Source: Chitinophagaceae bacterium (GTDB lineage Bacteria > Bacteroidota > Bacteroidia > Chitinophagales > Chitinophagaceae). From it: DNA of 50,302 bases. Under the pieces are notes generated by a model. The model was not told the origin of the DNA, did not search any database, and worked only from the letters and a program-made list of their open reading frames with translations. Shown piece by piece: positions 1-50,302 of this stretch; position 1 is the first letter of the stretch, and every line of letters begins with the position of its first letter. The translations under genes were made by a program, and so were the position numbers. The DNA is taken from contig JACSRW010000015.1 of the NCBI GenBank assembly GCA_014879565.1, positions 1-50,302 of the forward strand, in the 5' to 3' direction.

Positions 1-19
1 AGATGTGTATAAGAGACAG
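1..19. other. Tn5/Nextera mosaic-end sequence (library adapter remnant)
   Basis: The first 19 bases, AGATGTGTATAAGAGACAG, are identical to the Tn5 transposase mosaic end used in Nextera-type libraries. The reading frame of the truncated tonB gene stops exactly at base 20, so these bases are not part of the genome. This marks a contig edge with untrimmed adapter rather than a natural Tn5 insertion; no transposase lies nearby. Confidence 0.95.
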
Positions 20-118
20 GTTATAAGTCTTACGAAGCTCATAGGCGCCGTAGTCTTTGTTCTTTCCGTCAAAGATGATGTCAAGAACATCGGCTGATAA
101 AATTTTGTTGGCTTCCAT
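20..118 (-). CDS. tonB: Energy transducer TonB, N-terminal fragment (truncated at contig edge)
   Basis: An ATG at 118 opens a frame that runs uninterrupted for 33 codons to base 20, where adapter sequence begins. It reads MEANKILSADVLDIIFDGKN followed by KDYGAYELRKTYN. This is the cytoplasmic start typical of Bacteroidota TonB proteins, where the DxxFxxRNKxYGAYxLR-like stretch precedes the single membrane helix. TonB carries proton-motive energy from ExbB/ExbD to outer-membrane receptors such as the one at 31021-33567. It is the last visible gene of exbB-exbD-exbD-tonB, 54 bases after the second exbD. The membrane helix and the C-terminal receptor-binding domain lie outside the window, so the call rests on this short motif and on gene order. 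Confidence 0.8.
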
Positions 119-172
119 TACGTAGCGTTTTTAATTAGATGCACGCCGGGTAAAAATTCCACAACCCGGGTG

Positions 173-787
173 TTATTTAATGCCGTTAATTTCTTCGGTT
201 TTCTTAACTAACTCGAATTCAATGGGGAAAATTTTCACCATTGCATAGGTACGCACCTGATTGATGGTCATTTCATCCAGGATATCCACAGTGTTCTTAT
301 AGGTACACTCGGCACTGGGTTTAATGATCACCACGAAGTCCTTATCGGCACAGTTGCTGACGGGTTTGCCTTCCGCCCTTGCCTTGGCTTCACATTCCGG
401 ATCGGGTACATAACGGGAAATCACTTCCTGTTTCTTTTTCACGATGATATCGCGGATGCCCTTGAAGCCGGTGGATTTGAAATTGCTTCCGTCTTCGGCG
501 AGTTTTCCTTCGTAGTAATAAATCTGGTCGCCCTTACCGAGCAACAGACTGAGTACGGAGGACTCCTTCACCTCGGTCTGCTCTTTCTGGTCCTTTACAT
601 CCTTGGGCATGTTCAGGTCGAGTGTGGTCGGCGTACTCATCGTAGCCGTAAACACGAAGAAAGTAATCAGCAGGAAGCCGAGGTCCACCATGGGCGTCAT
701 ATCCACCCGGGTGGAAAGCTTCTTGGCTTTCTTTACCCCTGGTCCTTTTTTGTGGCCGCTGTCGCCACCTTCTTCTATACTAGCCAT
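173..787 (-). CDS. exbD: ExbD/TolR-family biopolymer transport protein (second copy)
   Basis: A 204-residue protein with a charged cytoplasmic N-terminus rich in Lys and Gly, a single membrane helix at about residues 30-50, and a periplasmic domain. The helix starts with VDMTPMVDLGFLLITFFVF, which holds the conserved Asp of ExbD/TolR that takes part in proton passage. ExbD works with ExbB in the inner membrane to power TonB. The gene lies 17 bases after the other exbD and 54 before tonB, so it is surely co-transcribed. The periplasmic part is longer than in the roughly 140-residue proteobacterial ExbD and carries two cysteines (CEAKARAEGKPVSNC), which could form a disulfide. Two unlike ExbD copies in tandem are common in this phylum. 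Confidence 0.9.
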   Translation of the reverse strand: MASIEEGGDSGHKKGPGVKKAKKLSTRVDMTPMVDLGFLLITFFVFTATMSTPTTLDLNMPKDVKDQKEQTEVKESSVLSLLLGKGDQIYYYEGKLAEDGSNFKSTGFKGIRDIIVKKKQEVISRYVPDPECEAKARAEGKPVSNCADKDFVVIIKPSAECTYKNTVDILDEMTINQVRTYAMVKIFPIEFELVKKTEEINGIK

Positions 788-804
788 ACTGAATAGTTTT
801 TAAA

Positions 805-1473
805 TTATTTTTTTAAATCTTTTTCTCCGGCTTTTTCGCGCTTGTACAATTCGGTACCGGCCGGGATATCATCCAGGGCTGTTACCAGGTTGTACTTGAA
901 CTCTTCGTTTTTCTTCAGCGCAGCAATAACCGCTTCAAAAGTGGGATAAAGGGATTTACCGTCACCCTTGATCAGGTAATTGAGCTTTTCCCCCGCGAAA
1001 GCGGCTTTGGCCTGCTGAATCCACCAAACGAGCTGATTATTCAGGGTATCCAGTACCGGAATACCGGGCTGTTTAAGCTTGATCTGTTCGCTGGCTTCTG
1101 TCTGAAGTAATTGCTTCAGCCCGCCAAAAGGCACACCGACCAGGAAGGTCTTCTTGAAATTGGCCATCTCTGCCTGGGTCAGCCCCAGGTTCTGGGTGGT
1201 GTTGATTCCCTGAATGATTGCATCAAATTTGGAGGGATCCTTATCTGATAAAACACTGAAGTACACTTTATTACTGGAGTCAATCGAGATCAGCACCGCG
1301 TTGTTCTCCGGCAGTTTCTGCGACAATACCGAACCAGGAGTCGTGATTTCCACAGGCTCCGGTGGCTTGAACTTGGTCGCCATAATGAAAAAGGACAGGA
1401 TCAGGAACGCAATATCCACGAATGGAGTCATGTCCGTCGCTGTACTTTTCTTTGGTATTTTGACACTTGGCAT
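805..1473 (-). CDS. exbD: ExbD/TolR-family biopolymer transport protein (first copy)
   Basis: A 222-residue protein with a short cytoplasmic N-terminus (MPSVKIPKKSTATDMTPFVD), one membrane helix at about residues 15-35 with the conserved Asp in DMTPFVDIAFLI, and a large periplasmic domain. It is the partner of ExbB and of the second ExbD encoded next in the operon. The two ExbD proteins differ clearly in the periplasmic part, so they probably occupy different places in a mixed complex rather than being a recent duplication; that is inference. The gene follows exbB after 58 bases. Confidence 0.9.
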   Translation of the reverse strand: MPSVKIPKKSTATDMTPFVDIAFLILSFFIMATKFKPPEPVEITTPGSVLSQKLPENNAVLISIDSSNKVYFSVLSDKDPSKFDAIIQGINTTQNLGLTQAEMANFKKTFLVGVPFGGLKQLLQTEASEQIKLKQPGIPVLDTLNNQLVWWIQQAKAAFAGEKLNYLIKGDGKSLYPTFEAVIAALKKNEEFKYNLVTALDDIPAGTELYKREKAGEKDLKK

Positions 1474-1531
1474 GAGTATTCTGTTTAATAATTAGATGAA
1501 TGAATGGTCATTTTCCATACCAGCGGTCCGC

Positions 1532-2392
1532 TTATTTGTAAAGGGAAGCGAAGCTCTGGGTCAGGGTGAAACCGGATTCATCAATGCCGTAAGTGATTGA
1601 GTCAATCTTGGTTGTGAAGACGTTGTACATAATCAGGGCGATAGCAGAGGTACCGATACCGAGGGCTGTATTATACAGGGCTTCAGAGATACCAACGGCC
1701 AGGTCAGCGGCAGCACCCCCACCACCTTCTTCACCGAGGGCGGCGAATGAACGGATCATACCCATTACCGTACCGAGCAGGGCGATCAGGGTACCTACGG
1801 ATGTGATCGTGGACAGGAACACCAGGTTCTTCTGCAGCATGGGCAGTTCCAGCGCGGTGGCTTCTTCCACTTCCTTCTGGATCGCAATCACTTTTTGTTC
1901 AGTATTCAGGTTGCCTTCGGAGATCATTTCTTTATAGCGGCGGAGACCGGCTTTCATTACATTACCTACAGAACCACGCTGTTTGTCGCACTCAGCCAGG
2001 GCGGCGTCCACGTTGCGGTTAGCCAGGTGATACTGCACTTTGCGGATAAAATCAGCGATTGAACCGGCACCCAGGGCTTTACGGATGGTCAGGTAACGCT
2101 CGATGGAGAATACCACCACCATCAGGAACATACCAATCAGCAGGGGTACAATGATACCACCTTCATAGATACGATGGAACGCGTCTTTCGGCTTCAGGTG
2201 ATGGGGCCAGAAACCTCCTTTCATATCGGGTTCGGCAAAACCACTGGGGTTTCCCATCATGAAACGCCAGATGGCATAACCGGCGATGATACAGACTATC
2301 GGGGCAATCCAGGAAATCATATTGCCGTCTTTCTTTGCATGAACGGAAGTTGCCTTAACGGATGCTGTTGCAGTTGGTTTAATCTCTGCCAT
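1532..2392 (-). CDS. exbB: ExbB/TolQ/MotA-family proton channel protein
   Basis: A 286-residue inner-membrane protein: N-terminal helix at about residues 28-47, second helix at 78-97, and the conserved MotA/TolQ/ExbB pair of helices in the C-terminal half (LVFLSTITSVGTLIALLGTVMGMIRSF and the GISEALYNTALGI segment). The glycine-rich loop EEGGGGAAADLA between them is typical of Bacteroidota members. With ExbD it forms the proton-driven motor that energises TonB. It is first in the operon exbB-exbD-exbD-tonB. A 205-base gap upstream contains a weak -7 box and the terminator of the preceding gene, so transcription of the Ton operon probably starts there. Confidence 0.92.
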   Translation of the reverse strand: MAEIKPTATASVKATSVHAKKDGNMISWIAPIVCIIAGYAIWRFMMGNPSGFAEPDMKGGFWPHHLKPKDAFHRIYEGGIIVPLLIGMFLMVVVFSIERYLTIRKALGAGSIADFIRKVQYHLANRNVDAALAECDKQRGSVGNVMKAGLRRYKEMISEGNLNTEQKVIAIQKEVEEATALELPMLQKNLVFLSTITSVGTLIALLGTVMGMIRSFAALGEEGGGGAAADLAVGISEALYNTALGIGTSAIALIMYNVFTTKIDSITYGIDESGFTLTQSFASLYK

Positions 2393-2448
2393 GATCTTAG
2401 TTTTTTAGTTTTTTTTAAAAGTTAGAATGTACTTCAATTTCAGAGGCA

Positions 2449-2456
2449 CAATGCTA
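2449..2456 (-). promoter_or_regulatory. Candidate -7 box of the exbB operon (one mismatch)
   Basis: On the minus strand this reads TAGCATTG, one base away from the Bacteroidota consensus TAnnTTTG. It lies 56 bases ahead of the exbB ATG and just after the terminator of the upstream gene. Only position and partial match support it. Confidence 0.3.
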
Positions 2457-2470
2457 AGAAAAAAGTTGAT

Positions 2471-2506
2471 AAAAAAATCCCCTTTCCCGGCTTTTTCAGG
2501 AAAGGG
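2471..2506 (-). terminator. Rho-independent terminator of the ABC permease gene
   Basis: An 8-bp perfect stem (CCCTTTCC at 2480-2487 with GGAAAGGG at 2499-2506) and an 11-base loop. On the minus strand it is followed after two bases by seven T residues (2471-2477). It sits 91 bases after the stop of the permease gene at 2598 and before the Ton operon. Confidence 0.75.
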
Positions 2507-2597
2507 CTTCAAGTTAAGGATTTTTTAATACGGAACAAGTTCCTGCAGGATTTATTGCATGAAAATCATAGCTGAAGAAGGACAAAATCAGGCTTTT

Positions 2598-3875
2598 CTA
2601 CTCGTAGCGAAGGGCTTCAATCGGGTTCAGGCGACCGGCTTTTCTGGCGGGGTAAATACCGGCCAGCAAACCCACCAGGGAACAAATGAGAATTCCGTAT
2701 AATACCCAGTTCCAGGGAACCACAAAACCGGTGTTCAGCACCAGGGAAAAACTGTTGCCCACAATTACCCCCAGCAGGATGCCGAAGAGCGCTCCCATGA
2801 TACTGATAATGATAGCTTCCAGGAGAAACTGGCTGCGTACACTGCTGCTTTTACCGCCAATGGCTTTTACCAGGCCCACTTCTCTTGTCCGTTCTGATAC
2901 AGAAACCAGCATTATATTCATCAGCCCTACGGCCGCCCCGATCAGGGTAATCAGTCCGATCACCGTTGCGGAAATAGTAAGGAAACGCAGACTGTTCATG
3001 GCTTTCTCCGCCACGCTGTCGCTGCGGTCGAGTACAAAATTACTTTCCTCCGTAATGGTCAGTTTCCGGATACCCCGGAATTTTCCCTCTGCTTCCCCCA
3101 TCGCGGCATTAACCTGCAGCAGGTCGTTGGCCATCACGGCGATCACATAGGAAAAGCCGGTGGGGAAATTTCGGTCAATATTGGTATAGGATGTGATGAT
3201 TATATTATCTCTGTTAAATCCGAAGGATGAACCTTTGCTTTCCAGCACACCCAATACCCGGAACGGAATATTGTTAATTCGTACCACGGCATTCACGGCC
3301 GCCGGTACCCCCTGGCGGAATAATTTTTTGGCCACATCATAACCCAGGATACAGACATTTCTGCCGGTTTGCACATCCAGGCGGTTCATGTTTCTCCCGT
3401 ACTGCAGCGTAAATCCGTTGAGGGGGAGGTAATTTTCATCCCCGCCAAACATCATCACATTGGGACTGGTTTTAAAATTCTCGTAGGAGACAATATTGTT
3501 CCGGTTTCCAAAAATGGAAATGCCTTTCTGCGAAGGAAAATCAAAGCGGCGCACAAATAATTCCGCTTCTTCTTTGGTAATGGATTTATCCAGGTTGGAT
3601 ACCCGTTGTTTCCGGCCGGTCCGGCTGCTGAGTTTCATCTCCCGCTGGTTCCCGCCGCCAAAACGAATATTCCGCTCCTTGAAGCGGATGGTAAAGGCAT
3701 TCGCCCCCATGGATGAAAAACTCTCCGTGAATTTCTGGTTCATTGCCTTGATGGCGGTAATGATCCCGATCAGGGCCATAATCCCGAAAGCGATAATGGA
3801 AACAGTGAGTCCGGTGCGCAGTTTATTGCCGCGGACGGTTCGGAAAGAAAGCGAGAAGATATCACTGAATTGCAT
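2598..3875 (-). CDS. MacB/FtsX-type ABC transporter permease
   Basis: A 425-residue protein with the architecture of macrolide-exporter/lipoprotein-release permeases: one N-terminal helix (residues about 20-42, LTVSIIAFGIMALIGIITAI), a long periplasmic MacB core domain of about 240 residues, then three C-terminal FtsX-type helices (from about 300, 350 and 385). The end ARKAGRLNPIEALRYE is the typical cytoplasmic tail of this family. Such permeases usually work with a LolD/MacB-type ATPase and often a membrane fusion protein; neither is encoded nearby, so the partner must be elsewhere. The substrate cannot be told from the sequence. The gene lies 68 bases after nuoN but has its own -7 box and terminator, so it is probably a separate unit. 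Confidence 0.88.
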   Translation of the reverse strand: MQFSDIFSLSFRTVRGNKLRTGLTVSIIAFGIMALIGIITAIKAMNQKFTESFSSMGANAFTIRFKERNIRFGGGNQREMKLSSRTGRKQRVSNLDKSITKEEAELFVRRFDFPSQKGISIFGNRNNIVSYENFKTSPNVMMFGGDENYLPLNGFTLQYGRNMNRLDVQTGRNVCILGYDVAKKLFRQGVPAAVNAVVRINNIPFRVLGVLESKGSSFGFNRDNIIITSYTNIDRNFPTGFSYVIAVMANDLLQVNAAMGEAEGKFRGIRKLTITEESNFVLDRSDSVAEKAMNSLRFLTISATVIGLITLIGAAVGLMNIMLVSVSERTREVGLVKAIGGKSSSVRSQFLLEAIIISIMGALFGILLGVIVGNSFSLVLNTGFVVPWNWVLYGILICSLVGLLAGIYPARKAGRLNPIEALRYE

Positions 3876-3910
3876 ACCGGAAACCGGTGGACTTTCTTCA
3901 GCCCACTAAT

Positions 3911-3918
3911 CAAAGATA
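3911..3918 (-). promoter_or_regulatory. -7 promoter box (TATCTTTG) of the ABC permease gene
   Basis: CAAAGATA on the plus strand is TATCTTTG on the minus strand, an exact match to the Bacteroidota TAnnTTTG box. It lies 35 bases ahead of the permease ATG at 3875 and between the nuoN stop and that gene. Confidence 0.6.
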
Positions 3919-3943
3919 GGTAATGAATACCGGCTGAAAGGGA

Positions 3944-5320
3944 TTAAAAGTACAGACGGCCTAAAAGCAGTTCAGGCAGCACACCCAGTACGATTACCAG
4001 CGCTGCCATGGCGCCAAGTACCCATTTGAAATAGGCCGGAAACTCGGGATGGCTTGTTTCCCCCGGCTCCCGGAAATACATGGCCTGCAGCACCCGGAAA
4101 TAATAGTACACACTGACGGCCGCCATCAGCACGGCAAAGAGTACCAGCCAGGCACTGCCCGGTACGGCCAGGGCTGCTTTCAGCATATAAAATTTGGCCA
4201 GGAATCCGGCTGTGAGCGGAATACCCGCCAGGGAGAACAGGAATACCGCGAGGGCCGCAGCTATAAAGGGACGGGTTTTACCCATTCCGTTGAAACCATC
4301 AAAGGTATAATCCTTCATGCGGGCGAGTACGGCAAAAATGCCGATGGTGGCAAAACAGTAGGCCGCAGCATAGAGCAGCAGCCCTTCCTTCCCATCGCCA
4401 TTCATGGCATAAAGCGCGAATAACATAAAACCGGCCTGTGCGATACTGGAATAAGCCAGCATCCGTTTTACACTTTGCTGAAAAACGGCCGTGATATTGC
4501 CTATAAAAAGGGTCACAGCGGTCAGTACCGCCACCCATAATCTCCATTTGCCGTCGAAATCCCCGAACAGCTCATCAAAAAGACGCACAAAGGCGACAAA
4601 TACAGCCGCTTTTACAATAGTGGCCATAAAGGAGGTGAAAACAGTCGGGGCCCCGTCATACACATCGGGTGTCCAGAAATGAAAAGGTGCAGCAGACACC
4701 TTGAATGCCATGGAGAACAGCAGGAAGGCCATCCCCGCAATCAGCAGATTCAGGTTCATCGGAGTAATCGCGGGATTGGCCAGGGTACTGAAAGTACCAC
4801 GGGCTCCGTACACCAGGGCAATGCCCATCAGCATCAGACCGGTGGAGAAAGAGCCCAGCAGAAAATATTTCAGCGCGGCTTCATTGCCCTTGAGGTTCTT
4901 TTTATCACTGCCGGTGAGAATATAAAGCGGTATGGAAATAATTTCTATACCCAGGAAAAGGATCAGCAGGGATTTAAAGGCAAGTACCATGGCCACCCCG
5001 CAAAGAATAAAAAAGAGCAGGGCAAAGTAATCCGCATAATTCACGCCCACTTTCTCCATATCCGGCGCCGCCAGGATAATATACAGCAGCACGGCCAGCA
5101 GCAGCAGGGAATGAAAGACCAGGGCAAACTGATCAAAAAACAGCATGCCTTTCAGCTCTACCTGGAAAAACCGGATACCGCCCATTTCCAGCAGGTTGGC
5201 CAGCAGCAGGAGCAGCATACCCCCGGTGGCCAGGGCCCGGATAGAATTTTTCTGTTTCAGCAGGGTGCTGCCGAACATCATGATAACTCCCAAAACTGCC
5301 GATATGATTAATGCGTTCAT
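3944..5320 (-). CDS. nuoN: NADH-quinone oxidoreductase subunit N
   Basis: A 458-residue polytopic protein of the Mrp-antiporter-like group, one of the three large proton-pumping subunits in the membrane arm of complex I. The conserved glutamate helix FLGIEIISIPLYIL, the lysine helix NEAALKYFLLGSFSTG and the segment PFHFWTPDVYDGAPT of the family are all present. It is the last gene of the nuo operon, with 12 bases between it and nuoM, in the standard L-M-N order. No terminator is obvious after the stop; the next gene downstream has its own promoter. Confidence 0.95.
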   Translation of the reverse strand: MNALIISAVLGVIMMFGSTLLKQKNSIRALATGGMLLLLLANLLEMGGIRFFQVELKGMLFFDQFALVFHSLLLLAVLLYIILAAPDMEKVGVNYADYFALLFFILCGVAMVLAFKSLLILFLGIEIISIPLYILTGSDKKNLKGNEAALKYFLLGSFSTGLMLMGIALVYGARGTFSTLANPAITPMNLNLLIAGMAFLLFSMAFKVSAAPFHFWTPDVYDGAPTVFTSFMATIVKAAVFVAFVRLFDELFGDFDGKWRLWVAVLTAVTLFIGNITAVFQQSVKRMLAYSSIAQAGFMLFALYAMNGDGKEGLLLYAAAYCFATIGIFAVLARMKDYTFDGFNGMGKTRPFIAAALAVFLFSLAGIPLTAGFLAKFYMLKAALAVPGSAWLVLFAVLMAAVSVYYYFRVLQAMYFREPGETSHPEFPAYFKWVLGAMAALVIVLGVLPELLLGRLYF

Positions 5321-5332
5321 ACTTTCTGTTCC

Positions 5333-6811
5333 TTATTTGCGGAATAAATAACTGATATCAATACGTTCTAACCATTGCAGGCTGAATCCCTCACTGAGCC
5401 CGAGCAGGGATTGGGGATATATACCCATCCAGAGAATCAGGCCTACAATAATACCGAGCACCCATTTTTCATGTGCCTGCAGGTCTCCTCCGGCAGCGGA
5501 CAATGTACCGGGTTCTCCGTAAAAACAGCGGCGGATCATATTCAATGTGTAAACCGCTGCCAGGATAATACCCAGACCGGCCAGTATCACAAACAGTATA
5601 TAATATTTTGATTTGGCCCCCAGGATGCCGTTAAACATCAGAAATTCTCCGGGGAAGGCATTGGTCAGAGGCAGGGCTATATTGGCCAAAGCGATGACGA
5701 CAAAAAACACAGCCAGCACCGGTGCCTGGCGGGCGATACCTCCCAGTTCTGAAATTTTCCGGGTGCCATATCGTCTTTCAATGATATCAATCAGTATCCA
5801 GAGACCGATAATGTTAATCCCGTGATTAAACATCTGTATCATCACCCCCTGGGTGGCGGAAAGATTTTCAGCGAAGAGCGCGGCAGACATCAGCCCGATA
5901 TGCGCGATGGAAGAATAGGCCACCAGTCTTTTGAGGTCGTCCTGACGGATGGCTATCAGCGAAGCGTAAATGATCCCGATCACAGAGAGACTCATGACCA
6001 CATCGCCCCACTGGTAAGAGGCAACCGGCAATACCGGCATCAGCCAGCGGGCCAGTCCGAGTAAACCCATTTTCACCATCACCCCGCTCAGGATCATCGT
6101 TGTGGCGGCAGGGGCTTGTTCATAGGTATCCGGCTGCCAGGTATGGAAGGGGAATACCGGCATCTTTATGGCGAAAGCCACAAAGAAGAGCCAGAACAGT
6201 TTAAGCTGCGTGGCGGAATGCAGTTTGAGCTTATGAAATGCCGCCATACTGAAACTGTGATCAGCTGTCTGCGTTTGCAGATACAGTAATCCGGCGAGCA
6301 TCAGCACCGAGCCGGCGAATGTATAAATGAAAAATTTAAAAGTAACCGGTATCCTGCGTTCCCCTCCCCACTGGGAAGCCAGGAAATACATCGGGATCAG
6401 GGCCAGTTCCCAGAAAAAATAAAAGAGCAGGGCATCTGTTGTCAGGAAAACACCCATCATACCGGCCTGTGCCAGCAGCATCAGGCCAAAAAACCGGCCT
6501 GGCTGTGCGTACACCCGTTGCCAGGTACCCAGGATGACCAGGGGATAGGCCACGGCGTTCAGCAGGGTCAGGACTTTTCCCATACCGTCTGCCTGCAGAC
6601 TGAAACTGCTGCCCAATATGGTTAACCAGGGTCTGCTGAAGCTATGCTGCTCCGGTTGGGAATAAACAGTCAGTCCGAGCAGGGCAATGACCAGGGTGGC
6701 CAGCGAACTGAACAAGGCAAAAGACCGGGCTGTTTTTCCGTCTTTCAGGAAAAAATGCAGCATACCGGCTGCCATCGGAAATAGTATCAGAAAAAGTGAG
6801 ATCATATTCAT
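5333..6811 (-). CDS. nuoM: NADH-quinone oxidoreductase subunit M
   Basis: A 492-residue antiporter-like membrane subunit of complex I. Visible family signatures are the helix FYFFWELALIPMYFL with its key Glu, KMPVFPFHTWQPDTYEQAP with the pumping Lys, and SSIAHIGLMSAAL. It pumps protons as the middle of the three large membrane subunits. It lies 21 bases after nuoL and 12 before nuoN. The length is normal for the family and the start (MNMISLFLILFPMAAG) opens directly into the first helix. Confidence 0.95.
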   Translation of the reverse strand: MNMISLFLILFPMAAGMLHFFLKDGKTARSFALFSSLATLVIALLGLTVYSQPEQHSFSRPWLTILGSSFSLQADGMGKVLTLLNAVAYPLVILGTWQRVYAQPGRFFGLMLLAQAGMMGVFLTTDALLFYFFWELALIPMYFLASQWGGERRIPVTFKFFIYTFAGSVLMLAGLLYLQTQTADHSFSMAAFHKLKLHSATQLKLFWLFFVAFAIKMPVFPFHTWQPDTYEQAPAATTMILSGVMVKMGLLGLARWLMPVLPVASYQWGDVVMSLSVIGIIYASLIAIRQDDLKRLVAYSSIAHIGLMSAALFAENLSATQGVMIQMFNHGINIIGLWILIDIIERRYGTRKISELGGIARQAPVLAVFFVVIALANIALPLTNAFPGEFLMFNGILGAKSKYYILFVILAGLGIILAAVYTLNMIRRCFYGEPGTLSAAGGDLQAHEKWVLGIIVGLILWMGIYPQSLLGLSEGFSLQWLERIDISYLFRK

Positions 6812-6832
6812 TAGCCGCTCCCGGCGGACAAT

Positions 6833-8740
6833 TTATTTTCTCAGAAAAAATTGAATGCCAAAAAACAGGACCATACTCAGCACCATCAGCAATACATAAC
6901 TGCCCACCTGTCCGCTCTGCAGCAGCCTTAACTGACGGCTGCCATACTGTACCGCTTTCCCCACTCCGTTCACCAGTCCATCCACGAGCCGCGGATCAGC
7001 TACTGAGCGGAACCAGCCGCCGAGTTTGTGCAAGGGATTGACCAGGAGAAAATCATACAGTTCATCCACATACCATTTATTCTCCAGCCATTTGGCCAAA
7101 CCTGCGGTCTCTTTGCGTTGATAATTACGGAACATAAACCAGGCTGCCAGTATCATTACCAGTACCAGCAGGGTGGATACACCCATCAGTGCATATTCTG
7201 TTTCATGTGATACCGGATGCGCATGCGGCAGGGAAGCCACGGCCGGCCGGAGAAAGGCACTGAGCTGATCCAGTCCATGACCAAAGACTTCCGGAATACC
7301 AACCCAGCCACCCGCAATGGAAAGCAGGGCCAGAATGATCAGCGGAAGTGTCATTGCCGCCGGGCTTTCATGCAGGTGTTGCGCCTGCTGCGCTGTGCCC
7401 CGGAATTTACCCGTGAACGTAATAAAGAGCAGACGGAACATGTAGAATGCTGTCAGCAGGGCCGTGAAAAGCGCGATGCCATACATCACCGGACTTTTTT
7501 CAAAAGCGCTGAGCAGGATGGCGTCTTTGGAGAAGAAACCGCTGAAAGGCGGAATACCCGCAATCGCCACACAGCCGGCCACAAAGGTCCAGAAGGTAAT
7601 TTTTAATTTTTTGCTTAACCCGCCCATATTCCGGATATCCTGTTCGCCGCCCATGGCATGAATCACCGAGCCGCTGCCCAGGAAGAGCAGGGCCTTGAAA
7701 AACGCGTGGGTCATCACATGAAAGACAGCCGCCACATAGGCGCCGGTACCCAGGGCCAGGAACATAAAGCCCAGTTGGGAAACCGTTGAATAGGCGAGTA
7801 CTTTTTTGATATCATTTTGTTTCAGCGCAATACTGGCGGCCAGTAAGGCAGTGGCCAGTCCTGTCCAGGCAACAATATCCATGGTCAGGGGCGCCATGCT
7901 GTAAAGAATATTACTCCGGGCGATCATGTAGATCCCGGCAGTCACCATGGTAGCGGCATGGATGAGGGCCGAAACAGGTGTGGGACCCGCCATGGCATCC
8001 GGCAGCCAGGTGAAAAGCGGAATCTGGGCGCTTTTACCGGTGGCGCCGATAAAGAGCAGCAGGGTGATCATAGTGATGTCAAAACCGGTAAAGGACTGTC
8101 CGGTCACTTCTCCTTTCGCTACAGAGAACACTTCCGCGAAACCGGTGCTGCCGGCTTTTGAAATCATCCAGAAGATCGCGATCAGGAAGGCCAGGTCGCC
8201 GATCCGGTTCATGACAAAAGCCTTATTGGCCGCTTTATTATACGACTGGTTGCCGAACCAGTACCCGATCAGCAGGTAGGAACAGAGGCCTACGCCTTCC
8301 CAGCCGATAAAAAGGATCACATAATTGGCCCCCATTACCAGGAGCAGCATGGAGAACACAAAGAGATTCAGGTAGGAGAAATAACGTCCGTAATGCCCCC
8401 TGTTTTCTTCGTGCATATAAGAAGCGGAGTAGACATGGATCAGGAAGCCCACACCGGTTATAATCAGGAGGAAAAGGGAAGAGAGCTGGTCAATTTTGAA
8501 CGCGAAGGGAATGACCAGTTTGTCCACTTTTATAAAATCGAAATAATGGGCTACATAGGTATTGCCGTCTTTCACCTGCAGAAAAACCCATACACTGAGA
8601 ATAAAGGAAGCCAGCACGGTGCCCGAGCCGGTCCAGCTGATCAGGGTTTTGGACATATAATTCCGTCCCAGCCCGTTAACCAGGAAGCCCAGCAGGGGCA
8701 GCAGCGGAATCAGGTAGACTATTTGTAATGCGTTGTTCAT
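6833..8740 (-). CDS. nuoL: NADH-quinone oxidoreductase subunit L
   Basis: A 635-residue membrane subunit, the distal proton pump of complex I. It contains LFIGWEGVGLCSYLLIGYW (key Glu), GKSAQIPLFTWLPDAMAGPT (key Lys), AYSTVSQLGFMFLALG, and a long C-terminal stretch (about 480-635) that should form the lateral helix HL and the last membrane anchor. The length matches full NuoL. It is placed 21 bases after nuoK and is followed by nuoM. Confidence 0.96.
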   Translation of the reverse strand: MNNALQIVYLIPLLPLLGFLVNGLGRNYMSKTLISWTGSGTVLASFILSVWVFLQVKDGNTYVAHYFDFIKVDKLVIPFAFKIDQLSSLFLLIITGVGFLIHVYSASYMHEENRGHYGRYFSYLNLFVFSMLLLVMGANYVILFIGWEGVGLCSYLLIGYWFGNQSYNKAANKAFVMNRIGDLAFLIAIFWMISKAGSTGFAEVFSVAKGEVTGQSFTGFDITMITLLLFIGATGKSAQIPLFTWLPDAMAGPTPVSALIHAATMVTAGIYMIARSNILYSMAPLTMDIVAWTGLATALLAASIALKQNDIKKVLAYSTVSQLGFMFLALGTGAYVAAVFHVMTHAFFKALLFLGSGSVIHAMGGEQDIRNMGGLSKKLKITFWTFVAGCVAIAGIPPFSGFFSKDAILLSAFEKSPVMYGIALFTALLTAFYMFRLLFITFTGKFRGTAQQAQHLHESPAAMTLPLIILALLSIAGGWVGIPEVFGHGLDQLSAFLRPAVASLPHAHPVSHETEYALMGVSTLLVLVMILAAWFMFRNYQRKETAGLAKWLENKWYVDELYDFLLVNPLHKLGGWFRSVADPRLVDGLVNGVGKAVQYGSRQLRLLQSGQVGSYVLLMVLSMVLFFGIQFFLRK

Positions 8741-8761
8741 AATCAGTTCCCGCTACGGGTC

Positions 8762-9100
8762 TTAATGTTTTAGCCTGTTTAAGAAATTTATATCCACGGA
8801 GTGAATGTTCCGGTACATCATCACAATAATGGCCAGCCCCACACTCACTTCTGCAGCAGCCACTACCATGATGAAAAAGACAAATAACTGTCCGTCGGAG
8901 CCGGCATTTCCGGCCAGGTCGCCGGCCAGGATAGCCGCATTCTGATGCATTTTGGAGAATGCCACCAGCATCAGGTTCACCGCGTTCAGCATTAATTCAA
9001 TGCACATGAAAATGATAATCGCGTTGCGCCTTGTCAGCACACCCACCACCCCGATACTGAAAAGGGCGATGGCGATATAGATATAATTTATGACCGGCAT
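8762..9100 (-). CDS. nuoK: NADH-quinone oxidoreductase subunit K
   Basis: A 112-residue protein with three membrane helices. The two buried glutamates of the proton path are visible in [16 protein letters not shown] and in [17 protein letters not shown]. The C-terminal tail ([16 protein letters not shown]) is standard. It lies between nuoJ (29 bases upstream) and nuoL (21 bases downstream) in the canonical order. Confidence 0.95.
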
Positions 9101-9129
9101 AGTATAATTCGTTTAGGTAGTTGTGTTAC

Positions 9130-9630
9130 TTAATCTTTTTTACCTATCACCACCGCGCCCACCATCGCGCTCAGGAAAAGGACACTGCTGATTTCAAAAG
9201 GCACCACATAGGTGGTAAACAATTCCTTTCCCAGGTTCCGGATCAGGCCTATGTTGCCTTCATTGACCATGGCAAACTGTTCTTTGCCCGCGGTTTCTTT
9301 CAGGGCCGCCACGAGTACAAGCAGCAGACAGCCCCCGGCCACCGCACCTGCCATTTTCAGCCAGCGGTTTTTCCTGGGTTCAGTCTCCCGGTTCAGGTTC
9401 ATCAGCATGATCACAAACAGGAATAAAACCATGATAGCCCCGGCATAAACGATAATATTCACAATCGCCAGAAACTGGGCATTCAGCAGGATATAATGCC
9501 CGGATATGGCAAAGAAAGTTCCGATAAGCCAGAGTACACTGTATACGGGATTTTTGCTGGTCACCATCATCAGGGCGCTGAAAACTGCCAGCACGGAAAG
9601 AAACCAGAAAAGTAGTTGAATGATATTCAT
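9130..9630 (-). CDS. nuoJ: NADH-quinone oxidoreductase subunit J
   Basis: A 166-residue membrane protein with five predicted helices, including the conserved third helix segment IIVYAGAIMVLFLFVIMLMN that takes part in coupling at the E-channel of complex I. The length is typical. It is encoded 18 bases after nuoI and 29 before nuoK. Confidence 0.94.
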   Translation of the reverse strand: MNIIQLLFWFLSVLAVFSALMMVTSKNPVYSVLWLIGTFFAISGHYILLNAQFLAIVNIIVYAGAIMVLFLFVIMLMNLNRETEPRKNRWLKMAGAVAGGCLLLVLVAALKETAGKEQFAMVNEGNIGLIRNLGKELFTTYVVPFEISSVLFLSAMVGAVVIGKKD

Positions 9631-9648
9631 TTCAAAGCCGTTAGTCGT

Positions 9649-10191
9649 TTATTGGTTGCCTGCTCTATCTCCCACTGCCTTTTTATAGGCTTCCATTTCT
9701 TTCAGCGGATGGGGAATCAGCAGATCTTCTTTTTTATAGATAAATCCCTTTCGCCCGTAATTGGCCGGGGCAAAGGTCTGGGAAAGATAAATGGCATCTT
9801 TCGGACAGGCTTCTTCACACAGTCCGCAGAAAATGCAGCGCAGCATATTGATTTCATACCGGGCGGCATATTTTTCCTCGCGGTACAGGTGTTCCTCACC
9901 GGGTTGTCTTTCTGCTGCTTCCATCGTAATTGCCTCTGCCGGACAGGCAACCGCGCATAAACCGCAGGCGGTACAGTTTTCCCGGCCATCCGAATCCCGG
10001 TTCAGGACATGCAGCCCCCGGAAGACTTTGGAAAAAGTTCTTTTCTCCTCCGGATATTGGATCGTTGCTTTCCGTTTGAACAGGTGGCTGATCGTAATCC
10101 CCATGCCCTTGATGATATTCCAGAGATAGAGGCTCTCCAGGAAGGTCATCGGACTGCGGTCCACCGGTTTGGCCCTGTTTGTTAATTGCAT
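9649..10191 (-). CDS. nuoI: NADH-quinone oxidoreductase subunit I, 2x[4Fe-4S]
   Basis: A 180-residue peripheral subunit with two ferredoxin motifs, CTACGLCAVACP (about residues 59-70) and CIFCGLCEEACP (about 98-109), which bind clusters N6a and N6b between NuoG and NuoB. The N-terminus (LYLWNIIKGMGITISHLFKRKATIQYPEE) is the typical amphipathic membrane-contact region. The C-terminus is extended by about 40 charged residues. It is separated from nuoH by 131 bases that hold a repeat (10247-10309). Confidence 0.95.
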   Translation of the reverse strand: MQLTNRAKPVDRSPMTFLESLYLWNIIKGMGITISHLFKRKATIQYPEEKRTFSKVFRGLHVLNRDSDGRENCTACGLCAVACPAEAITMEAAERQPGEEHLYREEKYAARYEINMLRCIFCGLCEEACPKDAIYLSQTFAPANYGRKGFIYKKEDLLIPHPLKEMEAYKKAVGDRAGNQ

Positions 10192-10246
10192 AAAGCCTTA
10201 GCGCTTTTATTTTTTTAAAAATTATCTGATCCTATTTACCCACAAG

Positions 10247-10309
10247 GCCCCCTACAGGGTGCTGTTGTCGGTTATTGCCAATTGCCCATTGCCTATTGCC
10301 TATTGCCCA
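10247..10309. repeat. Intergenic hairpin plus ATTGCC tandem repeat in the nuoH-nuoI gap
   Basis: The 131-base gap holds a near-palindrome GCCCCCTACAGGGTGC at 10247-10262. It is followed by about five 7-bp units of the type ATTGCC(C/T/A) at 10273-10309. The hairpin resembles two copies at 26180-26196 and 26234-26250, so it is a dispersed element. No gene is visible in this gap. Confidence 0.75.
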
Positions 10310-10322
10310 CTTTCCACTCCCC

Positions 10323-11375
10323 TCACTTTAACCACAACATCACTGCCGCACTGATGATCATATTCAGCAGGGCCAGGGGAATCAGTTTTTTCCATCCCAG
10401 GCTCATCAGCTGGTCATAGCGGAAACGGGGTATCGTCCACCGGATCCAGATGAAGACAAACAGGAAAACAGCAATCTTGGCCATCAGCACCCCGAAACTG
10501 ATCAGGGATAGCAGCCAGGGTTGCAGTCCCCAGGATGCTTCATTCACAAAAGGTATATCATAGCCGCCAAAATAGAGGGTAGCCATAATGGCGCTGCTGA
10601 TAAACATGTTGATATATTCGGCAAAAAGATAGAATCCCAGCTTCATCGAAGAATACTCCTGATGATAACCGAAGTTCAGTTCGTTTTCCGCTTCCGGAAG
10701 GTCAAAGGGCGTACGGTTACATTCCGCAAGGGCACAGATAAAGAAAATGATGAACCCGAGCGGCTGATAGATAACATGCCAGCCGTTGGCCGCCTGGCTG
10801 GCAACGATTTCACTCATTTTGAGTGAGCCGGTCATAAACAGTACGGCGATCAGGGCCAGTCCCATGGGAAGTTCGTAGGATACCATCTGGGAAGCGCCGC
10901 GGATAGCCGCAATCAGGGAAAATTTATTATTGGAAGCCCATCCGCCGATCATGATCCCGTAGACGCCTACGCTCACCACGCCGAATACCAGCAGGATCCC
11001 CATATCCACATCGGCTACCTGGAGGGGAATAGTACCGGAAGCGGTTACAACCGGGGCGCCCCAGGGGATTACAGAACTGGTCACCAGGGCCGTGATCATG
11101 GCCAGTGCGGGACCGAGCAGAAAAAGAATACGGTTGGAAGCCAGCGGAATAATTTCTTCCTTAAAAAAGAGTTTACCTCCGTCGGCCAGTGGCTGGAAGA
11201 TACCAAAAGGGCCTGCCCGGTTGGGTCCGTGGCGGTCCTGAAGCCATCCGGCCACCTTCCGTTCAGCCAGGGTGGTGTACATGGCAATAAAAAACGAAAG
11301 TCCGATTATGCAAAAGACCAGGATGGCCTTCTCAAGAATGAACCAGAGGTCTATTGCCAGTAAATGCATGTTCAT
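10323..11375 (-). CDS. nuoH: NADH-quinone oxidoreductase subunit H
   Basis: A 350-residue membrane subunit with eight or nine helices; it joins the peripheral arm to the membrane arm and lines the quinone chamber. Conserved signatures seen: GWLQDRHGPNRAGPFGIFQPLADGGKLF, given here as RHGPNRAGP and QPLADGGKL, and FALAECNRTPFDLPEAENEL in the form ALAECNRTPFDLPEAE, the glutamate-rich loop by the quinone. It lies 3 bases after nuoG, so translation is probably coupled. Confidence 0.96.
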   Translation of the reverse strand: MNMHLLAIDLWFILEKAILVFCIIGLSFFIAMYTTLAERKVAGWLQDRHGPNRAGPFGIFQPLADGGKLFFKEEIIPLASNRILFLLGPALAMITALVTSSVIPWGAPVVTASGTIPLQVADVDMGILLVFGVVSVGVYGIMIGGWASNNKFSLIAAIRGASQMVSYELPMGLALIAVLFMTGSLKMSEIVASQAANGWHVIYQPLGFIIFFICALAECNRTPFDLPEAENELNFGYHQEYSSMKLGFYLFAEYINMFISSAIMATLYFGGYDIPFVNEASWGLQPWLLSLISFGVLMAKIAVFLFVFIWIRWTIPRFRYDQLMSLGWKKLIPLALLNMIISAAVMLWLK

Positions 11376-11378
11376 CGT

Positions 11379-12482
11379 TTAAAGTTCTTTCTTCTTAAAA
11401 GTTTCACTAGTAGCCGGTCCGGGCAGGGCACTGATGTCCACACTGTTCACATCGCTCACGTCATGAATATCCATCAGCAGTTTGGGAGCCCGGCCGCCCA
11501 TCACTTCGGGCATAATTTCCCGGGGTTTCTTCAGTCCTGTATAGTGTCCCTGGGAAATCACGGAATGCCGGCTCACATTAGCTGGTCCTTCAATGACCCA
11601 GTCACTTGTTTTTTTCTTATCAAAGCGGCAGGTATTACAGATCCAGCCCGGCTGGCCCTCATAACTCTGCACTTCGCCCCATTCGTCTTTACGGGCAGTA
11701 ACCCGCAGTACTTCATCGCCCCGTTGCCACAGGGTTACTTTACCGCAGCATTTATCGCAGTCGCGGTGCGCTTCCACTGGTTTGGTAAACCATACGCGGT
11801 TTTTAAACCGGAAGGTTTTATCGGTAAGAGCTCCGACGGGACATACATCAATCATATTACCGCTGAAGTCATTATCAATCGCTTTGGAAATATAGGTAGA
11901 TATCTCCGCATGGTCACCGCGGTCGAGTACGCCGTGCACCCGCTGATCTGTAAGCTGATCGGCCACATAAGTGCAGCGGTAGCAAAGTATACAGCGGGTC
12001 ATGTGGAGCTGAATATAGGGGCCGATATCTTCTTTTTCAAACGTGCGCCGTTTAAATTCATAACGGGTGCCTTCTTTTCCGTGCTCATAACTGAGGTCCT
12101 GCAGATGACATTCTCCGGCCTGGTCACAGATCGGGCAATCGAGGGGATGATTCAGCAACAGAAACTCCACCACACCGGCCCGGGCATCCTGCACTCTTTC
12201 ACTGGTAATATTTTTCACCACCATACCATCCATAACAGTGGTGCGGCAGGAAGCGACCAGTTTAGGCATGGGGCGCGGATCTGCGGCGGAGCCGGCAGCC
12301 ACTTCCACCAGGCAGGTACGGCATTTACCGCCACTGCCCTTGAGTTTACTATAGTAACACATGGCCGGGGGCGTTACATCTCCGCCAATCGCGCGGGCGG
12401 CATGCAAAATCGTAGTACCCGGTTCAACATCAATCGTGATGTTGTCAATGGTTACTTTAAATAGTTTTTTTTCTTCAGCCAT
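11379..12482 (-). CDS. nuoG: NADH-quinone oxidoreductase subunit G, short form
   Basis: A 367-residue iron-sulfur subunit. N-terminal plant-type ferredoxin domain with cysteines in MCYY...GGKCRTC (about residues 40-60) for N1b; then HPLDCPICDQAGEC (N5 region), CILCYRCTYVADQ with a later MIDVCPVGAL (N4), and a final segment with CDKCCGK and CNTC that looks like the N7-type motif. The protein ends there, whereas NuoG of Escherichia coli goes on for over 500 residues of molybdopterin-oxidoreductase-like domain. Short NuoG proteins are usual in Bacteroidota, so this is most likely not a truncation. It lies 39 bases after nuoF. Confidence 0.93.
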   Translation of the reverse strand: MAEEKKLFKVTIDNITIDVEPGTTILHAARAIGGDVTPPAMCYYSKLKGSGGKCRTCLVEVAAGSAADPRPMPKLVASCRTTVMDGMVVKNITSERVQDARAGVVEFLLLNHPLDCPICDQAGECHLQDLSYEHGKEGTRYEFKRRTFEKEDIGPYIQLHMTRCILCYRCTYVADQLTDQRVHGVLDRGDHAEISTYISKAIDNDFSGNMIDVCPVGALTDKTFRFKNRVWFTKPVEAHRDCDKCCGKVTLWQRGDEVLRVTARKDEWGEVQSYEGQPGWICNTCRFDKKKTSDWVIEGPANVSRHSVISQGHYTGLKKPREIMPEVMGGRAPKLLMDIHDVSDVNSVDISALPGPATSETFKKKEL

Positions 12483-12490
12483 TGTTCGTA

Positions 12491-12513
12491 TTCAAAAATC
12501 AAAATTAAAAATT
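12491..12513. repeat. A-rich low-complexity spacer between nuoF and nuoG
   Basis: The gap between nuoF and nuoG consists mainly of TTCAAAAATCAAAATTAAAA-type sequence. It resembles the A-rich arms found in the nuoE-nuoF and nuoA-nuoB regions (13883-13915 and 17565-17582). Confidence 0.5.
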
Positions 12514-12521
12514 ATACCCCC

Positions 12522-13898
12522 TCAGGCCGTTACCGGGACTGCTATCGGATCCGCATACCGGCCGATGCCGTAATTTCTTCTCACCGCATCTTCCGGATTG
12601 GTGACATGCCATTCAAACTCGTCGCGGAAATGACGGATAGCAGCAGCCACCGGCCAGGCAGCCGCATCTCCCAGCGGGCAGATCGTATTGCCTTCAATTT
12701 TGCGCTGGATATCCCAGAGCAGATCAATATCACTCAGCTGCCCTTTGCCGGTTTCCAGCTTCCAGAGAATTTTTTCCATCCAGCCGGTTCCTTCGCGGCA
12801 GGGTGAACATTGTCCGCAGCTTTCATGGCGGTAAAAGCGGGCCAGTGTATAGGTGTGCTTTACCACGCACTGGCTGTCATCCATTACAATAAAACCTCCC
12901 GATCCCATCATAGAACCGGTGGCAAATCCGCCATCGGCCAGGCTTTCATAATTCATATAGCGTGTTTCCCCTTTCGCTGTTTTCAGCAAAAGGTTGGCCG
13001 GCAGGATAGGCACGGAGGAACCGCCGGGAATACAGGCTTTGAGTTTCTTGCCGTTGGCAATCCCCCCGCAGTATTCATCACTGTAAATAAACTCTTCCAC
13101 CGAAATGGTCATATCAATTTCATATACGCCGGGTTTGCTGATATTTCCGCAGGCGGAAATCAGTTTGGTACCGGTGGATTTGCCCACACCGATTTTCGCA
13201 TATTCGTCCCCGCCTTCATTGACAATCGGCACTACGGCAGCAATGGTTTCCACATTGTTCACCACGGTAGGACAGTCCCACAATCCTTTTACAGCCGGGA
13301 ACGGAGGTTTAATCCGGGGATTGCCGCGTTTGCCTTCCAGTGACTCGAGCAGGGCGGTTTCCTCACCGCATATATAAGCACCGGCACCGCGCTGCACATA
13401 TATTTCCAGATCAAATCCGGTACCAAGAATATTTTTTCCCAGCCACCCGTTGTTTTTCGCTTCTGCAATAGCCTGTTCCAGTATATCCACAATCCAGGCG
13501 TATTCGCCCCGGATATAGATATAGGACCGGTTGGAGCCCAGGGCGTAGGAGGAAGTAATCATCCCCTCTATCAGCAAGTGGGGAATAAACTCCATCAGGT
13601 ACCTGTCTTTGAAAGTACCCGGTTCAGACTCATCAGCATTCACCACGAGGTAACGGGGTACTCCTTCCGGTTTGGCCAGAAAACTCCATTTCATACCGGT
13701 GGGGAATCCGGCCCCTCCCCGTCCCCGGAGACCACTTTTTTTAACCTCTTCCGTTACCTGGTCGGGGCTCATGGATTTGAGGGCCTTCTCCACGCTGCGG
13801 TAACCACCTTCCCGGCGGTATACCTCGTAGAGACGGATATTCTCCACATGCGCTTTTTCCAATAATAATTTTCTTCCCATGTAAAAGTCAAAATTCAA
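12522..13898 (-). CDS. nuoF: NADH-quinone oxidoreductase subunit F (NADH/FMN site)
   Basis: A 458-residue flavoprotein that oxidises NADH and holds FMN and cluster N3. Visible signatures: the nucleotide-binding glycine-rich loop GLRGRGGAGFPTGMKW (about residues 55-70), the FMN contact GAYICGEETALLESLEGKRG, and the cluster motif ESCGQCSPCREGTGW with a later TICPLGDAAAWP. It pairs with NuoE. In most nuo operons nuoF follows nuoE directly; here a small secreted-protein gene and a 103-base A/T-rich gap lie between them. Confidence 0.96.
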   Translation of the reverse strand: MNFDFYMGRKLLLEKAHVENIRLYEVYRREGGYRSVEKALKSMSPDQVTEEVKKSGLRGRGGAGFPTGMKWSFLAKPEGVPRYLVVNADESEPGTFKDRYLMEFIPHLLIEGMITSSYALGSNRSYIYIRGEYAWIVDILEQAIAEAKNNGWLGKNILGTGFDLEIYVQRGAGAYICGEETALLESLEGKRGNPRIKPPFPAVKGLWDCPTVVNNVETIAAVVPIVNEGGDEYAKIGVGKSTGTKLISACGNISKPGVYEIDMTISVEEFIYSDEYCGGIANGKKLKACIPGGSSVPILPANLLLKTAKGETRYMNYESLADGGFATGSMMGSGGFIVMDDSQCVVKHTYTLARFYRHESCGQCSPCREGTGWMEKILWKLETGKGQLSDIDLLWDIQRKIEGNTICPLGDAAAWPVAAAIRHFRDEFEWHVTNPEDAVRRNYGIGRYADPIAVPVTA

Positions 13899-14012
13899 AA
13901 GCTAAAAAATCAAAACCACCCCTGTTCACTCCTTCGCAGTGAAGGCTTCCCGGATTTACTGATGACACACGTGGTTTTTTATTCTTTCCCTTTTTACTTT
14001 TTTAATTTTTTA
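13883..14012. repeat. A-rich and T-rich facing arms upstream of nuoF
   Basis: An A-rich stretch (AAAAGTCAAAATTCAAAAG and on, 13883-13915) faces a T-rich stretch (13975-14012) across about 60 bases. The arms are only approximately complementary. The arrangement resembles the better matched pair at 17565-17640 and may be a degenerate copy of the same element. The T-rich arm runs into the 3' end of the NTF2-like gene. Confidence 0.45.
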
Positions 14013-14421
14013 TAGCCTGCCTGGCAAATAACAGCCACCGCTTTCCCTTTTTCACCCATACTTCCAGCACTTTGAGCCGGAATGTATTCGTGCTGCCATT
14101 CAGCGTGGCATTGATCTCCGCGTTAAACCGGGCATGTGCCAGGTTGCCGCTGATCTGCACCTGTAAACTGTCTTCCCGGTAGGAGCGGTATTGAATAAAC
14201 CCGGATGCCAGGTTTTGTAACAGCTCCTTTTTTGTTTCCACCCAGCCATTGCTGTGTCCGTAACTCAGCGCCTTATCGGTATGCTGATTCAAAGACACCG
14301 TATTTTTCTGCACCAGTGCCTGGTGGAATTCCTGCACAGTCAGCGTCAGTTTCTGCTCTTCCGTTTGGGCACCGGCCAGCAGCGCTGAAAATAAAAGAAC
14401 TATGGTGAGCGGCAAACGCAT
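14002..14421 (-). CDS. Secreted NTF2-like (SnoaL/DUF4440-type) protein inside the nuo operon
   Basis: A 139-residue protein with a clear signal peptide (MRLPLTIVLLFSALLAGAQ, cleavage likely after GA or AQ), so the mature protein of about 120 residues is exported. The rest looks like an NTF2-like alpha-beta cone: an opening helix (KLTLTVQEFHQALVQKN), a helix around HTDKALSYGHSNGWVETKKEL, then a curved sheet ending in VLEVWVKKGKRWLLFARQA. DUF4440/SnoaL proteins often end with W-(R/K)(I/L)x-A. Its start lies two bases after the nuoE stop, which indicates coupled translation with the complex I genes. No catalytic role can be assigned, and it is not a known complex I subunit. Confidence 0.75.
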   Translation of the reverse strand: MRLPLTIVLLFSALLAGAQTEEQKLTLTVQEFHQALVQKNTVSLNQHTDKALSYGHSNGWVETKKELLQNLASGFIQYRSYREDSLQVQISGNLAHARFNAEINATLNGSTNTFRLKVLEVWVKKGKRWLLFARQAIKN

Positions 14422-14423
14422 GC

Positions 14424-14924
14424 TCAGTCAATGACCGCTTTACCTGCCCGGCATTCCGCGATAATTGCTTCCACTTTATCAATGGTCAGGTGTTCTTTAT
14501 AAAATTTCCCCTGCTGCATCATCGGGGCATAACCGCAGGCGCCGAGGCATTCCACGGTTTTCAGGGTAAACAAACCATCCACTGTTGTTTCTCCGGGTTT
14601 TATGCCCAGTTTGTCGCCAATATAGCGGATGATTTCATCACTTCCGCGCAGCATACAGGGCCCGGTCTGGCATATTTCAAACATGTATTTACCGACAGGT
14701 TTCAGGTTAAACATGCTGTAAAAAGTGGCCACTTCATATACTTCAATCGGTTTCAGATTCAGCACCGAAGCCACATAGTCCATGGTTTCAGTACTGAGCC
14801 AGCCCCCGAATTCTTTCTGGGCGATATGCAGAACCGGAATCAGGGCGCTTTTTTGTTTTCCCTGCGGATAACGGGCTACAATCCGTTCCACTTCCTGCAT
14901 CGTATGATCTGAAAACTTCACCAT
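14424..14924 (-). CDS. nuoE: NADH-quinone oxidoreductase subunit E
   Basis: A 166-residue subunit with a thioredoxin-like [2Fe-2S] domain (cluster N1a). The four ligands are visible as CQTGPCMLRGS (about residues 84-94) and ECLGACGYAPM (about 125-135). The N-terminal helical part, with YPQGKQKSALIPVLHIAQKE, is standard. It partners NuoF in the NADH module. It lies 49 bases after nuoD. Confidence 0.95.
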   Translation of the reverse strand: MVKFSDHTMQEVERIVARYPQGKQKSALIPVLHIAQKEFGGWLSTETMDYVASVLNLKPIEVYEVATFYSMFNLKPVGKYMFEICQTGPCMLRGSDEIIRYIGDKLGIKPGETTVDGLFTLKTVECLGACGYAPMMQQGKFYKEHLTIDKVEAIIAECRAGKAVID

Positions 14925-14973
14925 ATAATTTTGTTCTTAGGTCATCCTCCGGCGGGCATCGGATGACGAATTA

Positions 14974-16197
14974 TTATGCATCTAATTCCCCCGCAATCAG
15001 GTTCAGCGAACTCATCGTCATAATCGCGTCACTCAGCATAGAACCTTTGATCAGTTCTTCAAAAGCCTGGTAGTAAATAAAACAGGGGCGACGGAAATGC
15101 AGCCGGTAAGGCGCTCTTCCTCCGTCACTCACCAGGTAAAAGCCCAGTTCCCCGTTGGCCGCCTCAATGGAATGGTAAACTTCACCGGCAGGGATATTGG
15201 TTTCCCCCATAATGATTTTAAAATGCCAGATCAGGGCTTCCATTTTGGTGTATACATCCTCTTTGGGAGGCAGGTAATACTCCGGCACATCGGCATGATA
15301 AACCTCGGCTTCCGCGCCTTTGAATTCCTGTACTTTCTGGTAGGCCTGTTCAATGATACTCAGGCTTTCCCACATTTCCCTTTCACGCACCAGCCAGCGG
15401 TCATAGTTATCGCCGGTGGTACCCACGGGTATATTAAACTGAAAATCTTCGTAGGAGGAATAGGGGTTGTGTACCCGCACATCATAATCCACTCCGGCTG
15501 CCCGCAGGTTGGGACCGGTAAAGCCGTAATTCAGGGCTCTTTCCGCGCTGATCGCGCCGGTTCCTTTTGTACGGTCCATAAAGATGCGGTTCCGCTGGAA
15601 GAGATTTTCAAACTCTTTCAGCACGGGCGGATATTCTTTAAGGAATTTCTCAAGCTTCTGAAAAGCGATATCGTTGAAGTTGCGTTCAAAACCGCCGATG
15701 CGGCCGATATTGGTAGTCAGGCGGGCGCCGCATACTTCCTCATATATCTCATAGATCAGCTCCCGGTACTGCATCACATAGAGGAATCCGGTATATGCGC
15801 CGGCATCCACACCCACAATGGAATTACAGATCAGATGGTCGGCCACCCTCGCCAGTTCCATTATAATCACCCGCAGGTAATCCACCCTTTTCGGGGTTTT
15901 AATACCGAGCAGTTTTTCGCAGGTCATGTGCCAGCCCATATTATTCAGGGGAGAGGAGCAGTAATTCAACCGGTCGGTCAGGGTGGTGATCTGCGCGAGG
16001 GGCCTGCGTTCGGCCAGTTTTTCAAAAGCCCGGTGAATATAACCGATCGTCTGTTCGGTAGAAACAATCCGTTCCCCGTCCAGCTCCAGTACATTCTGCA
16101 TCACACCATGGGTGGCCGGGTGGGTGGGCCCCAGGTTGAGGGTGGTCGTGGTCTTTTCAATTGAACCTTCCGGTAATTTGATATGCTGCTCTGACAT
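14974..16197 (-). CDS. nuoD: NADH-quinone oxidoreductase subunit D
   Basis: A 407-residue subunit related to the large subunit of NiFe hydrogenases; with NuoB it forms the quinone site next to cluster N2. It contains LNLGPTHPATHGVMQNVLELDGE with the quinone-contacting His (LGPTHPATHG), DRLNYCSSPLNNMGW, and the C-terminal SLNLIAGELDA end shared by the family. It is a separate gene from nuoC, as usual outside enterobacteria. It lies 50 bases after nuoC. Confidence 0.96.
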   Translation of the reverse strand: MSEQHIKLPEGSIEKTTTTLNLGPTHPATHGVMQNVLELDGERIVSTEQTIGYIHRAFEKLAERRPLAQITTLTDRLNYCSSPLNNMGWHMTCEKLLGIKTPKRVDYLRVIIMELARVADHLICNSIVGVDAGAYTGFLYVMQYRELIYEIYEEVCGARLTTNIGRIGGFERNFNDIAFQKLEKFLKEYPPVLKEFENLFQRNRIFMDRTKGTGAISAERALNYGFTGPNLRAAGVDYDVRVHNPYSSYEDFQFNIPVGTTGDNYDRWLVREREMWESLSIIEQAYQKVQEFKGAEAEVYHADVPEYYLPPKEDVYTKMEALIWHFKIIMGETNIPAGEVYHSIEAANGELGFYLVSDGGRAPYRLHFRRPCFIYYQAFEELIKGSMLSDAIMTMSSLNLIAGELDA

Positions 16198-16247
16198 TTT
16201 CTTTATTTGACTGAATGCGCTGAAAAGCTATTCAGCAGTTTAGCAAA

Positions 16248-16754
16248 TTATCCTCTTCCAAACATTTCATCATCCTTATCAATACGCGTCTGGTCTTCCA
16301 GCGGAAACTCCTTCCGTAAAGGGAAATAATCCATCTCCTCCACATTCAGGATACGTTTCATATTCGGATGACCCACAAAGTTGATACCCAGGAAATCATA
16401 GGTTTCTCTTTCCATCCAGTTCGCGGATGAAAACAAACCGGTGGCGGTATATACATCCGGGGTGTCAACGGCCGTAAACACTTTAAACCGGATCCGGATA
16501 TTATCCTCCAGGTTGTGCAGGTGGTACACTACGGCCAGTTCCCTGCCGGGCTGATCGGGATAATGTACCCCCGTGATATCCGTCAGGAAACGGAATCTGA
16601 GCTGGTCATCATCGTAGAGAAAGTTGAGTACTTTCAGGTTGTTTTCCTTCGGTGATTCAAAACTGAGCATACCATAGGTCTCAGTAAAACCGGTAACCTG
16701 GTCACCAAATTTCTCTGTAAGCCGTTGTTTGATTATTTCGTTAGTCAGCGACAT
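16248..16754 (-). CDS. nuoC: NADH-quinone oxidoreductase subunit C
   Basis: A 168-residue 30-kDa-type subunit. The signature ERETYDFLGINFVGHPNMKRIL (seen as ERETYDFLGI and GHPNMKRIL) and the ending YFPLRKEFPLEDQ are those of the family. It is a structural subunit of the hydrophilic arm. It is separated from nuoB by about 206 bases filled by a tandem repeat, which is unusual because nuoB and nuoC are normally close or overlapping. Confidence 0.95.
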   Translation of the reverse strand: MSLTNEIIKQRLTEKFGDQVTGFTETYGMLSFESPKENNLKVLNFLYDDDQLRFRFLTDITGVHYPDQPGRELAVVYHLHNLEDNIRIRFKVFTAVDTPDVYTATGLFSSANWMERETYDFLGINFVGHPNMKRILNVEEMDYFPLRKEFPLEDQTRIDKDDEMFGRG

Positions 16755-16844
16755 AGCTTATGTTAAATTCCAAGATACAAGAGCCAAATTCCAATAGCCC
16801 TCCCGGAAAAATTGATCCTTAAATTGAAAGATCTTTTTGTTTTG

Positions 16845-16955
16845 ATTCTTTGGTTCTTGATTCTTCGGTTCTTGGTTCTTTGGATCTTGGTTCTTGGTTC
16901 TTTGGTTCTTGGTTCTTTGGATCTTTGGTTCTTGGTTCTTTGGATCTTGGTTCTT
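16845..16955. repeat. GGTTCTT-type tandem repeat in the nuoB-nuoC gap
   Basis: About 110 bases composed of imperfect 7- and 8-bp units such as TTCTTGG, TTCTTTGG and ATCTTGG fill most of the gap between nuoB and nuoC. On the minus strand it opens a frame coding for Lys-Asn-Gln-Glu-Pro-Lys repeats (16758-16964), but this looks like a by-product of the repeat and not a gene. Such arrays can change length by slippage. Confidence 0.85.
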
Positions 16956-16960
16956 AGTCC

Positions 16961-17545
16961 TCACTGTATTCCATAACTCTCCAGCAGGGCCCTGTACTGC
17001 TCACCGTTTCTTCTCCTCAGGCTCTCTTTGCCCACAAGGTCCTGTACCCGCAGAATGCCGTCAATAATGGCTTCGGGCCGGGGCGGGCAACCGGGTACAT
17101 ATACATCCACGGGTACCACCTGGTCAATACCCTGTAAGACACTATAGGTATCAAAAATACCTCCGCTGCTGGCGCAGGCACCCACGGCCATTACCCAGCG
17201 GGGCTCTGCCATCTGCAGGTATACCTGCTTTACCACAGGCGCCATTTTTTTGGCAATGGTACCCATCACCATCATCAGGTCGCACTGGCGGGGCGAAAAA
17301 CCCACCCGTTCAGCGCCGAAGCGGCCGAGATCGTAATGGGAACCCATTGAGGCCATAAATTCGATACCACAGCAGGAGGTGGCAAAGGGAAGCGGCCAGA
17401 TGGAATTTTTACGGGCCAGCCCGATCACCTTATCCAGAGAAGTGGCAAAAAAGCCTTCTCCCTGATGACCATCAGGCATCGGCACAATACTAATATCCGC
17501 TTCCAGCGGCTTTTGAATCAGGTTGTATGAGACAGGACGTGCCAT
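16961..17545 (-). CDS. nuoB: NADH-quinone oxidoreductase subunit B (cluster N2)
   Basis: A 194-residue subunit carrying cluster N2, which hands electrons to quinone. The ligands are visible: the tandem cysteines in FATSCCGIEFMAS (about residues 54-55), VGACASSGG and PGCPPRPEAIIDG. The length is normal. The stop is next to the tandem repeat of the nuoB-nuoC gap, and the gene follows nuoA after 112 bases that contain an inverted repeat. Confidence 0.96.
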   Translation of the reverse strand: MARPVSYNLIQKPLEADISIVPMPDGHQGEGFFATSLDKVIGLARKNSIWPLPFATSCCGIEFMASMGSHYDLGRFGAERVGFSPRQCDLMMVMGTIAKKMAPVVKQVYLQMAEPRWVMAVGACASSGGIFDTYSVLQGIDQVVPVDVYVPGCPPRPEAIIDGILRVQDLVGKESLRRRNGEQYRALLESYGIQ

Positions 17546-17564
17546 AGAAAAAAGTTGAAAGTCA

Positions 17565-17640
17565 AAATTTAAAAGTCAAAATTGTAACACCTGCGGTCTG
17601 TGTATGGTTCTCCCATTTTACCTTTTGACTTTTTAATTTT
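17565..17640. repeat. Inverted A/T-rich repeat in the nuoA-nuoB gap
   Basis: AAAATTTAAAAGTCAAAA at 17565-17582 is nearly the reverse complement of TTTTGACTTTTTAATTTT at 17623-17640 (one mismatch), with a 40-base spacer. In the transcript it could form an A-U-rich stem between nuoA and nuoB. A related but degenerate arrangement lies upstream of nuoF. Confidence 0.6.
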
Positions 17641-17657
17641 TTTACCTTTTTAAAGAT

Positions 17658-18053
17658 TCAGTCTTCCCATTTCAGGGCTCCTTTCTTTATAATATAGTAG
17701 AACCCGCAAAGGAAAAAGCCCACAAACATCAGCACAGCCCAGAAACCAGCCCATCCCAGGTCCCTGAAATTGACGGCATAGGGATAGAAGAAAATCACCT
17801 CCACATCAAAAAGCACAAAGAGGATGGCTGTCAGAAAATACTTGATGGCCATGGGCTGACGCGCATCCCCGTGGGATTCGATACCACTGGTGAAGTTCTG
17901 CAGTTTATCACTTGTTTTTCTCTTGGGGCCAAGCCAATGGGTCACCGCCATCAGGAAAGCTACGAGTCCGACGGCAATGGCTATTTGCAGGACGACCGGC
18001 AGATAACTGACTGCATTTGCATTCGTTGGGCCGGTTTGAAGCAGGTAAATCAT
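17658..18053 (-). CDS. nuoA: NADH-quinone oxidoreductase subunit A
   Basis: A 131-residue protein with three membrane helices and the conserved loop FTSGIESHGDARQPMAIKYFLTAI (seen as SGIESHGDARQPM; the family usually has a Cys in YECG, here replaced by IES). It is followed by LFVLFDVEVIFFYPYAV, the acidic helix of the E-channel. It is the first gene of the nuoA-N operon, 18 bases after an exact -7 box. Confidence 0.95.
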   Translation of the reverse strand: MIYLLQTGPTNANAVSYLPVVLQIAIAVGLVAFLMAVTHWLGPKRKTSDKLQNFTSGIESHGDARQPMAIKYFLTAILFVLFDVEVIFFYPYAVNFRDLGWAGFWAVLMFVGFFLCGFYYIIKKGALKWED

Positions 18054-18070
18054 AACATTTTACTCCGGCG

Positions 18071-18078
18071 CAAAAATA
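18071..18078 (-). promoter_or_regulatory. -7 promoter box (TATTTTTG) of the nuo operon
   Basis: CAAAAATA on the plus strand gives TATTTTTG on the minus strand, an exact TAnnTTTG match, 17 bases ahead of the nuoA ATG. It follows the terminator of the TPR gene, so it is well placed to start the whole 14-kb nuo transcript. Confidence 0.65.
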
Positions 18079-18126
18079 AGGTGGTGGCCCGGATTTTCCC
18101 TAATTTAATAAAGGGACAGGGGGAAA

Positions 18127-18160
18127 TAAAAAGCCCCTGCTGAACAGCAAGGGGCCTTTT
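18127..18160 (-). terminator. Rho-independent terminator of the TPR gene
   Basis: GCCCCTGCTG (18133-18142) pairs with CAGCAAGGGGC (18145-18155) with one bulged base and a 2-base loop. On the minus strand the stem is followed by TTTTTATTT. It lies 21 bases after the stop of the TPR gene and separates it from the nuo operon. A run of T also follows on the plus strand, so it could act in both directions. Confidence 0.8.
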
Positions 18161-18180
18161 ATAAAAGAAGAAAACCGAAT

Positions 18181-19950
18181 TTATTTCTTTACCGCAGGCG
18201 GTGTACCGGGTGATTTGGTGCCCGGGGCGGCCTTGTTGGACTGGGCCGAGCCATTTTTTACAGGCTGACTGCCATTGCCCGGGCGGGTGCCGGGTGCGGC
18301 AGACTTTTCCAGTATTTCAATGTTTTTCTGAATGGCTTCATTACCCGGATCCATGGCCAGCATTTTCCGCAGGTATTCCAGCGCCCTTTCCTTGTCTTTG
18401 GCAATATTGGCAAAATATTGGGCCAGGTAACCGGCTACACCGATAATATTCTTTTTGTTCTTGGCGGTATCCTTTTCCAGAATGGCCAGGTATTTTTCCG
18501 CCCAGGGCACGGCCATGCCTTTTTCCATTGTACTGTCCATAGCGCGGTGAATATTGTACTGCATCATCGGACCGTATACCTCATCCGGGAATTTGTCTGT
18601 GAAAATATCAAACACACTGTCGGCCCGGTTATAATTTTCAGCCTGGTAGAAGGCAAAACCGGCATCAAAATAATCCCGCATACTGGGGGGCTCTTTCAGG
18701 TTCAGCACCTGCAGCAGGAGATCCCCCTGTCTTTCACTGCCGATACTGTCTTTACGGCCTTTGAATTTTTCAGCTCCTCTTTTAAGGAAATCAACCCGCA
18801 GCGTGAGGGTCGTATCCAGTTTGGCTCCCATCAGGTAGGTATTGAAGATTTCATCAATGGTTCCCCCTGTTTTGTCGAGAATATCGGCCCGAAGTTGGTA
18901 ATCAAAGAGTATCTCATCTTCCAGGTTTTTGGTGGAAAAGAAGACATCGCTGAATTTCTTGGCCGCGTTGAAATCATTGTTCTGGAAATGCGCATCAGCC
19001 AGCAGCCGGTAAACCTTGGGTTTGGTTTTATCTCCCAGGATATCTACCACAGCCTGTGCCTTGGTAGTGGCACAGGTATAATCTTTCCGGGCCCAGCAAA
19101 GCATGGCATAGAGGTATTCGTCCTGTACATCTTTTTCCGGCAGTTTGGAAGTAATATATTTCTGGAGCTGATTTTCTGCTTCCGCATAATCCAGCCGCTG
19201 GAAATAATAATAGAATAATTCATAATAAGCAGCCGAGAACTTATCATCCTTCTGGATGGCCTCGGTCAGATACTGGTACACCAGCTCCCAGTTTTTCTGA
19301 GACTCAAACAATTGCGCCAGACGCAGGCTGGCCAGGGCAAAATTGGGATTGAATTCCAGGGCCTTTTTGTAATACCGGAAGGCTTCTCCTCCCCCTTCGC
19401 CGGGACGGGCTTTACGCAGCGCATTACCCAGTAACACACAGGATTCGGGGTTTTTGTCATTTTTTACATCTATCTGATCCTTCAGTTTGGCGATTACATA
19501 TTCATTATCACCCGCTTTGGCATCGGTATTCGCCCGGGCCACCGCATTCAGGATATCGGTATTTTCCCCTTTTTTGGTACGGGTCATGGTCAGGGCCGTT
19601 TCAAATTTCTGGCGGGCGTCATTCACCCGGTTTTCCAGCAGGTCAATATGCCCCATTCCCACGGTTATAAGCGGGGCGCCGTTGGAGGATACCATCGCTT
19701 TTTCATAGACCTGTTTCGCGGAAGCGATCCTGGCGGACATGATTTCTTCATTATCCAGGTAAGCCTGACCCAGCCAGTAGTTGGCTTCAATACTGTTGGG
19801 GTTAGCCGCCACCATTTTTTCAAAAGTGGCGATGGCACTGGCATACCGCTTGGCAAAAAGGTGATTTTTGCCCTCCTGCAGACTCTGCGCACTCAGCCCG
19901 GCGGTGAATAAAAGAGCCAGGGCCAGGATTGAAATTCGGGTTTTCTTCAT
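18181..19950 (-). CDS. Secreted tetratricopeptide repeat protein
   Basis: A 589-residue protein with a signal peptide (MKKTRISILALALLFTAGLSAQ). The ATG at 19950 was chosen over an in-frame GTG four codons upstream because it opens directly into the signal sequence. The body is made of TPR-type helix pairs (for example ANYWLGQAYLDNEEI, NPNFALASLRLAQLFESQ, AAYYELFYYYFQRLDYAEAE, ALEYLRKMLAMDPGNEAI). The last 40 residues are a Pro/Gly/Ser/Lys-rich tail. It probably is a periplasmic or envelope scaffold. A near-consensus -7 box (TATATTTA, 19975-19982) precedes it, but it may also be read from the PstS-like gene 42 bases upstream. Confidence 0.85.
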   Translation of the reverse strand: MKKTRISILALALLFTAGLSAQSLQEGKNHLFAKRYASAIATFEKMVAANPNSIEANYWLGQAYLDNEEIMSARIASAKQVYEKAMVSSNGAPLITVGMGHIDLLENRVNDARQKFETALTMTRTKKGENTDILNAVARANTDAKAGDNEYVIAKLKDQIDVKNDKNPESCVLLGNALRKARPGEGGGEAFRYYKKALEFNPNFALASLRLAQLFESQKNWELVYQYLTEAIQKDDKFSAAYYELFYYYFQRLDYAEAENQLQKYITSKLPEKDVQDEYLYAMLCWARKDYTCATTKAQAVVDILGDKTKPKVYRLLADAHFQNNDFNAAKKFSDVFFSTKNLEDEILFDYQLRADILDKTGGTIDEIFNTYLMGAKLDTTLTLRVDFLKRGAEKFKGRKDSIGSERQGDLLLQVLNLKEPPSMRDYFDAGFAFYQAENYNRADSVFDIFTDKFPDEVYGPMMQYNIHRAMDSTMEKGMAVPWAEKYLAILEKDTAKNKKNIIGVAGYLAQYFANIAKDKERALEYLRKMLAMDPGNEAIQKNIEILEKSAAPGTRPGNGSQPVKNGSAQSNKAAPGTKSPGTPPAVKK

Positions 19951-19992
19951 TTTACGGTTCACTTTAAGAATTTGTAAATATACTTATTCTGC

Positions 19993-20919
19993 TTACTCAT
20001 TCAGTTTTACGGGCCGGATGGACAGGTTTTTAAAACTGGGGGCCAGGTAGGCTCTTTTAAAAATGATCTGCCCGATCTCCCCGCTCATAAAATTGGCAAA
20101 TCCCGTACCTAAACCCCGGTAATTCTCTTTGAGAATATAAACGAGGTCTCTGACCATCGGATACCGCTTCAGGTAAATATTGGCCTGGTAGGCTTTTACA
20201 TACGAATCAGGTATGTCGGTTGCCTGCAGATTCGCCACTTTTACCTTTTTCAAAAAACTCAGGTGAGAGGAGTCTTCCGGGTTCCCGATCCAGCTCACAC
20301 CGATAAAACCTACCACCCCGGGATTTTTTGATACGTAATCTATCACTCCTTCACTTGACCTTGCCGCCATGGCTTCCGGGGTCAGTGAATCTCCCCTCAG
20401 TACTGAATCGATGATAAAACGTACCGTACTGGTTGCTTTTACCCCGTCAAATACCGGAATTAAATTTTTCTTAAAACTGCCTTTCAGGATTGCCTTAACA
20501 TCATTCATCGTCAGCAGGGTATCTGTAGAAGAAGGATGAAGAATCACGGCAATTCCATCGCGGGCAATCACCATACTGCGGGCTGCTTTCCGGAGAGAAT
20601 CTGCAATCCAGTCCCTTTCTTCCTGTGTGGCCCGCCGGGTTACGATCACCATACGTACGCTGTCCACCAGTAAATCTTTCAGGCATTCCGCTTCCGGTTT
20701 ATAATCCACCATAATCCTTGTGCCGGGATGATTGGATTCATACACCTGCACCTGTTCGTCTATTACGGGTTTAAAACTTTCATCCGCGCTTACCCGGATT
20801 GTTCCCCGGTAGCGGCTGTCGGGTAATTCCTTTTCCTGCTCTTCGTATGATTTACAGGAGAGCAATGAACCTAAAAGTCCTGAAAGCAAAAGCAGGATAT
20901 GCAGGGTCCGGACTTTCAT
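19993..20919 (-). CDS. PstS-like phosphate-type substrate-binding lipoprotein
   Basis: A 308-residue protein with a lipoprotein signal (MKVRTLHILLLLSGLLGSLLSC, lipobox LLSC) and a PBP-like fold of the PstS/phosphate-binding type: GTIRVSADESFKPVIDEQVQVYE at the N-terminus, then DGIAVILHP, MNDVKAILKG and the final FANFMSGEIGQIIFKRAYLAP that matches the end of PstS-like domains. No pstCAB genes are present, so a role in phosphate import is uncertain. It overlaps the small gene upstream by 4 bases (ATGA) and precedes the TPR gene. Confidence 0.82.
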   Translation of the reverse strand: MKVRTLHILLLLSGLLGSLLSCKSYEEQEKELPDSRYRGTIRVSADESFKPVIDEQVQVYESNHPGTRIMVDYKPEAECLKDLLVDSVRMVIVTRRATQEERDWIADSLRKAARSMVIARDGIAVILHPSSTDTLLTMNDVKAILKGSFKKNLIPVFDGVKATSTVRFIIDSVLRGDSLTPEAMAARSSEGVIDYVSKNPGVVGFIGVSWIGNPEDSSHLSFLKKVKVANLQATDIPDSYVKAYQANIYLKRYPMVRDLVYILKENYRGLGTGFANFMSGEIGQIIFKRAYLAPSFKNLSIRPVKLNE

Positions 20920-21164
20920 CTGAAATAGTTTTTCTTATATCCTCTGTAGATTCTCCAGGCTCCGTACAGCACACTGAATGCACCGAATATTTTTTCAAGG
21001 CTGTCCGGTTCTCCGAGGAATTCGTTGACCGGAATTTTTCCCAAAACGTTTCGGAACAGGAAAAAAAGCCCCAACAGCAGGATCAGGGCTCCCATACCAT
21101 AATCCATAACGGATTTCATGGCAGCCAGCTGTTTGCGTTTTTGTTTTTCGTATTCGTCCAACAT
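20916..21164 (-). CDS. Small two-helix membrane protein, unknown function
   Basis: An 82-residue protein with a charged N-terminus (MLDEYEKQKRKQLAAMKSVMD), one clear membrane helix (YGMGALILLLGLFFLFRNVLG, given in part as GALILLLGLFFLF) and a second, weaker hydrophobic segment (IFGAFSVLYGAWRIYRGY). I do not recognise a named family. It overlaps the start of the PstS-like lipoprotein gene by 4 bases, so the two are translationally coupled and probably act together at the envelope. Confidence 0.7.
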   Translation of the reverse strand: MLDEYEKQKRKQLAAMKSVMDYGMGALILLLGLFFLFRNVLGKIPVNEFLGEPDSLEKIFGAFSVLYGAWRIYRGYKKNYFR

Positions 21165-21434
21165 GAGCCGTTCGTTTGATGCCTTAACCGCGCGGTGTTA
21201 GTTCTTTCGGGCGGGTGGGCAAATTAGCCAAATTTTGCTATTCAGCGCCGATAAAACTGTCCTGATAACAGTCCCGTACCGGCCATTCCTGCAAGAAGGA
21301 TGCGAAACAGGTCCGAAATCCATAAAAAATAAGCGTTTAGGTGAAGTTGCTGCACGTCTGACCGAAACATTTTGCAATAAAATAATATCTGCCTCCGGCG
21401 CTCATTGTATTCAGCGAATAGCTATAGTGGCCTG

Positions 21435-21442
21435 TATATTTG
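21435..21442 (+). promoter_or_regulatory. -7 promoter box (TATATTTG), 4 bases ahead of the phosphatase ATG
   Basis: An exact TAnnTTTG match. Since transcription in Bacteroidota starts about 5-8 bases after this box, the mRNA would begin at or next to the ATG at 21447, making it leaderless or nearly so. The 282-base gap 21165-21446 contains nothing else that I can assign. Confidence 0.6.
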
Positions 21443-21446
21443 CAGC

Positions 21447-21917
21447 ATGAAAATTTTGATGGTATGCCTGGGCAATATCTGCCGCAGTCCGCTGGCAGAA
21501 GGAATTCTCCAGGATAAAGCGTTCCGGGCCGGGTTGTCATGGAGTGTGGAAAGTGCCGGAACCAATGGCTACCATACGGGCGAAGCCCCGCATCCGCTTT
21601 CCCGGAAAGTGGCCCTCCTGAACGGAATTGATATCAGCGCGCAGCGATCCCGCCGTTTTCAGGCCGATGATTACCGGGTTTATGACCGGATCTATGCTAT
21701 GGCCGGTGATGTAATGGATGATATACGGCGGATAGCCAAAACACAGTATGACCCGGATAAAACAGATTTACTGCTCAATGAACTATACCCGGGGCGAAAC
21801 CAGGATGTGCCGGATCCCTGGTACGGACCCGAACCAGGTTACCATGAGGTGTACCGGCTGATTGAAAAAGCCTGTGATGCCATTATTGACAAATACGGCA
21901 ACAAAATTAATCACTGA
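21447..21917 (+). CDS. Low-molecular-weight protein-tyrosine-phosphatase
   Basis: A 156-residue phosphatase. The ATG at 21447 (MKILMVCLGNICRSPLAEG) is chosen because the P-loop CX5R (CLGNICRS, nucleophile Cys7) must lie near the N-terminus and because the -7 box sits just before it; an upstream in-frame start at 21405 would place the promoter in the coding region. The general-acid loop is visible as VPDPWYGPEPGYHEV (DPW-Y). Targets are probably tyrosine-phosphorylated proteins or small phosphates; they cannot be read from the sequence. hisS follows 33 bases later with its own -7 box. Confidence 0.93.
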   Translation: MKILMVCLGNICRSPLAEGILQDKAFRAGLSWSVESAGTNGYHTGEAPHPLSRKVALLNGIDISAQRSRRFQADDYRVYDRIYAMAGDVMDDIRRIAKTQYDPDKTDLLLNELYPGRNQDVPDPWYGPEPGYHEVYRLIEKACDAIIDKYGNKINH

Positions 21918-21925
21918 CGAATCGG

Positions 21926-21933
21926 TACTTTTG
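21926..21933 (+). promoter_or_regulatory. -7 promoter box (TACTTTTG) of hisS
   Basis: An exact TAnnTTTG match between the phosphatase stop and the hisS ATG, 17 bases ahead of the latter. Confidence 0.55.
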
Positions 21934-21950
21934 CCGCCAGCATTTTCATT

Positions 21951-23363
21951 ATGACCAAACCCAGCTTACCTCAGGGAACCCGTGATTTCGGACCGGAAAC
22001 TGTCCGGAAAAGAAATTATATCCTGCAGACAATCCGCGCTGTATTTGAAACCTATGGTTTTCAGCCACTGGAAACACCGGCTATGGAAAACCTGTCAACC
22101 CTGCTGGGTAAATACGGGGAAGAAGGGGATAAACTGATTTTTAAGATCCTCAATAACGGGCTCGACCGGCCAGAAAAAGAGCAAGACACCCGGGAAGCAT
22201 TTGAGAAAGTACTGCAGGGGAAAAACAGTATCCAGCTCACTGAAAGGGCCCTCCGGTATGACCTCACCATCCCCTTTGCCCGCTATGTAGCCATGAACCA
22301 CCAGCAGTTAACCCTGCCTTTTAAAAGATACCAGGTACAACCCGTCTGGAGAGCCGACCGGCCGCAAAAAGGCCGCTACCGGGAATTTTATCAATGTGAC
22401 GCCGATGTGGTGGGCAGCCGCTCTCCGCTGAATGAAACCGAACTGGCCCTGATCTATCACGAAGTATTTACCCGGCTGGGACTGACCGGTTATACATTAC
22501 AGGTAAATAACCGCCAGATCCTTGCCGCCCTGGCCAACCGCTGCGGTGGCCCGGAAAAGATGACGGATATTACCATCGCCATAGATAAACTGGATAAAAT
22601 CGGGCTGGAGAAAGTAAAAGAGGAACTGGCACAAAGGGGATTGTCTGAAAACCAGATCCTCCTTATTGAAGAGTACCTTGCCGTGAAGGGCACCAATGAA
22701 GAAATTTTATCCGGACTGGATAAACTGGTCGGGCATGATCCTGCCGGTGCAAAAGGAATTGCCGAACTCCGGACCCTCCTGCAATCCCTTTCCGGCTCCC
22801 TTCTCCCGACTCCCGGCTCCTCTCTCCCGTCTCCCGGCTCCCGGCTCATCATTGACCCTACCCTGGCCCGAGGCCTGAACTATTATACCGGTATCATTTT
22901 CGAGGCTAAGGCTCCCAAAGAAGTGAAAATGGGCAGTATCGGGGGAGGTGGCCGGTATGATGACCTGACCGGCTTATTCGGCGTGCCGGATATTCCGGGT
23001 GTGGGGATCTCTTTCGGAGTTGACAGAATCTATGATGTACTGGAAGAACTTCAATTGTTTCCGGCCGATGTATTTGTGGGTACACAGGTCCTGTTTTTTA
23101 ACCTGGGCGCCGCGGAAAGTGCCAGGGCCTTCGCCCTGCTGCAGGGCCTCCGGCAAAAAGGAATACGCGGAGAACTCTACCACGAAAACCTGAAGTTTGA
23201 CAAGCAGTTTAAATACGCGGAGAAAAAAAATATTCCGTTTGTAGTTATCCTCGGGGAAAAAGAACTCGGGGAAGGACGCTGCAATCTGAAAGATCTGCGC
23301 AGCGGCGTTCAGCATTCATTGACCTGGGATGAATTAATGGAAACGAAGTTTACGGAGCGCTGA
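21951..23363 (+). CDS. hisS: Histidyl-tRNA synthetase
   Basis: A 470-residue class II aminoacyl-tRNA synthetase. It begins with the family start PSLPQGTRDFGPETVRKR; motif 2 is in the FKRYQVQPVWRADRPQKGRYREFYQCD region (seen as KRYQVQPVWRADRP and GRYREFYQCD). The histidine-specific motif LARGLNYYTGIIFE and motif 3 (GGRYDDL, GVGISFGVDRI) follow, then the anticodon-binding domain. Just before LARGLNYYTG there is an insertion of about 19 residues rich in Ser, Pro, Gly and Leu (about 281-299) encoded by a CT-rich DNA repeat. The insertion keeps the frame, and all catalytic motifs are intact, so the enzyme should work. Confidence 0.95.
   Translation: MTKPSLPQGTRDFGPETVRKRNYILQTIRAVFETYGFQPLETPAMENLSTLLGKYGEEGDKLIFKILNNGLDRPEKEQDTREAFEKVLQGKNSIQLTERALRYDLTIPFARYVAMNHQQLTLPFKRYQVQPVWRADRPQKGRYREFYQCDADVVGSRSPLNETELALIYHEVFTRLGLTGYTLQVNNRQILAALANRCGGPEKMTDITIAIDKLDKIGLEKVKEELAQRGLSENQILLIEEYLAVKGTNEEILSGLDKLVGHDPAGAKGIAELRTLLQSLSGSLLPTPGSSLPSPGSRLIIDPTLARGLNYYTGIIFEAKAPKEVKMGSIGGGGRYDDLTGLFGVPDIPGVGISFGVDRIYDVLEELQLFPADVFVGTQVLFFNLGAAESARAFALLQGLRQKGIRGELYHENLKFDKQFKYAEKKNIPFVVILGEKELGEGRCNLKDLRSGVQHSLTWDELMETKFTER
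22792..22846. repeat. CT-rich tandem repeat inside hisS
   Basis: Imperfect copies of CTCCCGGCTCC and CTCTCCCGT-like units follow each other for about 55 bases inside the hisS reading frame. They encode a Ser-Leu-Pro-Gly-rich segment at about residues 281-299. Composition differs sharply from the surrounding coding sequence. Confidence 0.75.
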
Positions 23364-23386
23364 GGGAGTACTTTTCTCCGCTCTGG

Positions 23387-23734
23387 CTATTCTTTTTTCT
23401 CCTCTACTTTCACTCCCTCCATATCCACATCCTGTACCAGTATCTGAACTGCGGAGATTTTCCCATCCCCGTTTCTTTTAAAAGTAGCGGTACCGGCAAA
23501 TGACACAATCTCGTATACATCTTTGGTGTCTGTTTTACGTAATTCTGAATTGCCCATGACTGAAGTGGCCATCAGCACCCCATTTTCAACAATAACCCCG
23601 ATTTCCTTTACCGGACTGCCATCCGGAAACACATATTTTCCGGTATATTCCCGGTGCAGGGAATCAGAAGGACTCTGTGCGGAAAGAGAAAATACACCCA
23701 GGAGGGCAAAAAAAGCAAGTATCATTTTTTTCAT
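23387..23734 (-). CDS. Small secreted protein, DUF3471-like
   Basis: A 115-residue protein with a signal peptide (MKKMILAFFALLGVFSLSAQ). The mature part has a short beta-rich domain: YTGKYVFPDGSPVKEIGVIVENGVLMA (seen as YTGKYVFPDGSPV), YEIVSFAGTATFKRNGDGKI, VQILVQDVDMEGVK. This resembles DUF3471, the small domain often found after beta-lactamase-like or peptidase domains (Y-x-G-x-Y pattern and F-x-R-x-x-x-G-K-I). Here it stands alone. It is convergent with hisS, 23 bases apart. No clear -7 box is seen upstream. Confidence 0.7.
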   Translation of the reverse strand: MKKMILAFFALLGVFSLSAQSPSDSLHREYTGKYVFPDGSPVKEIGVIVENGVLMATSVMGNSELRKTDTKDVYEIVSFAGTATFKRNGDGKISAVQILVQDVDMEGVKVEEKKE

Positions 23735-23796
23735 AAACCAGTTTTTTCTGAAAATGAATATAAAAACGAATAAACAAAAAAATTGTTACGGAAATA

Positions 23797-24996
23797 TCAG
23801 TTGATCAGGTTTTCATAAATAACAGCCGCCCCCTGTCCCACACCCACACACATAGTAGCCAGTCCGAATCTTCCTTTCCGCCGCTTCAATTCATGTAACA
23901 GGGTGGTGCTGATCCGGGCCCCGCTGCAGCCAAGCGGGTGACCGATGGCTATTGCGCCTCCGTTTACATTTACCCTGGCCGGATCCAGGTTCAGTTCCCG
24001 GATACAGGCGATTGACTGGGAGGCAAAAGCTTCATTTAACTCAACCAGTTCCAGGTCTTTGAGCTGCAGACCCGCCCTTTGCAGCGCTTTTTGTGCAGCA
24101 GGCACGGGCCCAATACCCATAATGGCCGGGTCTACTCCGGCAACGGCCATGGAGACAACCCGGGCGATGGGCTGCAGCCCGTATTTTTTAATGGCGGATT
24201 CCCCGGCCAATAAAAGGGCAGAGGCCCCGTCATTAATCCCCGAAGAATTACCGGCAGTCACCGTCCCCTCTTTGATAAATGCGGGTGCAAGAGCGGCCAG
24301 TTTTTCCAGGGAGGTTTCGCGGGGATGTTCATCCTTGTCCACCCGGGTAATTTGCCCCTTCCGGTTCAGTTCAACCGCCACTATTTCATCTTCCCATTTA
24401 CCGGCCTTAGACGCGGCGGCATATTTCTGCTGGGAGCCCAGGGCAAAAAGATCCTGTTCCTCCCGGCTGATAGTCCACTGACGGGCGATGTTTTCAGCGG
24501 TTTCACCCATGGTATAGGGGTAATAGGCTGCAGCTAATTGTTTATTGATAAAGCGCCAGCCCATTGTGGTATCAAAAATTTCCGGTTGCCTGCTGAATGC
24601 TTCTGCAGGTTTAGCCATCACAAAGGGCGCCCGGCTCATACTTTCCACGCCACCGGCTATAATCATCTCCGCGTCGCCGCAGCTGATCTGCCGGCTGCCA
24701 TCCATTATTGCCTGGAGACCGGAAGCGCATAGCCGGTTCACCGTAGTACCCGCCACCGTAACAGGCAATCCTGCAAGCAGGGCGGCCATGCGGGCAACAT
24801 TCCGGTTATCTTCTCCTGCCTGGTTGGCGGCGCCTGCAAGTACATCTTCAATGGCGGCCGGATCAGCGGCCGGATTACGGGCCAGCAGGTGCCGGATAAC
24901 AAAGGCCAGCAGGTCATCCGGACGTATTGAACTCAGCGCCCCGCCATAGCGGCCAACCGGGGTGCGGATCGCGTCAATGATATAAACAGGCTGCAT
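23797..24996 (-). CDS. Acetyl-CoA acyltransferase / thiolase (PcaF/FadA type)
   Basis: A 399-residue thiolase. The ATG at 24996 (MQPVYIIDAIRTPVGRYGG) is the conserved family start; an in-frame TTG upstream is less likely. The active-site Cys is in NRLCASGLQAI, the His and second Cys in NGGAIAIGHPLGCSGARI and TMCVGVGQGAAVIYE. It cleaves 3-oxoacyl-CoA to acetyl-CoA and a shortened acyl-CoA, as in fatty-acid or beta-ketoadipate breakdown. The start ATRTPxGxxxG with an SSIRPDDLLA-type stretch favours the PcaF-like branch, but the substrate is not certain. It is divergent from rlmN; a near-consensus box (GATATTTG, 25011-25018) precedes it. Confidence 0.92.
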   Translation of the reverse strand: MQPVYIIDAIRTPVGRYGGALSSIRPDDLLAFVIRHLLARNPAADPAAIEDVLAGAANQAGEDNRNVARMAALLAGLPVTVAGTTVNRLCASGLQAIMDGSRQISCGDAEMIIAGGVESMSRAPFVMAKPAEAFSRQPEIFDTTMGWRFINKQLAAAYYPYTMGETAENIARQWTISREEQDLFALGSQQKYAAASKAGKWEDEIVAVELNRKGQITRVDKDEHPRETSLEKLAALAPAFIKEGTVTAGNSSGINDGASALLLAGESAIKKYGLQPIARVVSMAVAGVDPAIMGIGPVPAAQKALQRAGLQLKDLELVELNEAFASQSIACIRELNLDPARVNVNGGAIAIGHPLGCSGARISTTLLHELKRRKGRFGLATMCVGVGQGAAVIYENLIN

Positions 24997-25048
24997 CTTG
25001 TTGATTTGGGCAAATATCAGGTAATTCAATTAATCGGCAGCGCGGGAC

Positions 25049-25056
25049 TATCTTTG
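25049..25056 (+). promoter_or_regulatory. -7 promoter box (TATCTTTG), 6 bases ahead of the rlmN ATG
   Basis: An exact TAnnTTTG match in the short divergent region between the thiolase gene and rlmN. With only six bases between the box and the ATG at 25063, the mRNA would be leaderless or nearly so. Confidence 0.6.
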
Positions 25057-25062
25057 CAGGGA

Positions 25063-26109
25063 ATGAAAAAAACAGGAAAAAATATCCGGCATCTCCGTTT
25101 CCCGGAACTGGAACAATGGCTGGAGGAAAAAGGTGAAAAGAAATTCAGGGCCCGTCAGATCTGGGAATGGCTCTGGCAGAAACATGCCATGAGTTTCGCG
25201 GATATGACCAATCTGAGTAAGGTACTCAGGCAGGAACTTGGCGAGCATTTCACGCTACCTGCCCTGCAGGTGGAAACCACCCAGTATTCCGCCGATGGCA
25301 CTATTAAGTCCCGTTTCCAGACCTGGGACGGCCACCTGGTGGAAGGAGTGCTGATTCCCACCACCTCACGCTTTACCGCCTGTGTTTCCTCCCAGATCGG
25401 TTGTTCCCTCAGCTGCAAATTCTGTGCTACCGGATATATTGACCGTAAACGTAATCTTGATTTTGACGAAATCTATGATGAAGTGGTGCTGATCGGACAG
25501 CAGTGTGAACGGGTGCACGGAAAAAAACTCAGCAATATCGTTTTTATGGGCATGGGAGAACCCCTGCTGAATTATAAAAATGTGCTGAAGGCCATTGAAC
25601 GGATCACTGCTGAAGACGGACTGGCCATGAGTCCGCGCCGGATCACCGTATCCACGGCCGGAGTAGCCAAGGGGATCCGCCAGCTGGGAGAGGATAAGGT
25701 TAAATTCAAACTGGCCCTTTCACTACATGCCGCCAATGATAAAAAGCGGCATGAGATCATGCCCATCAATGACACAAATAATATTCAGACCCTGGTGGAG
25801 GCCCTGAATTATTTCTATAAACAAACGGGCAACGAAATAACATTTGAATACATCCTTTTCAAAGACTTTAATGATACCCTGAAAGATGCGGATGAGCTGA
25901 TAAAAATTTACCGCCAGGTGCCGGCTGATCTCATTAATATCATTGAATACAATCCCATTGATTTCGCCCGTTTTGAAAAACCCGAAGAAGCGAAAGTCCA
26001 GGCTTTTATGGAATACCTGGAAAAACACCGCGTGAATGTGCGTCTGCGCAAAAGCCGGGGAAAAGATATTGATGCGGCCTGCGGGCAATTGGCGAATAAA
26101 GAAAGTTGA
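25063..26109 (+). CDS. rlmN: Dual-specificity 23S rRNA/tRNA adenine-C2 methyltransferase RlmN
   Basis: A 348-residue radical-SAM enzyme that methylates A2503 of 23S rRNA and A37 of some tRNAs. The ATG at 25063 (MKKTGKNIRHLRFPELEQWL) is chosen from the promoter position. Visible are the [4Fe-4S]/SAM motif CSLSCKFCATG, the SAM-binding MGMGEPLLNY, and the C-terminal catalytic Cys in DAACGQLAN. An N-terminal helical domain (FRARQIWEWLWQKHAMSF) binds RNA. All residues for activity are present. Confidence 0.96.
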   Translation: MKKTGKNIRHLRFPELEQWLEEKGEKKFRARQIWEWLWQKHAMSFADMTNLSKVLRQELGEHFTLPALQVETTQYSADGTIKSRFQTWDGHLVEGVLIPTTSRFTACVSSQIGCSLSCKFCATGYIDRKRNLDFDEIYDEVVLIGQQCERVHGKKLSNIVFMGMGEPLLNYKNVLKAIERITAEDGLAMSPRRITVSTAGVAKGIRQLGEDKVKFKLALSLHAANDKKRHEIMPINDTNNIQTLVEALNYFYKQTGNEITFEYILFKDFNDTLKDADELIKIYRQVPADLINIIEYNPIDFARFEKPEEAKVQAFMEYLEKHRVNVRLRKSRGKDIDAACGQLANKES

Positions 26110-26179
26110 GGAGTTTGGGGTTTGGCAGAGCCTCAAAACAAACAATATACCTCTCAGGATGCCCCAATAAACCCACAAT

Positions 26180-26250
26180 GCACCCCTACAGGGTGCCCAT
26201 TTACGTCAATCACATTACATTTCTACCTACAATGCACCCCTACGGGGTGC
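26180..26250. repeat. Pair of 17-bp hairpins, REP-like
   Basis: GCACCCCTACAGGGTGC at 26180-26196 and GCACCCCTACGGGGTGC at 26234-26250 lie in the same orientation, 54 bases apart, each preceded by ACAAT. The stem is GCACCCC with GGGGTGC (one mismatch in the first copy) and the loop is TAC. A third, slightly degenerate copy is at 10247-10262. Confidence 0.75.
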
Positions 26251-26262
26251 TCCCATTGCCTA

Positions 26263-26346
26263 TTCCCCATTCCCCACTCCCCATTCACCATTCCCCACTC
26301 CCTATTCACCACTCCCCACTCCCTATTCACCACTCCCCACTCCCCA
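26263..26346. repeat. Four tandem 21-bp CT-rich units
   Basis: Units start at 26263, 26284, 26305 and 26326. The second to fourth have the form TTCACCA(T/C)TCCCCACTCCC plus (T/C)A. The period is a multiple of three, which explains why an open frame (Ser-Pro-Leu-Pro-Ile-His repeats) runs across it. A short relative of this sequence is seen in the cysN-cysD gap (43390-43414). Confidence 0.8.
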
Positions 26347-26450
26347 TTAAACCTTCCCCCTTCTTCCCGGTCCTAAATCCGTTCACATTAATTAACGTGG
26401 ATGGCCGAAGGTTCTTTAAACAAGCCGCCGTCTCAAAGAAAAACAAGCAC

Positions 26451-27191
26451 ATGAAAAAGATAATGCTCCCTGCGCTGGCCCTCGCGCTTGCGCTCTCCGC
26501 TTCTGCACAGGAAATACCGGAACGCAAAACAGACCGGCATCCGATGATGAAACAACGGATGGAAAAAGGCCGGCATGACCGCCAGATGGCAATGAAACAG
26601 CTTAATCTGACAGATGCCCAGAAAGAACAGTTTAAGACAGAAAACCAGGCTTTCCGCAAAAAAGTGGAAGACCTGAAAAAAAATGAAGATATAACGGTGA
26701 AGGAATGGAAAGCCCGGATGGAGAAACTCCGGAAAGAACACCAGGCGAATATGCAGTCTGTGTTTACTCCCGAACAAAAGGCCCAACTTGATAAGATGAA
26801 GAAAGACCGGGAGGCCAAACACCAGGACATGATGAAAAAAAGAGCGGAACATCTTAAAAGCAGCCTGAACCTGACGGATGAGCAATCCGCCAAACTGGAA
26901 AAAAGCCGCCAGGATATGGCCGTAAAAATGAAGACGCTGCGGGAAGACAAAAAAATGACGCCCGAGCAAAAAAGAGAAGCCATGAAAGCACTGGTTGAAA
27001 AACAAAAAGAAACCATGCAGTCCACCCTTACCGAAGAGCAGTTGAAAAAAATGAAGGAAATGCGCAAAAAACACCCGGCTGGTCCCGGTAAAGGTTTCAG
27101 AGGTCCTGAGGGACAAAAAGGCCCCAAGGGACAAAAAGGTAACAGCGGCACCGAAAGCAAACCCGCCCCATCAGAAAAAGAAATGATATAA
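26451..27191 (+). CDS. Spy/CpxP-like secreted LTxxQ-motif protein
   Basis: A 246-residue protein with a signal peptide (MKKIMLPALALALALSASAQ), followed by a highly charged, Lys/Met/Glu-rich helical region. Several LTxxQ-type motifs are visible: LNLTDAQKEQF, FTPEQKAQL, LNLTDEQSAKL, MTPEQKREAM and LTEEQLKKM. This is the pattern of Spy/CpxP-like periplasmic chaperones or sensors, here with more repeats than usual. The C-terminal 40 residues are Gly/Pro/Lys-rich. The start at 26451 is set by the signal peptide; a longer frame upstream runs through repeats. It is followed by a strong hairpin. Confidence 0.82.
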   Translation: MKKIMLPALALALALSASAQEIPERKTDRHPMMKQRMEKGRHDRQMAMKQLNLTDAQKEQFKTENQAFRKKVEDLKKNEDITVKEWKARMEKLRKEHQANMQSVFTPEQKAQLDKMKKDREAKHQDMMKKRAEHLKSSLNLTDEQSAKLEKSRQDMAVKMKTLREDKKMTPEQKREAMKALVEKQKETMQSTLTEEQLKKMKEMRKKHPAGPGKGFRGPEGQKGPKGQKGNSGTESKPAPSEKEMI

Positions 27192-27212
27192 CCATTCACC
27201 CTTAAACCATGA

Positions 27213-27248
27213 ACGGAAACAGCCCGGCATCTGCCGGGCTGTTTCCGT
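27213..27248 (+). terminator. Perfect 17-bp stem-loop after the Spy-like gene
   Basis: Bases 27213-27229 and 27232-27248 are exact reverse complements with a 2-base spacer (effectively a 4-base loop). It starts 21 bases after the stop codon. No T-run follows on the plus strand, so it may stop transcription poorly, or instead stabilise the 3' end of the mRNA. Confidence 0.55.
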
Positions 27249-27264
27249 ATTCAGCAATTAAACT

Positions 27265-27272
27265 TACCTTTG
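27265..27272 (+). promoter_or_regulatory. -7 promoter box (TACCTTTG) of the pseudouridine synthase gene
   Basis: An exact TAnnTTTG match between the hairpin at 27213-27248 and the ATG at 27308. It supports the start at 27308 over an in-frame ATG at 27209, which would lie before the promoter. Confidence 0.6.
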
Positions 27273-27307
27273 CAGTTCATCCTGTTGTAAAACAGCAAAA
27301 CACACGC

Positions 27308-28255
27308 ATGAAAAAGTCAACCGACAATTTTGGCAAATTCGCCAACAAAATCAGCAACGCCGCCAAAAAAGAAAAATTCAAAGCTGAAAAAAGACTGGTC
27401 CGTAAGGAAAGAGAACAGTTTTTTGAACAGAAAAAAGCGGAGTCCCGGGCCCGGTTAGCCCCGGCTAATCAGCAGGCAACCCCCAAGGGACAGGCGCCCG
27501 CTCCTGCGGCCCACCAGCGAAAGGAGACCGATGAACGGATGCCGCTGAACAAGTTTATTGCCCATGCCGGCGTGGCAGCCCGGAGGGAAGCCGCCGATAT
27601 GGTACGCAAGGGACTTGTGAAAGTAAATAACGAACAGGTTACCGAGCCGGGTCATAAAGTGAGTGCCAAAGATGTGGTGAGTGTAAACGGCAAAAGAATA
27701 TACCTGGCCAAAGACCTGGTCTATGTACTGCTTAATAAACCCAAGGACTATATTACCAGCACTTCCGATCCGCAGGGTCGCAAAACGGTGCTCGACCTGC
27801 TGCGTCATGCCAGCAAGGAACGGATTTACCCGGTCGGCCGGCTGGACAGAAACACATCCGGTGTATTGCTCCTCACCAATGACGGGGAATTGGCGCAGCA
27901 ACTCACCCATCCCAGTCATGAAGTGAAGAAAGTCTATCATGTTACCCTGAACAAACCGCTGGAGAAGAAAGATTTTGAAAAAATCCTGCAAGGAGTAACC
28001 CTGGATGACGGGCCGGCGCATGTAGATGTACTGGCTTATGCGGACAGTAAAGACAAAACCCAGCTCGGGGTGGAGATTCACAGCGGACGCAACCGGATTG
28101 TACGCCGGATCTTCGAATCACTCGGGTATGATGTCAAAAACCTGGACCGCGTCGTCTTTGCCGGTCTTACCAAAAAAAATGTGGACCGCGGCAAATGGCG
28201 CTTTCTGACGGAAAAAGAAGTCCGTGACCTCAAACATTTCGGAAAAGGCAAATAA
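27308..28255 (+). CDS. rRNA pseudouridine synthase, RluB/RsuA family
   Basis: A 315-residue enzyme. The first 75 residues are a basic, Lys/Glu/Ala-rich disordered tail, followed by an S4 RNA-binding domain (MPLNKFIAHAGVAARREAADMV at about 78-98) and the RsuA/RluB-type catalytic domain. The catalytic Asp is in PVGRLDRNTSGVLLLTNDGE; other family parts are VLLNKPKDYITSTSDPQGRKTV and HSGRNRIVRRIFESLGYDV (seen as GRNRIVRRIFESLGY). It modifies uridine in 23S or 16S rRNA; the exact site cannot be told. The start was placed at 27308 from the promoter and basic N-terminus. Confidence 0.92.
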   Translation: MKKSTDNFGKFANKISNAAKKEKFKAEKRLVRKEREQFFEQKKAESRARLAPANQQATPKGQAPAPAAHQRKETDERMPLNKFIAHAGVAARREAADMVRKGLVKVNNEQVTEPGHKVSAKDVVSVNGKRIYLAKDLVYVLLNKPKDYITSTSDPQGRKTVLDLLRHASKERIYPVGRLDRNTSGVLLLTNDGELAQQLTHPSHEVKKVYHVTLNKPLEKKDFEKILQGVTLDDGPAHVDVLAYADSKDKTQLGVEIHSGRNRIVRRIFESLGYDVKNLDRVVFAGLTKKNVDRGKWRFLTEKEVRDLKHFGKGK

Positions 28256-28267
28256 GCGGCTTACACA

Positions 28268-28990
28268 ATGACAAATCTCAAAGAAATTATACTGGCCGAA
28301 ACGGCAGACTGGGTGGCCGTAAACAAACCCTCCGGCCTGCTCTCCATCCCCGACCGGGAAGGAAAAGAAATTTCCCTGAAGGTTCTGCTCGCCGGAAAAT
28401 ACGGGCATATTTACACGGTTCACCGGATTGACAAAGACACCAGCGGGCTCATTCTCTTTGCCAAAAATGAAGCAGCGCACCGGCACTTATCCCTCCAGTT
28501 TGAGGAAAGGGAAACAGAAAAAATTTACCAGGGACTGGTACTGGGCGTACCGGCTGAAACAAAAGGCCGGACAGATGCGGCCATTGCAGAACATCCCGTA
28601 CAAAAAGGACTGATGGTTGTGCACCGGAAAGGCAAAGAGGCCGTCACTGAATACGAGGTACTGGAAGATTTCGGGCGTTATGCGCTGTTACAATTCCGGA
28701 TTCTGACCGGTCGTACCCACCAGATCCGGGTACATATGAAGAACCTGGGCCATCCGATCGTATGTGACCCGCTGTACGGAGATGGCAAATCCTTGTTACT
28801 TTCCGCCGTGAAAGCAAAATTCAAATTATCGAAAACCGATGAAGAGGAACGTCCGCTGATGGGCCGCCTGGCCCTGCATGCTTTCCGGCTTGGTTTTAAT
28901 GATACAAATGGTGAAAGGGTACAACTCGAAGCCCCGTTGCAAAAAGACATGAGAGCTACCCTGTCGCAACTGCGCAAAAGACTGAAATGA
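28268..28990 (+). CDS. RluA-family pseudouridine synthase without S4 domain
   Basis: A 240-residue enzyme. The catalytic motif of the RluA family is VHRIDKDTSGLILFAK (Asp in HRIDKDTSG), with VAVNKPSGLLSIPD at the N-terminus and LTGRTHQIRVHMKNLGHPIV later. There is no S4 domain, and the length suits the tRNA- or rRNA-specific short RluA proteins. It follows the RluB-type gene after 12 bases, so both are probably made from one mRNA. It is convergent with metZ, with only four bases between the stops. Confidence 0.92.
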   Translation: MTNLKEIILAETADWVAVNKPSGLLSIPDREGKEISLKVLLAGKYGHIYTVHRIDKDTSGLILFAKNEAAHRHLSLQFEERETEKIYQGLVLGVPAETKGRTDAAIAEHPVQKGLMVVHRKGKEAVTEYEVLEDFGRYALLQFRILTGRTHQIRVHMKNLGHPIVCDPLYGDGKSLLLSAVKAKFKLSKTDEEERPLMGRLALHAFRLGFNDTNGERVQLEAPLQKDMRATLSQLRKRLK

Positions 28991-28994
28991 GCTT

Positions 28995-30167
28995 TTATGC
29001 TTTATCCAGGGCACCCAGCAGGTCATCCAGGATATCTGCCGGATCTTCCAGCCCAACCGATACCCTGATCAGACCGGGTGTAATGCCAACGGCTGCCCTT
29101 TCCGCTTCGGTGAGTTTGGAATGGGTGGTTGAGGCCGGGTGAGAGGCAATGGTCCGGCTATCCCCCAGGTTGTTGGTCATGGAGATCATCTGCAAGGCGT
29201 TCAGAAATTTCCGGCCGCTGTTGATGCCCCCTTTCAGTTCAAGGGTTACAATACCACCCCCGTTACTCATTTGTTTTTTGGCTATGGCATGTTGGGGATG
29301 GCTGGCCAACCAGGGATATTTCACCCAGCTGATCTTTTCATGTCCCTGCAGTTTCTCCGCTATATAAAGTGCAGAAGACGCATGACGGTCCATACGCACA
29401 AATAGCGTTTCCAGACTTTTGCTGAGCACCCAGGCATTAAAGGGACTGAGTGAGGGTCCGGTGTTGCGGATAAACAGATAGATGGGATGGATCAATTCTT
29501 TCCTTCCCACCACCACGCCGCCAAGTACCCTGCCCTGTCCGTCAATAAACTTGGTGGCTGAATGCAGCACCAGGTCGGCGCCGAAACGGATGGGCTGTTG
29601 TACAGCCGGGGTGGCAAAACAGTTATCCACCACGAAGAGAATACCGTGTTTTTTGCAAATCCCGCTGACCTGTTCCAGGTCAATGATATCAAGCCCGGGA
29701 TTACTGGGCGTTTCCAGGTAAAGCAGTTTGGTATTCTTTTTCACCAGGGATTCAATAGTCTCCGGCCGGTTCATATCAAAATAGGAATACTCAATGCCCC
29801 ATTTCGGCAGGTATTTGCTCAGGATAGTGTGGGTGGAACCAAAAACTGCCGAGGCGGAAAGAATATGATCCCCCTGGCTGAGAAAGGTCATAAATGTACC
29901 AAAGATGGCCGCCATACCTGTGCCGGTGGCCACCCCGTCTTCTGCGCCTTCCAGGGCGGCTATTTTATTGATAAATTCATCCACGGACGGATTGGAAAAG
30001 CGGGAATAAATATTCACTTCCGGGCTGTCACTCGCAAAGGCCGCGGCCATATCTTCCGCCGAATCATAGGTAAAACTGCTGGTCAGAAACAGCGGCGTGG
30101 AATGTTCTTTCTGGGCGGTTTTGCGGGTTTGTGTGCGGATGGCGCGGGTGGAAGGTTTGTGTTTCAT
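28995..30167 (-). CDS. metZ: O-succinylhomoserine sulfhydrylase (trans-sulfuration-type PLP enzyme)
   Basis: A 390-residue enzyme of the Cys/Met-metabolism PLP family. The PLP lysine is in LVLHSATKFIDGQGRVLGG, a form of the motif typical of MetZ; also visible are YSRFSNPSVDEFINKIAALEGAE and LLYLETPSNPGLDI. MetZ joins sulfide to an activated homoserine to give homocysteine, and so can use the sulfide produced by the sulfur island that starts 50 bases upstream. Cystathionine gamma-synthase is a close alternative. A box of the form TATCTTTA lies 18 bases before the ATG; none of the 21-bp operators of the island is seen here. Confidence 0.88.
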   Translation of the reverse strand: MKHKPSTRAIRTQTRKTAQKEHSTPLFLTSSFTYDSAEDMAAAFASDSPEVNIYSRFSNPSVDEFINKIAALEGAEDGVATGTGMAAIFGTFMTFLSQGDHILSASAVFGSTHTILSKYLPKWGIEYSYFDMNRPETIESLVKKNTKLLYLETPSNPGLDIIDLEQVSGICKKHGILFVVDNCFATPAVQQPIRFGADLVLHSATKFIDGQGRVLGGVVVGRKELIHPIYLFIRNTGPSLSPFNAWVLSKSLETLFVRMDRHASSALYIAEKLQGHEKISWVKYPWLASHPQHAIAKKQMSNGGGIVTLELKGGINSGRKFLNALQMISMTNNLGDSRTIASHPASTTHSKLTEAERAAVGITPGLIRVSVGLEDPADILDDLLGALDKA

Positions 30168-30185
30168 CTCGGTAATTATATGGGG

Positions 30186-30193
30186 TAAAGATA
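30186..30193 (-). promoter_or_regulatory. Near-consensus -7 box (TATCTTTA) of metZ
   Basis: TAAAGATA on the plus strand gives TATCTTTA on the minus strand, one base off TAnnTTTG, 18 bases ahead of the metZ ATG. Confidence 0.45.
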
Positions 30194-30219
30194 CCCATTT
30201 TTAACGGGCCTTTCAGGCG

Positions 30220-30969
30220 TTAACGCCAGTCAAGGTTCTGGAAGAAAAAAATCCGGGGCACATGGATATGCCTGTACTGGTACCCGGATGCCAGTTGCTG
30301 ATAAAAATACATGTACCCGGCCTGCAGGCTGGTGGTCTTGCTCAGATGAAAGTTGAGCCCCGCAAAAAACCGGTTCTGATCAAAATAGTTATACTTTATC
30401 TGTTTACCGGCATTAATATGCAGTTCATCATTCAGCACCAGGGATACCGTGCCCTTTTCAAAGCGTTTGGCGGAAAGCGGAAACATGGCGAGTATGTTAT
30501 ACCGGAAACGGAAATTGAAAGCGTATCCGCCGGCCAGTTCATTTGCATTCAGCACATTTCTTCTCCATCGTTCTTCCAGCCGCAGCCATTGCATCAGCCG
30601 CAGCTTTGGAAAATTTGTATGCCACTGCACCTGCTGCCAGGGCCGGTGTTCCGGTCTTGAAATATTTCCGTGATTATCCGCCGGGAAGTGATTCACATAC
30701 GCATATCCCGCTGTCAGCTTGAGCTGATCATGGAGGTAATAGGTAATCCCCGCGCGGAAAATGCCCTGCGATAAACCGGATACAAGATCCTCTTTGGTAC
30801 GAAGGTGCAGATCCAGCCATACTCCCCATTTATCCGATATACGGGTCTGATTTAGGTAGGCGACCCATACCTGGGAAATCACTTCTTTCTCTTTTACCTG
30901 CGCTCCGGCCGGCAAACGGGTCAGCAGGGCAAGGAAGATCAGCCAGTAAGTCCGGTTGGTATTTGTCAT
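30220..30969 (-). CDS. DUF2490 outer-membrane beta-barrel protein
   Basis: A 249-residue protein with a signal peptide (MTNTNRTYWLIFLALLTRLPAGAQ) and a DUF2490-like beta-barrel: QVWVAYLNQTRISDKWGVWLDLHLR, ITYYLHDQLKLTAGYAYVNHFP, RLEERWRRN and alternating hydrophobic strands to the aromatic C-terminus (FFFQNLDWR). The ATG at 30969 is preferred over a GTG two codons upstream. The gene lies 51 bases after the TonB-dependent receptor gene and has its own exact -7 box. The function is unknown; an envelope partner of the receptor is possible. Confidence 0.8.
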   Translation of the reverse strand: MTNTNRTYWLIFLALLTRLPAGAQVKEKEVISQVWVAYLNQTRISDKWGVWLDLHLRTKEDLVSGLSQGIFRAGITYYLHDQLKLTAGYAYVNHFPADNHGNISRPEHRPWQQVQWHTNFPKLRLMQWLRLEERWRRNVLNANELAGGYAFNFRFRYNILAMFPLSAKRFEKGTVSLVLNDELHINAGKQIKYNYFDQNRFFAGLNFHLSKTTSLQAGYMYFYQQLASGYQYRHIHVPRIFFFQNLDWR

Positions 30970-30986
30970 ATACACTCGATGAACAG

Positions 30987-30994
30987 CAAAAATA
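30987..30994 (-). promoter_or_regulatory. -7 promoter box (TATTTTTG) of the DUF2490 gene
   Basis: CAAAAATA on the plus strand, an exact TAnnTTTG match on the minus strand, 17 bases ahead of the ATG at 30969. It lies between the receptor stop and the DUF2490 gene. Confidence 0.5.
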
Positions 30995-31020
30995 ATCCTT
31001 CAGTTGCTGAAACGAAGTAA

Positions 31021-33567
31021 TCAGTTCACATTATAACGAAGTGTTATACCGTACATCCTGGGATCACCCAGCACGGACGCATAATGACCCGCATTCCCTC
31101 CTGCCGGCAACAGTTGCTCATGATAATTACGGTCAAGCAGGTTTCTGACCCAAATAAAAGCAGAGAGTCCCTGTTTTGTTTTAAAACCAAACCGTGCATT
31201 AATCAGCTCATACCCTTCAATATTGAGATATGCGGAGGGGGAAGGACTCGAAGAAAAGCCCGAACGGTAAAAGAGATCAGCGCCCAGGTAAAAGCAGGAT
31301 GCTTTTCCGAGGAAAACAGCCGGGAATGTATACTCTGCCCCGGTGGAAAAGGACCAGGGTGAAATACCGGGCAATTCACCTCCGGAGATATCTTTAAAGG
31401 CCACCTGTACATTATTCAGCGTGTTACCTGTTTCTTCCAGAGGCAGGGGTGCATTGGTAAACCGTACATACCTGGCATTGGTATAAGCGACGGATCCGTA
31501 AAAGGAAAATTTTTCACCCAAACGGTAACTGGTTTCCAGTTCACCGCCCCGTATCCGCACTTTTTCCGCGTTGGCAATATAGCCCCGGTTCACTCCCAGC
31601 TCGGGTGACTGTACATTGGTCTGGTAGTTCCGGATTTCTGTTTGAAAGAAAGTCAGGTTCAGGATAAGATCCTTTGCAGGAGATGTTTTAACACCGGCCT
31701 CCAGGTGCTGCACATACTCCGGTTTAATAACGGCCAGCTGGGTTGCTGCCTGTCCGTTAATGCTGGGAAGACCGGCCACATTTACCCCTACCGGTTTGAA
31801 GGCGGTGGAATAGGTGGCATACGCGTTCATACGGCTGTTGGGTTTATAGGCGACTGTCAGGTTACCGGTGAGGTTTGTTTCATCCGCATCAGCTACATAT
31901 TGCTGACTGGTATAGACCGCGTTTTTCAGGGCGATCAGGGCCGGATCAGTTGTTATCAGCCCGCCATAGGTGGTCCGGTTATAGGAAACATCCTTTTTAT
32001 CAAAATTAATCCGCAAGCCGGGGAGCACATGTAATACAGGACTGATTTGCCAGTCCGCATTTACAAAAGCCGCCGCGCTGAAAGATTTTATGGATGCTTT
32101 GGTGGAGATGCCATATCCATCAAACAAACCGGGGGTTTCCCATAAACTGCTGGTGGAACTTTTGGAAAAACGCCATTGCGCGGAACCGGATTCCTCCGTG
32201 CCATTGATATTCACTTCCTGCCCTATAAAAAACAAACCGGCCACCCCGCTGAGCGAAGCGGAGAGCTCACCCGCATAACGGATTTCCTGTGACCAGTTGC
32301 GGTGTTTGGCGGGATTCTGGGATTTGGCAAGGGCCTGCAGTCCGGTAAAATCGCGGTCATTGGAAGGATCCCAGTTCCAGAACCGGTAAGCTGTGGTGGA
32401 AGTAAGGGTACCTCCGCCCAGTCTGGCATCTATATTAACAGATCCGCCTCCCAGTTCATTACCCGATTTCCAGGGAGTATCATGATCCACAATCCGGTCA
32501 AATGCGTTTTGGGAAGGTAAGGTATAATTAAGGTCAGCAATGATAGCATTGAACTGGCGATAGGCCGCCCTTTTAGTCGGCACCACCCCCGCTACCACCT
32601 GGGCATACCCTTCGGGACGCTGACGGGAATAATCCCCGGAAAGGGTAACCTGTACTTTATCCGTTAAATTATACAGGAACTGTGTTTTCAGCCCGAGGTT
32701 ATTGATATCATTAATGTACCGGTCTGTTCTTTTATTATAAACCGTCCCGTCTCTTTGTGTACCGGAGAATGAAAAACGGGCCGCCAGTTTGCGGCTGAGC
32801 GGACCGGTTACGGATGCCTTGGCCTGGATGAAGCCATAGTTTCCGTAACTGGTCTCAAAACCGGCACCGCTCTTAAACGCAGGTTTGCGGGTGGTGATAT
32901 TAAAAGCGCCCGAAGTCGTATTCTTACCGAAAAGGGTGCCCTGTGGTCCGCGTAATACTTCCACCCGTTCCACATCAATAAAATCCAGGGTGGCCACTGC
33001 CGGGCGGGCAAAGTATACCCCATCAATATAAAAACCCACACCCGGATCCAGGCCGTCATTGGTCAGTCCAAACGGCGAGCCGGTTCCCCGGATATTCACC
33101 CCCGTATTCCGGGGATTGGAGGTATACATCTGTACGGAAGGAATCAATTCCTTAATCCGGGTTACATTGAAGGCGCCGGCATCATCAATAGCCGCACCGC
33201 CGATCACCGTTACCGGAATGGGCACATCCTGTAACACTTCTTTTCTTCTTCTGGAGGTGATGACTACCGTATCCCGCTGAAACAGGGGCATTAACCGGAT
33301 CAGCAATTCATCCTGTAAGCTTGTTTTTACCAGCACATCGCGGTGCTCATACCCCACCGAAGAGAACTGCAGCACAAAGGGAATGGGCTTATTGACCGGT
33401 AATGTAAAATGACCTGCCGAATCAGTACTGGTTCCCGCACCGGACCCTTTTACGGTAACACTGGCAAAAGGAATACCCTGGTTGCTGCTGTTAACCACGC
33501 GTCCGCTGATCTGAGCGGCGGCCAGGAAGTAAAAAAATAAACCCGGTAAAAAAAGGAGCTTTCTCAT
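31021..33567 (-). CDS. TonB-dependent outer-membrane receptor, sulfur-island member
   Basis: An 848-residue receptor: signal peptide (MRKLLFLPGLFFYFLAAAQ), carboxypeptidase-like regulatory domain (about 20-100, ISGRVVNSSNQGIPFASVTVKG), plug domain (about 110-225; IPVTVIGGAAIDDAGAFNVT, VEVLRGPQGTLFGKNTTSGAFN) and a 22-strand barrel ending in GDPRMYGITLRYNVN. No SusD partner is encoded, so it is not a glycan-type SusC system. Its promoter (33636-33643) is flanked by two 21-bp operators that also occur at the siroheme and cys promoters. It therefore probably takes up a sulfur source or a related cofactor; the substrate itself cannot be read. It would depend on the Ton motor of the kind encoded at 20-2392. 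Confidence 0.93.
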   Translation of the reverse strand: MRKLLFLPGLFFYFLAAAQISGRVVNSSNQGIPFASVTVKGSGAGTSTDSAGHFTLPVNKPIPFVLQFSSVGYEHRDVLVKTSLQDELLIRLMPLFQRDTVVITSRRRKEVLQDVPIPVTVIGGAAIDDAGAFNVTRIKELIPSVQMYTSNPRNTGVNIRGTGSPFGLTNDGLDPGVGFYIDGVYFARPAVATLDFIDVERVEVLRGPQGTLFGKNTTSGAFNITTRKPAFKSGAGFETSYGNYGFIQAKASVTGPLSRKLAARFSFSGTQRDGTVYNKRTDRYINDINNLGLKTQFLYNLTDKVQVTLSGDYSRQRPEGYAQVVAGVVPTKRAAYRQFNAIIADLNYTLPSQNAFDRIVDHDTPWKSGNELGGGSVNIDARLGGGTLTSTTAYRFWNWDPSNDRDFTGLQALAKSQNPAKHRNWSQEIRYAGELSASLSGVAGLFFIGQEVNINGTEESGSAQWRFSKSSTSSLWETPGLFDGYGISTKASIKSFSAAAFVNADWQISPVLHVLPGLRINFDKKDVSYNRTTYGGLITTDPALIALKNAVYTSQQYVADADETNLTGNLTVAYKPNSRMNAYATYSTAFKPVGVNVAGLPSINGQAATQLAVIKPEYVQHLEAGVKTSPAKDLILNLTFFQTEIRNYQTNVQSPELGVNRGYIANAEKVRIRGGELETSYRLGEKFSFYGSVAYTNARYVRFTNAPLPLEETGNTLNNVQVAFKDISGGELPGISPWSFSTGAEYTFPAVFLGKASCFYLGADLFYRSGFSSSPSPSAYLNIEGYELINARFGFKTKQGLSAFIWVRNLLDRNYHEQLLPAGGNAGHYASVLGDPRMYGITLRYNVN

Positions 33568-33579
33568 ATGCTGTTTATT

Positions 33580-33600
33580 ACTCTACAATATTAGTAGACT
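33580..33600. promoter_or_regulatory. 21-bp operator-like inverted repeat A (receptor leader)
   Basis: ACTCTAC-N7-GTAGACT: 7-bp arms with one mismatch and a 7-base spacer. It lies in the 5' leader of the receptor gene between the -7 box and the ATG. It shares arms and spacing with sites at 33661, 39030, 39038, 39146 and 45733. Confidence 0.7.
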
Positions 33601-33635
33601 ATTTGATTAAAAAAAATCCGTTATGCGGACGGGGG

Positions 33636-33643
33636 CAAAGATA
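33636..33643 (-). promoter_or_regulatory. -7 promoter box (TATCTTTG) of the TonB-dependent receptor
   Basis: CAAAGATA on the plus strand, an exact TAnnTTTG match on the minus strand, 68 bases ahead of the receptor ATG, with operator-like repeats on both sides. Confidence 0.65.
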
Positions 33644-33660
33644 ACAGGTATGATTTTATT

Positions 33661-33681
33661 ATCCTACTATTTTTATGGACT
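33661..33681. promoter_or_regulatory. 21-bp operator-like repeat D (receptor, upstream)
   Basis: ATCCTAC-N7-ATGGACT. It starts 17 bases upstream of the receptor -7 box and so covers the place of the -33 element. The arms are less symmetric than in site A but agree with the shared consensus. Confidence 0.6.
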
Positions 33682-33706
33682 ATTTTAAAAGAGACAGCGG
33701 GGTTTC

Positions 33707-35212
33707 TTAAAAGACTTTGTAAAGTATGCGGATACTCCAGGCTACCACAACAGTTCCCAAAAATATAAAGGACGTCTTACGGGGAAGTTTACCCGCCAGC
33801 CGGGCTGCAATGGGCGCCGCAATCACTCCGCCGAGCACGAGCGCAAGAATCACCTGCCAGTTTTGAACTCCGATGAGTGTAAAAAAGGTGAAAGCACTGG
33901 CAAGGGTCACAAAAAATTCTGTAAGACTGACGGAGCCGACTACATAACGCGGTGTACGGCCCTTGGTGATCAGGGTAGAGGTGACGATGGGCCCCCAGCC
34001 GCCGCCGCCGAATGAGTCAAGAAAACCGCCGATACCAGCCAGCCAGCCGTAGCGGGTGAATTTTTTCTTGCCGTTCATCGGCCGGAACGCATTGCTGAAA
34101 ATACGGATACCCAGCAGCAGGGTATAGATGGCCATTGCCGGACGCAGGTAACGCAGATGGGTATCGTCAAACCATACCAGCAGCAAAGCGCCCAGCACCG
34201 CCCCGATTACACCGGGTATGACCAGTGCGCGGAAAAGTTTTTTATTGACATTACCGAATTTATAATGACTATAGCCGGAGGCGCCGCTGGTAAACATTTC
34301 GGCTGTATGTATACCCGCACTGATGGCTGCCGGGCTCACCTGGGCGGTTTGCAGCACAATGGAACTGGTCACCCCATAACCCATACTGGTGGCGCCATCC
34401 ACCATCTGGGCCAGGAAGCCGGCCAGTACCATCCAGTGAAAATTCGGATCCAGGGTCTGGTACCACTGCTGGGTATCATCTGCCAGCTGCCGGATAGGGA
34501 TATACGAAAAGATAAAATGACCGATCAGCATGAGTCCGAAGGCCGCCAGTGAATAGGTGGCGATTTTCCGCCAGCGAAGAGCCGTACCTGCTGATTCCTT
34601 TTCCACCAGCACTTTCGTGAGCTCATTCATTTTCCTGACCTTGTGCTGAAAGTTACCGTTGAGCCGGTTTCGAACGGTATGCAGGTTGTCAATCACCGCA
34701 TCCAGCTCGCCGGGTAAGGCCTCGTGCAGCACTTCCTTGATCCGCTTACCGGCCGTGGGTGATTTACCGTTGGTGGAAATGGCAATTTTCAAATTCCCTT
34801 TCTGTACAATGCTGCTGAGATAAAAATCACAGAGCTCAGGGGTATCGGCCACATTAACCAGAATTTTTTTCTCTTGCGCTTTCTTTTTGATCTGTACATG
34901 CAGGGCCGGATTATCGGTGGCCAGGATAACCAGGTCCCGTCCTTCCAGGTCCGCCTCGGTGTATTTGCGCTGTTCTATCCGGCAGGATGGATGGCGGTAC
35001 ACCAGTTTGCGCACTTCATCCAGTACCTTCGGCGCTACAATGGTAATTTGGGCAGAAGGAGAATTGGCCAGGAGGGAATGCAGTTTTTCCAGCCCCACAT
35101 TGCCGGCCCCTACCAGCAATAAATTCAGCTTATCCAGTTTCAGAAAAACGGGATAAAGCGGATTTTTCACTTCCGGCACAGCACTATGTTTATTTTTCTC
35201 TTCCTGGCTCAT
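33707..35212 (-). CDS. Fusion: precorrin-2 dehydrogenase/sirohydrochlorin ferrochelatase + TSUP (TauE/SafE) permease
   Basis: A 501-residue two-part protein. Residues about 18-215 are a Met8p/CysG-B domain: NAD-binding loop LLLVGAGNVGLEK (34-43), the segment VNVADTPELCDFYL with the Asp (123) expected to act in dehydrogenation and chelation, and ISTNGKSPTAGKRIKE. It should turn precorrin-2 into siroheme. Residues about 220-501 are a TSUP/TauE-SafE membrane domain of about eight helices (VDGATSMGYGVTSS, GIGGFLDSFGGGGWGPI, the usual repeated glycine motifs), a family that moves sulfite, sulfate or organosulfonates. The frame is continuous with no stop or shift in the joint. It follows hemB after 113 bases in the siroheme operon. 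Confidence 0.92.
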   Translation of the reverse strand: MSQEEKNKHSAVPEVKNPLYPVFLKLDKLNLLLVGAGNVGLEKLHSLLANSPSAQITIVAPKVLDEVRKLVYRHPSCRIEQRKYTEADLEGRDLVILATDNPALHVQIKKKAQEKKILVNVADTPELCDFYLSSIVQKGNLKIAISTNGKSPTAGKRIKEVLHEALPGELDAVIDNLHTVRNRLNGNFQHKVRKMNELTKVLVEKESAGTALRWRKIATYSLAAFGLMLIGHFIFSYIPIRQLADDTQQWYQTLDPNFHWMVLAGFLAQMVDGATSMGYGVTSSIVLQTAQVSPAAISAGIHTAEMFTSGASGYSHYKFGNVNKKLFRALVIPGVIGAVLGALLLVWFDDTHLRYLRPAMAIYTLLLGIRIFSNAFRPMNGKKKFTRYGWLAGIGGFLDSFGGGGWGPIVTSTLITKGRTPRYVVGSVSLTEFFVTLASAFTFFTLIGVQNWQVILALVLGGVIAAPIAARLAGKLPRKTSFIFLGTVVVAWSIRILYKVF

Positions 35213-35325
35213 ATTTATTCAGCGGCTCAATATCACAAAAATTCAGGGCCCGGCAAAACTCGGTCCCCGCTTTTACATATTAACTGATTAAAATCATTCA
35301 GTCCACCATTTTTATCGGGTAAACT

Positions 35326-36318
35326 TTAATAGGTCATCCTCTCAATCCATCCCCTCGCCTCCCCGGCCGCGTATGAAATAATCATAGCTGCCCCGGCCCG
35401 GTTTAAGGCAGCCCATACTTCGAGGTGGGCGGCGGCCCGGCTGACCAGTCCCTGCTGAGCCAGGCTTTCCACAGCTGCGTATTCACCACTGACATGATAG
35501 GCCGCGAGCGGTTTGCGGGTTTCCTGTTTTAAAGTCAGCAATATATCAGTATACAGGGCGGCCGGTTTCACCATCAGAATATCGGCTCCTTCCTGATCAT
35601 CCCGCAAGGCGGAAGCAATGGCATCCTCCCGGTTGAATGGGGAATGCTGGTAGGTTTTCCGGTCTGACAAGCCGGCAGACGGTGCGGAATGGCAGGCATC
35701 CCGGAAGGGGCCGTAAAATTGGGAACTGAATTTGGCGGCATAACTCATAATACTGACCGTATCATATCCCAGTGCATCCAGCCGGCTTCGGATCGCGGCG
35801 ATCCGCCCATCGGTCATATCACTGGGCGCGATGCAGTCGGCCCCCGCTACGGCCAGTTCAGCTGCATAACGGGAGATCAGTTCCACGCTGGCATTATTCA
35901 GCATCCGGGTTAACGAGCTATCCAGTATTCCGCAATGTCCATGGGTGGTATAACTGCACAAACAGCAATCTGCCGCCAGCCAGATTTCCGGACCAAACAC
36001 CGCTTTTAACTGCCGGATAGTACGGACAGCAAAAGAAAAATCACCGACCACCTCCTGCTTCGCCGCCGGTACCGGGAACAGCAGGAATTTATTTATACCG
36101 CTTTGGATGGCTTTTGTTACTGCCTGTTCCACGGTTGCTGCGGTCTCCACCTGAATTCCCGGCAACCCTTTTACCTCCCGGGGTTGTGAAAGTCCCTCTT
36201 CCACAAACAGGGGAATAATAAACTGTTTATGCGATAAGCGGACAGAAGCGGTCAGTTCCCGCATAAGCGGACTAGTGCGGTATCTGCGCTGTGTCAGCGG
36301 ATAGCGGAGGTTCTCCAT
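35326..36318 (-). CDS. hemB: Porphobilinogen synthase (delta-aminolevulinate dehydratase), zinc type
   Basis: A 330-residue enzyme that condenses two 5-aminolevulinate molecules to porphobilinogen. Both active-site lysines are visible, in SIMSYAAKFSSQFYGPFRDA and in ADILMVKPAALYTDIL. The metal loop reads DCCLCSYTTHGHCGILD, with the three cysteines of zinc-dependent HemB. The protein starts MENLRYPLTQRRYRTSPLMR, usual for the family. Its first 25 bases overlap the 3' end of the hemC-hemD gene, so the genes are translationally coupled. The product feeds the next enzyme in the same operon. Confidence 0.95.
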   Translation of the reverse strand: MENLRYPLTQRRYRTSPLMRELTASVRLSHKQFIIPLFVEEGLSQPREVKGLPGIQVETAATVEQAVTKAIQSGINKFLLFPVPAAKQEVVGDFSFAVRTIRQLKAVFGPEIWLAADCCLCSYTTHGHCGILDSSLTRMLNNASVELISRYAAELAVAGADCIAPSDMTDGRIAAIRSRLDALGYDTVSIMSYAAKFSSQFYGPFRDACHSAPSAGLSDRKTYQHSPFNREDAIASALRDDQEGADILMVKPAALYTDILLTLKQETRKPLAAYHVSGEYAAVESLAQQGLVSRAAAHLEVWAALNRAGAAMIISYAAGEARGWIERMTY

Positions 36319-37808
36319 TGTTCAAATGCTTTAATAGTGGGAAATATCACCGGAGCTATCCCTGCTTTCTGTAAAGCGGAAGCGGTTTCACCCCCGGGGC
36401 AGAGATGCAGTACTTCTTTAGCACATAAATGACCATACCATTCATACTGGGCATAACTGCTCCAGAATACGGCCCCGGCCTGCTGAATAGCAGCAACCAG
36501 GGAAGGATCAGCCTGTGGTACTGTTTTATGCAGCCCGGTTGCTTTATATCCCTTTTCATTCCAGCGAAGGGCCGCCGAATCATGTGTCAGGATATGCACT
36601 GCATTTACCGGTAACCCGAACAAGGGCATGGCTAATACGGGTAAAAAATTTTCAAGACCCAGCGCATCTGCTGAGCCTTCCACCCAGTAACCCAGGCGGG
36701 CCATTTCCAGCCAGGTTCTGGTACCCGATACAAAAAGTTGTTTTCCCTGTAACAAACCAGGTATATCCGGATAATTGCAGAGTTTGTAATTGGATATAAA
36801 CAGGGCCGGTTCCGAAACGGTCACTTCTTTCCGCGTGCGTTTGTAGGTGAAAAAATCACGCATCCGGTCGGTCGCGGAAAACAATACTCCTTTCCAGGCC
36901 GGTACGAGAGGTTCGGGATACCAATGTACAAATGACTGACCCGCGGCACCCACCCCGGCTGCATAGAGATATTCGCGGTTTCCGGTGCGGATAGTCGTAA
37001 CCCCAAAGCGTTGTTCGCAGCCGCTGCCATATTGCTGCGCCCTGTCTTTTTCCGATTTAGCTTCGGTAAAAAGATTCAGCCGGTTGATGGCCTGCACTAC
37101 ACGGACGGCTTTTTCATTACCGGGATAAGCCTCCGCCACAATGACTCCCTGGCAGGGCGCAGGTACACATTCCAGCAGGGGAAGCAGCATTTTTTTCCGG
37201 TCTTTCAGCAAGGAACGGATAACCGGCCCCATCGTTTCATCCCGCAATAAACGGTTGAGTCCGGCCGTGGCGAGAATCGTGGCATCATATTCACCCCGGG
37301 CCAGTTTTTGCAAACGGGTTTCCACATTACCGCGTATCGGTTTTACCTGCAGCCGGATACCCGCCGGGTGTAATTGCGGAAGGGCTTTCTGCAAAAACTG
37401 CAGGGCCATTTCTTCGCGCCGGGGTGAGCAGGTACCCACCACCAGGGTTTCACCCCGGCTGATTTTTTTTTCCGTATCCGGATTAAAGAGGGCAATATCC
37501 CGCGGGTCATCCCGGTCAATAACCGCGAATACATGGGAACCGGAAAAGTGCGCGTGACTCATATCCTTCAGCGAATGCACCGCAATATCCGCTTCCCCTT
37601 TTTCCAGGGAGGCAAAAATGGCTTCGGTAAAAAAATCACTTCCTTCCACCGTTTGCAGGGGAATACCGGCGAGCTCATCGCCTTTACTGCTTCGGGGAAT
37701 AATCTCCACCCTGTAATCCGGAAAGGCAGCCTCAATACAATGTTTCGCTGTCTCCAGCTGCAGCAGGGAAAGCGGCGAATGCCGACCGGTCAGCCGGATC
37801 GTCTCCAT
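36294..37808 (-). CDS. hemC: Hydroxymethylbilane synthase fused to uroporphyrinogen-III synthase-like domain
   Basis: A 504-residue protein. The ATG at 37808 (METIRLTGRHSPLSLLQLET) is the start, because HemC needs its N-terminus here; the frame is open further upstream without similarity. HemC part (1-300): HSLKDM with the catalytic Asp82, GTCSPRR, PIRGNVETRLQKL, and Cys264 in GSGCEQRFG for the dipyrromethane cofactor. The C-terminal part (about 310-504) looks like HemD: it begins with PALFISNYKL..., and ends LCPGGETASALQKAGIAPVIFPT, the pattern of the last HemD strand-helix. So one polypeptide would make uroporphyrinogen III. The HemD half is divergent and its call is less sure. It overlaps the upstream gene by 77 bases and hemB by 25. 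Confidence 0.9.
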   Translation of the reverse strand: METIRLTGRHSPLSLLQLETAKHCIEAAFPDYRVEIIPRSSKGDELAGIPLQTVEGSDFFTEAIFASLEKGEADIAVHSLKDMSHAHFSGSHVFAVIDRDDPRDIALFNPDTEKKISRGETLVVGTCSPRREEMALQFLQKALPQLHPAGIRLQVKPIRGNVETRLQKLARGEYDATILATAGLNRLLRDETMGPVIRSLLKDRKKMLLPLLECVPAPCQGVIVAEAYPGNEKAVRVVQAINRLNLFTEAKSEKDRAQQYGSGCEQRFGVTTIRTGNREYLYAAGVGAAGQSFVHWYPEPLVPAWKGVLFSATDRMRDFFTYKRTRKEVTVSEPALFISNYKLCNYPDIPGLLQGKQLFVSGTRTWLEMARLGYWVEGSADALGLENFLPVLAMPLFGLPVNAVHILTHDSAALRWNEKGYKATGLHKTVPQADPSLVAAIQQAGAVFWSSYAQYEWYGHLCAKEVLHLCPGGETASALQKAGIAPVIFPTIKAFEQWRTSAIR

Positions 37809-38994
37809 ACAGTACTCTTTTGAGGCAATATGCCAGGTGATGAATTTGCCGCGACTCATGCCGGGCTGTAATAATAAGACGCAGGCATTCCTCTCCCTCC
37901 GGTACGGTGGGATAATTGATCGGCTGCAGATAAATGCCATGATCCCGGAGCAATGTATCAGCCAGCCGGCGGCAATGCAGGGCGTTACCAACCGGCAGGA
38001 TGGTGATATGGGAACGATTCTCCCGGCAGGGGATAGCCGCCTTTTTTAACGCGTTTCGGAGCGCCGTCACATTCCGGAAAAAAACACGACGTAACTTTTC
38101 ATTTGCCTGAATATGTTTAATACTGGCTGCGGCAGCTGCACATACTGCCGGGGGCAGGGAGCTGGTAAAAATAAATCCGCTGCCAAAACTGCGGATAAAA
38201 TCAACCAGCAGGGCAGAGGCGGCAATGTATCCGCCAAATACACCGATGGCTTTGGAAAGGGTGCCGTTAACAATATCCACGTCTGCCTGCAGTCCTTCCT
38301 GCTCCAAAATTCCGGCCCCTGAAGGGCCGTACAAACCCACTGCATGCACTTCGTCGGCATAGGTCAGGGCATTGTATTTCCGGGCCAGGGCCGTTATATC
38401 CCTGACCGGTGCGAGGGTGCCGCACATGGAATAAACGGTTTCAAACACGATCAGTCTGGGCTGTCCGGCCGGAAGCTCCTGCAACAGGGAGGCCAGGTGA
38501 TCCATATCATTATGCCGGAATATTTTTTTCTCGTTCCGGCAACCCCGTATGCCTTCAATGATGGAGGCATGATTTTTTTCATCCGATAAAAAAACCAGCC
38601 CGGGAATTTGCCGGCCCAGTGTCTGCAGCGTGGTTACATTCGCCTGATAGGCCCCGTTGAACAATAAGGCCGCTTCTTTATTATGCCAGTCAGCCAGCAG
38701 GTTTTCCAGTTCGCGGTGCCAACCTGTTGTGCCGGAAATATTGCGTGTACCACCGCTGCCTGTTCCGCTCTTACGGGCTACACCCGTCATCCGCGCTATC
38801 ACCGTTGCTTCCGTACTCATACCCAGGTAATCGTTGCTGCACCAGTTCACCGCCTGCCGGGACTGCCCCGCTTCGTCTGTATAACAGAGTTGGGGAAAAT
38901 GTTCCGCACTGCGGCGATGGGTAAGGAAATAACGGTACCGCCCTTCTTTTTTAAGGGTGGCCAGTTTATCCGCAAAGAATTCCGGGTAATGCAT
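37732..38994 (-). CDS. hemA: 5-aminolevulinate synthase (glycine + succinyl-CoA route)
   Basis: A 420-residue PLP enzyme of the alpha-oxoamine synthase group. The features that point to ALA synthase and not to BioF or Kbl are GTGSGGTRNISGTTGWHRELE (seen as GSGGTRNISGT, residues 79-89), YADEVHAVGLYGPSGAG (212-228), SFGSGFIFTSSLPP (269-282) and GIYLQPINYPTVPEGEECLR (353-372). The PLP lysine is Lys248 in NGTLSKAIG. The ATG at 38994 (MHYPEFFADKLATLKKEGRY) is preferred over an in-frame TTG 24 bases upstream. It opens the operon to hemC-hemD, hemB and the siroheme synthase fusion. Most Bacteroidota make ALA from glutamyl-tRNA, so this gene is unusual. Its last 77 bases overlap hemC. Confidence 0.88.
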   Translation of the reverse strand: MHYPEFFADKLATLKKEGRYRYFLTHRRSAEHFPQLCYTDEAGQSRQAVNWCSNDYLGMSTEATVIARMTGVARKSGTGSGGTRNISGTTGWHRELENLLADWHNKEAALLFNGAYQANVTTLQTLGRQIPGLVFLSDEKNHASIIEGIRGCRNEKKIFRHNDMDHLASLLQELPAGQPRLIVFETVYSMCGTLAPVRDITALARKYNALTYADEVHAVGLYGPSGAGILEQEGLQADVDIVNGTLSKAIGVFGGYIAASALLVDFIRSFGSGFIFTSSLPPAVCAAAAASIKHIQANEKLRRVFFRNVTALRNALKKAAIPCRENRSHITILPVGNALHCRRLADTLLRDHGIYLQPINYPTVPEGEECLRLIITARHESRQIHHLAYCLKRVLYGDDPADRSAFAAFPAAAGDSETLY

Positions 38995-39022
38995 TATCAG
39001 GACCGTTGGTTTTACCAAACAA

Positions 39023-39030
39023 CAAATATA
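39023..39030 (-). promoter_or_regulatory. -7 promoter box (TATATTTG) of the ALA synthase operon
   Basis: CAAATATA on the plus strand gives TATATTTG on the minus strand, an exact TAnnTTTG match, 28 bases ahead of the ATG at 38994. Operator-like repeats begin at its upstream edge. Confidence 0.65.
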
Positions 39031-39058
39031 GTCTATTTATCTACTGGACTAATAGACT
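39030..39058. promoter_or_regulatory. Two overlapping 21-bp operator-like repeats C1/C2
   Basis: C1 is AGTCTAT-N7-CTGGACT at 39030-39050; C2 is TATCTAC-N7-ATAGACT at 39038-39058. They overlap with an offset of 8 bases. The outer half-sites AGTCTAT and ATAGACT are perfect reverse complements. They lie just upstream of the heme-operon -7 box and would cover its -33 region. Confidence 0.65.
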
Positions 39059-39134
39059 TATCCAAAAATCATTTTCTCCCGTACGTACATGTGTTCATAT
39101 CCATTTTTATTTTGGGTGCAGCGGCGAAAGCCTG

Positions 39135-39142
39135 TATTTTTG
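39135..39142 (+). promoter_or_regulatory. -7 promoter box (TATTTTTG) of the sulfite reductase gene
   Basis: An exact TAnnTTTG match, 64 bases ahead of the ATG at 39207. It supports the start at 39207 over the upstream in-frame start at 39006, which would lie before the promoter. Confidence 0.65.
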
Positions 39143-39145
39143 TTT

Positions 39146-39166
39146 AGTCTACATTATTAATAGAGT
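39146..39166. promoter_or_regulatory. 21-bp operator-like inverted repeat B (sulfite reductase)
   Basis: AGTCTAC-N7-ATAGAGT, beginning three bases after the -7 box, so it covers the expected transcription start. A bound protein here would be expected to repress. Confidence 0.65.
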
Positions 39167-39206
39167 ATTTTTTCACCCGGACAGTTGTCCGCCAACCTTT
39201 ACCCGT

Positions 39207-41303
39207 ATGCAGAGTTTCCGCACGGAACTGGAAAACCCCCTGGTTGAACAGGACATTATTGAACTGGAAAAGAAAATCCGTTTATACCGGGAGGGTAAAA
39301 TGGACGATGAAAAATTCAGAAGTCTCCGTCTGGCCCGGGGGGTGTACGGCCAGCGGCAGCCCGGGGTGCAGATGGTACGTATCAAATTACCCTATGGCAA
39401 AATGAGCCTGGCCCAATGGGAACGCATCGCGGCGGTTTCTGACAACTACTCCACCGGCAATCTGCACCTCACAACCCGGCAGGATATCCAGTTGCATTTT
39501 GTCAGCCTGGACCGCACGCCGGAATTATGGGCAGAGCTGGAACAAGATCAGCTCACCATCCGCGAAGCCTGCGGAAATACCGTCCGGAATATCACGGCAT
39601 CGGATACTGCCGGGATTGACCCGGATGAGCCCTTTGACGTGACGCCCTATGCGCACGCAATGTTTGCCTATTTCCTCCGCAAACCGCTCTGCCAGGAAAT
39701 GGGCCGTAAGTTCAAAATTGCGTTCAGTAATACGGAAAAAGACAGTGCCCTGACCTTTATGCATGATATGGGTCTCATCGCCCGTGTACGGGAAGAGGAA
39801 GGCCGCCTGGTCAGGGGATTTAAAGTGCTGATCGGCGGCGGACTGGGAGCCCAGCCCCACCTGGCCATCTGTACCCGCGAATTTTTAGCAGCAGACCTGC
39901 TGATCCCCTACCTGGAAGCCGTGCTCCGGGTATTTGACCGGCACGGGGAACGGAACAGCCGGCACAAAGCCCGGATTAAATTCCTGATACAGAAAACAGG
40001 CATAGAACTTTTTAACCAGCTGGTGGAAGCGGAACAAAATGCGCTTACACATCAGCGTTATACTGTATTAACGCAAGAGGAATCTGTATTTACCCCGGAA
40101 AATAAAACGGGGCCTGTTCACCCGGCGGAGGATCCTGAATTTCTCTACTGGAAGAAAACAAACCTGTTTACACAAAAACAGGCCGGCTATTACGCGGTAT
40201 ATGTCCGGGTACCCAACGGCAATATTTCCAGCCATACCAGCCGTAACCTGATCCGCCGGCTCAACGGCCTGATTGCCGATGATGTGCGCGTGACGATCAA
40301 CCAGGGTTTACAGTTCCGGTTTGTGACAGAAGCCAACCTGTATCCTGTTTACCGGATCTTACAGGAAGAAGGACTCGCCGCCCCCGGATTTGGCAGCGTG
40401 GCGGATATAACCAGTTGCCCCGGTACCGATACCTGTAATCTGGGTATCAGTAACAGTACCGCAACGGCCCTGGTACTGAGCGAACTGATTGAAGAGGAAT
40501 TTCCTGAATTCCTGGAGAACAAGGAAATCACCGTTCGTATCAGCGGTTGTATGAACAGCTGCGGACAGCATGGGATGGCCTCCATCGGTTTTCACGGCAG
40601 CTCCCTGAAAGCCAATGGCCTGGTTGTACCGGCCCTGCAGGTACTGGTTGGTGGTGCCGTGCTGGGCAGCGGTGATGCCCGGATGGCAGAAAAAGTGATT
40701 AAAATCCCCGGTAAAAGAGCCCCGCTGGCGCTGCGCCGTATTCTGCAGGATTACAAAGAAAACAGAACCCCCGGTGAAAGTTTTGCCGTTTACAATCACC
40801 GCCGGGGTGAACAACACTATTATGAATTGCTGAAACCCCTGGCCCGGCTGGATAACCTGCAGGAAGAGGAGTATATTGACTGGGGACAGGAAGTGAAATT
40901 TTCCACCGCCATCGGGGTGGGCGAATGCGCCGGTGTGATGATTGACCTGGTGGCTACGCTGTTACTGGAAGCGCAGGAGAAAATAGAAGCGGCAGAAGCC
41001 TGTTTATCGCAGCAGCAATGGGCCGATGGAATTTACCATGCTTATTCCGCGCGTATCCAGTGCGCCAAAGCATTGCTGCTCGGAGAAGGTGTGCATTGCA
41101 ATACGCAGATGGGCATCCTGACTGATTTTGACCGGCACTTCACCGACAAGGGTCTGTATGTCACGGCTACCAGTTTCAAAGAGGAGGTCCTTCAGATGAA
41201 TGCCCATAGTCCCTCAGGGGCTTTTGCCGAAGCTTACTTAACGCAATCAAAATCCTTTTTGTCGTTTACCGGTGAATGGCGGGAAAAAGGAAAAAAGGGT
41301 TAA
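39207..41303 (+). CDS. Siroheme-dependent sulfite (nitrite/sulfite) reductase with C-terminal HEPN-like domain
   Basis: A 698-residue protein. Residues 1-530 are a nitrite/sulfite reductase: RLARGVYGQRQPGVQMVRIK (41-60), GNLHLTTRQDIQLHF (84-98), GGGLGAQPHLA, and the siroheme/[4Fe-4S] ligands Cys404 and Cys410 in TSCPGTDTC with Cys448 and Cys452 in SGCMNSCGQHG. With the cys genes around it, sulfite is the likely substrate. Residues about 575-698 are extra: two long helices with EAQEKIEAAEACLSQQQWADGIYHAYSARIQCAKALLLGEG (seen as DGIYHAYSARIQCAKALLL) that resemble a HEPN domain. No Rx4-6H ribonuclease motif is present. The gene is divergent from the heme operon and ends exactly where cobA ends. 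Confidence 0.92.
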   Translation: MQSFRTELENPLVEQDIIELEKKIRLYREGKMDDEKFRSLRLARGVYGQRQPGVQMVRIKLPYGKMSLAQWERIAAVSDNYSTGNLHLTTRQDIQLHFVSLDRTPELWAELEQDQLTIREACGNTVRNITASDTAGIDPDEPFDVTPYAHAMFAYFLRKPLCQEMGRKFKIAFSNTEKDSALTFMHDMGLIARVREEEGRLVRGFKVLIGGGLGAQPHLAICTREFLAADLLIPYLEAVLRVFDRHGERNSRHKARIKFLIQKTGIELFNQLVEAEQNALTHQRYTVLTQEESVFTPENKTGPVHPAEDPEFLYWKKTNLFTQKQAGYYAVYVRVPNGNISSHTSRNLIRRLNGLIADDVRVTINQGLQFRFVTEANLYPVYRILQEEGLAAPGFGSVADITSCPGTDTCNLGISNSTATALVLSELIEEEFPEFLENKEITVRISGCMNSCGQHGMASIGFHGSSLKANGLVVPALQVLVGGAVLGSGDARMAEKVIKIPGKRAPLALRRILQDYKENRTPGESFAVYNHRRGEQHYYELLKPLARLDNLQEEEYIDWGQEVKFSTAIGVGECAGVMIDLVATLLLEAQEKIEAAEACLSQQQWADGIYHAYSARIQCAKALLLGEGVHCNTQMGILTDFDRHFTDKGLYVTATSFKEEVLQMNAHSPSGAFAEAYLTQSKSFLSFTGEWREKGKKG

Positions 41304-42098
41304 CTAAACGGGACCGGGGAATACCGTTCCCTGTTCACCGCCACGAAACCAACTAAAACGCCCCTGCAGGCGCAGCACATCCCCCATTATTACGAGCGAC
41401 GGGGAAGAAAATTCTTTTTCTTTAAAATCCTGCTGTACGGTGCCGAGTTCGGAGAAATGAGTTTGCTGGGCCAGGGTACTGGCCTGTTCAATGACTGCGA
41501 CGGGTTTGCCGGGATCTGCTCCGTTATCCAGTAATTGCCGGGCAAAACCAAGCAGGGTTTTACCCGCCATATAAATCACCAGCGTTTCCGTACTGACCGC
41601 CAGGGAAACCCAGGTGGTTGTATCGTATTGCTGATCGGGGTTATACGCGATAAAACGCACTCCCTGCGCATAGCCCCTGGCTGTAAGGGGTATACCGGTA
41701 TAAGCAGATGCCCCGGAAGCCGCTGTAACACCGGGAACAATTTCAAAAGGAATACCGTGTTGTTCCAGGGCAAACAGTTCATCCAGCACATTACTGAAAA
41801 ATGCCACATCACCGCCTTTGAGCCGCAGTACATTTTTTCCTTGCAGGGCTTCCTGTACCAGTAAGGCCGTTACTTCTTCCTGGGTGTACGATTGCTGATT
41901 GTACCCTTGTTTACCTGCCCGGATAATCCGGGCCTCCGGCCGGGCATGGGTTTTTAATATTGCGGGATGTACGAGCCGGTCTGTAATAATTACATCAGCC
42001 TCCTGCAGCCGTTGCATCAGTTTCAGGGTAATCAGTTCCGGATCTCCCGGACCGGCCCCTGCCAGTACCACTTTTCCGCTTGGAGTTGTTTCCGCCAT
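41304..42098 (-). CDS. cobA: Uroporphyrinogen-III C-methyltransferase (SUMT)
   Basis: A 264-residue SAM-dependent methylase. It shows the N-terminal GKVVLAGAGPGDPELITLK, RLKGGDVAFFSN (the family GDPxxF-like loop) and the VPGVTAASGASAYTGIPLT motif of tetrapyrrole methylases. It makes precorrin-2 from uroporphyrinogen III, which the Met8 domain of the fusion at 33707-35212 would turn into siroheme. It is the last gene of prx-cysH-cysD-cysN-cobA, 12 bases after cysN. Its stop codon abuts the stop codon of the convergent sulfite reductase gene with no base between them. Confidence 0.95.
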   Translation of the reverse strand: MAETTPSGKVVLAGAGPGDPELITLKLMQRLQEADVIITDRLVHPAILKTHARPEARIIRAGKQGYNQQSYTQEEVTALLVQEALQGKNVLRLKGGDVAFFSNVLDELFALEQHGIPFEIVPGVTAASGASAYTGIPLTARGYAQGVRFIAYNPDQQYDTTTWVSLAVSTETLVIYMAGKTLLGFARQLLDNGADPGKPVAVIEQASTLAQQTHFSELGTVQQDFKEKEFSSPSLVIMGDVLRLQGRFSWFRGGEQGTVFPGPV

Positions 42099-42110
42099 GG
42101 CGGGAAGTTA

Positions 42111-43355
42111 TCAGTTTTGAATGAGGACGGCGGCTACCGTACTGTTACTGGTCTCATCCACCAGAATGGCTGACCCGTATTCACTGAAGACATCGTAGGG
42201 ATCATATACCACCGGGACGGCGGTTTTGATCACCGCTTTCACCACTTCATTCAGTTTCACCTGTCCTTCCACAGGCTGGTGTTCAAGCGTATTCACATCA
42301 ATCTTGTAATCCACCTGACGGATCATCGCCCTTACCAGCCGGCTGTTATGCTGCAACAGATATTTATTTCCTGAAATCAGCGGTTTGTCATCCATCCAGC
42401 AAAGCAGTACTTCCAGCTCATTGTTCACCCGTGGCTGGTTATCTGTTTTCACAATGGTATCCCCACGGGAAATATCAATATCATCTGCCAGTTGCAGCAC
42501 GGCGCTTTGGGGGGCAAACACTTCGGCCACTTCCTCTCCGCCGGTTTCCACGGATGTAATGCTGGTCTGAATACCCTGCGGTAATACGGTGACCTTATCC
42601 CCTTTTTTATAAACCCCGCTGATTACTTTACCGGCATATCCGCGGTAATCATGCAAAGCTTCTGTCTGCGGCCGTATAACCACCTGCACCTGGAAACGGG
42701 GGTCGGTGAGGTTGACATCCTGGTCAATTTGCACTTCTTCCAGGTATTCCAGCAGGGGTTTGCCGCTGAACCAGGGAATACGGGCGGATTTGTCAACGAT
42801 ATTATCGCCATCCAGGGCGCTCATCGGGATATAGGTAATATTTTTCAGCCCCAGTCTTTCCGCCACATGGTTATAGTCAATCACGATATTGTTGAAGACA
42901 TCCTGTGAAAAATCAACCAGGTCCATTTTATTCACCGCCACCACCACGTGTTTGATCCGGAGCAGGGAGGCAATGATGGAATGCCTTCTTGTCTGTTCCA
43001 CCACGCCCTGCCGGGCATCAATCAGGATTATGATCAGGCTGGCATTGGAAGCGCCGGTAATCATATTGCGGGTGTACTGCACATGACCCGGTGCATCGGC
43101 AATAATGAATTTTCTTTTGGGGGTGCTGAAATACCGGTAGGCCACATCAATCGTAATTCCCTGCTCCCGTTCGGCCCGCAGTCCGTCTGTAAGTAAGGCC
43201 AGGTCCACCGATCCGTCTGTCCGGTTTTTGGTGGATTTTTCCAATGCCTCCAGCTGGTCAATCAGGATATTTTTACTGTCGTACAATAATCGTCCGATCA
43301 GGGTACTCTTCCCGTCATCCACACTGCCTGCTGTTATAAAACGCAATAAATCCAT
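42111..43355 (-). CDS. cysN: Sulfate adenylyltransferase subunit 1 (GTPase)
   Basis: A 414-residue elongation-factor-like GTPase that drives ATP sulfurylase. G motifs: GSVDDGKSTLIGRLLYD (P-loop), DAPGHVQYTRNMITGAS (DxxG), NKMDLVDF (NKxD). It begins MDLLRFITAGSVDDGKST, the family norm. There is no fused CysC (APS kinase) domain; this agrees with the APS-type reductase encoded in the same operon. It follows cysD after 58 bases. Confidence 0.96.
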   Translation of the reverse strand: MDLLRFITAGSVDDGKSTLIGRLLYDSKNILIDQLEALEKSTKNRTDGSVDLALLTDGLRAEREQGITIDVAYRYFSTPKRKFIIADAPGHVQYTRNMITGASNASLIIILIDARQGVVEQTRRHSIIASLLRIKHVVVAVNKMDLVDFSQDVFNNIVIDYNHVAERLGLKNITYIPMSALDGDNIVDKSARIPWFSGKPLLEYLEEVQIDQDVNLTDPRFQVQVVIRPQTEALHDYRGYAGKVISGVYKKGDKVTVLPQGIQTSITSVETGGEEVAEVFAPQSAVLQLADDIDISRGDTIVKTDNQPRVNNELEVLLCWMDDKPLISGNKYLLQHNSRLVRAMIRQVDYKIDVNTLEHQPVEGQVKLNEVVKAVIKTAVPVVYDPYDVFSEYGSAILVDETSNSTVAAVLIQN

Positions 43356-43389
43356 TTAATTTAATTTCATTTTTTAATTATCCGGTTGA

Positions 43390-43414
43390 TCCCCACTTCC
43401 TACTCACCACTCAC
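43390..43414. repeat. CT-rich repeat remnant between cysD and cysN
   Basis: CCCCACTTCCTACTCACCAC and a few more bases lie in the cysN-cysD gap. The sequence resembles the 21-bp unit of the array at 26263-26346, so it may be a single copy of the same dispersed repeat. Confidence 0.45.
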
Positions 43415-44325
43415 TAAAAATACCCGTTCTTCTTCCTGTCTTCCATTGCCGCCTCGGTTACTTTGTCATCAATCCTGGTTTCCCCGCGTTCACTGATCCG
43501 GGTGGCCACAATCTCATTGATAACTTCTTCAAGGGTAGCTGCCTGAGATTCCACCGCGGCGGTACAGGTCATATCTCCCACGGTACGGTACCGCACTTTT
43601 TTGGTGAGGACCACATCCGTTTCATCGGGCTGTACATAATCACTGATCGCCACCAGTTGCCCCTCGTGTTCGATAACCTGCCTTTCGTGCGCGAAATAAA
43701 TCGAGGGCAGGGGAATATTTTCTTTCCGGATATAGTTCCAGATATCCAGTTCTGTCCAGTTGCTGATCGGGAATACGCGTACATTCTCGCCTTTATGGAT
43801 CCGACCGTTGTAAATACTCCACAGTTCGGGACGCTGCAGTTTGGGATTCCACTGGCCAAACTCATCCCGTACGGAAAAGATCCTTTCTTTTGCCCTTGCC
43901 TTTTCTTCATCCCGGCGGGCCCCGCCGATACAGCAATCAAAGCCGAATTCTTCAATCGTATCCAGCAGGGTATAGGTCTGCAGCCAGTTGCGGCTGGGAA
44001 ATTTCCCTTTGGGTTCGGTAAGATGGCGCTGGCGGATGGTATCTTCCACTTTACGGACCACCAGGGTAGCATCCAGTTCGGCAACGAGGTTATCGCGGAA
44101 ATTCAGCGCTTCCGGAAAATTATGCCCGGTGTCAATATGCACCAGGGGAAACGGAATTTTACCGGGGGCAAATGCTTTGCGCGCCAGGTGCACCAGGGTG
44201 ATGGAATCTTTTCCTCCGCTGAATAATAAAGCCGGCTTTTCAAACTGTCCGGCCACTTCCCGGAAAATATGGATGCTCTCTGCTTCGAGCTGTTCCAGGT
44301 AATTTAACTGATACGAATGATTCAT
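43414..44325 (-). CDS. cysD: Sulfate adenylyltransferase subunit 2
   Basis: A 303-residue PP-loop enzyme that forms APS from ATP and sulfate. The ATG at 44325 (MNHSYQLNYLEQLEAESIHI) is the family start; the longer frame upstream overlaps cysH and has no similarity. Motifs: the PP-loop LLFSGGKDSITLVHLA, HIDTGHNFPE, CCIGGARRDEEKARAKER and the C-terminal RISERGETRIDDK...EAAMEDRKKNGYF. It acts with CysN. It lies 22 bases after cysH. Confidence 0.96.
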   Translation of the reverse strand: MNHSYQLNYLEQLEAESIHIFREVAGQFEKPALLFSGGKDSITLVHLARKAFAPGKIPFPLVHIDTGHNFPEALNFRDNLVAELDATLVVRKVEDTIRQRHLTEPKGKFPSRNWLQTYTLLDTIEEFGFDCCIGGARRDEEKARAKERIFSVRDEFGQWNPKLQRPELWSIYNGRIHKGENVRVFPISNWTELDIWNYIRKENIPLPSIYFAHERQVIEHEGQLVAISDYVQPDETDVVLTKKVRYRTVGDMTCTAAVESQAATLEEVINEIVATRISERGETRIDDKVTEAAMEDRKKNGYF

Positions 44326-44347
44326 ACGCTGCTGTTCAGACCTTATA

Positions 44348-45052
44348 TTATTTTTTTTGTACCCCGTGCAGTCCGCATTCCTTCTGCGAAGTTTCCCACC
44401 ACCAGCGGCCGGCCCGGGGATGCTCACCGGGTTCTATGGCGCGGGTGCAGGGTGCACAACCAATACTGACAAATCCTTTATCGTGAAGAGGGTTATACGG
44501 CACATTCCATTCGCGGATATAGGCCATCATTTCCTCATAACTCCAGTTGATCAGGGGATTGAATTTATACAACCGACGGGATTCATCCCATTCCAGCAGG
44601 GGCATATCCTGCCGGTTATCCGATTGCTCCGCCCTTAACCCGGTAATCCATACATCCATTCCCTGCAAAGCCCGGTTCAGGGGCAGCACCTTACGGATAT
44701 GACAGCAGGCTTTCCGGTTTTCCACTGACTCATAAAAGCCGTTGATCCCTTTATCCTGAACATACGTCTCCACATCCGCCGGTTCCGGAAAATAGAGAGC
44801 AATTTTTCGTTTATACCTGGCCGTTGTCCTGTCCAGCAGTTCATAGGCTTCATTAAAAAGCCGCCCGGTATCCAGGGAAAAAATACGGACGGGCAGTTCA
44901 TGCCGGCAAATAAGATCGGTCAGTACCTGGTCTTCCTGGCCCAGGGAAGTGGAAAAACAGACTTTGCCCGGAAACCATTCCGTTACCAGGCGGATAGCGC
45001 CGGCTGCATCGAGCCGGCCGGCTTCCTGTATTTGTTCTTCAGTGAGTTTCAT
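44348..45052 (-). CDS. cysH: Adenylyl-sulfate (APS) reductase, [4Fe-4S] type
   Basis: A 234-residue thioredoxin-dependent reductase that forms sulfite. The catalytic Cys is in the C-terminal KECGLH. The cysteine pair KACCHIRK together with GCAPCTR gives the CC...CxxC ligand set of enzymes that bind a [4Fe-4S] cluster and use APS, not PAPS. This fits with the absence of APS kinase. The PAPS-like binding loop FSTSLGQEDQVLTDL is at about 33-47. The start lies one base after the peroxiredoxin stop, which implies coupled translation. Confidence 0.95.
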   Translation of the reverse strand: MKLTEEQIQEAGRLDAAGAIRLVTEWFPGKVCFSTSLGQEDQVLTDLICRHELPVRIFSLDTGRLFNEAYELLDRTTARYKRKIALYFPEPADVETYVQDKGINGFYESVENRKACCHIRKVLPLNRALQGMDVWITGLRAEQSDNRQDMPLLEWDESRRLYKFNPLINWSYEEMMAYIREWNVPYNPLHDKGFVSIGCAPCTRAIEPGEHPRAGRWWWETSQKECGLHGVQKK

Positions 45053-45053
45053 T

Positions 45054-45689
45054 TTATTTATCCGGCTGTGGCGTATAGCGAAGGTAGGGCTTCACCACGT
45101 TTACCCCCTTCTCAAATTTTTGCCTGGCTTCTTCCGTTGACACCGAAAGCGCCACAATCACATCTTCCCCGTTTTTCCAGTCGGCCGGAGTGGCTACGCT
45201 GTATTTCGCGGTCAGCTGCAGGGAATCCACCACCCTTAACACTTCGGTAAAATTCCTGCCGGTGGAAGCGGGATAGGTGATGATCAGTTTAATTTTTTTG
45301 TCCGGGCCGATCACAAAGAGTGACCGTACGGTAAAGGTTTCAGAAGCGTTCGGATGGATCATATCATACAAACCGGCCACCACCCGGTCCGGGTCTGCAA
45401 TAATCGGGAAATCCACCCGGCAATGCTGGGTTTCATTGATATCGTTTACCCAGCCGGCATGTTTATCCAGCGGATCCACACTCACGGCCAGTACTTTCAC
45501 ATCCCGTTTTCTGAATTCTTCCTGCAGGAGGGCTGTTTTTCCCAGCTCGGTTGTACACACGGGTGTATAGTCCGCGGGATGGGAAAAAAGAATGCCCCAG
45601 CTGTTTCCCAGGTATTCATGAAAGCGGATCTCTCCCGCGGTTGTCTGAACGGTAAAATCAGGTGCTGTATCTCCCAGACGAAGTGCCAT
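45054..45689 (-). CDS. Prx6-type (1-Cys) peroxiredoxin
   Basis: A 211-residue peroxiredoxin. The peroxidatic Cys is in HPADYTPVCTTELG (about residue 45), with the long C-terminal dimerisation domain of the Prx6 class (SLQLTAKYSVATPADWKNGEDVIV seen as PADWKNGEDVIV). It reduces peroxides; the electron donor is unknown. It is the first gene of prx-cysH-cysD-cysN-cobA, so the organism makes this enzyme when it assimilates sulfate. An exact -7 box and a 21-bp operator-like repeat lie upstream. Confidence 0.94.
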   Translation of the reverse strand: MALRLGDTAPDFTVQTTAGEIRFHEYLGNSWGILFSHPADYTPVCTTELGKTALLQEEFRKRDVKVLAVSVDPLDKHAGWVNDINETQHCRVDFPIIADPDRVVAGLYDMIHPNASETFTVRSLFVIGPDKKIKLIITYPASTGRNFTEVLRVVDSLQLTAKYSVATPADWKNGEDVIVALSVSTEEARQKFEKGVNVVKPYLRYTPQPDK

Positions 45690-45711
45690 ACGCTACAATT
45701 TTGTTGAACGG

Positions 45712-45719
45712 CAAAAGTA
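45712..45719 (-). promoter_or_regulatory. -7 promoter box (TACTTTTG) of the prx-cys operon
   Basis: CAAAAGTA on the plus strand, an exact TAnnTTTG match on the minus strand, 22 bases ahead of the peroxiredoxin ATG. Confidence 0.65.
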
Positions 45720-45732
45720 AGCCATTCGTAAT

Positions 45733-45753
45733 TCCCTACCAAGTTGATAGACT
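45733..45753. promoter_or_regulatory. 21-bp operator-like repeat E (prx-cys operon)
   Basis: TCCCTAC-N7-ATAGACT. It begins 13 bases upstream of the -7 box, in the -33 region. The arms are imperfect as a palindrome but follow the shared pattern of sites A to D. Confidence 0.6.
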
Positions 45754-45786
45754 TAAAAATATCCCGTACAACGGTTCGTGCCGTCC

Positions 45787-46194
45787 TTAGCCTGCCAGGT
45801 CCTTCAGGGTCCTGTTTTCCAGGATACTGAGCGAGGCGTCCCGCACTTCCACCATCATATCATGCAGGCCGCATTTTTTTTCATCACAGTTTTTACAGCG
45901 CTCATAAAAATAGAGGCTGACACAGGGCAGCATAGCGATCGGACCGTTGACCAGCCGGATAATAGTGGCCACTTTTACCCTGGCCGGATCTTTGGCCAGG
46001 AAATAACCTCCCCCTTTCCCTTTTTTACTGTCAAGGATACCCTCCTTTTTCAGTTCCAGCAGGATGTTTTCGAGAAACTTAAGCGGTATTTTTTTCTTTT
46101 TGGCGATCTCTGAGATCAGCACCGGCCCCTGTTTGTACCGGTCGGTCAGGTATTCCAGGGCCTTAAATGCATACTGTGATTTCTTGGAAAGCAT
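45787..46194 (-). CDS. Rrf2-family transcriptional regulator with four C-terminal cysteines
   Basis: A 135-residue winged-helix regulator. It starts MLSKKSQYAFKALEYLTDRY and has the recognition region ISEIAKKKKIPLKFLENILLELKKEGIL and GKGGGYFLAKDP, all typical of Rrf2 (IscR, CymR, NsrR relatives). The effector part has Cys91, Cys100, Cys103 and Cys108 in PCVSLYFYERCKNCDEKKC, which could hold an iron-sulfur cluster or sense cysteine status. It lies just upstream of the prx-cys operon and is the only regulator in the region, so it is the natural candidate to bind the 21-bp repeats. It follows the OsmC gene after six bases. Confidence 0.92.
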   Translation of the reverse strand: MLSKKSQYAFKALEYLTDRYKQGPVLISEIAKKKKIPLKFLENILLELKKEGILDSKKGKGGGYFLAKDPARVKVATIIRLVNGPIAMLPCVSLYFYERCKNCDEKKCGLHDMMVEVRDASLSILENRTLKDLAG

Positions 46195-46200
46195 AATTCG

Positions 46201-46596
46201 TTATTGAAGGATTTCCAGCTCATAGGCAACCGGAGCATTCTTTTTCAGCATAGCGGCTACCCCGCAATATTTTTCCAGCGAGAGGTCAATCGCTTTCTTT
46301 ACTTTCTCTTCATTTTCGGGTGCGGTACGCAGGCGATACCGGATTATGACTGAAGTAAAGACTTTAGGATGATCATCCGCCACCTCCGCTTCTGTTTCCA
46401 TGGAAAAATCGCTGAACGGCACCCGCATTTTTTCCAGGATATCCACCACATCAATACCCGAACAACCGGCCAGTCCGGATAAAAGCAGGGCCTTGGGACC
46501 ATGCCCCGCCAGTTTGTCTCCGTCAATGGCAATCCGGTTTCCTTCATGTTCACCGGTGAACCGGTGTTCACCAATCCATGTTGTCAGGGTTTTCAT
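46201..46596 (-). CDS. OsmC/Ohr-family protein
   Basis: A 131-residue protein with the two cysteines expected for OsmC-type peroxidases, in GLAGCSGIDVVDIL (about residue 45) and EKYCGVAAML (about 110). OsmC proteins reduce organic hydroperoxides using these two thiols; this one belongs to the YhfA-like group judged by its short N-terminus. It overlaps the CDF gene by four bases (ATGA) and precedes the Rrf2 gene by six bases, so the three form one unit with a redox and metal theme. Confidence 0.9.
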   Translation of the reverse strand: MKTLTTWIGEHRFTGEHEGNRIAIDGDKLAGHGPKALLLSGLAGCSGIDVVDILEKMRVPFSDFSMETEAEVADDHPKVFTSVIIRYRLRTAPENEEKVKKAIDLSLEKYCGVAAMLKKNAPVAYELEILQ

Positions 46597-47585
46597 ACGA
46601 GTTCGTGTTTTTTATTCGAAGAGATATTCTCCAGTGTCCAGCTGATTTCTTTTTCAAAAGTATACTTTCTTTCCGGGCATTCCGCCTTTTTGCAGAGCCG
46701 GCAGGAAAACGGAAGACATCCGTCTGAATGGACAAAGAGTTCCAGGCTTTCCCCGAATTCTGCCTTAACCAGTTTCTCCAGCGTTTCAATTTCGTTATGG
46801 GCTTCATGCAGGTTAAGGTACCAGGGGAGGGTGAGATGACAATCCACGTGCAGCACAGCCCCGTACTTGATCACCCGCAGGTTGTGCAGGTCAATCCAGT
46901 TGGGCTGGCGGTGCCGGTTTAGCTGCTCTACCATCCGTCCCAGTAATTCCATATCCGCTTCATCCATAATACCCGCAATGGATTTCCGGAGGATCCGGTA
47001 GCCTGTTACGATAATAATGAGCCCGAAAATAATTGCCACCACGCTGTCTATCCACTGTAAACCGGTGAAATAAAGCAGGAACAGTCCCACTATAATACCC
47101 AGGGTAGAAAGGGTATCGCTCTGAAGATGCCGGCCGCTGGCTACCAGGGCCAGTGACTGGTTTTTCTTTCCGATCCGGAGACAAAAAAAACCGATGACAA
47201 AATTAGCCGCCGCGGAAAGCGCCACCAGCCAGATACCCGTATCTATTTTTTCCAGCAATACGGGATGCAGCAAGGCCTGTACTGCCTTATACAGAATAAT
47301 AGCACCGGCCGCTGCGATCAGGGTACCCTCAATGGCTGCCGATAAAAACTCTGCTTTGCCGTGTCCGTAGGGATGGTCCAGGTCACGGGGTTTGGCAGAG
47401 ACATACAGTGAATACAATCCTATAAAACCGGCAGTAACATTTACAATGCTTTCCAGCGCATCGGTCAGAATGGAGACAGAATGGGTGGCGTAATAGGCAG
47501 CGAATTTTACGACCAGGATAACCACCGACAAAAAGGCCACCCATTGCTGGACCCTCAGGTTTTGTTTGGCGCGGCTGCCGTTCAT
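46593..47585 (-). CDS. Cation diffusion facilitator (CDF) metal exporter
   Basis: A 330-residue inner-membrane protein with six helices and a cytoplasmic C-terminal domain. Metal-site positions: Glu45 and Asn49 in TM2 (LTDALESIVN) and His153 and Asp157 in TM5 (GRHLQSDTLS); TM2 differs from the Asp-Asp of FieF, so specificity may differ. HPYGHGKAEF after TM2 is a family signature. The C-terminus carries a cysteine cluster, Cys290, Cys295, Cys298 and Cys303 (CLPFSCRLCKKAEC), that may bind a metal. Substrate (Zn, Fe, Mn or Co) is unknown. It overlaps the OsmC gene by four bases. Confidence 0.92.
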   Translation of the reverse strand: MNGSRAKQNLRVQQWVAFLSVVILVVKFAAYYATHSVSILTDALESIVNVTAGFIGLYSLYVSAKPRDLDHPYGHGKAEFLSAAIEGTLIAAAGAIILYKAVQALLHPVLLEKIDTGIWLVALSAAANFVIGFFCLRIGKKNQSLALVASGRHLQSDTLSTLGIIVGLFLLYFTGLQWIDSVVAIIFGLIIIVTGYRILRKSIAGIMDEADMELLGRMVEQLNRHRQPNWIDLHNLRVIKYGAVLHVDCHLTLPWYLNLHEAHNEIETLEKLVKAEFGESLELFVHSDGCLPFSCRLCKKAECPERKYTFEKEISWTLENISSNKKHELV

Positions 47586-47609
47586 CTCAGGCTGGTTTTG
47601 ACGGTAACC

Positions 47610-49055
47610 TTATTCCACCGTTTTTCGCCGGAAATACTTCCGGAAAAAACCCGCAAAGCGGTAATAAAATTCCTTATTGAATAATTGCGAATCATGCATC
47701 GCTTTATAGGTCAGAAAAAAACCCAGGGGCACCAGTACAAAGGTAGCAAGCCACATCCCTGTCAGCGGGGTCAGGCTGCCCTCCTTGGCAAATTTTTCCC
47801 CGGTATTACTGGAAAAATAAAAAATCATAAAGAAAACAATCGCGAAAATCAGCGGAGAGCCCAGTCCCCCTTTGCGGATTATGGACCCCAGCGGCGCCCC
47901 GATAAGAAATAAAACCAGGCAGGCCAGCGAAAGGGTGATCTTACGGTGCCATTCCACCTGGTGTTTGCGGAGATTGCGTCCTTTATCCTTCATGATCTGG
48001 ATATGCGATTCCGCCCCGATACGGATAGCCCCGGCTGTACTGCGTGCCATTTCTGCCAGGTTGATACGGGCTGAATCGGGAATCAGTTCTTCCATATTCG
48101 CCGCTTTGGCATACCGGGTGCTGTCGGGCGGGTATTTATTCCAGGCCGAATCCAGCAGGCTGTTAAACTGCAGCGCGCCAAACGCGTTTTTCTCCGCCTG
48201 CGCTACGATCCCGTCGTTTTCCCGGCTGAAAGAATCAATCGCTTTTTCCAGCTGCCGCATGGTGAACATTTTTTCATTGTTCTTATTCACACTGTCGGCT
48301 GTGCGGCCTGACAGGCCCAGTCCGCTCAGGTCAAACTGTTTCTGGTATTCCTTAAACCCGATCCGGTAATATTCAATATTATCATTGGCATATACATTAC
48401 CCTTCTCCTGGTAACGCCAGCCGTCTTTCAGGTTAAACTCAAGAAAACGTTTATTCTCCGACACCCGCATGATCCCGCTTTTCGCCACGATAAAGTTATC
48501 CTGCAGGGCATTCCCCTGTTCATAAATGATGACATCCCGGATCACACTGTCATTGCTTTCCTTTTTACCGATCTTGATGGCGAAACCGCTGATTTTATCA
48601 TAAAACACCCCCTCTTTCAGATCGAAGGCCGGTTTGGCATAAACAATATCAGCCAGCAGGGTGCGGGATTTGAGATTGGCAACAGGGATCACGTTGTTGG
48701 AAAACACAAAAGCCACGCCGCTCAGCAGGATACAGATAAAAAACAGGGGCCGCATAAACCGCAGGAGAGAGATACCGGCCGATTTGATCGCCACCAGCTC
48801 AAAACTTTCTCCCAGGTTACCAAAGGTCATCAGGGAAGAAAGCAGGATGGCCAGCGGCAGGGCCAGGGGTACCAGTACCGCACTCTGGTAGAGGATAAAT
48901 TCAAAGATGACGCCCGGCCCGAGCCCCTTACCCACAAAGTCATCAATGTACAACCAGAAAAACTGGATCACCAGTACCAGCAGGGTGATGAAAAAAGTGG
49001 CCACAAAGGGGCCGATAAAGGCTTTTAGGATGAGTTTATCTAGTTTCCTGAACAC
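47610..49055 (-). CDS. LptF/LptG-family lipopolysaccharide export permease
   Basis: A 481-residue protein with six helices in two groups of three around a large periplasmic domain (about 110-360), as in YjgP/YjgQ. It starts in the family manner, FRKLDKLILKAFIGPFVATF, and has GNLGESFELVAIKSAGIS, the coupling helix that contacts LptB. It moves lipopolysaccharide from the inner membrane to the LptC-A-D bridge. I set the start at the GTG at 49055: a longer frame begins with TTG at 49082, but that codon lies inside an exact -7 box (49080-49087). Confidence 0.9.
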   Translation of the reverse strand: MFRKLDKLILKAFIGPFVATFFITLLVLVIQFFWLYIDDFVGKGLGPGVIFEFILYQSAVLVPLALPLAILLSSLMTFGNLGESFELVAIKSAGISLLRFMRPLFFICILLSGVAFVFSNNVIPVANLKSRTLLADIVYAKPAFDLKEGVFYDKISGFAIKIGKKESNDSVIRDVIIYEQGNALQDNFIVAKSGIMRVSENKRFLEFNLKDGWRYQEKGNVYANDNIEYYRIGFKEYQKQFDLSGLGLSGRTADSVNKNNEKMFTMRQLEKAIDSFSRENDGIVAQAEKNAFGALQFNSLLDSAWNKYPPDSTRYAKAANMEELIPDSARINLAEMARSTAGAIRIGAESHIQIMKDKGRNLRKHQVEWHRKITLSLACLVLFLIGAPLGSIIRKGGLGSPLIFAIVFFMIFYFSSNTGEKFAKEGSLTPLTGMWLATFVLVPLGFFLTYKAMHDSQLFNKEFYYRFAGFFRKYFRRKTVE

Positions 49056-49057
49056 GT

Positions 49058-49065
49058 TATCTTTA
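49058..49065 (+). promoter_or_regulatory. Near-consensus -7 box (TATCTTTA) for the 49070 gene
   Basis: One base off TAnnTTTG, four bases ahead of the ATG at 49070. The spacing equals that of the phosphatase gene at 21447, so a leaderless mRNA is possible. It overlaps the 5' leader of the lptF-like gene. Confidence 0.4.
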
Positions 49066-49069
49066 ATGG

Positions 49070-49684
49070 ATGAATGGCGCAAAAATAAGGCTTTCGGAAG
49101 AGGAGCAGGAACTGATCAGCAACCCCGGCTGGATTTTAACAAAGAACCGTATCCTGGAAAGGATCACCCTCTTTTTGTCACAGTTACAAACCGAACAGGA
49201 AAAAAGCCTTTTATCCTCAGGGATCAGGCTCCCGGAAGAAGTAATGGCCCATACCCCTAAAATTTCAAAGGGAGAAAACTACCTGGGACTGCCTTATCGT
49301 ATGCTGGACTATCCCCGTTCTTTCAGCAGCCGGGATCATTTCGCTATCCGGTGTTTCTTCTGGTGGGGTCATTATTTCAGCACCACCCTTCATCTGTCGG
49401 GCAAGTGGCCGGTTATTTGCCTGCCTGGTTTACAGAAAACCATGCCTGCATTACTGGAAAAGGGAGCGCTTATTGCGGGGGGCGATGACCCCTGGGTGCA
49501 TAACCTGGAAGATGGCAGCTGGTTTTCCCTCGCCTCGGCGGAAGGGCAATCTGTACTGGGGATTTCGGGTAAAAGGGATTTCCTGAAAGTTGCCATCAGG
49601 TACAAACCGGAAAACCGGGACATTTTATCCTCCCGGTTGCTGGATGATTTTCTGTTGCTGGCTAAAGCGGCTGAAGGGGATTAA
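49070..49684 (+). CDS. Uncharacterised cytoplasmic protein
   Basis: A 204-residue protein that I do not recognise. It has no signal peptide or membrane helix. The N-terminal third is helical and charged (LSEEEQELISNPGWILTKNR, ILERITLFLSQLQTEQEKSLL); the rest is mixed with many aromatic residues (LGLPYRMLDYPRSFS, FAIRCFFWWGHYFSTTLHLSG, DDPWVHNLEDGSWFSLA). The gene is divergent from the lptF-like gene with only 14 bases between start codons. Its stop overlaps the stop of the convergent START-like gene by two bases. Even codon use and tight packing make it a real gene. Confidence 0.75.
   Translation: MNGAKIRLSEEEQELISNPGWILTKNRILERITLFLSQLQTEQEKSLLSSGIRLPEEVMAHTPKISKGENYLGLPYRMLDYPRSFSSRDHFAIRCFFWWGHYFSTTLHLSGKWPVICLPGLQKTMPALLEKGALIAGGDDPWVHNLEDGSWFSLASAEGQSVLGISGKRDFLKVAIRYKPENRDILSSRLLDDFLLLAKAAEGD
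49080..49087 (-). promoter_or_regulatory. -7 promoter box (TATTTTTG) of the lptF-like gene, inside the divergent gene
   Basis: CAAAAATA on the plus strand is codons 4-6 of the 49070 gene, and on the minus strand an exact TAnnTTTG match 24 bases ahead of the GTG at 49055. Confidence 0.55.
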
Positions 49685-50058
49685 TTACCCAGGCGGTGAA
49701 AGAGTTCCTTCACCTGGTAGTCCCATAACATACTCTGATCCTTGATCTCTTTTTTCTCGGCAAAATCCTTTATAACCAGGATGGTCTGGTTGGTGATTTC
49801 AGACTTTTCAATACGGAACTCAAAATATTCTTCTTTCGGGGCATGCAGCCAGTGAAAACGCACAAATTTATCCTGTTCGCTTTCCAGTACTTCCGCTTTT
49901 TCAAAAGAACCGTTCCAGCCAAAATAAAAAGTGCCGTCCCTTTCATCCACTTTATCGGCGAACCATTCCGCCAGGCCGGCGGGGGTAGACAGAAATTCAA
50001 ATAAGATGGACGGCGAGCAGCGAACCGGGAATTCCAGGGTATATAGTTGTTTACTCAT
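49681..50058 (-). CDS. START-like / SRPBCC-superfamily protein
   Basis: A 125-residue protein with the pattern of Bacteroidota START-like (AHSA1-related) domains: YTLEFPVRCSPSILFEFLSTPAGLAEWFADKVD at the N-terminus (seen as SPSILFEFLSTPAGLAEWFADKV), a beta-rich middle with FYFGWNGSFEKAEVL and KFVRFHWLH, and a long closing helix (SMLWDYQVKELFHRLGN). Such domains bind hydrophobic ligands; the ligand here is unknown. Its stop overlaps the stop of the convergent 49070 gene. No clear -7 box is seen upstream. Confidence 0.85.
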   Translation of the reverse strand: MSKQLYTLEFPVRCSPSILFEFLSTPAGLAEWFADKVDERDGTFYFGWNGSFEKAEVLESEQDKFVRFHWLHAPKEEYFEFRIEKSEITNQTILVIKDFAEKKEIKDQSMLWDYQVKELFHRLGN

Positions 50059-50109
50059 TGGTTTTTATCCTCTTCAGGTCATTCAACTGTTTCGGTAATA
50101 GAAACGACT

Positions 50110-50302
50110 GATGCAATAATAGAAAATAAATCAACGGTACAAAAAAAAAGGGGCTTTATTTTTCCCCTGACCCCTATCCGGCTGCTTTCCAATAAAATAA
50201 ATTCCCGTTTGTCACGTTAATAGCTTGCCAAAATTTATTTGGATCATATGATCAAATAATTTAAATTGCCTTGAAGTTCAATACGTTCTGTTGAAAAAGC
50301 CA
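50110..50302. other. AT-rich end region without a gene
   Basis: The last 244 bases (from 50059) hold no open frame of note. A short stem AGGGG...CCCCT with a T-rich loop lies near 50149-50168, and an imperfect palindrome at 50235-50259. The window ends here, so this may be the promoter region of a gene beyond it. Confidence 0.5.
50235..50259. repeat. Long AT-rich palindrome
   Basis: A perfect 12-bp core GATCATATGATC (50242-50253) is flanked by TTATTT (50235-50240) and AAATAA (50254-50259), which pair with each other; one unpaired G at 50241 breaks the symmetry. It could be an operator or a cruciform-prone site. Confidence 0.55.

Follow-up and report, generated by a model that had tools for sequence, protein, structure and literature searches.

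To our knowledge, lactobacilli do not synthesize heme. In Lactobacillus coryniformis (and L. reuteri), the genes for uroporphyrinogen III synthesis are placed with the genes of a single end product in a cbi-cob-hem cluster, in the portion of the source available (PMC5064896). A comparable economy is described, in the available text of another report, for five Porphyromonas species, Bacteroidota that lack a complete protoporphyrin pathway and keep the steps leading to uroporphyrinogen III (PMC4700951). Heme auxotrophy is common in uncultured bacteria and, within Bacteroidota, is found mostly in Bacteroidales, according to the accessible part of one survey (PMC11139205). The glycine-consuming enzyme 5-aminolevulinate synthase (ALAS) occurs in some alphaproteobacteria and most eukaryotes, as stated in the part consulted of a further source (PMC7242693).

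The locus described here lies in a stretch of 50,302 nucleotides from a Chitinophagaceae bacterium (contig JACSRW010000015.1), referred to below as the window. The best explanation, with a probability of roughly 0.82, is a bacterium that lost heme synthesis and has here its full tetrapyrrole pathway, with no second one elsewhere; this pathway would end at siroheme for sulfite reductase.

A gene set from glycine to siroheme

An earlier note on this DNA had named six genes, five that together would cover every step from glycine to siroheme and, beside them, the sulfite reductase that uses it. The annotation in Table 1 bears this out: all six are open frames whose family matches agree with their names, the reductase being a NIR_SIR enzyme. 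A mechanical list of open reading frames places the starts of some of these six slightly upstream of the coordinates given there. ALAS, HemB, HemC, CobA and Met8 exceed their family cut-offs, and the HemD half is recognized by its fold. The pair for siroheme synthesis proper, CobA and Met8, matches at the level of its methyltransferase (TIGR01469) and dehydrogenase/chelatase (TIGR01470, 107 bits against a cut-off of 62) domains, and the TauE domain (PF01925) fused to Met8 scores 118 bits. The line genes surround the reductase and form part of a sulfate-assimilation island that also contains CysN, CysD, CysH and an Rrf2 regulator; peroxiredoxin-, OsmC- and CDF-like genes, labeled by eye from their translations, also belong to this island.

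Table 1. Features of the siroheme line and its surroundings in the window (strand: +, -, or. for none assigned)
Feature	Position	Strand	Support
TonB-dependent receptor	31021..33567	-	Pfam; own palindrome copy upstream
Palindrome before TonB receptor	33581..33599	.	12 of 14 positions
Met8/CysG-B (precorrin-2 dehydrogenase/ferrochelatase) fused to TauE/SafE exporter domain	33707..35212	-	PF13241, PF14824, PF01925 above cut-off
HemB (porphobilinogen synthase), divergent clade	35326..36318	-	NF006762 349 bits, cut-off 297
HemC-HemD fusion (HemCD)	36294..37808	-	TIGR00212 171 bits, cut-off 164
ALA synthase (ALAS, Shemin/C4 route)	37732..38994	-	TIGR01821 502 bits, cut-off 339
TAnnTTTG, ALAS side	39023-39030	-	
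Palindrome before ALAS	39039..39057	.	12 of 14 positions
TAnnTTTG, SiR side	39135-39142	+	
Palindrome before SiR	39147..39165	.	11 of 14 positions
NirA-like siroheme/4Fe-4S reductase (SiR), assimilatory sulfite reductase by context	39207..41303	+	PF01077, PF03460
CobA/SUMT, uroporphyrinogen-III C-methyltransferase	41304..42098	-	TIGR01469 242 bits, cut-off 185
CysN	42111..43355	-	TIGR02034 531 bits, cut-off 336
CysD	43414..44334	-	TIGR02039 421 bits, cut-off 397
CysH (APS/PAPS reductase)	44348..45052	-	TIGR02055 260 bits, cut-off 235
Rrf2-family regulator	45787..46194	-	PF02082 117 bits

The predicted sequence of reactions would begin with ALAS, which condenses glycine and succinyl-CoA to 5-aminolevulinate. 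HemB would convert this to porphobilinogen, HemCD would carry porphobilinogen to uroporphyrinogen III, and CobA would methylate the latter to precorrin-2. The Met8 domain would then complete siroheme, presumably the sole product of the line, for loading into the adjacent sulfite reductase. The ALAS and HemCD genes overlap by 77 bases (37732-37808) and HemCD and HemB by 25 bases (36294-36318); the three probably form one transcript, divergent from SiR.

The enzymes of the upper pathway

ALAS carries five residues that are invariant in nine of nine aligned sequences: K248, which we take to be the PLP lysine, and R21, N54, T83 and N85, which we take to contact the substrate. Its best PDB matches are ALAS structures (2bwn, 7x98), followed by serine palmitoyltransferase and KAPA synthase. 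The protein is predicted to be a 5-aminolevulinate synthase that would use succinyl-CoA. Its best plasmid-borne matches, at about 50% identity, include both alphaproteobacterial and Parageobacillus sequences (51% identity to Ruegeria, 49% to Parageobacillus). ALAS-like genes are also carried by plasmids of Streptomyces, Vibrio and Parageobacillus; for the Parageobacillus plasmid, whose gene table is incomplete, no siroheme genes are seen beside ALAS.

HemB aligns to 5lzl with both lysine motifs present, which we take to be those of the active site. A quick tree was built from 72 HemB sequences (38 from lines, 30 of the canonical ones found in relatives and 4 plasmid-borne). A branch with a support of 100 separates the 38 line sequences from all others, although the program flags a meeting of long branches at this point. 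A recent origin of line HemB by copying of the local canonical gene therefore looks unlikely; it may have been acquired or may be old.

The HemC half of the fusion retains C264, D82, R130 and R131 in all of 17 aligned sequences, a chosen subset of those at hand; these are presumably the cofactor cysteine, the catalytic aspartate and the arginine pair, respectively. All 17 PDB sequences with E < 1e-15 to HemCD are HemC, and the full-length fusion, when modeled, matches HemC 1pda. In the window protein, the C-terminal half has diverged beyond any Pfam family match. A HEM4/HemD match appears in 16 of 35 aligned HemCD members (the best at 4.8e-6), and searching PDB sequences with a profile of this half gave no clear match. 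Its 205 residues are modeled with a mean pLDDT of 92, and a fold comparison at E <= 0.001 yields 11 structures, every one a uroporphyrinogen-III synthase, at TM scores by query length of 0.37-0.55. On this model, the C-terminal half is a uroporphyrinogen-III synthase fold with a divergent sequence, which disfavors the idea that HemD is missing or replaced.

A palindrome shared with the sulfur island

The palindrome GTCTACT-N5-AGTAGAC is found at the promoters of ALAS and SiR as well as upstream of further sulfur-island genes. ALAS and SiR are separated by 212 bases that contain two copies, one for each promoter, which are conserved in 12 aligned loci. An accompanying TAnnTTTG, which we take to be the Bacteroidota -7 box, stands directly before the SiR palindrome in 12 of 12 loci and is exact on the ALAS side in 7 of 12, lying inside the palindrome in two of these (L075 and L076); both are uncontrolled counts. 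Within the window, the matches with at least 12 of 14 positions are solely those starting at 33581 (TonB receptor) and 39039 (ALAS), and 11 of 14 positions match at 5483, 39031 and 39147 (SiR). Shuffled windows lead one to expect 0.15 matches at 12 positions and 2.3 at 11.

Across 46 loci (789,092 bases), 38 matches reach at least 12 of 14 positions; 36 of them fall within 250 bp before one of seven target genes, two fall elsewhere, and none lies inside a recognized gene. With divergent sites credited to both genes, the targets are the TonB receptor (13), SiR (11), ALAS (10), CysD (4), CobA (4), Met8-TauE (2) and CysH (1). Control searches returned 0, 1 and 1 matches in Markov-regenerated DNA and none in 31 canonical heme loci totaling 132,300 bases. 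The ALAS-SiR region itself supplied the motif, which leaves the other genes as the only independent evidence. Four sulfur loci (L078, L080, L123 and L124) have no match at 11 of 14 positions.

Since the ALAS and SiR promoters carry the palindrome of the island, the line would probably be derepressed when reduced sulfur is short. The Rrf2-family protein is a candidate for the factor that binds the palindrome. The copy before the TonB-dependent receptor suggests a sulfur role for this protein as well. A reading of it as a heme receptor was not adopted: the best 25 NCBIfam families listed all score below their curated cut-offs, and the palindrome points to sulfur.

Heme genes in the rest of the genome

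The source genome (3.43 Mb, 99.5% complete) has one match each for HemB and HemC, both in the line, and none for GluTR, HemE or HemH (ferrochelatase). The earlier note had found hemE and hemH missing from the window; their absence extends to the whole genome. The second hemB/hemC set for which it proposed a search does not exist there, and GluTR is lacking too. It had further held that a sole hemBC set with the later heme genes elsewhere under constitutive control would speak against a siroheme-specific line. The set is indeed the sole one, yet hemE and hemH are nowhere in the genome; with GluTR absent as well, the idea of a second, heme-making route in this cell was rejected. That the heme genes are instead missing from the assembly, and that the line is one cluster of a normal pathway, could be entertained for a genome in 44 contigs. 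This is extremely improbable at such completeness. Moreover, GluTR, HemE and HemH match no genome of the same genus (about 42 genomes), which makes an assembly gap unlikely.

Three COX1 genes in the genome imply that heme is needed. PF17805, presumably the domain of AhbA/AhbB-type decarboxylases, is absent from 13 of 13 genomes tested, including the source genome, and present in 4 of 14 control genomes. Siroheme might otherwise be a mere intermediate, with the line feeding the siroheme-dependent (Ahb) heme pathway that exists in sulfate reducers and archaea, per the available portion of the source (PMC7242693), and thereby making heme for the cell. This is very unlikely, not only on account of PF17805. 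Both the line and the heme genes tested are lacking in about 36 genomes of the same genus, suggesting a heme supply in this genus that is independent of the line. Taken with the presence of COX1, the absence of GluTR, HemE, HemH and PF17805 here and of the first three in the same genus indicates that the organism is probably a heme auxotroph. Heme for its terminal oxidases would then have to be imported from outside, and siroheme would be the end of its own tetrapyrrole synthesis.

Co-occurrence with siroheme enzymes

A set of 144 relatives, the source genome included, divides into 62 with at least one of GluTR, HemE and HemH (matched in 59, 56 and 59 genomes, respectively) and 82 with none. 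Among these 82, eight have a NIR_SIR enzyme and the same eight have the line ALAS (counted at E <= 1e-60), while the other 74 have neither. For this table of 8/0/0/74, Fisher's test gives p = 2.8e-11, a nominal value because the genomes are related: it ignores shared ancestry, and some genomes are incomplete. Only one (G064) of the 38 heme-gene-bearing genomes with NIR_SIR also has ALAS. In that genome ALAS adjoins SiR despite GluTR, HemE, HemH and separate HemB and HemC genes, so ALAS alone is no mark of heme loss. HemB without the heme genes tested is also found in G087, G118 and G130.

This exact co-occurrence in 8 of 82 genomes, along with the palindrome common to ALAS, SiR and the island, ties the line to the siroheme enzyme, as the earlier note had proposed in calling it a private tetrapyrrole line for sulfite reduction. 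The note had also set it apart from a general heme route; this part does not stand, since no known heme route was found from which it could be separate. Both observations bear as well on whether the line is siroheme-specific by position only and shares its uroporphyrinogen III with cobalamin or another tetrapyrrole. In its favor, the available parts of two reports describe the uroporphyrinogen III steps in some Porphyromonas with an incomplete protoporphyrin pathway (PMC4700951) and in L. coryniformis, where these steps sit within the B12 cluster (PMC5064896). The uroporphyrinogen III of the line could also feed corrinoids. However, the co-occurrence with NIR_SIR among the heme-less genomes is exact and ALAS carries the SiR palindrome, and a shared supply is unlikely compared with a line dedicated to siroheme.

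Gene order in other genomes

The earlier note had also suggested a comparison of gene order with related genomes. The order ALAS-HemCD-HemB-Met8TauE is consecutive and lies beside sulfite reductase in six relatives (G027, G004, G068, G062, G037 and G019). In G004, Met8-TauE runs off the contig, and the 20 kb surrounding the line of G068 showed neither CobA nor the cys genes. The SiR gene of G066 is on a separate contig and its HemB is split between frames. A contig of G030 with HemCD, HemB and Met8-TauE starts inside HemCD, so ALAS may be cut off there. Heme-making G064 has Met8TauE-ALAS-SiR without HemCD and HemB in between.

A scan of genome contigs with the HemCD alignment identified 40 loci, all in Bacteroidota; at least six are on the same contigs as those of the relatives (L092, L093, L096, L100, L120 and L130, corresponding to G027, G004, G066, G037, G019 and G030). 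HemB is present in 36 of the 40, and ALAS and Met8-TauE in 34 each, several of the contigs being short. No ALAS lies between CysI and HemCD in L102, and three loci (L125, L127 and L131) have HemCD with no other line gene nearby.

The siroheme reductase

The reductase matches both NIR_SIR (PF01077) and NIR_SIR_ferr (PF03460), has a HEPN-like region at its C-terminus, and is the only NIR_SIR gene found in the source genome (two matched stretches, one gene). It scores below the cut-offs of all NCBIfam sulfite and nitrite reductase equivalogs, the best being a NirA family at 223 of 523 bits, and the assignment of sulfite rather than nitrite as substrate hence rests on the place of the gene. Two types of reductase adjoin the line: the NirA-like type of the window in 11 of the 40 HemCD loci and CysI in 16. 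The CysI-type enzyme of L077 and a CysJ-like flavoprotein of L110 were family-tested. The line of L106 comes after two other genes, one for a molybdopterin oxidoreductase resembling nitrate reductase and one for a protein that matches rubredoxin and, weakly, NIR_SIR_ferr; L098 resembles this arrangement by eye.

Origin, significance and comparison with known systems

We infer that heme auxotrophs either retained a line for siroheme alone or built it anew, under the control of a sulfur operator. A more specific account is somewhat favored: after or alongside heme loss, the sulfur regulon may have gained a new uroporphyrinogen III synthesis assembled from other parts, namely an ALAS of the C4 route, a divergent fusion of HemC with HemD and a HemB from a separate clade, and the siroheme-only line would have gone with whichever siroheme enzyme was kept, be it NirA-like SiR, CysJI or possibly a nitrite reductase.

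Two needs that are usually met by one pathway would thereby be separated, with heme given up and then obtained from neighbors, and siroheme kept. We know of no route of siroheme import. In a community, the line would predict the members able to use sulfate and those that rely on others for their heme, and it offers a natural case for the study of siroheme without heme. It also places ALAS, mainly known from alphaproteobacteria and eukaryotes, in Bacteroidota beside a putative sulfur operator. Among the literature matches listed, which cover titles and the starts of abstracts, mostly outside subscription journals, none described a siroheme-only line or a loss of heme synthesis in Chitinophagaceae.

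One close counterpart in gene arrangement is an island in a heme-making genome (L079 in G079) that holds Met8-TauE, SiR, CobA, CysN, CysD, CysH, Rrf2, OsmC and CDF in the same order, with palindrome copies. In contrast to the window, it lacks the insert of ALAS, HemCD and HemB, and the peroxiredoxin match is also absent. The alphaproteobacterial ALAS (HemA) is similar in sequence, as the identity to the Ruegeria enzyme indicates, whereas the gene in the window belongs to a member of Bacteroidota and is tied to siroheme. In Porphyromonas the pathway starts from glutamate, and a siroheme synthase is reported, in the part of the source available, for P. cangingivalis only (PMC4700951). The nearest known precedent is the cobalamin cluster with its own uroporphyrinogen III genes, as described in the accessible text (PMC5064896). 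The L. coryniformis cluster has a corrinoid product, ALA from glutamyl-tRNA and a HemD/CobA fusion, whereas the line described here would make siroheme, start from glycine and use a HemC-HemD fusion.

Apparent heme loss among relatives and the parts of the line shared with heme makers

Across this part of the Chitinophagales, the loss of heme synthesis seems to be frequent, judging from gene content: GluTR, HemE and HemH are all missing from 82 of the 144 relatives' genomes, some of which are incomplete. In heme-making relatives G064 and G079, the fusion of Met8 with a TauE/SafE exporter domain is matched as well, along its length. At the G064 locus, ALAS alone sits between Met8-TauE and the sulfite reductase (SiR), an arrangement that could be an intermediate or a remnant.

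Features of the window

Feature	Window position	Remark
Short repeat-like stretch	~26200-26370	recurs within ORFs
TonB-dependent receptor	31021-33567	palindrome at 33581-33599, ahead of gene
Met8-TauE	33707-35212	fused Met8 and TauE/SafE exporter domains
HEPN-like region	40839-41303	C-terminal end of SiR

The palindrome common to SiR and ALAS (GTCTACT-N5-AGTAGAC) also precedes the TonB-dependent receptor, with 13 hits in the 46 loci scanned, which suggests that the receptor takes up a sulfur compound. The HEPN-like match (PF05168, E 4e-4) scores 21 bits, below the cut-off of 22. Separately, the HSPLPIHHSPLPI-like stretch is probably a short tandem DNA repeat.

Variant settings of the line

At two loci (L098, L106), the set of siroheme genes adjoins nitrate-assimilation-like genes in place of sulfate genes. 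Near SiR on contig C42 of G066 (L074), an 836-aa frame gives a second NIR_SIR match, possibly a NirB-like nitrite reductase. The HemC-HemD fusion (HemCD) stands alone at L125, L127 and L131, from two Ferruginibacter records and one Chitinophagales record, where it is adjoined by a SpecificRecomb-family gene (family match checked in L125); at L131 it is split across frames. A Peptoclostridium plasmid (L135) carries cobA, hemB and hemL consecutively.
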